A DNA stretch of 64,000 nucleotides from NCBI GenBank assembly GCA_914767715.1, contig OU612067.1:25580162-25644161 (forward strand), in the 5' to 3' direction. The stretch is from Membranipora membranacea. Taxonomy: Eukaryota > Bryozoa > Gymnolaemata > Cheilostomatida > Membraniporidae. The notes below the pieces were generated by a model that was not told the DNA's origin, ran no database searches, and saw only the letters and a program-made list of their open reading frames with translations. Both the position numbers and the translations under genes were made by a program. Positions 1 to 64,000 of the stretch are shown here, piece by piece (within the stretch, counting starts at the first letter, position 1; each line of letters opens with the position of its first letter).

Positions 1-1479
1 CCCGTGCACCAGGGCTGCTGTTTGATCCAGTTGATACACTCGACAGCATCCTCCTGTTCCTGTAGTACGTACTCATCCTGTACTAACCCTGTTGAGTCTC
101 CACATCCGCGCATATCTACCCTCACCCCTGCATATCTGTTATATAATAGCAAGATATGTACATGTTGAGGCAATACCTGCAGTTGTGAAGTCTGAAGACT
201 AAGACTAAACAAGTCAGTTGTCAACTCAAGAAGATTTATCTTCAGGGTAACACACTAAAACAATACCCACTTGGACAAAAATTAAGCTGTAAATCTAGAA
301 TGTAAATTGAAATTGTCCCAAAGGTATTTGACTGTTATGTGTGTCATACACCCTCGTGAGATACAATCATATTCTTGCTGAGTATAAATATAATAATTCT
401 GTTCGTAATATATATAAGTATATCTTTGTTGCCTGGTGTATTCACACAGACCTTCCCGTAACCTAAATCATTCTCTCTCCTATGCCCCATCAAACAATTA
501 TACAACATTTATCAAACACAAAGCTCTCGCACAGCCAATAACTAGAACCTCCATATGTCAAAAGAGTATTAATTTTTTTGTTTTGTAATGGCTTTAATTC
601 TCTCCTTGGCGTGGCCATATTTGCCTCATTTGTCTTTGGTAATAAATATTGACAATTGTAAAGAGTAAACACACATACCCATTTTTAGCGAACACTTGAT
701 AAGTGACTTCATCTCTCTGAGCTGTCACGTCACGTTTCCTGTACGGCAGGAATTCAAAAATGGCTGGAACAGGATTATCTCCTCCTGCAGTAGTTGGTAA
801 CCACAATCGGGTAGATAACTTCACTCCATCACTCAGCTCAATGTAAGTATTCTCTATGATCTGTACCTCAGCCTTATAGAGAGGAAATATGTCAAGTCTC
901 AACAAGGATTTAGACTTCCAAGGGGTAAGAACAGGGAGAGATGACTTCCAACTCCATGGTGTCGTTACAGGCATCATCAGATTAGAAATATTTGAAATAA
1001 TGAAGATTTTTAACTCCCTAGTTCACACTCATGTAACTTGAATCAATCTGTGCAAATCTTGATGCACATATGGTTTATATAGCTAAGCGCTTAACGTCCA
1101 TATTTAAACCACTTATAGTTAAGGTGAAGAATGATTGCGTCAATGAAACCAGCTTCCGCCAGCTTTACGATGACCTAACAGTTATCTGAATAGACACTGC
1201 TAGACAAACAAACTTAAAAGCTCCTATTCTCAAGCAGGTCCTTCAATGTCATTCTTGTCCTATACTGAATGCTCCATGGTATTCCGGAACTATATCACAT
1301 GGACATGAACATAAACATTGAAAATCTGCTTGAAGCTTGGTTTTGTTTATTGTAGAATATTTATTTTTATTTCTGCACTCAAAATAATGTCTTCTAACTT
1401 TTTATCAATATTGTGTTGTGACTCACCTTTCCTAACACCATATTGTTCTGAACTCTTTAAAGCAACGGCAGCAGCACGA
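1..1479 (-). CDS. CocE/NonD-type serine hydrolase (S15-like), copy A, 5' part only
   Basis: This is the 5' part of an alpha/beta hydrolase gene that continues beyond the left edge. Exons read on the minus strand are 1479-1427 (acceptor after a CCCTTTTACACACAG tract; start codon ATG at 1441-1439; five codons, MVLGK, then GT donor), 872-679, and 135 to the edge. Exon 872-679 encodes the N-terminal strand region seen in copy C (AEVQIIENTYIELS, then YRKRDVTAQRDEV). The last visible exon carries the RVDMRGCGDSTG motif and ends shortly before the nucleophile elbow, so the catalytic serine lies outside the window. Splice sites and phases match copy C exactly and no frame break is visible, so this copy may be functional. 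Its N-terminal mini-exon differs from that of copy C (MASEK). Family membership is inferred from similarity to copy C, which has the full catalytic triad. Confidence 0.8.
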
Positions 1480-4400
1480 CTGTGTGTAAAAGGGCAGCTG
1501 GGCTAAAATAAATATATACACCAACATGAATTATAATCATTTAATCAATATGTACCACAGACTTGTTAATAAGATTTTTCATCTGACCTGGACTGACTTC
1601 TCTTGGTAATTTTACAACGACATGGTTTTGTTTACAAGGCCGTTAATAAAAATGTATGCATAATGGTGAGTACATAGTAAGTACAAATTTTAATAGATGT
1701 GCGAAGTTCATTACCCTGACTGATTTGCAATTTACCTGCTAGGGCCTATAATGTGTCTGGGTCCTATCGATTTAATTATATGCAGTGGTTTCATGATGCC
1801 ATTTGTATGTTTCCATTTCTCTTCACACCTGTTGTGAAAATAACTTCCTTTGACAAATTGGGTTCACTAATATAAGAACAATTATACAATCTCAAGATTT
1901 GAAATGCAAATAATCACACATTGTCCCATTATATTCACAATTTTCGCTTTTTGGATTCTGAATTGTCAAGCATTACTTAGTTACCACTATCTATATGCTA
2001 AGCTCAAACTCCTTACTGTTTCACTTTAGGTTTAATGCTATCACCGTTAGTAAAGAAAGGGTAATTCCTCTCAAATATGATTCAAAACTTTCATTATTTC
2101 ATTATTTCATTATTCATTCCTAGAGCGTACTCCCAATAGAGTTATGTCTACAACGACGACCTTCCTTCGGGTAAATTTTCTCACGGATCGCAGCAACTAT
2201 TTGGCAATTTGTCAATAATTGGCTCACCTTTTATAGCCCTCCCTAGCCTTGACATGTTATGTCAGTTTAAAGGACATGCTAAGCCCTCCCCCTTCTTGGA
2301 CATGTAAACGATAATGGATCACCGTCTAGCGTCTACACTTAGGATAATCAGGATACATACCTTGTCTTTGATTCTGAAGAAGAGATTCCAGTTTTGACAA
2401 GTTGTCAATTTTTAATCCAAGTTCGGAGGTTAGAAAAAAACCAGTTTAGATTCAATAAATTATGGAATGAATTAATATGTAACAACGTTATTTCTTGAAG
2501 CAATGCCAGAAATCACCTTACTAGACAGCTTGTGTTCTGATTGAAGCTAGGAGGAGGTACAGGCTTATATACTTGATTAGCAAACATTAATTGACAAACA
2601 AAAGCAAAGGATTTACGTCAACATAGACAAATTAGGTCACAATATCCAATGACCCCATGTAATTTGTTACAATCTGTTCTAATGCTGTGCTTTGTCCGGA
2701 TAGATCCCAGGTCAATACTCTAAGCTTGTCACGTCCTCACCCTGGTGATGTGAATGTTATACAAGGATTATTACCAGTTCACATGTGCAACAAGACAATA
2801 CACAATGCATGCATGCAGACGTTTTATAGCGTATTGAGACTACAACTTAAGCAAATACAAACTAAAATGCTGAAATACTGTTATATGGTTTCAAGGTTTT
2901 CAAAGGTCATTGATTGCCATTGATACATTGTGACCAATGCAAGGGTGAGACTATATATATCAAACTAGCCCACTATACCAGACAAGCCCACTATATATTC
3001 AGACAAACACATTCAGACAAGGTTCGCGGACGTCTAGTCTGGTTAACCAATCCTCCTTTCAATTAACAGTGAATAAAGGTTTAGGAGGGAGACTATAATC
3101 TTATCTTCATATTAGAGACATCATGTTATGTCGTGACTTGACTCTACACACAAGTTAAAATGATCGGATTAATAATAAATGTGTATCAGGCTTGACCTCC
3201 TTTTTGTGCAAATAAAGAAATCTACATGAATTCAAGGTCAGGGTAACAAAAAGACAACCATCTCAAAATTCACCAGAACAAGGACCCTCATATTTTATAA
3301 CATCTAGTCCTAAATCACATTTAAATGTGGATGGGTGTCAGAGAAGTTTTTCTCCACGCAATATTTTTGCCTGGGCTTGTTTTGAGATGTTTACGGCTTA
3401 TGGCACCGAGCAATAATAGACATTCTGATGCCCAGCTTGGTTTAATTCTGATTAAATTATTCTGGCACAAACACCATAGTATCAACTCATCAAATATTGC
3501 GCAATATATTATCCTCAATAAAGCTCGTTCATGTATAGATATACTACATATTTGGTTTGGCTGGAGTCCAATTTCCATCACCACAACAAGGTCAAATGTT
3601 GCGAATCTTGAACTCATTTTACGCAATTTCTCAATTTCATCAAAACATTTTCATTCAAGAGCTGTTAAGATTAAGATTTTGAGATTTTGAAATTTATGCT
3701 AGGCTATGCTTCGTTACATATTATTATACTATTATACTATCTATTCAAGATTGGTTATGATCTGATTCTGGAGGAATGCCAATCTTCTCCTATCTAACCA
3801 GTTTATGTTCCGGTTGATCTAGCTGAATCCACCTTTGGCTGATGAAACCAATCAATTTCCGTTGGTTATCTCTGCACCTTAACGTTTGGATTATCCAAAC
3901 GTGCACGAGGTATAGTAAAGTTAAAACCTGACCTGTCAGCCGACAGTTGAATGTACAAGTTTCCTTTTCCTGGTCAGCAAAACTTTATTTTTAAATAACT
4001 GTAAAAAGAAACTGACATGATATTTAACTTTGGTCACAGATAAATAAAATGATTGTAATAAGTTTTGTGCGTGTTTTTTTGAGGGTGAGGAGGGAGATGC
4101 TGCCTGCACCCTGCGTTGCAAATCCCTATTGTGTGTGTCTCGCCTACAGCTGACGGCAAATAAATGGAGTATCTGACCAATTAAAACCAAGTCAAATCAC
4201 ACTGGGTTGCCTGCCCTTGACTAGGCTCACTTTGCTCCAGTATAGGGGGGTTAGCTAATGAGGCGAAATTATAACTCCAGTCTTAATTTTAATCTGTGAT
4301 TGAGCTGATTATTATGCAGTGTGCCACAGCCTTGTCATGTCTAAATGGATGACAGGGTCTACCATATACATAGCGGTACACGAGTCCTCGTGTCATCCTT

Positions 4401-4640
4401 CCGTTATTATCACAACAGTAAATTTAGCCTTTTATATCACCTCATGTATGTCTACAGCTCGATAAAAATACCAAACTTGGCTGAGACAAAACCGGCAAGA
4501 AAGGAGAATCGATTTGATTCGAATAGGCATTGCCAGCCAGCCAAGCCAACAGATACGATAACCCCAGCATGAGGTCATTGCAAGCAGTGTTGATGTTATG
4601 TTTTGTAAAGAAAAGTGCAGCTAATAATCATGTCATAATC
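1480..4640. repeat. Upstream DNA of copy A, duplicated upstream of copy C
   Basis: No coding sequence was found here. Several blocks match 14.4-18.4 kb in the same order and orientation. The promoter block at 2.2-2.6 kb matches 15.3-15.6 kb. The block at 3.27-3.64 kb matches 17.72-18.02 kb. The block at 4.44-4.63 kb matches 18.19-18.37 kb. The offset grows from about 12.9 kb to about 14 kb because the right-hand copy carries a LINE insertion at 16.3-17.2 kb. Open frames at 3321-3690 lie on both strands and have no recognisable domain. Confidence 0.6.
2518..2571 (-). promoter_or_regulatory. Putative core promoter and first 5'UTR exon of copy A
   Basis: A TATATAA box lies at 2571-2565 on the minus strand. 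About 50 bases further on is a splice-donor-like AAG/GTGATT at 2517. The same arrangement (TATA, about 45 bases, AAG/GT) occurs upstream of copy C at 15572-15518, in otherwise diverged DNA. A second conserved donor (AAG/GTATGT) follows near 2360 in copy A and 15380 in copy C. This suggests non-coding leader exons spliced to the ATG exon at 1479. It is inferred from sequence conservation only. Confidence 0.45.
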
Positions 4641-4784
4641 CATTCTACAATTAATACCATGACGCACAGGTTAAGGTTGCTGCCCTCTATTTTGTATGCT
4701 TATAATAGTGTCGGTAGTAATGGGTTTATTCTGGAATGATCATTTGTTGACCATTGACATATATTAATAACAAGCGTTGATGAA

Positions 4785-4832
4785 CATATGTTCGCAGAGT
4801 AAGGATATATATCCTTACTCTGTGAACATATG
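4785..4832. repeat. 48-bp near-perfect palindrome
   Basis: Two 24-bp arms meet without a spacer, centred on an alternating AT core (GGATATATATCC). There is one mismatch pair (C in the left arm, T in the right). It is flanked by AT-rich DNA and could be a foldback or MITE remnant or a cruciform-forming site. No function is assigned. Confidence 0.75.
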
Positions 4833-5254
4833 TTTGCTAATTGACATTCAACATTCATGTCCACATAACGCCAAGGCAAATTGACAAGAGCAGAAAGATA
4901 ATATCCAAAAATTTAATTGCTTGGAATTCCAAACGATATCAGGGCAATGACAGCATCTCGAACAGGAAGAAAATACACAAAGAGCTATATTCCTTGGCTT
5001 GTTGGCTCAAAATCATCGATAAGGCTGTATAAACACATGAGGGTGCTTGGGGCTGGAACTATCAATCATGAATGCTTCTCTGTCTAGTGGGATTTTTACC
5101 CAAAAAAAATAGTTTGATTACACTACTAACCACGCTGGCCATTCACTTCCTATGGTCGTACACACGCCTACCACTTTACGTATACCAATCTGTCACCCTG
5201 TTTAACACAGCATAAATGTTTTTTGAAGCTTTCATGGCTCATATCTACATCTAT

Positions 5255-5358
5255 CTACCCTTATCAACTCTTATCAACCCCATCAACCCCATCAACCCCT
5301 GTCCACCCCTGTTCACCCCTGTCCAACCCTGTCCACCCCTGTCTACTCTATTCTACCC
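5255..5358. repeat. C-rich minisatellite
   Basis: This is an imperfect tandem array of short C-rich units (CATCAACCC, then CCTGTCCACC and CCTGTTCACC variants), strongly strand-biased in composition. It directly precedes the LINE 3' fragment at 5368 and may be part of it or its target. Confidence 0.7.
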
Positions 5359-5367
5359 TTAATATCC

Positions 5368-5835
5368 ATGAGGAGAGGGAAGTCCATAATCAACAGTCCT
5401 TATATCAACAGTAAGCTACGCTCTAGATTTTTTGCTTTTTCAAAGTTTAAACACCTCAAGACCAGCATCTTACAGCAGGAGCATTTTATCAAAACTCTAA
5501 TTTTTCTGATTTTAGCATACAATATCGAGCTTTGGTATTTTTCATCTAATGCTAATGACCTTGCTAGACTGTTAAAGCTTTTTAATCGGAACAGATTTGC
5601 TATTAACATGGACAATTTTGTGGCCCAACGCATTTATAAACTAGCCACCGATTTTATTGAGTTCAATGATCACATTTTAAATCATTGTTATAGTTGTCCA
5701 AGGAGTAATTACATAATGCCTAAGATACTTACGAGCAGATTTTTACAGAGTTTTGTACCAACTAGTATAAAAGTTTTAAACAACAGAGCATTCCATGAAT
5801 AATTGTATTTTGTCTTTGACAAAAATACCTAATAA
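5368..5835 (+). mobile_element. LINE (non-LTR retrotransposon) reverse transcriptase C-terminal remnant
   Basis: An open frame of 144 codons ends at 5802. It resembles the region after the catalytic core of animal LINE reverse transcriptases: an aromatic helical stretch around LAYNIELWYFSS, a basic LFNRNRFA segment, and the terminal SFVPTSIKVLNNR motif typical of the last residues of such proteins. The 3' side ends in AATAAATCTAAATCTAAA, which looks like a LINE 3' tail. The 5' part is missing, as is usual for truncated insertions. No catalytic core is present. Confidence 0.65.
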
Positions 5836-6061
5836 ATCTAAATCTAAAACATATCCTGAGCTTTGAGATTATAACGAAAACTTTACGTTCCGTTAATCCA
5901 CAGCAACACAGCTGTGTCAGTTAAAGTTTGATTAAACACAACCCGACAGTTTCCTGTATGAAATTGAAATACTATGAATGTGAATTTCATGTATGGCATC
6001 TGGTTATCACTTTATTTTGATCTTAAAAATTTAATCCTGCTGTGATAATTTGACGACGTGC

Positions 6062-9000
6062 TCACTGTGCAGGATTTCTCTCAAACTTCTTCTTGTATTT
6101 CTTACTGAATATGATTTCATCGTTGTATTTCACAGTTCTGCTCATGTCTGTGTAGTAGAAGTCCTTATCAAAAGTACAATCTGTAGTCACAACAATGTTA
6201 GTTCTCCAGTCTTCTCCTCGTGACCTTGAAATAATAGATAACCATGACTGTTGTAAACCATTATTATTTTAAGTAGTGGTGAGTTGCCTACACCCTTATA
6301 TAGAGGATACAACTCCCCCAGATATTGAACTGCCATCACAATTATAGGAGTATCAAAGTACTAGATTGTCAAACACTTGAATTGACCGTAAAAGTAACAC
6401 AAGATACCTTGGTATGGGATTCCTACATTATCTATGGCATCAAGCTAATTGAACAAGATTGATCGGCGCAAACGAAAACCAGCTAGTCTCACACTAATGA
6501 GTTGACATTATAACTTAAAAACTCACCAGTTAGCTTCGTGGGTGACGTGAACGTGTGCTGAGGTTGGATCCTCGGGGAGTATAATGTCTTCAGTCTTAGT
6601 CTTCCATTCTGTGATAAGCCCGTGATCATCATACCTACTTTTGCCTGTTGAGTAGTTGTAGTAAGCTGTCACTCTTCCTGTGTCCTCATCAGTAGTGGAT
6701 CTCAGCTCATCGTATCCAGCAGATAACTGAGTTGTTGGGAGAGGACTTGAGTTTGATGGCTGTGGGATTGGCTGGTCGTAAGGAGTGTACTCCTTGAGTT
6801 GAGGCATGTCTAGTTGGCACTTGCTGAGATCTAGTGTGAATGTAGTAGACTCTGGATTTGGGGCCATCACAGGAAACATGCCAGTGGTGAAACAAAGTCT
6901 TAACTTGGAACCCTTCTCGATCTGTTCGGATACAATTTTTAGTTTGATGTCCACATCTTGGAATTCTCCTGGCGTTAGAGGAGTGAACTACTCGTGTGAT
7001 GCATCATGGTTGAGATTCCAGGCTTCATAAGAAAGCATTATTGGCTCACCAGTCTCATTCACCTTACTAAGTTTCACAAACACACTAGCTACTGGTTGAT
7101 CACTAGCTATAGACAGGTGGGCGATAGGGTTACCACAAAAACTGATGATTGTGTTTCAAAATAACAGCTCTCCATATCACCGAGTGACTGTTCTCCATGA
7201 AGGTCCATCAGTCTTTTAGGCCACAGTGAACCAGCATTGCTAAATTCTACCGTTTCTTTGGTGTGGAAGTCTAACTTAGAATCACCTTTCACCATTCCCA
7301 ATTCCCCATCATTCATAAAGTAAATCTTAGCCTCAGTTTTTGGACCACGGATCCATTTGCCGTCCACATGTTTAGCTCGAGGTTCAGATGGATCTCGGTT
7401 CTGAAGGTACAACATAAATTCTGGTTCCTCTTGTTCTGGCTTCTTTTCCTTCAACCATCGATCCCACCACTGCAGAGCCTCCGAGGATACAAATGAACCC
7501 ATGGTCCGACCATTGCTCTCTTAGGACAAGACAGACCCTCCAAAGTCCTGGTAACATTATTTTTGTACCCATCTGCTATTCCTGCCATGAGGTATGTAGC
7601 TGCTTTGATTCTTGAGTAGTCCTCGCAGACTGATCCTTGCTTGTAGTTGTCATCTCTCAATGGGTGAGCCATCCATTTGTTCAGACAAGGTTCGAGGGCT
7701 TCTAGTCTGGTTAACTACTCCTCCTTCCAGTTACCAGTGAACAGAGGATCTGGAGGCAGACTGTTTCTAGCCTCCATTTTAGCAGCCCATCTGATATTAT
7801 CCATCATCATCACTCCGCCTACAAATTATAATTTTGATTAAAAACTATTGCTCAGTTATTTTTAGTTCCTTTTTCATAAAATCTTAAACAAGTGTTTTGC
7901 TGTGGAAGCAAAAATATCAGAACAATGAGACAAATATGTATCTTAGATGGGATGAACTAATTAATGAGAAATGGGCAAGCTGAATGTTGAATGATGCAGG
8001 GGTCCTTCAAATAAAACCAGCCAAAATCTGATCGCTCATTCAATGAGTAAGACCTGAAGGGGTCTTTTTCCCAAATCGCTCACATCTTGATGGAGGTTTT
8101 TTTGTAGAGGTTGGCCTAAAAGTATACAAATAACAAACAGCTATAGGCAACTTGTTGTTATATACATTCTGAGCGAACAATTTGGGAACGAATTAATTGT
8201 CTAACCAAAAGACCGAATGAGGGATAATTTCGAGCGATGTGATATGGATAATTTGCTTTAAAAAGCATCGCTCATTCAAATTAAAAGACTCCCAGGCTAT
8301 TTATGAGATCACAAAAGCACAAAGCCTTGAAATGAATATCCCCTTCATAGCGATCATCGGTGAACGTGACAGCAATTATTGCCTTCAATGCATCCGGAGC
8401 ATGGTAAGCAACCTAAAACCATGAGCACACAACTTCAAATATAATTGGCTATTGAAAATTGTAGAATATCTGATGAGATGCAGTAGAAATGGATAGAGTA
8501 GTGTTTTGGTTTTGTCAATTTGGCAGGTCAGCATGACAGCAGGGACAAAAATATATTCAGGTATGAGTCTTCATGTGCCAAAAAATTATTATGGTTTATA
8601 ACACAGCCAGCCCTTAAAAGCGTTCGGGATGGCGATCGCGGCCGTAGGCGGTCGTTGACGACCGCCTTTGGCCGCGATCGCCATCCCGAACGCTTTAAAA
8701 AAAATATGGATATGGACATGGGCAGCTGGGGGACTCCTGCCCACCACACGCCTCTGCTTTGGAATGCAAGACCCAAGCAATGTTTGAAACTTACCGAGCA
8801 AGTTTCGCATAGGCCCGAACAAGTAATAAGCATTTAAAACACCATATCTTATGTTGCGATGTTATTTTAACAATTAAAAACTCTTTATAAAACCTGAAGT
8901 GCATTGTGTCCTCCCCATGAGATACCTATCATGCCGACATTCCCCGTGCACCAGGGCTGCTGTTTGGTAGGTGACTTCATCTCTCTGAGTTGTCATGTCT

Positions 9001-9140
9001 CGTTTCCTATATGGCAGGAATTCAAAGATTGCTGGAACCGGATTATCTCCTCCTGCAGTAGTTGGTAACCACAATCGGGTAGATAACTTTACTACATCAC
9101 TCAGCTTGATGTAAGTATTCTCTACTATTTGTACCTCAGC
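6062..9140 (-). pseudogene. CocE/NonD-type hydrolase copy B, decayed pseudogene
   Basis: This is a degraded copy of the hydrolase in the same orientation as A and C. Remnants on the minus strand: exon 2 from 9140, fused near 8967 to the end of exon 3, which ends about 8894. The intron, the end of exon 2 and the first two thirds of exon 3 have been lost and the frame is broken there. Exon 4 lies near 8411-8322 and its donor is GC where copy C has GT. The long exon 7818-6527 has frame breaks where about 38 bases are missing near 7487, where about 16 are missing near 7140, and near 6988. The last exon is 6224-6062 with an intact TGA. No ATG mini-exon was found upstream. The catalytic Asp (GIADGY) segment is still recognisable near 7570, but no single open frame joins it to the serine region. 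Confidence 0.9.
8614..8699. repeat. GC-rich long hairpin (about 40-bp stem)
   Basis: Two arms of about 42 bases face each other with a two-base loop at 8656-8657 and one internal 3x3 bulge (GTA against TTT). The stem is very GC-rich and includes GCGATCGC and GGCGGTCGT, in sharp contrast to the AT-rich surroundings. It sits in a degenerate intron of pseudogene B. A further GC-richer stretch follows to about 8830. It could be a MITE or foldback insertion, and the palindrome alone gives no function. Confidence 0.8.
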
Positions 9141-10290
9141 CTTAGAGAGAAAATATGTCATTTACAGAATTATAAGATTCAAGCTGTTTGAGCAAATTCA
9201 GATGTTTTACCCATTCAGTTCAAATCATGAGACCTATAGACTCAAACTGATAGTATCTAGATTTGCGGATCATTGTATATAGTCTATAAAATAGGAAAAA
9301 TGCTGTGTGCGATGAAGATCCTGATTCTCACAGATTTATTAACCTCAATAGGGTAGATATAGTTCCAATTCTATGAATATGTTATCAACAGTTTTATTTT
9401 CAATAATTGATCATTCAAATACTACTTGATATACATCATCTAAATACACCAAAACTAACACCCAGAATAAATTTCTGGCTTCTCATGATGCCTCCAATCT
9501 GATGTTTGCTGCTATAAGGTTATCAAAAGCTGGATTTAATGCTCTGCATTGAATTTTTGTAATTACGTCTGAACTTGGTGCTCGTTGTTTTCTTATAAAT
9601 TGTTTTGAGTTGGCCCTCAACTGTCTCACATCTAGAAATGGAAGAAAGACCCTCTCCGAAACAAAAAAGGAAAACTGATGAAGCACTCCAATGTTCTACT
9701 CACTTTCTCGTCGGCCATTCTGCACCAGGCTCGCTCTAAATCAACGGAAGCTGTATAAATTAATAAGTCAACAAAAGGGTAAATATCTTTCTGAGCCTAT
9801 ATGGACACTCAATAGTACTCGCAAAATCAACTGAAGCTGATAAGACTTGCACTACTCTAGCCTTAGTGTCCATACTGTTGTGTTAAGGTTGGAGGATCAC
9901 TGAATGCTCTCACTTCCAGGATTATTATCCCCTCCTGTGGACTGACACCAAAGGCTTTACCAAATGGTGATTCCGAAACTCATCATATATGTATACTTCT
10001 CTGGACTTGGTTTTCTACTGCAGTATTCTGAGAAAGCTTTATGGTTATGGTGCGTAATCACAACATTCCCACTTCCCCCTATTTACAGACTGTGTTTTGT
10101 CATAATTGCCATGAGCGTTTAGGAAAACTGCATTATGGGTCAGTTTCTGTTCTATTTACAAACATTGATTGGTAATCCGCAGTGACAATGTGCCAATGGT
10201 TCCACAGTGATAGCGCGAACGATATGCTTTGCACAGACTAATTCTCACTATCATTATTAAACCAAAACGATACATTCATTTTTCCATTTT
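9141..10290. other. No gene recognised between copies B and C
   Basis: This stretch is AT-rich, without a recognisable exon, RNA gene or long repeat. The minus-strand open frame at 9686-9483 has no domain signature. The ATG mini-exon expected upstream of copy B was not found here, consistent with B being a 5'-truncated pseudogene. Confidence 0.5.
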
Positions 10291-10296
10291 TTTATT
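10291..10296 (-). terminator. Candidate polyadenylation signal of copy C
   Basis: AATAAA occurs on the minus strand about 405 bases past the TGA stop of copy C (10703-10701) and is followed by an A/T-rich tract. It is the first canonical hexamer noticed downstream of the gene. No transcript evidence is available. Confidence 0.35.
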
Positions 10297-10700
10297 TGTA
10301 CAATTGATGAATAACAATCGTGAAAAAGTGATTATCAAAGTCAACTGACACAGGTTTATAAAAAAGATAGTTCAGTACAAAAGCTCATAAAAATATCTGA
10401 AGCTTATTCTATATTCAATGAAGCCATCAAGTACAACCTGAATGTGAAACTCAATTTGCTCAATATTGTCTGCACTGATAGAGGGAATTCTTAATGCTAT
10501 TCTGAGCTTTGAGATTATTATGAAAATTATGCTGAGGGCGTTTCTTTCCCTGAGTCCGCAACAACGCCAGTATCAGTAGAAATTTGATTAAACACAACCG
10601 GCAGTCTCCTGAATGAAATATTTTCGATGTGAATGTCATGTATGGCAATTAGTTATCACTTTCATTTTAAATTTTAAATTGAATTCTGCGTGATGGTTTC

Positions 10701-13700
10701 TCACTGTGCAGGGTTTCTCTCAAACTTGTTCTTGTATTTCTTGCTGAATATGATTTCATCGTTGTATTTCACAGTTCTGCTCATATCTGTGTAGTAGAAG
10801 TCCTTATCAAAAGTACAATCTGTAGTCACAACAATGTTAGTTCTCCAGTCTTCTCCTCGTGACCTTAAAGAAGAAAATAAACATGATCAGTTGAAACCAC
10901 CATCAGTTTAATTTTGGTGAGTTGTTTACACTCTTATATAGAGTATACAACTCCGGCAGATAGTGAACTTGGAAATAATATTTTGAACCTAAATACGTCA
11001 TTGCTTTCACAATTTTAGGTGTTGCGATGTATTTGATTATCTGGCAGCAAAAATGAAACATAAGCCCACGGTATTGGATTCCTCTATGAAAGGTAGCATG
11101 AAGGTAGTTTGACAAGATTGATTGGCCCAAATGAAAACCAGCTAGGGTCACGTTTAAAAAGTATTGACATTATAATTTAGAAACTCACCAGTTAGCTTCG
11201 TGGGTGACGTGAATGTCTGCTGATGTTGGATCATCAGGGAGTATACTGTCTTCAGTCTTGGTCTTCCATTCTGTGATCAACCCGTGATCATCATACCTAG
11301 TCTTGCCTTTTGAGTAGTTGTAGTAAGATGTCACTCTTCCTGTGTCCTCATCAGTAACAGATCTCAGTTCATCGTATCCTGCAGATAACTGAGTTGTTGG
11401 GAGAGGACTTGGGTTTGATGGCTGTAGGATCGGCTTTTCATAAGGTGTGTATTCCTTGAGTTCAGGCATGTCTAGTTGGCACTTGTTGAGATCTAGTGTG
11501 AACGTGGTCGGCTCTGGATTTGGAGCCATCACAGGAAACATACCAGTAGTGAAGCAAAGTCTCAGCTTGGATCCTTTCTCGATCTTCTCTGAAACTATTT
11601 CTAGTTTGATGTCCACATCTTGGAATTCTCCTGGCGTTAGAGGAGTGAACTTCGTGTGCGACTCATCATGGTTTAAATTCCAGGCTGAGTAGCAAAGCAT
11701 GATCGACTCACCAGCCTCATTCACCTTACAAAGTTTTGCAAATACACTGGCTACCGGTTTGTCGCTAGCTATAGACAAGTGGGCGATAGGGTTACCACAA
11801 AAACTGATCTCCTCTGTGAATGGTTGTGTTTCAAAGTAACAGCTCTCCATATCGTCAAGTGACTGTCCTCCGGGAAGGTCTGCCATTCTGGTAGGCCACG
11901 AAGCGCCAGCACTATTGAACCCTACTGTTTCCTTGGTATGGAAGGCCAGTTTTGAATCGCCTTTCACCTCTCCTAGTTTTCTGTCATTCATAAAATAAGT
12001 CTTCGGCTCAGTTTTTGGATCACAGATCCATTTTCCGTCCACGTGTTTAGCTCGAGGTTCAGATGGGTCCCGGTTCTGAAGGTACAACATAAATTCTGGT
12101 ACTTCTTGTTCCGGCTTCTTTTCCTTCAGCCATCTGTCCCACCACTGCAGAGCTTCCGAACAGAAATCCCACTTTGGTCCTAGTACCGTTAAGTGCGGAT
12201 ACAAATGAACCCATGGTCCAACCATTGCTCTCTTAGGACAAGACAGACCCTCTAAAGTCCTGGTGACATTATTGCTGTACCCATCTGCTATTCCTGCCAT
12301 GAGGTATGTGGCTGCTTTGATTCTCGAGTAGTCCTCGCAGACTGATCCTTGCTTGTAGTAGTCATCTCTCAATGGGTGAGTCATCCATTTGTTCAGACAA
12401 GGATCGAGGGCTTCTAGTCTGGTTAACCACTCCTCCTTCCAGTTATCAGTGAACAGAGGATCTAGAGGCAGACTGTATCTAATCTCCATATTAGCGGCCC
12501 ATCTGATATTATCCATCGTCATCACTCCACCTACAAGTAATGTGACAAGATATATGAGCTGACTCTGTCAACAAATATCCACAACGAATTTCTATGATAC
12601 ACATTTAAACATTATCGGTATTAGACAAGGCATCGTTAATTCTCCGAACAATGACAATTACCACTTAGAGAATTATGCTTTGATGCGATGAGCTAGTGAT
12701 AACGAAGCTGCTGTTTTGTGAGATCATAAAATCACTAACCTTTATAATGAATGTCCCCTTCATAGCGATCGTCAGTGAATGCGACAGGGATTATTGCCTT
12801 CAGTGCATCTGGAGCATGGTAAGCGACCTAGAGCCAAGAGCACACAACTTTTAATTTATACTGTTCATTATTACGCATTTCCTATTGTGCATAAAATGAA
12901 ATGAAGTGGTATTCGCTTGCGTAGGGAAATGGAACAATGGCAAACTCATATTCTCTTGTGACCTCAAAGTGTGGTAAATATGCATTCTTAAATACCACCT
13001 CCTTTTGCCCAAATTTTCACATGCTTAAGAATGCAAAATCTCTCACGAATGTTGAGAAATCTACCTTGCAAATTTATTATGGCACCTGTCAAACAATGAG
13101 TTTATATTGGCAGCTGTCACATTTTCTGTCAAATAAAATGTTATCACTAATTTTGAGTTACTGCAGGATACATTTTTTATTTCAATGTAAGTATGTGGCT
13201 AACCTGGAGAGCGTTGAATCCTCCCCATGAGATACCCATCATGCCGACATTCCCCGTGCACCAGGGCTGCTGTTTGATCCAGTTGATACACTCGACAGCA
13301 TCCTCCTGTTCCTGTAGTACGTACTCATCCTGTACTAACCCTGTTGAGTCTCCACATCCGCGCATATCTACTCTCACTCCTGCATACCTGTTGAATAATA
13401 GCAAATAATGAACCTCATTCGTTCAGACATAGATTTAATATGCCAGTGGGTAAGAGGGTGCCTCTCTATGGCAACAGACTGAAAAGGTACCCACTCAGTT
13501 AAAGCCAAACTGGAAACCAAATAGAGAACTTTGGAATTATTCAAAGATTAGTTTGAGACATCATACTAAAGTATTCTACATATGGCTTTTCCTAAGCTGA
13601 CAGAATTGTTATATCATTCATCCGTCCCATTTTTAACCTATTCGCAGATAGGAATTTTTAACAAAATCGATCTGGGATATGTGAAGACAAACCCATTTTA

Positions 13701-14416
13701 AATACACTGACCCATTTTGAGCAAACACTTGATAGGTGACTTCATCTCTCTGAGTTGTCACATCCCGTTTCCTGTACGGCAGAAATTCAAAGATGGCTGG
13801 AACCGGATTATCTCCCCCTGCAGTAGTTGGTAACCACAATCGGGTAGACAACTTCACTCCATCACTCAGCTCAATGTAAGTATTCTCTATGATCTGTACC
13901 TCAGCCTTATAGAGAGGAAATAAATGTCAGGTATCATGAAAAGCCTTACAGTATTTGAAATGGTTGAACTTATTTAAATGCTTCCACTTTCTAGTTTACT
14001 GCTGTGTAAGTGTGATTCAAGAGATCCCTTCATCTTTTATGTCGCCTAAACTCTAGACAATGTGGAATCTGATTTTCAATGAAAGATATACAACCCCTAT
14101 TTGACCACCGATGGCTAAACGGCTATTGAGTTAATTTTATCAGCTCTTGCCATGAATCTCAAGCAGGTCCTGAAAAGTAACTTTGCCCTGTTGTAAATCC
14201 AGAACTTATCGTGTAGTTCCAAATTATGAAATTTGATCAGAATTGGTTATTTTCTAATCATAGGTAAAATGAAATAAAAATTAAATATGTGCTAACAAAC
14301 AGAAGAAAATGTTATGCACCCAGTATCTTTCAATTCGCTGAGTGTGACTGTAACGGAACTCACCTTTTCAGACGCCATATTGTTCTGATCTCTTTAAATC
14401 AACAGCAGCAGCAGGA
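10701..14416 (-). CDS. CocE/NonD-type serine hydrolase (X-Pro dipeptidyl-peptidase S15-like), copy C, complete
   Basis: This is a complete six-coding-exon gene: 14416-14364 (ATG 14378-14376, MASEK), 13905-13712, 13387-13204, 12827-12740, 12530-11189 and 10863-10701 (TGA). All introns are GT-AG. The coding length is 1986 bases, giving 661 residues in one frame. The protein is an alpha/beta hydrolase of the S15/CocE type: RVDMRGCGDSTG at 75-86, nucleophile elbow GISWGGF with Ser123, acid Asp243 in GIADGYS, and base His269 in GPWVHLYP. A C-terminal jelly-roll-like domain typical of X-Pro dipeptidyl-peptidases follows, and the tail is basic (KKYKKKFERN). No signal peptide or membrane segment is visible, so it is probably intracellular. 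Known relatives hydrolyse proline-containing dipeptide or ester bonds; the substrate here is unknown. The family is mainly bacterial, so an old horizontal transfer is possible, but the introns show it is a resident gene. Confidence 0.9.
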
Positions 14417-16259
14417 CTGTGTGGAAAAAGGCAGCACAGCCTATAAAGTACCTGTGGAAATAAATATATACACACTTGAATTAATGTCCCCTCAATGGAA
14501 AGTGCCATGATATGTATTGTCACCTTGGAAACGACACACATTCACACTCACATTCATAAATGTGATAATTCATCAAATCGATGAAACTGAAAAAGAGGTT
14601 GCCAACAGAACATTTTCTAATCAGAAGTAAAATGTCAACTTTTTCCACAGCATAAATTACTGTCCATTTAACAATGTAATATTGGCAAGCAGAGAAGCTG
14701 ACTTGACAATGCCGTCTCTAATTTATTCACTCATCGAAACCATAATATATTCTCTGATTTGTGGCAGAATTTTTTCAAACTCCATTTGAATAAATTTCAG
14801 TCTCCATTTAAATCCTTCAGGCTCCACATCTTTAGTCTCAATTTAAATAAATATACAGAGAAGATTTGTTCGCCTTGAGAGCAGTCAGGTCTGCCATGAC
14901 TGATATCTGTAATTCCAGCCTATGTATATACCAAGTGTTAATTATAATCAAAGCTAACATTTTAATCATTGCCTCCTACAGAGCTGTTAATGACAATTCT
15001 CAGCTTTTTTAACACCTCATCATGTCAATTTTCAACACTATCATGACAGCAGGTCCCCTTATATAAATGTCACACAATAGTAAGTACAACATTATGAAAC
15101 TTTCAAATGGATGTATATAGTTCACTATTTCGCTCAATTTGCATATTCATGGCGTCTGCACCCAGATTTTAACTGCTTTGATTTTAATATAAAAAAATAC
15201 TTATCTCCAACCAATATTTGGTTTCCATCCACCGTAATGGGCTCCCAATAGGTTAGGTTTTCTCAGAGTAACAGTACTGGTATTTGATAAAAATTATCTC
15301 ATCTTTTGTAGCCCTCTCCCTACTTAGAGGAGTATACACTAATGGATCATACTCTACACTTAGGATAATCAGAATACATACCTTGTGTGCCTCTGAAGAA
15401 GAGCTTCCAGTTTTCTAATCCAATTATGGAGGATGGAAATTTAGAGTTTGAATTAAATAAATTATAGTTTTATATATATTTGGCGCAGAATTGTAGCTAT
15501 TTGAAGCCCAACCTTACCTTACTACACAGTTTGTGTTTCGATTGGAGCTAGCTGGAGATACAAGCTTATATACTTGATCAGCGAGTGGTTTTTTCCAGGA
15601 ACAAAAACAAAATATCCACGTCATAGTAACATGGGGTCATAGATATCTTATAAATCTGTATTATCTAAGGATAATTTGTGTCCTTTGTCCTGATAAATCA
15701 TAGGTCAGCATACCCTTAGGTTGACAGGTTGTTTCCCAGCATGTCCTTATTCTGATGAATAGATGGTCAAACAAGGGTCAGCAACCGGTCACATGTGCTA
15801 TGAGATATTGTTCTATACCCAGCATAGCATCGTTATGGTGAACATGAAATGAAAATACACTAACAGAATATCGGCGCAAACGTACTAAAAACTGTCATAG
15901 TTTTAAGGTCATTGATACATGGAATAAAATTTGACATCATAGTAGTACCACTACCTAACTTCAAGTATATGTGTATTTTTTTTTTATTTTCACTCTGGTT
16001 GGATATGATATGATTTTCCAAGTCCCACAGGTTGACCAAAGCAAGGGAATATACTTTAAACATCAGTAATACCCTTCTTTACCGTGCTGATGAGGGTTTA
16101 TGTCAGCTGAAAAGGTCAATATGTTTTGAATATGTCATGTAATTCAGATCTGCAATCTCTCTACTCTTTGGTGTAGCCAAAACAAAAAGACCATAAATCT
16201 AAAAAGGTGCCAGATCTTGGTTTGCAGCGCACGCTCTTGTCAAAGGGGGCTGTCATAAA
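14417..16259. other. 5' flank and leader intron of copy C
   Basis: No coding sequence is recognised. The stretch contains the duplicated promoter block at 15.3-15.6 kb and otherwise AT-rich DNA that is partly alignable by eye with 1.48-3.1 kb. Confidence 0.45.
15518..15572 (-). promoter_or_regulatory. Putative core promoter and first 5'UTR exon of copy C
   Basis: TATATAA lies at 15572-15566 on the minus strand, followed about 45 bases later by a donor-like AAG/GTAAGG at 15518. It matches the arrangement upstream of copy A. The ATG exon of copy C begins after a good acceptor (GCCTTTTTCCACACAG) at 14417, so a spliced leader exon here is plausible. Intron length would be about 1.1 kb. Confidence 0.45.
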
Positions 16260-17215
16260 TGGAACACTTATGCATGAATATAGCATATATATATATATAT
16301 TTTATTAGTCCCAATCAAAGTCAATGACAAATAAAGACCATGCATAAATAAATAAATAAAAACAAAGCAGTCAGGTGTATTTATGAAACATATTTTCCTT
16401 GTCTATAAATGCTGTCCTATTTATAGAACAGTGATTTCGGGCTTTCAAAAATATTTTGCGCGGATGATTCTCATATTCTTTAACCTTTGCAATATATCGA
16501 AAACAAAGAATATCAAGATGTATTTTTAGTTCTTGGAGCTTTAGTAAAGAAAGTCTCTCTTCATACTTTTCCTCATATGGAATCATAATTCTGGTGCAGA
16601 GTTTTTGAAGTCTCTCCTATTTACCCTTATCATTTCGGGAGGTGTGTGGGAACCAGCACGGGGCTGCATATGATAAAACCGATAAAAGTCTAGCTTTGTA
16701 AAATAATATCAGTGAATGAGAACTCACACCAGCTTTTCTTAGCTTTATAAGACCATGACGAGAATGTTTTGTTTTGTCAATGATATGGTCTACATGGGAG
16801 TGAAACTTCAGGTGCTCATCAAATATCACACCAATGAGCCTCACATTAGGGGTGTAGATTGATTGTTGTTATAGGTGTCAATGGTAAGTGTTTTTTGCAA
16901 ATTGAAGTTTATGGAGAGAGTTTTGTTCATATTCAACAGCAGAAAGTTATCAGTGCAGTACTGAGAGGTGTAATCGAGTGCTCTTTGAAGGTGGTTGTCG
17001 CTGATGCTCACAGTTGCCCGATGAGCAGTAGAGTCAGTCATGAGACAGTTAGATTTTGATAGCGGATGGTATAAAGTTGTGTCATCGGCAATCGGCATAC
17101 AGTTGTTGGGTTCTGTCACCGATTGGATAAAAAAATTTGCGACTAACGTTAATCTTGTGGAACTATGCGGACCTGTCCATTCAAGAGAATATATGTCAAA
17201 ATCCATCACTTCCTA
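16260..17215 (-). mobile_element. LINE reverse transcriptase fragment inserted in the duplicated unit
   Basis: On the minus strand three open frames read in order through LINE reverse transcriptase segments. Frame 17209-16841 carries an IADDTTLYH motif, a variant of the catalytic YADD box. Frame 16844-16617 has the LIGVIFDEHLKFHSHVDHI thumb motif. Frame 16586-16371 has the YEERLSLLKLQELKIHLDI helix near the C-terminus. They are broken by frame changes, so the element is dead. The 3' end has TAATAAAATATATATAT near 16300-16280. It is absent from the matching part of the copy A flank, so it was inserted after the duplication or lost from A. Confidence 0.75.
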
Positions 17216-17291
17216 GTTTGACATCATCAATAATTTTATAATTACGAAACAAGCCTACCAATGCAAGTCTCTGAAGATCATGTCTTTACTC

Positions 17292-17692
17292 CTACTTGCA
17301 TTCAGGGTATAAAATGTGACACGCCCCAAATAATAAATGAGTTCTTTCATTGTTTGTACTTGGTTTCCCTCTAATCAACAAAAACAATTCACCAATATTT
17401 ATACACCATAGCAATGAGATAAATTCGATTGGCTTTGTGTAGTAAAGACTTTTCTTTTTTGTTGGTACCATTAAGCAATTGATGATGATGCCAATTATGG
17501 AAATGATTGAATATTTGATATAAGGGAATGCCACCAAGTCTAACCCGTGGCCGTTGGTCACTTCAACTACATCAACATAAATATAAGGTCCTTTTCCTTT
17601 ACCTCTTTTTTTTTCGGCACTATTCGGAAAACATTCCGCGACTGGAAAGAAATAGACTGCCAATAAAAGTGTTAAAAGAAAATTAATGAGGC
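17292..17692 (-). other. Unrecognised open frame with hydrophobic segments
   Basis: An open frame of about 130 codons on the minus strand has a hydrophobic N-terminal run (INFLLTLLLAVYFFPVAEC) resembling a signal peptide, then a basic stretch (EKKRGKGKG), and a second hydrophobic segment (YSIISIIGIIINCLMV). No in-frame ATG precedes the hydrophobic run. No family is recognised. It could be a decayed secreted or membrane protein exon or chance coding in AT-rich DNA. Confidence 0.2.
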
Positions 17693-18360
17693 AATATCGA
17701 CAGAATTCTCCAGAAAGGAGACCAGACCTTTATATTTTATAAATGTATAATTTAAATATCACATTTAGACGTATATTGAGGATTTAAGAGCCAGAGAACT
17801 TTCTTGCACATTTAGTCTGTTAGGAGATATTTCTGGCATGTGGCACGTGCAACAATAGACTTGAGGATGCTCAGCTTGACTTAATCCTGATCAAACTCTC
17901 ATGACTCAATCATCAAATATCAACTCATCAAAATATTGAGATTGATAGTTTGAACAATTAGTAAATGGCTTGACTGAGGTACAACATCCACTTTTCCAAA
18001 TCAAAGATCAAATTTCATTGAAGACATGCACACGTTTCCATTTTATTTGCTGAGAGAGAGTAGAATAAGACTAGTTTCTGCCCCCCCCCCCCCCCGCCCC
18101 CGCCCTCAAACTCTTTCCCCTCCTAGTATCACAAACCAACATTAACCCCCGCTAAACGTATATTTAGCAATGACCCCATATTGGTCTACCTCTACAGTTG
18201 TGTAAGACCAAACATGGCTAAGACCGAACAGGCAAGAACGGAGAGGTATCAACTGATAGATCAAACTAGGTACAATAACCGAGCTAGTTAGACATGATTA
18301 ACCAAGTGTGAGGTCGATACCAACAGCACAGATGTTTTATTATTAAAATCTGCTAATAAC

Positions 18361-21081
18361 ATTGTCATGAAATGACTAGCAGGTTATGCTTACTACCCTA
18401 TTCTCTTGGTCTGAGCCCCCCAGACTTTTGCCTCCCCCCCCGTCTGACGGCCCGATAGTATCACTGGTATTGCTGTCCATTGCAACACACCAATATCAAA
18501 CATGCTTATATGTGCTAACGACATATCACAAATAACATAATTCCGCTCATCCCTGCATCACATGTGTCACATTAACAACAGGTCAAGAGTAGGGTGGAAT
18601 AATTATTGTCCCACAATACAAATCCTTTGAGTTCCAAGTGAGTTCCCTGAAATTTCGCAAGAGGGGACTGGTGAAATGATATTAATTGGGCAGGGGCCAA
18701 CAATTTCAGATGCCCTCCGCAACTTTGACAAGTTTGCATACTCATAAGCCTTGAGTGACTCGGCGACGACATCAATGAAATCCGATTATGGTTAGCATGT
18801 CGATTGAAATGATAAATTCACCTGTTTTTTTATTTTCGTCCTGCTTGAGGATTTTGGGCCTAAACGTAAAGATAAACAGGTTCTACTGATATGGGTGCTG
18901 GGTCACCCAGGGGTCGATGGTCGAGGAAAATACATCTTGAGGTTAACCTGTCACTTGCTGGCTCTGATGGACTCAATTACTGGTTTAACATTATCAATTA
19001 CGTGGATAAAAATCAGTAAGCGACTTTGACTTTGATAACATTACAGAATTTGAACTTACCGAAAATAAATCAAAATTTTCTACATTGATGTACAAAATCG
19101 GCTTTATAAAATTGGAGAAACATTAGGGAAGGTCATATATAAAGAGTACATATCTGTGTTATTGGCGGTACAAGATGAATTCCTGGTACAGTATTCATTC
19201 CTGACTTGTTATTGTCTGCACAATTCATTGTCACCAGTCTCCTTAGGAGAGAATGCATTGAGTACCACATGCTGGCTAGGATCCCCTTCTACCTCTTGGA
19301 TAAATAGCTGGCAGGGATGGGGGACATGTGCTACAGGCCAGTACCTAGGGAGACAGCATCTGTAATCTACAAGGGATGGAATATCAGATCAAAATAACCA
19401 TGCACGGACATTGAGCGCTGGTAATGAATATTTTTGTCATGTAGGCAAAGCTGCTGTATACAGTTGTCCCCCACCCTAAACTTGTAAATATACTTAGCTG
19501 GATATAATCCCATCAGTAATTTGTGCTATTTGACCGAAAGCTAACATTCTTACAGGCATAACAACTTGACACGCTTTGTTGGTGCTGTGCTGGGTGGGGG
19601 GGGGGGACTACTACCAACAATGATGTTGATAGGTGTAGATACCAGTATATATATAATCCCGAAGTCCCTGATCCAATTTTGCTTGATTTGGAGTTGCCCC
19701 CCCCCTTTGCCTCCAGGTATAAAGCAAGGAGCAACTTTTAGGCAAATCGGATCAAACAAACTGGATTTCAATCATCAGTGGAGTGCGGGCAACCTTTTCT
19801 GAACTCAAATGTTTGCAGCACATGTGCCAGCTCCAACCTTATGCAAGGTTATAAAGCCAAATATCATCTCAGACTTTCATCATGCTCTCAATGAAAAACA
19901 TGTGCCAGCGCGCCCAACAAGAAACTGCCAATATCCATTTTTTTCTCATTTTTATTTTTTTTTATATAATGAGTACAATATTAATAATAATAAAAAAGGA
20001 TAATATTAATATTAAGATTGCCACTCATTTCTCAAATGTTTTTGGGTGTTTTTTGGGTACTGTATGATAGCATACAAAGTATGTGGTATAAGAGGATTCG
20101 TGAAAGTGATCATGATTAGATCAGAAAAAACAAAAGAGCAAAAAAATATGAAGGAACTGTCAAGATCTGAGAAGTGAAAGTATAATAATTCCACACATAA
20201 AAATTGACAGATACACTGCTTACAATTATTGAAAATAAAACTTCAAGTATGAACAGTGTTTTTGTGTTTTTGTATTTTAATAGGAAGCCCAATAATAATG
20301 CAGCGGGTCTTCTTGTATTTTATACGAGATCACCAATTTTTTCAGCGCCATTTCAAATTATATTATGTAAAAGAACAAAGTAATTGCCAAACTACCAGGT
20401 AAAATGTTGCATTACCGGAATACTGACTTAACAGAACATCTAACGGGATTAACGCAATCTCAATTTTCTCTTGATTTCAACATTTTCTCAATTCACAATC
20501 ATGCATAGGCGCAGAGGTTACTGACAGTATATAGTAATAGTATGTACAATAATGTCCAAACATGGTTCTACATAAGATAGATTATCTGCATGAGAGCTCG
20601 TAAAACATATGTTGAGCAAGTTTGCATAATATGATCATAATACAATAGTATGATAGTAATATAGTGATGATACTTAAGATAAGGTAACTCCTTCCTTGCT
20701 CTGTGAACGTGAAAAAGTTATTCAACCAAATTTTGCTGGGTAGTTAATCCACATTGGAGACTAAAACATGGGTAGCCAATTACTAACAGTTCAATTACAT
20801 AATCATAAGCCAGAATCAATGAATGTGTGTAGGTTGTGCTAACTTGAGACTTTGCTGTCGTCGTTATGACTAAAATGTTTAACCAGTTCTACTCGGGTAT
20901 TGGGAGATTTTTAACAAGCAGAAAGATAATGAAGACAAAATTTGAGTTAAAGTGAAGAAGGAAAGCTTTGGCAATGATAATCAGTTTAATAACAGACTGC
21001 AGAGTGTGTAATACTTCACAACATCAGAGAAAACAGTATGACTCTGTGCTCTGAGCAGCATACAGTTAGGGGGGCGTGTTG
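18361..21081. other. Intergenic region with no recognised gene
   Basis: This is AT-rich DNA with homopolymer runs (G run near 19596-19605, C run near 19697-19704). Short open frames at 19.1-19.8 kb lie on both strands and carry no domain signature. It probably contains the 3'UTR of the TENT4 gene next to 21082; no clear AATAAA was seen within the first few hundred bases. Confidence 0.5.
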
Positions 21082-36172
<15,091 letters not shown>

Positions 36173-36618
36173 AAACCAAAAGGTTTCGAAATTGTGGACA
36201 AAGTTTCACCAGCTGGGTGTGGATTACTAAAAATTTTGGTCTGTTTGGTTACGAGTGAGAATTGAATCTAACGAGATTTATGTGCACGCATGCGTGAACT
36301 TATCAGGACTATACGGGGTATGACCAGTGGGCCCCAGCTAATAATTATAATAAATTTGCAGGAACTTGTTCTACATAATAATATTTATTCCAGGGCAAAA
36401 TAATAGGAATCGGTCAATGATTAGTGCGATGTACTATCAGAGGATTTTAATTGGCTGAGTCTTCAAGTAATTGCCAAGTACATAAAAGGAAACCTCGGTT
36501 TAACAAGACAACACGTGCTTGAAAATGTGATTCGGAGAACTAAGTGAGGGTAACCCCTAGAAATATATACGAACCAAGTTACCAAACTCTATATAATTTC
36601 TAGCAGGGAGGCCCCCAC

Positions 36619-36648
36619 CAATGAACTAAACCTTAGGTTTAGTTCATT
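36619..36648. repeat. Short palindrome
   Basis: The arms AATGAACTAAACC and GGTTTAGTTCATT flank a TTA centre. It lies about 450 bases upstream of the TENT4 start codon, so it could be a regulatory or foldback element; there is no further support. Confidence 0.55.
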
Positions 36649-37469
36649 GCCCCCACCCTCCCTGATTCTAGTCAGAGTCTTGCCATATTTTCTGATGATT
36701 TTCAAACAACAATTTTATGAGAGAAAGAGGAGACGGTATGTGAAAGCAGGGAGAATGGAAAGTATATAGCAGTGACAAAGATATATAGCCGGCTGCAGCT
36801 TGAATGCATGTTACTATTTTTTACTAATTACTATAACTGAATGAACATCTTGAAAGGATACTGGGAAGTGTAAAATCCTGTGTGAAGACGTCAAATATGC
36901 TGAAAGGTGCCAAAAATGAAGAGCATAAGTATAAGTGATGGCAGAAAGAAGAATAATGTCACTATTTAGACATCCATTATGGAATGGAAATAAGATGATG
37001 TTGTCATGCCAGCCAAGTCCGATCTGACCTCACGATGCAGCTGCCTACTTGTTGTCTTTTGTTTTAGTGCATTGAAGAGGAGCCAGATGAAAATGTCACT
37101 GGAAGCTGTGAGCATACCTGACAAGTTAGCTGGGGGCTATATCTGGTGGTGCTTCTCCTTTCGGGTGGGATGGTCTGAGGGACACTGAAGCCTCCCGCCG
37201 ATGGCACAGGGCAGCACCCAAGCCGCCAAAGCTCTTAGTGGTGGATAACTAAAATTTTCCCAATTCTAGCAAGTTAAACAACTTTCAAACTAAATGGAAT
37301 CGGTAATAATAGGTTATAATAGGTAGAAAACTAGACCTCATCTCAGCTGACTATGCAAACAAAATTTCGCTAAGCTCTTAGGCGCATAAGTGGGGTGGTT
37401 ATATGGTTGTCTGGTATCATATGGTAATCAGTTCAAATATCTGGTGATACCCTATCAAATAGGGCTGGA

Positions 37470-37507
37470 AGCAGGGAGTTTGGGACCAAGCTCCCAAACT
37501 CCCTGCT
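37470..37507. repeat. Perfect 16-bp stem hairpin
   Basis: AGCAGGGAGTTTGGGA and its exact complement are separated by a six-base loop (CCAAGC). There is no T run after it, so it is not an obvious polymerase III unit. It is likely a foldback or MITE relic. Confidence 0.7.
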
Positions 37508-38056
37508 CGAAGTGAGGATCTGAGATTGCAGCATGTAGTTATCTACACATACTAAATAAAAGGATAACTCCAAAAATTATTAAAACCTCATAACCATAAG
37601 AATCTTTGTGGAAACCTGTGCTTGACAGAGGTAAATCAAGTTTGTTCCCTCTGCGGTGCTGAAGTGAAAATTGCAAAATTCATGTATCAAGGCGCTGTAC
37701 CACAACACACATATGTGGCTTTAAATATTCCTCCTGATGAGCAGAAACACAAGTTCTAGAATGGAGGCGCTTCTAGCATTTCAACATTTCTGTCTTTGGA
37801 TCATGTTTTGGCAGTTTTGACATTGAAATTTCAAGGATGTTGCACTTAAGAACTGTGAGTGCCGTGTCAATAACTCATTACGTAGATGTAGCTTATTGAA
37901 GTCAGAAGGATAATACATAGTACATAAATTTGATTTCTGATTGGATATTTCAGCTAGCGTAGTATTAAGAAATAGTCTCAAATTCTGCGTGCATACCATA
38001 TTACCATTACCTTACCTTAGAGAAGCTATGTCAATGTTATGCTTATCCTAATATAT

Positions 38057-38062
38057 TTTATT
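38057..38062 (-). terminator. Candidate polyadenylation signal of the Roco-caspase gene
   Basis: AATAAA on the minus strand, about 510 bases beyond the TGA stop at 38573-38571. It is the nearest canonical hexamer noticed. Confidence 0.35.
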
Positions 38063-38570
38063 TGTTGTGGATAGAAATGACCAAAGTAATATCACATGAT
38101 ATTGATTAGCCATATACATAGTAGGCCTAGAAAGTAAAACGATCAGATTGTAATCATTCTCAAACTTGGTCAATCTAATAAAAATGGATTCGATCCTGCC
38201 GATTGCCGGTCTGGTATGTTTGTAAGATATAAAGTATATACATCATTACAGGGAACATCGTACAGTGATGGAGCCCTCATAAACATTTTCAGAAGTATGG
38301 TCAACAAGAGCAAGTGTAAAAAAAATGGTTTGCAGCACATCGGCTAAGTAGTTGATGGCGCCATAACATATATGAGCGGAACAGTTATGCAGTGTAGCAA
38401 TTATCAAAAAGTTAAAAGCTACCTTTGAACAAAGCAACATAAACATGGAGCTAAATGTCCAACTTACTACAGAGCACTCATAATAGAAGGATATGTCACC
38501 GACAAAAATTGTGATTCAGTTTACAGTATGAATCACATTCACTCTGAGTTGGCGAGTTTACTATACACAA

Positions 38571-39626
38571 TCACTTTGTACTATAACCAAGCTTCTGAAG
38601 AAGACTTTCCTTAGTAGACTTATTGTTACACTTTGTAGTGTTTCGTTTGTCTACTGCTGGATGGAGTATGAGCATCTTCTGCAGAGTGCTTCGTTCTTCT
38701 GGGTCCTGGCTGTAACCTTTCTTCTTCATACACATGATTGCATTCGTTGTCATGTCACGCATTGATGTTTTGCCATCAGCTTGCTTAATCTGATCAGCAA
38801 TAGCACCAAGGAATGCTCCTCTTTCTGACATTCCTCCAACTACTGTTGAAATCAATAACAGAGTGTGCGCCCTGTCCAGTACTATGCTATTTCGCTGGCT
38901 TGTGGAGAGACCAGAATATACGGGTTGACAAGCCTGAATTATGACCACCTGTAAAATTCAATCATAGATATGTGTTGAATTTGTTAAGTCTTCAGACTCA
39001 GACATCGTAGAGGTAAGTTCTAAGTCGAAGTGATAACTAAAAGTCTCAAACACAGGGGAGGACGATTAACGGATAGTAACATTGTAACTAATTTGTACTT
39101 TGATCCACACAGCGGATATCCTGGTGCTATCTCCAGAATATCCAGTTATGATCCAATCTATGTAAATATATTCTAAGATAAACCTCACATTCACCTACCA
39201 ACGGGATGTTTGCAGGTAGCCTCGCCTTCAGCAGATCTAAAATATTTGATATCGGCATTTTAGAGTCATTGGCACCTGCTAGATTTCCGGCTTCTCCGTG
39301 TGACATCAGCGAGACAAAAAGTAGTGAGAGGCCTTCAGATAGCAGCTTACTGAGCTCACTATCGATGATGGGAGGTAGCGTCTTCGCATCAGTCCATTCG
39401 GATAAGCTGGTCGTGATCCCAACATGTGTTAAGCTGTCTCCGATGGCGTTAGCCTCCTCAGTAGCACCCTCTCTCTGATCTGTGCTATACAGCACTAATC
39501 CAAACGGCTTGACATGAGTCTGCATGATTGGTATGATGTACTGATCACTTCTATCAAAGAGCAGACTGATATCTTCTGTATTTAGTGGGTGTTTCTCTAC
39601 AAGCTCCTTCAGTGTCTTCGCCTCAC
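38571..39626 (-). CDS. Caspase-like protease domain exons
   Basis: Exons 39626-39199 and 38948-38571 carry a caspase (C14) fold. The start is FGLVLYSTDQREGATEEA, where the Arg aligns with the first S1-pocket Arg of caspases (as in SRSGTDVDA). It is followed by LLFVSLMSHGEAGNLAGAN with the catalytic His, and VVIIQACQPVYSG with the catalytic Cys. The small-subunit-like part reads LLLISTVVGGMSERGAFLGA. The intron falls four codons before IQAC (donor TTG/GTAGGT). The usual QACRG is QACQP here, and no long inter-subunit linker with obvious Asp sites is seen between large and small parts. Activity is likely, but the cleavage preference may not be strict Asp. Confidence 0.85.
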
Positions 39627-42600
39627 CTGATCAAAAACACGTCATTCAAATGATAGTTTTAACCAGTTATATACTTCGTATGCTCATCTGGGCATGGCCA
39701 CAGTAAAATAAGCGTATAATTCTCAGTTTTTTATTTTTTTATCAACATTGAAGACTGGACGAGATATAAATCGCAGGGTACGATCAACATTGCTGCCCTT
39801 AATGTTGTACTTATTTTATGCATATTTCAAACTTACTTGATAAGTTGATGTTTGAAACATACTGCTTGAGCACATCCTGTCCCTTTTCAACAACGACTGA
39901 ACCTGAAATGGAGATAATTGGGTGTTTAAAGCTGCTGATAGAGAGACCAAATATTCATTGATTCATTGTGTAGAGTGAGCAAAGCTTAGATGCGTGTTAA
40001 CACATCGATACTAAAGTGGAACACCGGAGCCACTCCCATAAACCACACATGTTCTCTATTCCATTCTAGTTCTCGTTCTGAAAATCGGCCCAAGGAGTGT
40101 GAAAATGAAGACCAATTACATTTTAGCGCAAAAATATAGATCTTTTAGCACTCATGTCGGAATAAATCAGCAAATTTCGATACTCTTCAGGTATATTTGA
40201 TTCATGAATATCTACTCACATGGATACATCAGCGGTGTTGGGATATCAGCATCTTGTGCACAGCTGAAAACCTCATCCCCACTGTAGATGTTACGAGCTG
40301 GTTCATTGGCTGCTAGAGTTTCTGTTTGGGACCAGGAGGGATCCACTTCTGTATGAGGAGACGGGTTGCTTGTAAGTAAGCAATGTGAACAGTAGAAAAC
40401 AGTCTCATAACGGACTCCTTTCCAAACAGATTTCAGCTCAGCAATCAGCTGTTGAAGAGAAGCCAGTTGTTTTGTCCAAGCCTCAGCGACGTTTTTAGGA
40501 AGAGCGAGAGTCAGTAGTGTGACACGGTTGTCAGAAGCATTGTGCAGCAGGTATTTCTGTATTCTGTTGCTTTGGGACACAACAGCACCATTAGTACCAA
40601 CAGCAGGAGAAGAGAATGGCTCGGAATTTTTATCCAGATATGCCGCTGTGATTAGTGAGAACACATAGCCAGGAACTTTAAGACCACGCAGGTACAAATC
40701 TACTTTAAGAGGTATACGGTTAGTAAAATCCCCTGACGCGTTGATCTTCCTAGTGGCAAAGTATGGTATGATGTATTTCTGATCACATGGTCTAGCATCT
40801 GGCCCACATAGATAGACTAGGTGAAATGATCTCAGAATTTCCACTGCAGCATCAGCTGGTAGTTGTGATTCTTTCTCCAACATATTTATGAGTAAAGCTG
40901 CTTCCATGACCCCAGACCTATTGTAAGTCGTTATCATATCCTGATATTTATGTTTTCCTATTGACTTGCCGTCATGTTCAAAAGGGATAAAGTTATCCAA
41001 ACGGGTCGACCAGTCTTTATCATGGGTGTGGCTATAGAGGATTTCTATCAGGCCAGTTATGATCTGGTGGCGGTGGAAGACATAACAGGAGAGCTTAGGA
41101 TTGTTTTTGAACCACATCAGTCGTCCGATTTCATGTAGATATTCCAGGGTCACGTGATCAGGGTCATTGGGGAACTTGATATCAATCTCTGAAAGTTTGA
41201 TAAACGGCTTGGTTGTTTCTGACTCGATATCAACAAGCATAACATACCAGCTGCCCGGTATTTCAGTATTCAATACGGCGCCTACAGCTACCAGCATTTC
41301 TTTAAGTGAGTCAATATCAGGTTTAGATGATTCGGTCGAGAAAACTGAAATCATATCAACCCTTATCAGAAGCTCTGAAATGTCAGTGAAGCTTTTCATG
41401 ATGAAGATTGGGCTCAGGGATGATGCCACATGTTTTTCGGACTGGATTATTTTGTGGCGTAATTTCTCGGTTGTGTCAATAAGCTGCTGTTTCCTCTGAT
41501 TGAAGCACTCATCAGATATCTTATCACAGTGAGTCAGAACTACTACTGGTCGACAGAGAGTAGGACAAGCTATGTACAGGTGGGACAGCCATTCGAGGCA
41601 AACATCCTGACATGCAGCTTCCTCCCCCTGCTGTACTACTAATCTGTCAAACTCTGCAATGTCAATCACAAGGAGAGGAACACTTTGCGACTTAAATGAC
41701 AGCTGGTAGCCAAAGTTATAGATTTTATGTCCTCCAAAGTCAACAAAGACCAGCTTAGTGTTTTGGTCGACAGCTGCCTCACAGACTTTGAATACTTTGG
41801 TAGCCTCATCTAACATCCCTTCAGTAGATGTTCGTGATGTGAGTACTCTTTTGTTCTGCTGAACACTCTTCACTAGACTTGTTTTCCCTGCTTCACTCTT
41901 CCCAATAACAGTCACAGGTATGAATCGCAGATTACTACCTTTTTCCAATTTGAGGTCTGAATAGTATTTTCTCACAGCAGTCACACCCTGTTTGCAGACA
42001 GCATATGGAGGAGATGTTAGTGCAGTACAGCCATCACAGTCAAAAGTTGTGAGTGTTTTGATGCTGAACAGGCTCTCAGGTAGTGTGGTGAGTGATGAGT
42101 TATCACTGATATCCAGTGCACGAAGGTTACTCAGCTCTCCTACGCTGCAATAATAAATTATGTTTTTTACTTCACGAGGAAAATCTACGATCTTCACTGT
42201 GTATGTATTTTTTACTTGCTGAACGAAAATCTCCATTTGCATTAGCATCATTAAAACTCTTTTGCTTTTTTGTTCTTTATTTGTCGGATAACCATGTTTG
42301 GTTATGGTAGGTAGTAATGAGTCAGAAAATATACTTAAGACTGTCCGCTATATCTTTAGTCCTTAATTTAGCATATTGCCGAATCCTGGTGTCAAGTTCT
42401 CAAACTCCTACTCATTAATGTAAGAACCCAATTTAGCTGGCAATTGCCAATAAAAACTTCAGGTGGTAGTGGGTAGACAACTAGCGCTAGAACAAAGGGG
42501 ATTCTCACTCTCCCCTAAATCCCCTAAATACCCTAAATTCCATTAGATCAGCAGTTGTAAGTTTATTAACAAAGTCACAATAAAACTTCCCATTACAATA

Positions 42601-43227
42601 TACCTATATATACTTTAACTTGCAAACAGCAGATGATATATATATATACTCTACTTCTCCACAGACTAACCACATACATTAAATGCAGTCAGAGCCATTT
42701 TGATATTTGGCCATATTTGATTTGCAATTTAGTAGATGGCTAAATTTTAACTGTGACCAACTAGTAAAAAATTATAATATTTCTTGATATTAGTATATAC
42801 CAGTTCATCATGTCATGTGATGACCATTGTAAATAAATTATATTGTTTATCAAAAACGCAAATTACTCAATATTACATTTTATGTTGATGTACTTGCAGT
42901 ATCTTTTTAATACATTTATCTAAAGTGATGAAATGATATTTCAACCAAAATTTCATTAGCCATAGAATGACTTCCTTGTGATCCAATATACATCTTTCAT
43001 CAAAAAGAGTTGATAGGTAAATGTTAGATTGATTTGCAGACTCGGACGTATAGGTATAGGATGTCAGTATAGGATGTCACACTCACCACTCAGGTAGCTG
43101 TTTGAGACCACAGTAACCCACACGTAACTCTCTCAGTGATCTCAGCTCACACAGCCACTCAGGTAATGTGTGCAGAGATGTATTACATGATACATTTAAT
43201 ACCTCCAGCTTAGTCAGTGACCTGATA
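38571..43227 (-). CDS. LRR-Roc-COR-caspase fusion protein (3' five exons)
   Basis: Five exons, 43227-43087, 42144-40220, 39902-39837, 39626-39199 and 38948-38571 (TGA), have GT-AG junctions and join in one frame (about 978 residues). Order of parts: LRR cassette, further LRRs (ELSNLRALDISDNSSLTTLP), Roc GTPase with P-loop GKSEAGKTS (about 41905-41877), DFGGH switch II (41741-41727) and a THCDK base-recognition motif, then a COR domain, a short linker, and a caspase-like domain with catalytic His in SHGEAG (codon 39300-39298) and Cys in IIQACQP (codon 38930-38928). Known Roco proteins (LRRK, MFHAS1, DAPK1) carry kinase or other outputs; here the output would be proteolysis. Function is inferred: ligand or damage sensing by LRRs, GTP-driven dimerisation by Roc-COR, protease activation. 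More LRR exons upstream probably belong to it; the start codon was not found. Confidence 0.88.
40220..42144 (-). CDS. Large exon encoding terminal LRRs, Roc GTPase and COR
   Basis: A single 1925-bp exon. It begins after TTATTATTGCAG and reads VGELSNLRALDISDNSS (LRR), a capping SPPYAVCKQGVTAVRKYY segment typical of the LRR-Roc junction, the Roc domain (GKSEAGKTS, FVDFGGHKIYNFGY, VVVLTHCDKI), then COR-like EYLHEIGRLMWFKNNPKLS and YVFHRHQIITGLIEIL. It ends ..PTPLMYP and splices in phase 1. There is no frame break over 641 codons, which argues strongly for selection. Confidence 0.92.
43087..43227 (-). CDS. LRR cassette exon 1 (intact, proximal)
   Basis: 141 bp (47 codons) encoding two LRR units ending in LPEW (start IRSLTKLEVLNVSCN, then LHTLPEWLCELRSLRELRV). 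It is entered in phase 2 and left in phase 2 (TG/), so it can be skipped or repeated without changing the frame. It splices directly to the Roc-COR exon at 42144. Confidence 0.9.
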
Positions 43228-43931
43228 CTGTAATATATACATGTATATATATATATATAATTATTAATACATCACATGAAATGAGAGGAGGAGCTTAGTA
43301 AACAAGTTATGCCGTATATCATAAGGATCTAATGGCAGCCCCTCAGTACGTAATCTTGTGTTTATAAAATCATCTCAAAGTATAATTTCCTTAGCACCGA
43401 TCTCGCTGCGACCAGGGGGGGGGGGGGAATTCTCCCTGCTGTGACAGATAGTTGACGACAAGAAGTGAAACGACAAATAATTATTTGTATGTCATACGCT
43501 ATATGATATAAGAATTCAAGACTAACTTCTAGTTGTATAGAAATAGAGGGCATTGGATATCCTGCATTCCATTTCTACATTGATTAACAATCGAGGATAA
43601 CATCTTCATATCTGCATCCAAAGATCAAAATTCAATAATAGCAAAAGCTCGAATATAAATATGAAATGCTCATTTATTGAATGTGAAGAAAAATGATAGA
43701 TAGTCACGGCTGAACAATATAAGAAATCATTTTTGAAAAAAATTAATTTTAGTCTGCATCCTTACTATGCAGCCTTACAATAAGTCATAGCTGGCGAGAA
43801 GGCAACCCATTTTTTCATCAACTTTATTTTTTAAGTTAACATTTAAAAAAATTGAAGATTATTGCAATATTTTTTTATCAGTGACAATGCTGTAGTAATT
43901 GACAGACTGAGAATAGCAGGTACAGACTCAC

Positions 43932-44035
43932 CACTCAGGTAGCTGTCTGAGATCACAGTCTCTCACATCTAACAATCTCAGTGCTCTCAGCTCACACAGC
44001 CCCTCAGGTAATGTGTGTATAGCTCTATTAACTGA
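43932..44035 (-). pseudogene. LRR cassette exon, 5' part lost to a repeat insertion
   Basis: The 3' 104 bases of a cassette (HTLPEGLCELRALRLLDV ... LPEW) with an intact GTGAGT donor. The 5' 37 bases are replaced at 44036 by the LINE-EN/(CCTAA)n/MITE composite. The junction is at the same codon as the insertion in the cassette at 55648, so it derives from the same event. It probably cannot be spliced in without a new acceptor. Confidence 0.8.
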
Positions 44036-44346
44036 GGATTATGCTGATTGACTTGAAATTTTAGAGCTGCCTACTCTCTGTGATTTTATTTCTGAGATGT
44101 CTAAAACTGTTTTTAACAAAATTGCGTCCAATGAAGACCATCCTCTTTTTAGTTGTGTAGTTTTTAACTGTGCAAAGGTATCCTCTTGCCTACATACCAT
44201 CTATCGCCCACCAAAGTGCAGGACTCAAAAGCGTTTAAAGATCTCTTTTCCGTACCACATGTTAGCTTTCAACAAAGTTTAAATTTCTCAATTTCATGTA
44301 CCAATCCAATTTTATCGCCTGTTGATACATGGATTAAAATAATAAG
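44036..44346 (+). mobile_element. LINE endonuclease fragment (copy 1)
   Basis: A plus-strand open frame (44097-44282) contains HTIYRPPK, the motif found near the C-terminal half of the apurinic-type endonuclase domain of LINEs (IYRPP). The fragment begins GGATTATGCTGATTGACTTG and runs into a CCTAA array at 44347. Copies are at 55752-56062 and 60249-60559. Confidence 0.55.
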
Positions 44347-44376
44347 CCTAACCTAACCTAACCTAACCTAACCTAA
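44347..44376 (+). repeat. (CCTAA)6 telomere-like array
   Basis: Six perfect CCTAA units between the LINE endonuclease fragment and the MITE-like element. On the other strand it reads TTAGG, the arthropod-type telomere unit, one base shorter than the TTAGGG of most animals. Confidence 0.9.
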
Positions 44377-44690
44377 TCGCTGGATCACATTGTCCCAGAT
44401 GACATTTGGATGCCATCCCAGATGTTTATCCCAGATGGTCCCAGTCTTATGTTCCCATCATAAAATTCATCCCAGACAAGCAGTTAGGTTTTTGTCTGGG
44501 ATAGTGCTGGGTGATGTTCACACTGTTTAGGATCGTCCCAGATAGTCCCAGATCAATCCAGATCATCCAAATGTCCGGTTCACATAGCACCCAGATGCAA
44601 AATGAGTTTGGGTCCGTCTGGGACAGCATCGGGAAAGTTTGACGCTTACGAACTTTCCAGATACTATCCCAGACGGACCCGTTATCCCAC
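44377..44690. mobile_element. MITE-like palindromic element, truncated copy 1
   Basis: It has the repeated motif TTCACATTGTCCCAGA in both orientations and a 71-nt hairpin at 44610-44680 (arms start GGGTCCGTCTGGGACAG). It shares order with 56089-56515 and 60615-61050 but ends abruptly at about 44680-44690, where an unrelated repeat begins. No transposase is encoded. Confidence 0.7.
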
Positions 44691-44935
44691 CTCCCGTTAT
44701 CCCATGAAGCCATTTCCCCCCTGGATGAGTTACCATGATGCCATTTTCATGCTTTGACAATTTCTCACCAATCCATTTTTCCACCAAGACATTTTCAGTT
44801 TGGGCTGTTTTCCGAACAAGCCATTTATCCTCCAAGATAAATTCCAAATTGACTGTTTTCCCACCAAGACAATTTGTCACACCATGCAGTTTTCCCGGCA
44901 TTGTTTTTTTTGACATATACTAACAGATTTCACGT
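44685..44935. repeat. Diverged tandem repeat block (copy 1)
   Basis: Units built around AAGCCATTT, CCACCAAGAC and related words recur every 25-60 bases. The block is repeated at 56660-56885, where it directly follows LRR-intron sequence. Open frames on either strand are by-products of the repeat. Confidence 0.55.
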
Positions 44936-45330
44936 CCAGTGAACGTTGTAAAAGGCAGTTTGGGTAATGGACCTGTGAGTTGATTTCATTGTTATAGTTT
45001 GTGGATTTTGTTTTGAGTTTTCCAGCGCACAAGTAATTGTACAACTGACTGATTTCAACAAAATGGTCAAAATGTTATAAAATACTTTTTCAGCAAAAGA
45101 ACTTTATTGTGCTTACAGCCTTTTCTGTACCAATCAGAGAAGAGCTGCGAGATCATAATAATGTAATTGAATATCTTACTGACCAATGGGCAGAACATAA
45201 ATTAGAGCATTGGGACATTTTTTCACACGCCATTTTGCTTCTACACATTATTCAAAAGTCGTACAGCATTCTTCGAGCCATATGTCTTGCTGAACAGATA
45301 TCTGGTAAATGCTGACAAGGTTATTAGCAA
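44936..45330. repeat. Dispersed repeat, copy 1 of 3
   Basis: The block starting TGGACCTGTGAGTTGA recurs at 61062-61430 and partly at 54755-54935. The plus open frame at 45109-45315 is shared in part by the other copies but has stops there (for example TAA at 61264), so it is not a conserved gene. Confidence 0.55.
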
Positions 45331-45529
45331 AATCCCTCTTTAAAATGAAGCTTACACCATGTGTGTATACTGCATGGCCTGACCAGGCATGTTAAAGTTT
45401 GTTGCACTAATTTTCAAGTTATTATCAATAACCACCAAACAATGTAAAGAAAATTAAACTCCTTTTGGGGTTTGAGGCTACAATTTTTTTCCGAGACAAT
45501 TTCATAACATCCAAGCTTTATCAAACTTT

Positions 45530-46345
45530 GGAATTGTTTCCTCTTGTAATAGTCGGGGATCCCAGGGTCAAAATCCATGTTGAAAGTGTAAAAGCTGAGT
45601 TTCATATATTATTTAGTATAAGTGTTATATTTTTGTATTCCACCCTCAGACCAGAAATCACAAGGGGTGTTTTATGGAATTTCACTCATGTTAATCAGGG
45701 GGGACAATTTTTTCCATAATCAACTTTTCAGAACATATCTTTAACTTGTGATTAGCTTTGTATAGGAATTAAAAATCATTTACCCAGATTGTTGATGTGC
45801 TGTCAATTGCGCAACGTCATGACCTTACATTAATTTTCTGTGTTTGTCATCTTGAGAGGTTTTTTTTCAATTATCTATGGGCTTGTCAGATACACTGAAT
45901 CAGCAGAAATTTTTTTAAGTGTCTAGAGAATAATAATTGAAGAATTTATTCAGCTATCTCTGATCAGTTGGAAATTATAATGAATTCAATTGAGTATGCC
46001 CCTTTATGAATGAAGTGAATTGACGTAACGCTAAACAATCATGATCGTATTGTGTGTAATTGTTGCAAATTTAAGTGTTTAGCTGTTTTAAAAAAGCTCT
46101 ACATTAACAGAAATCCAGGCTTGAGACATTCTGAACGATATCATATAATTCTAACTCATTATTCAGACACAATTAACCTGTTTTTTTACTATATATCATT
46201 ATTTATGTTTCGTTTTCTATTCGTAACAGAGGATTCTCAACGGTGCATTTACGATGTGTTATGTCTCAAAAACCAATTCAGACAAAATTGTGCGATCAAG
46301 CTATACTTTCATCAATTTTAATCACTGAAATCAAGACAATATCAT
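45530..46345 (+). repeat. Left arm of a long inverted repeat
   Basis: This is the reverse complement of 49885-50740, diverged and with small deletions (about 65 bases missing near 45750). The two arms enclose about 3.5 kb holding a LINE reverse transcriptase relic. The same arm recurs at about 61650-63080 (plus orientation) and 56890-57565 (minus orientation). Confidence 0.7.
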
Positions 46346-46739
46346 TTAAAGTTACAGAAGATTGGGGATGCACAGGAAAGATTCCATTCTATCGGTGAAC
46401 ACAAGCAGATGAATGAGCTGCCACAGATACTATGATTCAATTTTGCTTGCCTTTGGTCTATTCTAATTAACACATTATGTAGGACAGTAAAACAGTTAGA
46501 TATAAACGTCAGACAAATACACTCAACCTAAACCATGAGTTAATAAAGTTGCTAGCTCTGTTTAGTTACCAGGTTACAAACTCCAGCCTATCCAGCTTGG
46601 ACTTGAAGGAACCTATAAGTCATGCTCCGTTAACCAGTCCAGGTCAATCCTGTAAATAAATTTGAAAAGCCTAACGATTACTATGAGATGCACACTTGGG
46701 GAGGTAGTAGGCAAATATTCATGAGAATGACGCCTTGCT

Positions 46740-48830
46740 GAGGTGTGCTGATCTTGAGAGATGTTCTTACTAAGTACTTAAGCATTGTCGTCGTGGTAAT
46801 GGCTAAACACTTTGAGTCTGCGGTCACATCTGCGTCCGAGAGCTTGGGAAGTTTTGGAGTTCTAAAGACCAGTGGTGTTTGTTTTTTTGTTATTCCGTCT
46901 CATTATGCAGAAAAGACTTGCAGCCCTCCTTTGCACAGCTTCAAGCCTGTTGGCCAGACCATCATTCACACAGTTTCATGCGGCCAATGCACATCAGCAC
47001 CAGTCTTACTGGTTGGCTGTATGTGTCTTTTTCACAGCTTTGGAGATGGTCAGAGCGTTGCACCTATTAAACCTTAATGTGCTGTTAGTTTTGGAAGTGA
47101 TGTTGATTATGTGAGTTCGCCAGGTTAGCTTGCTGTTAAAGGTAACTCCCAGATATTTGACACCTTTGAGCTCTAAGTATTTTAGTGTGGTGTTGTTACA
47201 GTGGCGCTGAGGGGGCCAATAATGCTTTGAGAAAGTCAAGAGTTGCCTTCTCATGTGGTCGATCTCAAAGTCAAATCTTCCAACAAGCTTGAGAGGGTTT
47301 GAAGAACATCCCGCAAGTCCTGGCGGTTTTGGGTTGTATTGTATACCATTATGTCTTCCAGTAGTGTATTCATAGCATGGGCCAGGGGGCCATGGTCCTA
47401 CCATCCTACCACTACCACCCCATCAATTTTGAAAAAAACTCTTAAAATTCCCATAAGTGTTTTAAATACGCAATGACTCTATTTACGATTATCAATAACA
47501 GGTGATCAGGGGGCGCCTTGTGTAATATGTATGGATAATGAAGCAATAAAGCACCAATGAAGCTGTTTTATAATGGCAAATTTCAGCTTGCTATGAGGTT
47601 TAGAGTTCATCAACACATCAAAACTGATACATGTGAGCTATCCTTCAGCGCCATGGCCGGCCCTAAAACATACTTTGGGCCAACTTGAACAAACAGCCTC
47701 TGAACATTGCATGTTCTAAATTGGTTCGACACTATATAATAAATGTTCACCGATTCTTTTTCAGTTCTAAGTATCGATCACAGTAGAGATTAAATGATGT
47801 CCCTCCCTGTAACCCTAAGATCCCTGTGGCCAAATTATTGTCAATATTCTTCTCAAAAAGGACTGGAATGTCTCACAACTGCCTCTGATTTTTGATAGTT
47901 TTCTGGGGGAGGTCCCCCTTACCCTCTGGCGGGAAGGCGCTGAAGCACCCCTCCCGCCCCCATCCCGCCTGGCCCCACCACTTCAAAACCCATGGACACA
48001 GCCCTGATGTCATCTGCAAATAAGCGGACTATGCATTTAGTGTTCTCAGGTAAGTCATTGATGTAATACTTGAACAGAGTAGATTCTATGACTGATCCTA
48101 GGGGTACTACTGATATCCCATCGGCCATTGATGGTTCATCACTATCACCCAAAGCTCTCTGCTTTCTTCCAGACAAGAAGTCTTCTATGAATAAGACAAC
48201 TTGGAACATTGAACTAGCTTGTCAACCAGAAAACAGCAATCAGAGTTACTTGAATCTGAAAAAGGACTTACCGGGGGTTGCTTGCCCTCAGGGAAGGTGG
48301 TCGAGGGCTGGAGACCTGACCGTCATTCTTTTGAGAACTCTGGTACTAATACCATCTTGTCCGGGTGCCTATTTGACTTTGAGGGATATTAGTTTTTTCT
48401 GTACGCCCTAAGGGGCAATGATGTTTTCAGGCATCTTGGAGGCGAGTGTGAGGTATTGGTATGGGATGGGGTCTGAAGGATGTGAGAATACTGACATGAA
48501 TAGTTTATTTTGAACTTCTGCCTTACCTGCCAGTCAAATATGCCAAAAATCTGTTGAGCTATTCCTCTTGACTGTTATCCTCATCAGTAAACATTCTGTG
48601 GACATACTCCGGATGTTGTCTCCTCATCATTTTTGACCACTTGCCCGCAGGTGATACAATCAACCTTTATTTACTTACTTACTTTACTAAATAAGGCTAC
48701 TGTGCCTTTTACACCTCTTTTTCAATCTGTTCATCTTCAATCTCATGGAGTTGCTTGTCAATCCAGGGATGCGAGTCTCTGCGTCATTACTGCTTCTGGG
48801 GCACATAGATGTCCATGCCTTTAGATTAGT
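46740..48830 (-). mobile_element. LINE reverse transcriptase relic (copy 1)
   Basis: Minus-strand frame 48209-47919 carries a reverse transcriptase core: EDFLSGRKQRAL, VPLGSVIESTLF, YYINDLPEN and the catalytic box LFADDIRAVS (a YADD variant). Frame 47404-47006 carries the thumb motif LKGVKYLGVTFNSKLTWRTHI. The two are separated by a block (about 47297-47885) missing from the second copy at 63.1 kb, plus GC-rich repeat DNA (47930-47990). The coding frames are broken, so the element is inactive. Confidence 0.75.
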
Positions 48831-49884
48831 GACAACAAGGGTGTTATTCTGTCAGGAGGAGAGGCTCAAAGATGGACTGTGTTAAACCGTAATTGCCGAG
48901 TATGTCTCTGAATTTGGTATGTAGGGTTGGTATGTGGAGCCAGATGTTAGTGTCATATTTGACCAATCGAAGCTATAAACTCGAGTAGGCCATCTTGTTT
49001 CTGTTATATTAAAGCATTCTTAAATTGATTCGCCTAAACTCAAGCCTGGTAATGTGAAGGTACATACTTTTTGCTACAATATTTGTGGAATTTCTGTGAC
49101 GGGGATCCAACATCAGAAGATAAAATATAGTGGTTGTGGTCTGAAAAAACTACCTGGCGTTATTCGGGGCCTTAGATATCCTAATTTCTCAAATAAACTC
49201 CTTTGTGATTATTTGGAACCAACAGTGATGCCATAACCTTTCCATCAGCGGTGTAAGGAAGACGAAAAGATAGTTGGGACATTAAACTGGAAAGCGAGTC
49301 ATACATCTTTCCATCATTCAGTGAGTGCCCCAGGTTTTTCCAATACCATCCCTTGTGTACAACAGGAATTCTAAATTTTTGGCAGCAAAAAAACAAATCT
49401 TCTTGGTGTAATGAACCCAAAAATGACCAAAAGTGTAATCGATTGAATTTCCTACTTGAGGCTCAGTTCTAGACTGATGAGGCTATTATATGACCAATTT
49501 TGATCAAAATGTGGTGCGTTTTTTTTATCCTGTAACTGTATGCCTGATTGTTACTGCAATAGACATGTGCTTTCCCTCTGTGCATCCTACAATGAGATTA
49601 TGAATCAGTCAGCCTCCAAATGAACCTCCATCCATCTGATGACTTGCAATTACTTTTCTAACAGCTTTATTCCCTGTACAATACGGGACCTGAAACTGAC
49701 CAAGCACTAAACAAGGCCAATACACCAATGTAGGATGGGTAACGGTTACTGCTCTTATCCTGACGCCCCTACCCACGGGATGGTAAAATGGAAAAATGTT
49801 ATTCTATTATGTAGGCTAAACCTATGTCCAACAATCAAGGCACGACTCTTCTGCCAGCTAGGTATCTAGAGTGATGTTGTCTTG
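48831..49884. other. Unassigned repeat-rich DNA inside the inverted repeat
   Basis: No domain is recognised. Open frames at 49054-49236 (plus) and 49420-49181 (minus) lack family motifs. By position it might be the degraded upstream part of the LINE that lies on the minus strand. Confidence 0.3.
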
Positions 49885-50740
49885 ATTTCAGTGATTTAAG
49901 TTGATGAAAGTATAGCTTGGTCAAAAAATTTTGTCTGAATTGGTCTTTGAGACATAACACATCTTAAATGTACCGTTGAGAATCATCTGTTACAAAAGGA
50001 GAAGAAAATCTAAATAATTTTGTGGGTAGTAAAAATCAGGTTAATTGTGTCTGAAAATGAGTAAAAATTATATGATAATGTTCGGAGTGTCTCTAGCTGG
50101 GACTTCTGTTAATGTAGACCTTTTTTAAAACAGCTAAACACTTAGAATTTGCGACAATGACACACAATGCGATCATGATTGTATAGCGTTACATCAATTC
50201 ACTCCATTCATAAAGGGACATACTCGGATTGAATTCATTATGATTCCCAACTGATCAGAGATGGCTGAATAAATTTTTCAACTATCATTCTCTAGACACT
50301 TATAAAGATTTCTGCTGATTCAGTTTATCTGACAGGTCCATAGATAATTGAAAAAAAACCTTTCAAGATGACAAACACAAAAAATTAATGTAATGCCATG
50401 ACGTTGCGCTATTGGCAGCACATCAACAATCTGGGTAAATGATTTTTAATTCCTATGCAAAGCTAATGGTATCAGGAAACTATATCCAGAGTATTAGCTC
50501 TAAATATTGAAAAATTTAATCACAAGTTAAAGATATGTTATGAAAGGGTGATGATGGAAAAAGTTATCCCCCCTGATTAACATGAGTGAAATTCCATAAA
50601 ACCCCCCTTGTGATTCCTGTTCTGAGGGTGGAATATAAAAATATAACACTTAAACTCAATAATGTATGAAACTCAGCTTTTACAATTTTAACACAGATTT
50701 TGACCCCGGGATCCTCGACTATAAAGAGAAGAGACAACCG
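49885..50740 (-). repeat. Right arm of the long inverted repeat
   Basis: Mirror copy of 45530-46345. This arm keeps the segment near 50460-50525 that the left arm lost. The sequence continues into a block (50740-51060) that is shared with 57570-57910. Confidence 0.7.
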
Positions 50741-51219
50741 CTTAAAATCAGAAAGGCAATTCGTGAAGACCAATGAGCATGAACATTAATAATTCCATTG
50801 AAGAATCTGTCCTATCAAATAAGGGTGGCCATTTATTGTAGGCCAGACACAGATGATGTCTGGTAATCTATACTTACATAACTTGTCATTGAACTTTGCG
50901 AAGAGATTTCCGAGTGCCAAATGGGATTTCGGCAAACAAAATTAATAAACACCTTTAGAACAAAAAATATCAACCTAATTTTAAGTAATCGTCCTATTCT
51001 TCCAAATCACTTTGAAGTTCATCAGACGACATCTGAAACTGAATCTCATGAAGATGAGAGGAGTTAAGAAATTAAGTGTATGAATTCAAAGCATCCAATT
51101 TTGAGAGATACAGCAGAAACTCATTTAAAACAACTTAGAGGGGTTCAATTACTTGTAATGACAGGTATTCTAAAAGTGAATCTTAGTGACCATAAAATTC
51201 TTTGTTTTCAAAAGAAAAC

Positions 51220-51840
51220 ATTTACAAAAAAGGGAAAAGAGGCACATTGCAGAGAGATGATTAATGCATGCCTTCTTGTTTACAAGAAAAGGCAAAGCTG
51301 TCATCTATTTCTATGAGAATTGTTCCACATGCGCACTGTACTCGCTGTCTACCGGGGCCCTTGGGCTCTTCGCCAGCTTCACTAGGAATTAGGCTAAAGA
51401 TCTGCCCACTCTCCCCTAGAACTCACATTGTATTGGTGAAATTAATACTGATTGAATGCAAAATATTATTTACAATAATTCATTATTGTGGGGATATGGC
51501 TAAGCGGGTAAATCACTTGCTTGGATACAAAAAAGGGATAAAGAGGCACATTGCAAAGAGATGATAAATCCATGTCTTCCTGTTTACAAGAAAAGGCAAA
51601 GCTGTGATCTATTTCTATGAGAATTGTACCACATGCGCACTGTACTCGCTGTCTACCGGGGGGGGGGGGGGGGGGGGGGCATTGGGCTCTTCGCCAGCTT
51701 CACTAGGAATAAGGCTAAAGATCTGCCCACTCTCCTCAGAACTCACACTGTATTGGTGAAATTAATACTGATTGAATGCAAAATATTATTTTAAATAATT
51801 CATTATTGTGGGGATATGGCTAAGTGGGTAAATCACTTGC
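51220..51840. repeat. Direct tandem duplication with a long G run
   Basis: Two units of about 290 bases (51220-51500 and 51540-51840) share the words AAAGGCAAAGCTGT, CGCACTGTACTCGCTG and GGGGATATGGCTAAG. The second unit carries an uninterrupted G run at about 51658-51679 where the first has only GGGGCCC. Confidence 0.7.
51480..51530 (+). repeat. tRNA-like A-box fragment (SINE head)
   Basis: GGATATGGCTAAGCGGGTAA resembles a tRNA 5' half with a polymerase III A box (TGGCTAAGCGGG). Further copies lie at about 51810 and 58335. No matching T arm follows in the right place, so it is a fragment or part of a SINE. Confidence 0.35.
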
Positions 51841-51951
51841 TTGGATGACGGGAGGTGGGAAAATGACATTGAGAAGTTTTCCTATACTATATACTAACTA
51901 GAAATGCAGGGGTGTATACTAAGAGATGTAATAGAGATGTAAATAAAATCT

Positions 51952-52013
51952 GGCTTCACCGGGATTCGAACTCGGGCCTCTCTTGCAAAGCCATCTAATC
52001 CAGGTGTTCAAAT
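51952..52013 (-). repeat. tRNA-like B-box fragment
   Basis: On the minus strand it reads GAGTTCGAATCCCGGTGAAG, a consensus tRNA T arm (B box GGTTCGAATCC-like) with an upstream extra-arm-like stretch. A second diverged copy is at 58479-58515. It is probably a tRNA-derived SINE rather than a working tRNA because no matching 5' half is visible. Confidence 0.45.
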
Positions 52014-52087
52014 ATAATGATGTAGTGGGTGTAAGTAGTAAAAAATAGAAAAGTTAACCCCATAGTAGTGGTGTAACTCCTCCTTTG

Positions 52088-52170
52088 TCACTATGATCTA
52101 AGAGCCAATTTGGCTTCACCAAGAATTAAACTTGGGCTTCTTGCGCTGTGATCGAGCACACTAGCCACTC
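52088..52170 (-). repeat. Degenerate tRNA-like element (Ser/Leu type)
   Basis: The minus strand reads GGCTGAGTGGCTAGTGTGCT (A-box region), a possible anticodon arm, then AAGTTTAATTCTTGGTGAAGC as a decayed T arm (TTTAATTC for TTCGAATC). The diverged copy is at 58630-58700. It is likely a tRNA pseudogene or SINE. Confidence 0.45.
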
Positions 52171-52217
52171 AGCCAGTGGCGTATATTAGCACTCACGGCC
52201 CACGGATTTCCGTGAGT

Positions 52218-52312
52218 GGCTGAATAGCTCAGTGTGTAGAGCGTCTGCTTTATAATCACTGTTAATCAGATTGTTGTGGGTTCGATTTCCCATCAAGGTC
52301 AGTTTTTTTTTT
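52218..52312 (+). repeat. tRNA-like gene or SINE head with polymerase III terminator
   Basis: The A box TAGCTCAGTGTGTAGAGC is followed by an anticodon-like loop TTTATAA (would read TAT, Ile), an interrupted stem, a B-box-like GGGTTCGATTTCC, and a run of ten or more T from about 52303. The acceptor ends do not pair well and the T stem has a mismatch, so a functional tRNA-Ile is doubtful. A tRNA-derived pseudogene is more likely. Confidence 0.4.
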
Positions 52313-52454
52313 CAAATGGGTGCTTTATAACTGGAGCATTTTTACTGTAATCTTCTACTGCTATTGAGTTGTTTTCTGAAAGTACCCAACAGCTCAGTGA
52401 GCTATTGAAATACCTCTCTGCTTGCACTATTTTGCTACCGATATGCAAAAATTT

Positions 52455-52545
52455 CCGTGGTGGGAGGGCGCTTAAGCGCCCCTCCCACACCCTCCCCGCC
52501 ATGCCTACGGCGTGTGGATCGGGCTGCGCCCGATCATTATGCTCA
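52455..52545. repeat. GC-rich foldback cluster
   Basis: Two short hairpins in GC-rich DNA: GGGAGGGCGCTTAAGCGCCC with the following CTCCC, and GATCGGGC-TGC-GCCCGATC. Similar GC-rich words occur inside the LINE relics at 47930 and 63260. It may be a small mobile or foldback family related to the hairpin at 8614. Confidence 0.5.
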
Positions 52546-53132
52546 TCTCCAAAAGGTCAGTGAGTGAAATTTTTTAGAATATACGCCCCTGCACTCAGCC
52601 ACGTCTGCCCACTGGTGCTCACGGATTTAAATTGAATATGAATTGGAAAAGTAAGCTGTTGTGTAACTTTGTGAAAATTTTCTTTTTGTCAAGCTTTCAT
52701 GGCAGAGATCAGGCAAAAAAAGTGTAAAATATATTATATGCACACCCTCACCTGGTTTTACCATATATTTGTTGTTGAAGACAGGGCTTTGATTCAGCCA
52801 TTTCTTCTATTTTTTTAAAAACACGTTTTGAAAAAGTGTTATGAGGCACTGGATATGGGTCTCTTTTATTTTATATACATATACATTTATCATAAACACA
52901 GAACTTAAAATTTGTGGACAAGTTACCCAATGTTGTACTTAACTGTGAAGTGGTTCAGTTACAAAGTTGAATATTTAGGAGCTAGCCTGCAATAATTATG
53001 CAAGAACCAAAATTAAATCTTACAGCCTTCTAATATGAAAATACAGAAATAAATTTACCCTTTTATGATCTTTTTTATCCAAAATAAAATTTATATTGAT
53101 CATCAGACTGAGAATAGCAGGTACATACTCAC

Positions 53133-53273
53133 CACTCAGGTAGGTGTTTGAGACCACTGTCTATCACATGTAATTCCCTCATTGATCTCAGCTCACACAG
53201 CCACTCAGGTAATGTGTGCAGAGATTCATTACCCCATACAAATAATACCTCCAGCTTGGTCAGTGATCTGATA
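53133..53273 (-). CDS. LRR cassette exon (intact, middle)
   Basis: 141 bp, same phase and splice context as the proximal cassette (acceptor ATTACAG, donor GTGAGT). It encodes IRSLTKLEVLFVWGN, LHTLPEWLCELRSMRELHV and LKHLPEW. Variable residues lie at the exposed positions of the repeat (FVWGNE against NVSCNT), as expected for a binding face. It lies about 10 kb from the Roc-COR exon, separated by repeats, so membership in the same transcript is inferred. Confidence 0.75.
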
Positions 53274-54151
53274 CTGTAATATATACATGCATATATATAA
53301 TAACACATCATGTGAGATGAGGAGCAGGATCCACCCCATTTCTTCTATCTCATTTCCGCACCAGGCCGTCAGATAGTCACGGCTGAACAACACCAGTAAT
53401 TATTCTTGAGACATATAATTTTTAGTCTGAATCCGTACTATGCAGCCTTACAATAAGTCATAGCTGGCAGGAAGGCAACATAATTTTTCATCACTTTACT
53501 TTTTAAGTTATTTATGTATTTATTTTAAGTATTTATTTTAATTTATGTAGTTATTTTAAGTTAATTATGTGATTATTTAAGTTATTTAAGCCATTTATGT
53601 CACATCATGAAAAACATTAGTAATAATAAATTGTTGCTGACACTAAAAGTATATATTTATATATAAGTTAATATATCAACAAATTGAGGATTGAGGATTG
53701 CAAATATCTTTTATGAGTGACAATGCTGTAGTAAATAATAGACTGAGATTAAGAGATACAGACTCACTGTCAAACAGCTAGCTATGATGGAATTTTCTAC
53801 ACTTAGTTACTACATTAGTTATCAATGGAGGATTTTAATTTCATATTTGAATCCTAAAATATAAAACTCAGACAGAAGTTTGGCAAATTCCAATGTGAAA
53901 GCTAATTTATTGGAATGTAGAGATAAAAGATAATATGGTTATCGTTATCAACGTAAGACATTATTCTTACTTAAACTTGACCGATTTCTCAAGTCTGAAT
54001 CCTTATAACACAGCCTCATGATAATGTATCGCTGGTAAAAGACAACCTGTATATTCACTTTAGCTTAGTTATTTATAGTTCACAGCCTCTTCAAAGGTAA
54101 GGATTATTGAAGCAATAAAAAACAAAATATGAATCGACTCGACAGACTCAC

Positions 54152-54207
54152 CACTCAGGTAGCTGTCTGAGATCACAATCTCTAACACGTAACTCACGCA
54201 GCGAAAA
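54152..54207 (-). pseudogene. LRR cassette 3' fragment
   Basis: Only the last 18 or so codons of a cassette remain (SLRELRVRDCDLRQLPEW) with the GTGAGT donor. Upstream it runs into unrelated A/T-rich DNA (54208-54420) of unknown origin, which stays open in frame for some distance. Confidence 0.7.
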
Positions 54208-55647
54208 TTTTTTTGTAATTTTTTGTGCCTTGTCATAATTTTCATCTGACAGGGCCCACCCTCTTGCAAGGAGGGAATTTTTTTGCAAATGTTTGTGAAA
54301 TGAAAGGTTATATGGAACTTTTCGGTGATAATGCAGAAGCACTTGTAACAAAAAGACTTTTTAATACAAATCTGCCCTTCGTCCAAAAAGACGGTTTTGC
54401 AAAAAATACTACTTACTAATTTGTTTGAGAACTTTGTAATTTTAACAATAACATCCTAAGGTCACTGTTTTGTGTTATTTCGAAAAGAAAACAACATGAG
54501 AAAGTTGTTGGTACCAGTAACACAGTTCTGATGATTTTGTGTAGAGTGGCTGGGGAAGCTTTGCTACATCATAATACTGAATGGGCACTATTTTAAAATA
54601 TCTTGTACTTACAGAGCGTTATGCATTCTTGGGTCTCCACATAACGAAAGAGGAATCAAATTTGATGTGTAATAACTTTTGTAGGCACAAGGTTACAAGT
54701 AGGCCGCAAAAGATTACCCATTAGGCCGCACAGGCTAAAAGGCCGCAAGTTGCCCACAGCTGAATTAGGGCATTGGGACATTTTTTCACACGCCATTTTG
54801 CTACTACACATTATTCAAAAGTCATACAGCATTCTTTGAGCCATATGTATTGCTGAAGAGATATCTGGTAAACGCTGACAAGGTTATTGGCAAAATCCCT
54901 CTTTAAAATGAAGCTTACACCATATGTGTACACTGCATGGCTAGATCAAGTTTGCTTCATTTTTCCCCCATTGGAATTGCCCCCCCCCCCAATACTGACA
55001 CGGCAAATCCAACGGGGTAAAATGGAACAAACAAACATCTACTGCATGGCCTGACCATGCATGTTAAAGTTTGTTGTACTAATTTTCAAGCAATTATCAA
55101 TAACCACCAAACAATGTAAAGAAAATTAAACTCCTTTTGGGGTTTGAGGCTACAATTTTTTCCGAGACAATTTCATAATTATTCAAGCTTTATCAAACTT
55201 TGGAATTGTATCCTCTTGTAAAGAGAAGAGACAACCGCTTAAAATCAGAAAGGCAATTTGTGAAGACCAATGAGCATGAACATTAAAAAACTGTCAAACA
55301 ACTTGATTACTACATTAGTTATCAATGGAGGATTATAATTTTATATTTGAATCCTAAAATCTAAAATTCAGACAGATGTTTGGCAAATTCCAAGGTGAAA
55401 GCTAATTTATTGGAATGAAGAAATAAAAGATAATATAGTTATCGTTATCAACGTTAGACATTATTCTTAAACTTGACAGATTTCTCAAGTCTGAATCCTT
55501 ATAATCCAGCCTTTTGATAATGTATCGCTGGTAAAAGACAACCTGTTTATTCACTTTAGCTCAGTTATTCATATTTCACAGCCTCTTCAGAGGTAAGGAT
55601 TATTGAAGAAATAAAAAACAAAATATGAATCGACTCGACAGACTCAC

Positions 55648-56572
55648 CACTCAGGTAGCTGTCTGAGATCACAATCTCTAACACTTAACTCCCTCAGTGC
55701 TCTCAGCTCACACAGCCACACAGGTAATGTGTGTAGAGCTTTATTACCTGAGGATTATGCTGATTGACTTGAATCTTTAGAGCTGCCTACTCTCTGTGAT
55801 TTTATTTCTGAGATGTCTAAAACTGTTTTCAACAATATTGAGTCCAATGAAGACCATCCTCTTTTTAGTTGTGTTGTTTTTAACTGTGCAAAGGTATCCT
55901 CTTGCCTACATACCATCTATCGCCCACCAAAGTGCAGGACTCAAAAGCGTTTAAAGAGCTTTTTTCCTTACCACATGTCAGCTTTCAACAAAGTTTAAAT
56001 TTCTCATTTTCATGTTCCAATCCAATTTCATCGCTTGCTGATACATGGATTAAAATAATAAGCCTAACCTAACCTAAACCTAACCTAATGGCTGTATACC
56101 ATTGTCCCAGATGACATTGGGATGCCATCCCAGATGCTTATCCCAGATGGTCCAAGTCTTATGTTCACATTATAAAATTCCTCCCAGACAAGCAGTTAGG
56201 ATTTTGTCTGGGATAGTGCTGGGATGATGTTCACATTGTTTAGGATAGTCCAAGATTGACCCGCATCATGCAAATGTCTGGTTCACATAGCACCCAGATG
56301 CAAAATGAGTCCGGGTCCGTCTGGGACAGCATCGGGAAAGTTTGGTGCTTACGAACTTTCCAGATACTGTCCCAGACGGACCCAGACAGTCTGGGATTGT
56401 GTCATTTTCATGTTCACATTGACTGGGATGGCTATGGTATGGTCGTCTGGGACAATGTTCACCAGCCATTATGGCTGGTGCACATTGTCCCAGACGATCA
56501 TCCCAGATAACTTAACCTAACCTAACCTAACCTGATACATTTAATACCTCCAGCTGAGTCAGTGAACTGATG
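55648..56572 (-). pseudogene. LRR cassette exon split by a 779-bp insertion
   Basis: The two halves, 56572-56536 and 55751-55648, add to exactly 141 bp when one copy of the 5-bp duplication CCTGA (55747-55751 and 56531-56535) is counted. They give a normal cassette in frame (LEVLNVSGN, then LHTLPVWLCELRA). The insertion 55752-56530 contains a LINE endonuclease fragment, CCTAA arrays and a MITE-like element. Splice sites at both ends survive. Confidence 0.88.
55752..56530. mobile_element. Composite insertion in an LRR exon (LINE-EN, CCTAA, MITE-like)
   Basis: The 779-bp insert is bounded by the target duplication CCTGA. Its parts are: LINE endonuclease fragment 55752-56062, CCTAA array 56063-56088 (one unit has an extra A), MITE-like element 56089-56515 with a 71-nt hairpin at 56313-56383, and three CCTAA units at 56516-56530. 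CCTAA on both sides suggests that the MITE-like element jumped into the CCTAA tail of the LINE fragment. Confidence 0.85.
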
Positions 56573-56884
56573 CTGTAATAAATATACATGTATATTAATA
56601 CATCATGTCAGATGAGGAGCCAGATCCGCCTCATTTCTTCTATCTCATTTTCGTACCAGGCCGTTATCCCACCTCCCGTTATCCCATGAAGCCATTTCCA
56701 CCCTGGATGAGTTACCATGCTGCCATTTTCCTGCTTGGACAATTTCTCACCAATCCATTTTTCCACCAAGACATTTCCAGTTTGGGCCGTTTTCCGAACA
56801 AGCCATTTTTCCTCCAAGAAAAATTCCAAATGGACTGTTTTCCCACCAAGACCATTTATCACACCATGCAGTTTTCCCGGCATA

Positions 56885-59800
56885 GTTTTTGTGTCTGAAA
56901 ATGAGTTAAAATTATATGATAATGTTCAGAGTGTCTCTAGCTTGGATTTCTATTAATGAAGACCTTTTTTAAAACAGCTAAACACTTAGAATTTGCAACA
57001 ATGACATACAATACGATCATGATCATATAGCATTACGTCACTTCACTCCATTCATAAAGGGGCATACTCGGATTGAAATCATTATAATTCCCAACTGATC
57101 AGAGATAGCTGAATAAGTTTTTCAATTATCATTCTCTAGACACATAAAAATTTCTGCTGATTCAGTTTATCTGACAAGCCCATAGATAATTGAAAAAAAC
57201 CTTTCAAGATGACAAACACAAAAAATTAATGTAACGTCATGACGTTGCGCTATTGGCTGCACATCAACAATCCGGGTAAATGATTTTTAATTCCTATGCA
57301 AAGCTAATGGTATCAGGAAACTATATCCAGAGTATTAGCTCTAAATATTAAAAAATTTAATCACAAGTTAAAGATATGTTTTGAATGGGTGATTATGGAA
57401 AAAGTTGTCCCCCCTCATTAACGTGAGTGAAATTCCATAAAACCCCCCTTGTGATTCCTGTTCTGAGGGTGGAATATACAAATATAACACTTAAACTCAA
57501 TAATGTATGAAACTCAGCTTTTACACTTTTAACACGGATTTTGACCCCTGGATCTCCGACTACAAAGAGAAGAGACAACCGCTTAAAATCAGAAAGGCAA
57601 TTCGTGAAGACCAATGAGCATGAACATTAATAATTCCATTGAAGAATCCGCCCTATCAAATAAGGGTGGCCATTTATTGTAGGCCAGAGACAGATGATGT
57701 CTGGTAATCTATACTTACATAACTTGTCATTGAACTTTGCGAAGAGTTTTTCGAATGCCAAATGGGATTTCGGCAAACAAAAATTAATAAACACCTTGAG
57801 AACAAATAATATCAACCTAATTTTACGTAATCGTCCTATCCTTCCAAATCACTTTCAATTACATCAGACGACATCTGAAACTGAATCTCATGAAGATGAG
57901 AGGAGTTAAGAAATTTAGTGTATGAATTCAAAGCATCCAATTTTGAGAGATACAGCAGAAACTCATTTAAAACCACTTAGAGGGGTTCAATTACTTGTAA
58001 TGATAGGTATTCTAAATGTGAATCTTGGTGACCATGATATTCTTTCTTTTCAAAAGACAACATTTACAAAAAAGGGATAAAGAGGCACATTGCAGAGAGA
58101 TGATTAATGCATGTCTTCTTGTTTACAAGAAAAGGCAAAGCTGTCATCTATTTCTATGAGAATTGTTCCACATGCGCACTGTACTCGCTGTCTACCGGGG
58201 GCCCTTGGGCTCTTCGCCAGCTTCACTAGGAATTAGGCTAAAGATCTGCTCACTCTCCTCTAGAACTCACATTGTATTGGTGAATTAATACTGATTGAAT
58301 GCAAAATATTATTTACAATAATGAATTATTGTGGGGATATGGCTAAGTGGGAAAATCACTTGCATGGATGACGGGAGGTGGGAAAATGACATTGAGAAGT
58401 TTTCCTATACTATATACTAACTAGAAATGCAGGGGTGTATACTAAGAGATGTAATAGAGATGTAAATAAAATCTGGCTTCACCGAGATTCGAACTCAGGC
58501 CTCTCGCATGAAGCCATCTAATCCAGGTGTTTAAATATAACGATGTAGTGGGTGTAAGTAGTAATAAATAGAAAAGTAAACCTCATAGTAGTGGTGTTAC
58601 TCCTCCTTTGTCATTATGGTCTAAGAACCAATTTGGCTTCACCAAGTATTAAACTTGGGCTTCTTGCGCTGTGATCGAGCTCACTAGCCACTCAGCCACG
58701 CCTGCCCACTGGAGCTCACGGATTTAAATTGAGTATGAATTGGAAAAGTAAGCTGTTGTGTAATTTTGTTAAAATTTTCTGTTTCTCAAGCTTTCATGGC
58801 AGAGATCAGGCAAAGAAAGTGTAAAATATATTATATGCACACCCTCATCTGGTTTTACTATACATTTGAGGTTGAAGACAGGGCTTTGATTCAGCCATTT
58901 CTTCTATTTTTTAAAAAACACGTTGTGTACTTAACTGTGAAGTGGTTCAGATACAATGTTGAAAATTTAGGAGCTAGCTTGCAATAATTATGCAAGAACC
59001 AAAATTAAATCTTAGAGCCTTCTAATGTAAAAATACAGAAATAAATTTACCCTTTTATAATCTTTTTTATCCAAAATAAAATTTATATTGAACATCAGAC
59101 TGAGAATAGCAGGTACATACTCACCACTCAGGTAGGTGTTTGAGACCACACAAGCTCACATGTAACTCTCTCAGTGATCTCAGCTCACACAGCCACTCAG
59201 GTAATGTGTGTAGAGCTCCATCAACTGATACATTTAATATCTCCAGCTGAGTCAGTGACCTGATACTGTAATATATACATGTATATATATAATAATACAT
59301 CATGTGAGATGAGGAGCAGGATCCACCCCATTTCTTCTATCTCATTTTCGCACCAGGCCGTTAGATAGCCACGGCTGAACAACATTAGTAATTATTCTTG
59401 AGACATATAATTGTTAGTCTGCATCCGTACTATGCAGCCTTACAATAAGTCATAGTTGGCAGGAAGGCAACATAATTTTTCATCACTTTATTTTTTAAGT
59501 TATTTATGTATTTATTTTATGTATTTATTTTATTTTATGTAGTTATTTTAAGTTATTTATGTGATTATTTAAGTTATTTAAGCCATTTATGTCACATCAT
59601 GAAAAACATTAGTAATAATGAATTGTTGCTGACACTAAAAGTATATATTTATATAGAAGTTAATATTTCAACAAATTGAGGACTACGGTTTGCAAATATC
59701 TTTTATCAGTGACAATGCTGTAGTAAATAATAGACTGAGATTAAGAGATACAGACTCACTGTCAAACAACTAGCTATGATGGAATTTTCTACACTTAATT

Positions 59801-60145
59801 ACTACATTAGTTATCAATGGAGGATTTTAATTTTATATTTGAATCCTAATATCTAAAACTCAGACAGAAGTTTGGCAAATTCAAATGTGAAAGCTAATTT
59901 ATTGGAATGTAGAGATAAAAGATAATATGGTTATCGTTATCAACGTAAGACATTATTCTTACTTAAACTTGACCGATTTCTCAAGTCTGAATCCTTAAAA
60001 TACAGCTTTTTGATAATGTATCGCTGGTAAAAATACAACCTGTTTATCCACTTTAGCTTAGTTATTTATATTTCACAGCCTCTTCAAAGGTAAGGATTAT
60101 TGAAGAAATAAAAAACAAAATATGAATTGACTCGACAGCCTCACC
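56885..60145. repeat. Segmental duplication, copy 2
   Basis: Counterpart of 50030-54150, with a few percent divergence and lacking the internal tandem duplication at 51.2-51.8 kb. It contains the intact distal LRR cassette exon at 59125-59265. Confidence 0.8.
59125..59265 (-). CDS. LRR cassette exon (intact, distal)
   Basis: 141 bp in the standard phase with ATTACAG acceptor and GTGAGT donor. It encodes IRSLTQLEILNVSVD, LHTLPEWLCELRSLRELHV and LKHLPEW. It is embedded in a segment duplicated from around 53.1 kb. It is the most upstream intact cassette in the window; no start codon exon or signal peptide was found beyond it. Confidence 0.75.
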
Positions 60146-60248
60146 ACTCAGGTAGCTGTCTGAGATCACAATCTCTAACACTTAACTCCCTCGGTGCTCT
60201 CAGCTCACACAGCCACACAGGTAATGTGTGTAGAGCTTTATTACCTGA
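60145..60248 (-). pseudogene. LRR cassette 3' half, interrupted by insertion
   Basis: The last 104 bases of a cassette (LHTLPVWLCELRA, then LPEW), broken at CCTGA (60244-60248) by the same composite insertion as at 55752. The 5' half is not found on the far side of the insertion (after 61050), so this copy was rearranged further. Confidence 0.8.
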
Positions 60249-60559
60249 GGATTATGCTGATTGACTTGAATTTTTAGAGCTGCCTACTCTCTGTGATTTT
60301 ATTTCTGAGATGTCTAAAACTGTTTTTAACAATATTGCGTCCAATGAAGACCATCCTCTTTTTAGCTTTGTTGATTTTAAATGTGCAAAGGTATCCTCTT
60401 GCCTACATACCATCTATCGCCCACCAAAGTGCAGGACTCAAAAGCCATTAAAGAGCTTTTTTCCTTACCACACGTCAGCTTTCAACAAAGTTTAGATTTC
60501 TCATTTTCATGTACCAATCAAATTTTATCGCCTGTTGATACATGGATTAAAATAATAAA
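60249..60559 (+). mobile_element. LINE endonuclease fragment (copy 3)
   Basis: Same fragment as at 44036 and 55752, with the HTIYRPPK motif in the open frame 60310-60495. It enters the long CCTAA array at 60560. Confidence 0.55.
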
Positions 60560-60614
60560 CCTAACCTAACCTAACCTAACCTAACCTAACCGAACCTAAC
60601 CTAACCTAACCTAA
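60560..60614 (+). repeat. (CCTAA)11 telomere-like array
   Basis: Eleven pentamers, one of them CCGAA. It is the longest of the arrays in this window and lies between the LINE fragment and the MITE-like element. Confidence 0.92.
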
Positions 60615-61050
60615 TGGCTGGTTCACATTGTTCCGGATGACAATGGGATGCCGTCCCAGATGCTTATCCCAGATGGTCCCAGTCTTATGTTCACATTATA
60701 AAATTCATCCCAGACAAGCAGTTAGGTTTTTGTCTGGGATGGTGCTGGGATGATGTTCACATTGTTTAAGATCGTCCCAGATAGTCCCAGATCGACCCAG
60801 ATCATCCAAATGTCTGGCTCACATAGCACCCAGATGCAGAAGGAGTTTGGGTCCGTCTGGGACAGCACCGGGAAAGTTTGACGCTTACGAACTTTCCAGA
60901 TACTGTCCCAGACGGACCCAGACAGTCTGGGATTGTGTCATTTTCATGTTCACATTGCCTGGGATGGCTATCTGGGATGGTCGTCTGGGACAATGTTCAC
61001 CAGCCATTATGGCTGGTGCACATTGTCCTAGACGACCATCCCAGATATGG
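60615..61050. mobile_element. MITE-like palindromic element, longest copy
   Basis: It starts TGGCTGGTTCACATTGTTCC and is built from inverted copies of TTCACATTGTCCCAGA. It contains two strong foldbacks: 60849-60919 (arms of about 32 nt around a seven-base loop) and 60970-61046 (77-nt near-perfect palindrome centred on CAGCCATTATGGCTG). No open frame of a transposase is present. Confidence 0.75.
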
Positions 61051-61649
61051 ACCAGTAATGGACCTGTGAGTTGACTTCATTGTTATAGTTTGTGGATTTT
61101 GTTTTGAGCTTTCCAGCGCACAAGTAATTGTACAACTGACTGATTTCAACAAAATGGTCTCAATGTTATAAAATACTTTTTCAGCAAAAGAACTTTATTG
61201 TGCCTATAGCCTTTTCTGTACCAATCAGAGAAGAACTGCGAGATCATATTAATGTAATTGAATAACTTACTGACCAATGGGCAGAACATAAATTAGAGCA
61301 TTGGGACATTTTTTCACACGCCATTTTGCTACTACACATTATTCAAAAGTCGTACAGCATTCTTGGAGCCCTATGTCTTGCTGAAGAGATATTTGGTAAA
61401 CGCTGATAAGGTTATTAGCAAAATCCCTCTTTAAAATGAAGCTTACGCCATGTGTGTACACTGCATGGCCTGCCCATGTATGTTAAAGTTTGTTGTACTA
61501 ATAATTTTCAAGCAATTATCAATAACCACCAAACAATGTAAAGAAAATTAAACTCCTTTTGGGGTTTGAGGCTACAATTTTTTTCCAAGACAGTTTCATG
61601 ATCTTCAAGCTTTATCAAACTTTGGAATTGTTTCCTCTTGTAATAGTCG

Positions 61650-63080
61650 GGGATCCCAGGGTCAAAATCCATGTTGAAAGTGTAAAAGCTGAGTTTCATA
61701 GATTATTTAGTATAAGTGTTATATTTTTGTATTCCACCCTCAGAACAGGAATCACAAGGGGGATTTATGGAATTTCACTCATATTAATCAGGGGGGACAA
61801 CTTTTTTCATAATCAACTTTTCAGAAGATATATTTAACTTGTGATAAAAGTTTTCAATATTTAGAGCTAATACTCTGTATATAGTTTCCTGATACCATTA
61901 GCTTTGCATAGGAATTAAAAATCATTTACCCAGATTGTTGATGTACTGCCAATAGCGCAACGTCATGAGAGTACATTAATTTTTTGTGTTTGTCATCTTG
62001 AAAGTGAAGTGAATGAATTTAATCCGAGTATGCCCCTTTATGAATGGAGTGAATTGACATAACGCTATACAATCATGATCGTATTGTGTGTAATTGTTGC
62101 AAATTGTTGTGGATTGATCAAAGAAGTTTTCTGTATTGTCTTTGTACATAACCTAGTTAGAGCCAGCCGCTTGATGGATCCTGACGTACCAATATTAACT
62201 TTAAATGATAAGTCAGCGGCCAGACAGACAAAGTCCTCTATGCCGTAACAAATTACCTGTTTATTCACCCTACACAAGAAAATGTTATATAAAACTTTAA
62301 TCTTAGAGTTCAGCAATTGGCATGATCTCACTCCACGCCAATTAGGAGTGGAGGTTTCCCACATAGAATTATGTTGTTATCGGACCATTATGATTTTATC
62401 AGTCATTTACATATGATTTGTACCTTTTGATTGTGTGTCCATGTAGACCTGGTGTTGTGACCGCTGCCTATATAAATGAGAACTTTGATATTCATTGGGA
62501 GTCGGTTAGTTGAGTTTTACACTTATAGTTGAGTTTTGACGTATACAATTTTAACTGAGTTTTAACTTTGACTTTTAATAGACATAAAATAAAGTATTTT
62601 AGAGAGTTTTCAATAACTAGACTTGTTTATTGTACATGTTGAGTTAATGGTAAATTTGGATATCTATTGAGTGGGTGGTAATTATGATACAAACAGACAG
62701 TGAATAATTGATAATTATCCCTTATCTCTATAAGGGGCTGCTCTGGTAGCGTCTACAAAAGAAGTCGTCATGGACGGTCACCTTAGTACCACCATGAGGT
62801 GAAACCAACACAAATTCTAAGTGTTTAGTTGTTTTAAAAAAGCTCTACATTAACAGAAATCCAAGCTTGAGACATTCTGAACGATATCATATAATTCTAA
62901 CTCATTATTCAAACACAATTAACCTGTTTTTTACTATATATCATTATTTATGATTCGTTTTCTATTCGTAACAGATGATTCTCAACTGCGCATTTACGAT
63001 GTGTTATGCCTCATAAACCAATTCAGACAAAAATGTGCGATCAAGCTATACTTTCATCAATTTTAATCACTGAAATCAAG
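61650..63080 (+). repeat. Inverted-repeat arm (another copy), split by a solo LTR
   Basis: Matches 45530-46345 in the same orientation. The match stops at 62100 and resumes at 62816, with the LTR between. It keeps the segment near 61850-61910 that is missing in the 45.7-kb copy. Confidence 0.75.
62105..62810 (+). mobile_element. Solo LTR of a retrotransposon
   Basis: 706 bp beginning TGTTG and ending CAACA, flanked by the 5-bp target duplication CAAAT (62100-62104 and 62811-62815). It interrupts an inverted-repeat arm that is continuous at 46065. A TATA box (CTATATAAATG, about 62468) and an AATAAA (about 62588) lie in the order expected for U3-R-U5 on the plus strand. No internal coding region is present, so it is a recombined solo LTR. 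Superfamily is not assigned. Confidence 0.85.
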
Positions 63081-63089
63081 ACAATAAGT

Positions 63090-64000
63090 ATTTTAGTGTG
63101 GTGTTGTTACAGTGGTGCTGAGTGTGGCCAATGATGCTTTGTAAAAGTCAAGAGTTGCCATCTCATGTGGTCGATCTCAAAGTCAAATCTTCCAACAAGC
63201 TTGGGAGGGTTTGAGGGTCTGATTTTTGATAGTTTCCTGGGGGAGATCCCCCTTACCCTCTGGCGGGAAGGCGCTGAACCAGGTCCCTCCCGCACCCATC
63301 CCGCCTGGCCCTACCACTTCAAAACCCATGGACACAGCCCTGATGTCATCTGCAAATAAGCGGACTATGCGTTTAGTGTTTTCAGGTAAGTCATTGATGT
63401 AATACTGGAACAGAGTAGATTCTATGACTGATCCTAGGGGTACTACTGATATCACATCGGCCATTGATGATTCATCACTATCACCCAACGCTCTCTGCTT
63501 TCTTCCAGACAAGAAGTCTTCTATGAATAAGACAACTTGGAACATTGAACTAGCTTGTCAACCAGAAACCAGCAATCAGAGTTACCTGAATCTGAAAAAG
63601 AATTTACCAGGGGTTGCTTGCCCCCAGGGAAGGTTGTTGAGGGCTGGAGACCTGGCCGCCATTCTTTTGAGAACTCGGGTACTAATACCATCTTGTACGG
63701 GTGCCTATTTGACTTTCAGGGATATTAGGTGTTTCTGTACGCCCTAAGGGGCAATGATGTTTTCAGGCATCTTGGAGGCGAGTGTGAGGTATTGCTATGG
63801 GATGGGGTCTGAAGGATGTGAGAATACTGACGTGAATTGTTTATTTTGAACTTCTGCCTTGCCTGCCAGTCAAATGTGCCAAAAATCTGTTGAGCTATTC
63901 CTCTTGACTGTTATCCTCATCAGTAAACATTCTGTGGACATACTCCGGATGTTGTTTCCTCATCATTTTGACCACTTGCCCGCAGGTGATACAATTAACC
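63090..64000 (-). mobile_element. LINE reverse transcriptase relic (copy 2), cut by the window edge
   Basis: Minus-strand frame 63545-63183 has the same reverse transcriptase core as 48209-47919, including VPLGSVIESTLF and LFADDIRAVS. It lacks the 585-base block present at 47297-47885 and joins the inverted-repeat arm directly near 63085. It continues beyond 64000. Confidence 0.75.

Follow-up and report, generated by a model that had tools for sequence, protein, structure and literature searches.

The minus strand of a 64,000-nucleotide stretch of the Membranipora membranacea genome (contig OU612067.1), hereafter the window, carries five exons between positions 43227 and 38571 that have GT-AG sites and agreeing phases. 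An AG acceptor precedes all five exons, and a GT donor follows each of the first four. Their joined sequence runs for 978 codons to a stop codon, free of internal stops, and the product reads leucine-rich repeats (LRRs), Roc-COR, a spacer and the p20 and p10 parts of a caspase. The original prediction of five in-phase exons with no frame break is thus borne out, and each of the motifs that it named (GKSEAGKTS, DFGGH, THCDK, MSHG and IIQAC) is found in the joined product. These exons make up only the 3' part of the gene, with further LRR exons lying upstream. The features are as follows.

59125..59265, minus strand: type A LRR exon (phase 2-2), candidate for an alternative exon or an array member
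60144..60248, minus strand: LRR exon type B
55647..55751, minus strand: LRR exon type B
54151..54204, minus strand: partial LRR exon, possibly a remnant
53133..53273, minus strand: type A LRR exon (phase 2-2), candidate for an alternative exon or an array member
43931..44030, minus strand: probable upstream LRR exon type B; phase-2 donor fits E1, acceptor and preceding exon uncertain
43087..43227, minus strand: E1, LRR exon type A with two LRRs, phase 2-2, TTACAG acceptor and GTGAGT donor
40220..42144, minus strand: E2, single exon with the last LRRs, the Roc GTPase (GKSEAGKTS, DFGGH, THCDK) and the COR region
39837..39902, minus strand: E3, spacer exon of 22 codons (66 nt), phase 1-1
39199..39626, minus strand: E4, p20 part of the caspase, MSHG of catalytic type, phase 0 at its end
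38571..38948, minus strand: E5, IIQAC (nucleophile), p10 part and stop codon

Omission of E3 would leave the reading frame intact, given its length and phases. The exon is 95% identical over 21 amino acids in the paralogous locus L028, and short peptides resembling it, by a motif of our own definition, occur in six of 24 loci (L010, L011, L014, L020, L025 and L026).

The upstream LRR exons show signs of variation. The exons at 53273-53133 and 59265-59125 differ at 22 of 141 bases, compared with 51 of 1026 in their nearby flanks (Fisher p 1.6e-5). A wider comparison over ±2.5 kb, in which the windows at about 54.2-55.8 kb are badly aligned, showed no such excess (495/3589, p 0.53). The dN/dS values of three LRR exon pairs are 0.68, 2.29 and 0.69, and so are not uniformly above 1. 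The positions that we take to be concave, chosen by us from general LRR geometry, are variable in 6 of 6 cases as against 8 of 40 for the others. At the L028 copy, the adjacent 5 kb on the upstream side is a 96.7% duplicate of window positions 49283-44679, and no first exon is recognisable either in that 5 kb or in the window.

Profile searches of the joined product identified LRR_8 at 33.8 bits and Roc (PF08477, cut-off 27) at 27.6 bits in exon 2 alone and 26.9 bits in the full chain. The Pfam COR-A profile scored 17.5 and 16.2 bits, below its cut-off of 35.3. Of the three domains for which a profile search had been proposed, then, Peptidase_C14 (below) and Roc, the latter in exon 2 alone, were recovered and COR-A was not. 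The AF2 model of E2 nonetheless resembles the Roc-COR structures of 6hlu, 3dpu, LRRK1 and LRRK2 across nearly the entire exon. This predicted fold, like that of LRRK2, LRRK1 and bacterial Roco, settles at the level of the model that a COR region directly follows Roc. No kinase is among the Pfam matches of the joined chain read through to its stop. A search for Roc-COR relatives, in which the 7999 candidates with most words in common were scored, gave a best named relative that comes from the bryozoan Watersipora subatra. It is an MFHAS1 homolog matching the query along its full length at 32%, and no caspase motif was seen in its sequence. No relatives were confirmed in viral contigs or in prokaryote genome contigs. 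The NCBIfam and PADLOC searches gave no useful match, and the Rfam and tRNA scans were empty.

A C14 fold had been proposed for 39626-38571, and the profile search backs it: Peptidase_C14 scores 43.5 bits (cut-off 21.4) on the 268 amino acids of E4 and E5 joined. The exons taken singly score 15.2 bits (E4) and 21.0 bits (E5), so the exon join adds C14 signal. Peptidase_C14 is absent from the match list of the full 978-residue scan, which we put down to HMMER's filters. A structure model of E5 alone, with its first residue entered as Met from a GTG codon, was poor (pLDDT 47.7). In a phmmer search against the PDB the best match was Metacaspase-4 (E 0.012; 0.24 for the p10 stretch), with CED-3 next (0.031) and caspase-8 and caspase-3 above 1, which shows the window-type domain to be divergent relative to caspases of known structure. 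Its SHG and QAC motifs align weakly to CED-3 (8jol) and to a chain of 3sip named Caspase. Among 3891 candidates, no long protein with a window-type caspase was found at E <= 1.

This divergence bears on whether the domain is a working protease. The fusion could be real while the caspase of this subfamily is a pseudo-protease that acts as a regulator of, or decoy for, canonical Roco-caspases, much as cFLIP does elsewhere. Besides its distance from solved caspases, the window-type domain has QACQ in place of the canonical QAC[AS]G of its paralogs, and the SWR motif of p10 is missing. Against this, the His of MSHG, the Cys of QAC and the arginine of an R[ED]G[AS] stretch are conserved in the window, L011, L017, L018, L022 and L028. 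In caspases a basic S1 pocket confers Asp specificity. Candidate arginines for it are conserved here, yet p10 does not align to any solved animal caspase, and the alignment does not locate the S1-pocket residue. In addition, the dN/dS of the caspase exons against L028 is 0.22-0.35, which points to purifying selection. We consider a pseudo-protease unlikely, though it is the most probable of the alternatives, and favour a putatively active caspase.

The same architecture recurs in the genome of M. membranacea, where long open Roc frames mark 62 listed loci. Our counts refer to the 24 of these that were fetched, and the paralogs' LRRs were seen within exon 2 only. At 22 of the 24 loci, same-strand caspase exons lie downstream: nine loci have the window's QACQ type, with its kind of E4 exon, and 13 a canonical HG...QAC exon. 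At the other two, no more than a weak p20-like piece is present. Among the canonical loci, a p10 part was recognised, by motif, only in L009, L015, L021 and L027. Splice phases agree in all four paralogs compared. Given that paralogs recur, that phases agree and that the caspase exons are constrained, we conclude from the sequences that the Roco-caspase fusion is a gene family and not a gene-model error. Likewise, this recurrence indicates that the domain order is no accident. One near-identical Roc-COR unit bears the other caspase type and adjoins a decayed canonical copy, which suggests that effectors are swapped between near-identical Roc-COR units.

A single JGI contig, 3337 bases long, is given as the source of two database proteins, which match at 98% and at 97% (the latter against E5). 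We do not take this contig for another copy of the gene in the window. Its 97% protein reads, by eye, like E5 of L028, and no E4 open frame from the contig is among the matches listed; the contig more likely represents the L028 copy.

The recurrence also bears on whether the locus holds two adjoining genes, one for LRR-Roc-COR that stops near 40220 and a small one for a caspase that starts at a Met in E4. The intron after E2, if retained, would end the chain at once (PCE-stop), and the in-frame Met lies shortly upstream of the caspase fold. However, the frame is already open from the E4 acceptor through to that Met, and the 3' end of the Roc-COR exon is a conserved phase-1 donor, which implies that this exon is normally internal. 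Its 5' end has a weaker signature, a Ser in 14 of the 25 aligned relatives with residues upstream of the exon. Taken with the caspase exons or weak pieces that follow at every fetched locus and the phases shared by the four compared, these features make two genes very improbable. An ordinary MFHAS1-like Roco scaffold whose C-terminal domain is a passive leftover without a sensing role would fit the Watersipora relative, but is hardly credible for a caspase module that is retained and constrained in the family members examined. A single fused gene remains our preferred reading.

Several known systems resemble this protein in part. In LRRK1 and LRRK2, a kinase and WD40 follow COR, at the position where the window protein has its caspase. 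The apoptosome and inflammasome pathways of caspases and NLRs likewise combine a sensor, an NTP switch and a caspase, but as separate proteins coupled by death-fold adaptors. Here they form one chain, and Pfam detected no NACHT, NB-ARC or death fold in its 978-residue 3' part. The adaptor role also appears in the available text of PMC8195603. That text reports at least 24 domains, caspase included, at the C-terminal position of bacterial LRR-AP-GTPase(Roc)-COR proteins, with several paralogs per genome, so the premise that known Roco proteins end in a kinase, a death domain or no catalytic output does not hold. The window family shares with these conflict proteins LRRs (LRR_8), Roc-COR and a varying C-terminal effector (C14, two caspase types across 22 loci). 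It differs in being a spliced gene with an animal-type SHG/QAC caspase, and in having only two caspase types at the effector position in 24 loci. The MFHAS1/MASL1 group, the source of the best named full-length relative, is similarly LRR-Roc-COR without a kinase, but MFHAS1 consists of LRR and RocCOR only, according to the part of PMC6337361 available, whereas the window protein adds an in-frame C14 domain. DAPK1 is also a Roco protein tied to cell death; the same source gives it a kinase before Roc-COR, no LRR and a terminal death domain. Brown-algal ROCO genes, as described in the accessible portion of PMC11378527, share phase-2 LRR exons, concave-residue variation and candidacy as immune receptors. 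Their single-LRR exons are of 72 bp, compared with the 141-nt two-LRR exons here, and that portion contains no mention of caspase.

We consider it quite probable that this is a fused Roco-caspase family with, in general terms, a receptor-protease role. A ligand or damage signal would meet the LRRs on their variable concave side, and the Roc-COR module would then alter its nucleotide and oligomeric state. Tethered caspase domains would thereby be gathered or released and become active by proximity, and would cleave substrates that initiate cell death or inflammation. Initiator caspases are activated by proximity, and for the tethered caspase we give this one step roughly even odds. Splicing as predicted, ligand sensing, GTP control, proteolytic activity and a death output are all inferred. 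The GTP-bound state of the bacterial model CtRoco is monomeric, as stated in the available part of PMC11052575, which is the opposite of simple GTP-driven dimerisation, so the direction of the nucleotide switch should not be assumed. The original idea of sensor, switch and protease in one chain nevertheless finds support in the sequence, as do the fusion and its C14 domain. The full picture, to which we assign about an even chance, is of one-chain death receptors, probably at least 60, whose LRR exons diversify at the ligand-facing side and whose GTP switch is joined to a built-in caspase of a type swapped between near-identical receptors. In this animal they would parallel the Roc-COR effector systems of bacteria and stand in for apoptosomes that rely on adaptors.

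The order LRR-Roc-COR-caspase is already described in bacteria, judging by the available text of PMC8195603. No description of an animal LRR-Roc-COR-caspase was found in the open-licence PMC literature searched. A figure legend on NLRs in a Dysidea avara paper (PMC12909245) names CASc and COR, and the figure may show related architectures. The LRR-Roc-COR-caspase gene possibly encodes a complete immune or death sensor in itself. Access to animal caspases normally runs through adaptors and death folds; a large family with sensor, GTP switch and caspase built into one chain would mean that caspases can also be controlled in a further way. With such a family, the effect of the Roc-COR nucleotide state on a tethered effector becomes directly testable via peptide cleavage. 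The family would also tie innate immunity to the Roco GTPases, among them LRRK2, known from Parkinson's disease, and would join animal cell death with the caspase-bearing Roc-COR conflict proteins of bacteria.

Five exons on the minus strand of the window can be joined in matching phases into 978 open codons followed by a stop:

43227-43087, minus: E1, LRR exon (type A, two LRRs), AG acceptor and GT donor
42144-40220, minus: E2, last LRRs, Roc GTPase and COR region, AG acceptor and GT donor
39902-39837, minus: E3, 22-codon spacer exon, AG acceptor and GT donor
39626-39199, minus: E4, caspase p20 part with MSHG, AG acceptor and GT donor
38948-38571, minus: E5, IIQAC, p10 part and stop, AG acceptor

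From E1 to E5, the introns are 942, 317, 210, and 250 nt long, and the G+C content is 0.39-0.47 in the exons compared with 0.32-0.38 in the introns. E3 (66 nt) has phase 1 at both ends, so the reading frame is kept if it is skipped. An alignment of 26 sequences shows a conserved CxHC and another conserved Cys near the end of the COR region (40220-40400, minus), which are possibly metal-binding.

We compared the Roc-COR exon (E2) with protein databases, scoring only the 7999 candidates that share the most words with it, and found 47 strong relatives at E <= 5e-71. All but one (46 of 47) derive from ena, jgi or lgn contigs, which are presumably metagenomic. The exception, and the only relative with a name, is the MFHAS1 homolog of Watersipora subatra, a bryozoan; we saw no caspase motif in its 936 aa. 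A 'PC' motif lies at the end of 37 of the 47 relatives. In 36 of these a further residue follows, always E, K, M or R, as would be expected from read-through of a donor in which T is followed by GTRAG, GTATG or GTAGG. Of the ten relatives missed by the pattern, some appear to be fragments or to have rearranged ends and one is the Watersipora model; the other two, P0046 and P0047, do end in PC in a form outside the pattern used. This read-through signature shows that the Roc-COR exon is normally an internal exon.

The window (C3:25580162-25644161) belongs to a 339-Mb assembly of 18 contigs, in which we found at least 148 Roc matches with 150 of 372 candidates scored. Open frames of at least 640 aa hold 62 of the 148 matches listed, and we examined 24 of these 62 loci, picked for long frames. 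The first 20 are spread across six contigs (C2, C3, C5, C8, C9, and C10) and all carry an exon matching E2 at 26-96% identity; the further four, all on C3, carry a long Roc-COR exon. The Roc-COR exon ends in a phase-1 donor at every locus except L023 (23 of 24). Window-type E4 and E5, with the QACQ motif, lie downstream in nine loci (L011, L017, L018, L022, L028, and L029-L032), and L029-L032, whose sequences did not contribute to the profile, match it at E values of 1e-75 to 5.6e-34. The phases at the E2 donor, the E4 acceptor and donor, and the E5 acceptor are the same in L017, L018, L022, and L028; L011 was left out of this comparison because its matches end short of the exon ends. By motif, 13 of the 24 loci have a canonical caspase exon downstream, bearing HG and QAC, which brings the loci with clear caspase exons to 22; the other two (L024 and L026) have just an N-terminal p20-like piece. 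An HG...QAS exon about 7 kb further downstream of L026 perhaps belongs to another gene. A motif search of the opposite strand of the examined loci found no such caspase motif. A Pfam scan covered exons from 10 of the 15 loci that lack the window-type pair (all but L012, L014, L015, L025, and L026); nine of the ten match Peptidase_C14 at 41-53 bits, and the L024 piece scores 16.1 bits, under the cut-off. A second copy of window positions 38571-49283, which span the 3' part of the gene and the flank upstream of it, lies some 90 kb distant at C3:25701400-25716300 (L028, L033), with exons 95-97% identical in protein and flank 96.7% identical in DNA.

Compared with L028, the 96% paralog about 90 kb off, the window gene has a dN/dS of 0.26 in Roc-COR, 0.22 in E4, and 0.35 in E5, at similar synonymous divergence (0.059, 0.079, and 0.048, respectively). 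The corresponding dN/dS values for L018 versus L022 are 0.66, 0.29, and 0.56. These ratios indicate that the caspase exons are kept up jointly with the GTPase.

We placed the caspase types on a tree built from the Roc-COR exons of the 24 loci and of the window, 25 in all, together with the Watersipora homolog. The window-type label requires two changes, both forced by well-supported branches; L023, Watersipora, L021, L009, L019, and L016 are long branches whose own placement is unsure. L011, which is window-type, groups with L010 and L014, which are canonical. Across the Roc-COR exon and the next short exon, the DNA of L011 is 91.7% identical to that of L010; beyond this the two diverge, and after the divergence point L011 carries the window-type caspase (L011:2483-6753 compared with L010). 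Further downstream, L011 retains a 69% copy of the canonical exon that has lost its HG and QAC motifs. These sequences are most simply read as the placing of a second caspase module behind an existing receptor, with the old module now decaying.

Upstream of E1 lie further LRR exons that are candidates for the window gene:

53273-53133, minus: two-LRR exon, phases as E1
59265-59125, minus: two-LRR exon, phases as E1
44.0, 55.7, and 60.2 kb, minus: shorter LRR exons

Every donor phase fits E1 or E2. The 53- and 59-kb exons differ at 22 of 141 bases, a higher proportion than the 51 of 1026 in flanks close by, and all six positions that we assign to the concave face are among those variable across the three two-LRR copies. 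A wider comparison and dN/dS of the LRR exon pairs gave mixed results, so these data are no more than suggestive. Brown-algal ROCO genes show a similar pattern, with site-model tests (PMC11378527).

Short arrays of CCTAA/AACCT, a telomeric unit of the TTAGG-like kind, occur in the gene region at 44347-44376 and 60558-60614. Within the duplicated flanks, reverse-transcriptase-like fragments that carry an FADD-type motif lie at 47922-48221 and 63186-63557 (minus); the former has no Pfam match. Elsewhere in the window, 597-14000 (minus) holds several repeats of exons for a hydrolase resembling X-Pro dipeptidyl-peptidase, apparently tandem gene copies; Pfam matches S15/PepX_C there at 11188-12567 and at 597-1022, and similar peptides occur at other positions. 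The interval 35042-35458 (minus) resembles an exon of a non-canonical poly(A) polymerase; it matches the palm domain of such enzymes weakly, at 20.5 bits against a cut-off of 27.

The anatomy of the gene suggests that LRR recognition would be the first step, that a change in Roc-COR state would come next, and that the caspase would then be under proximity control. GTP loading may either activate or restrain the caspase, since Roc-COR mediates dimerization in Roco proteins (PMC6337361), yet CtRoco is monomeric when GTP-bound (PMC11052575).

Earlier reports already describe a caspase in the effector position of bacterial LRR-Roc-COR proteins (PMC8195603), Roco proteins of placozoans that carry CARD, death, and further domains (PMC4104024), and an anemone gene combining kinase, death, TIR, and Roc/COR (PMC5094078). 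Our search of the full-text literature, with most subscription papers outside its scope, did not turn up any account of an LRR-Roc-COR-caspase family in animals. This family is notable for its size, its constrained caspase, and its apparent effector swap.
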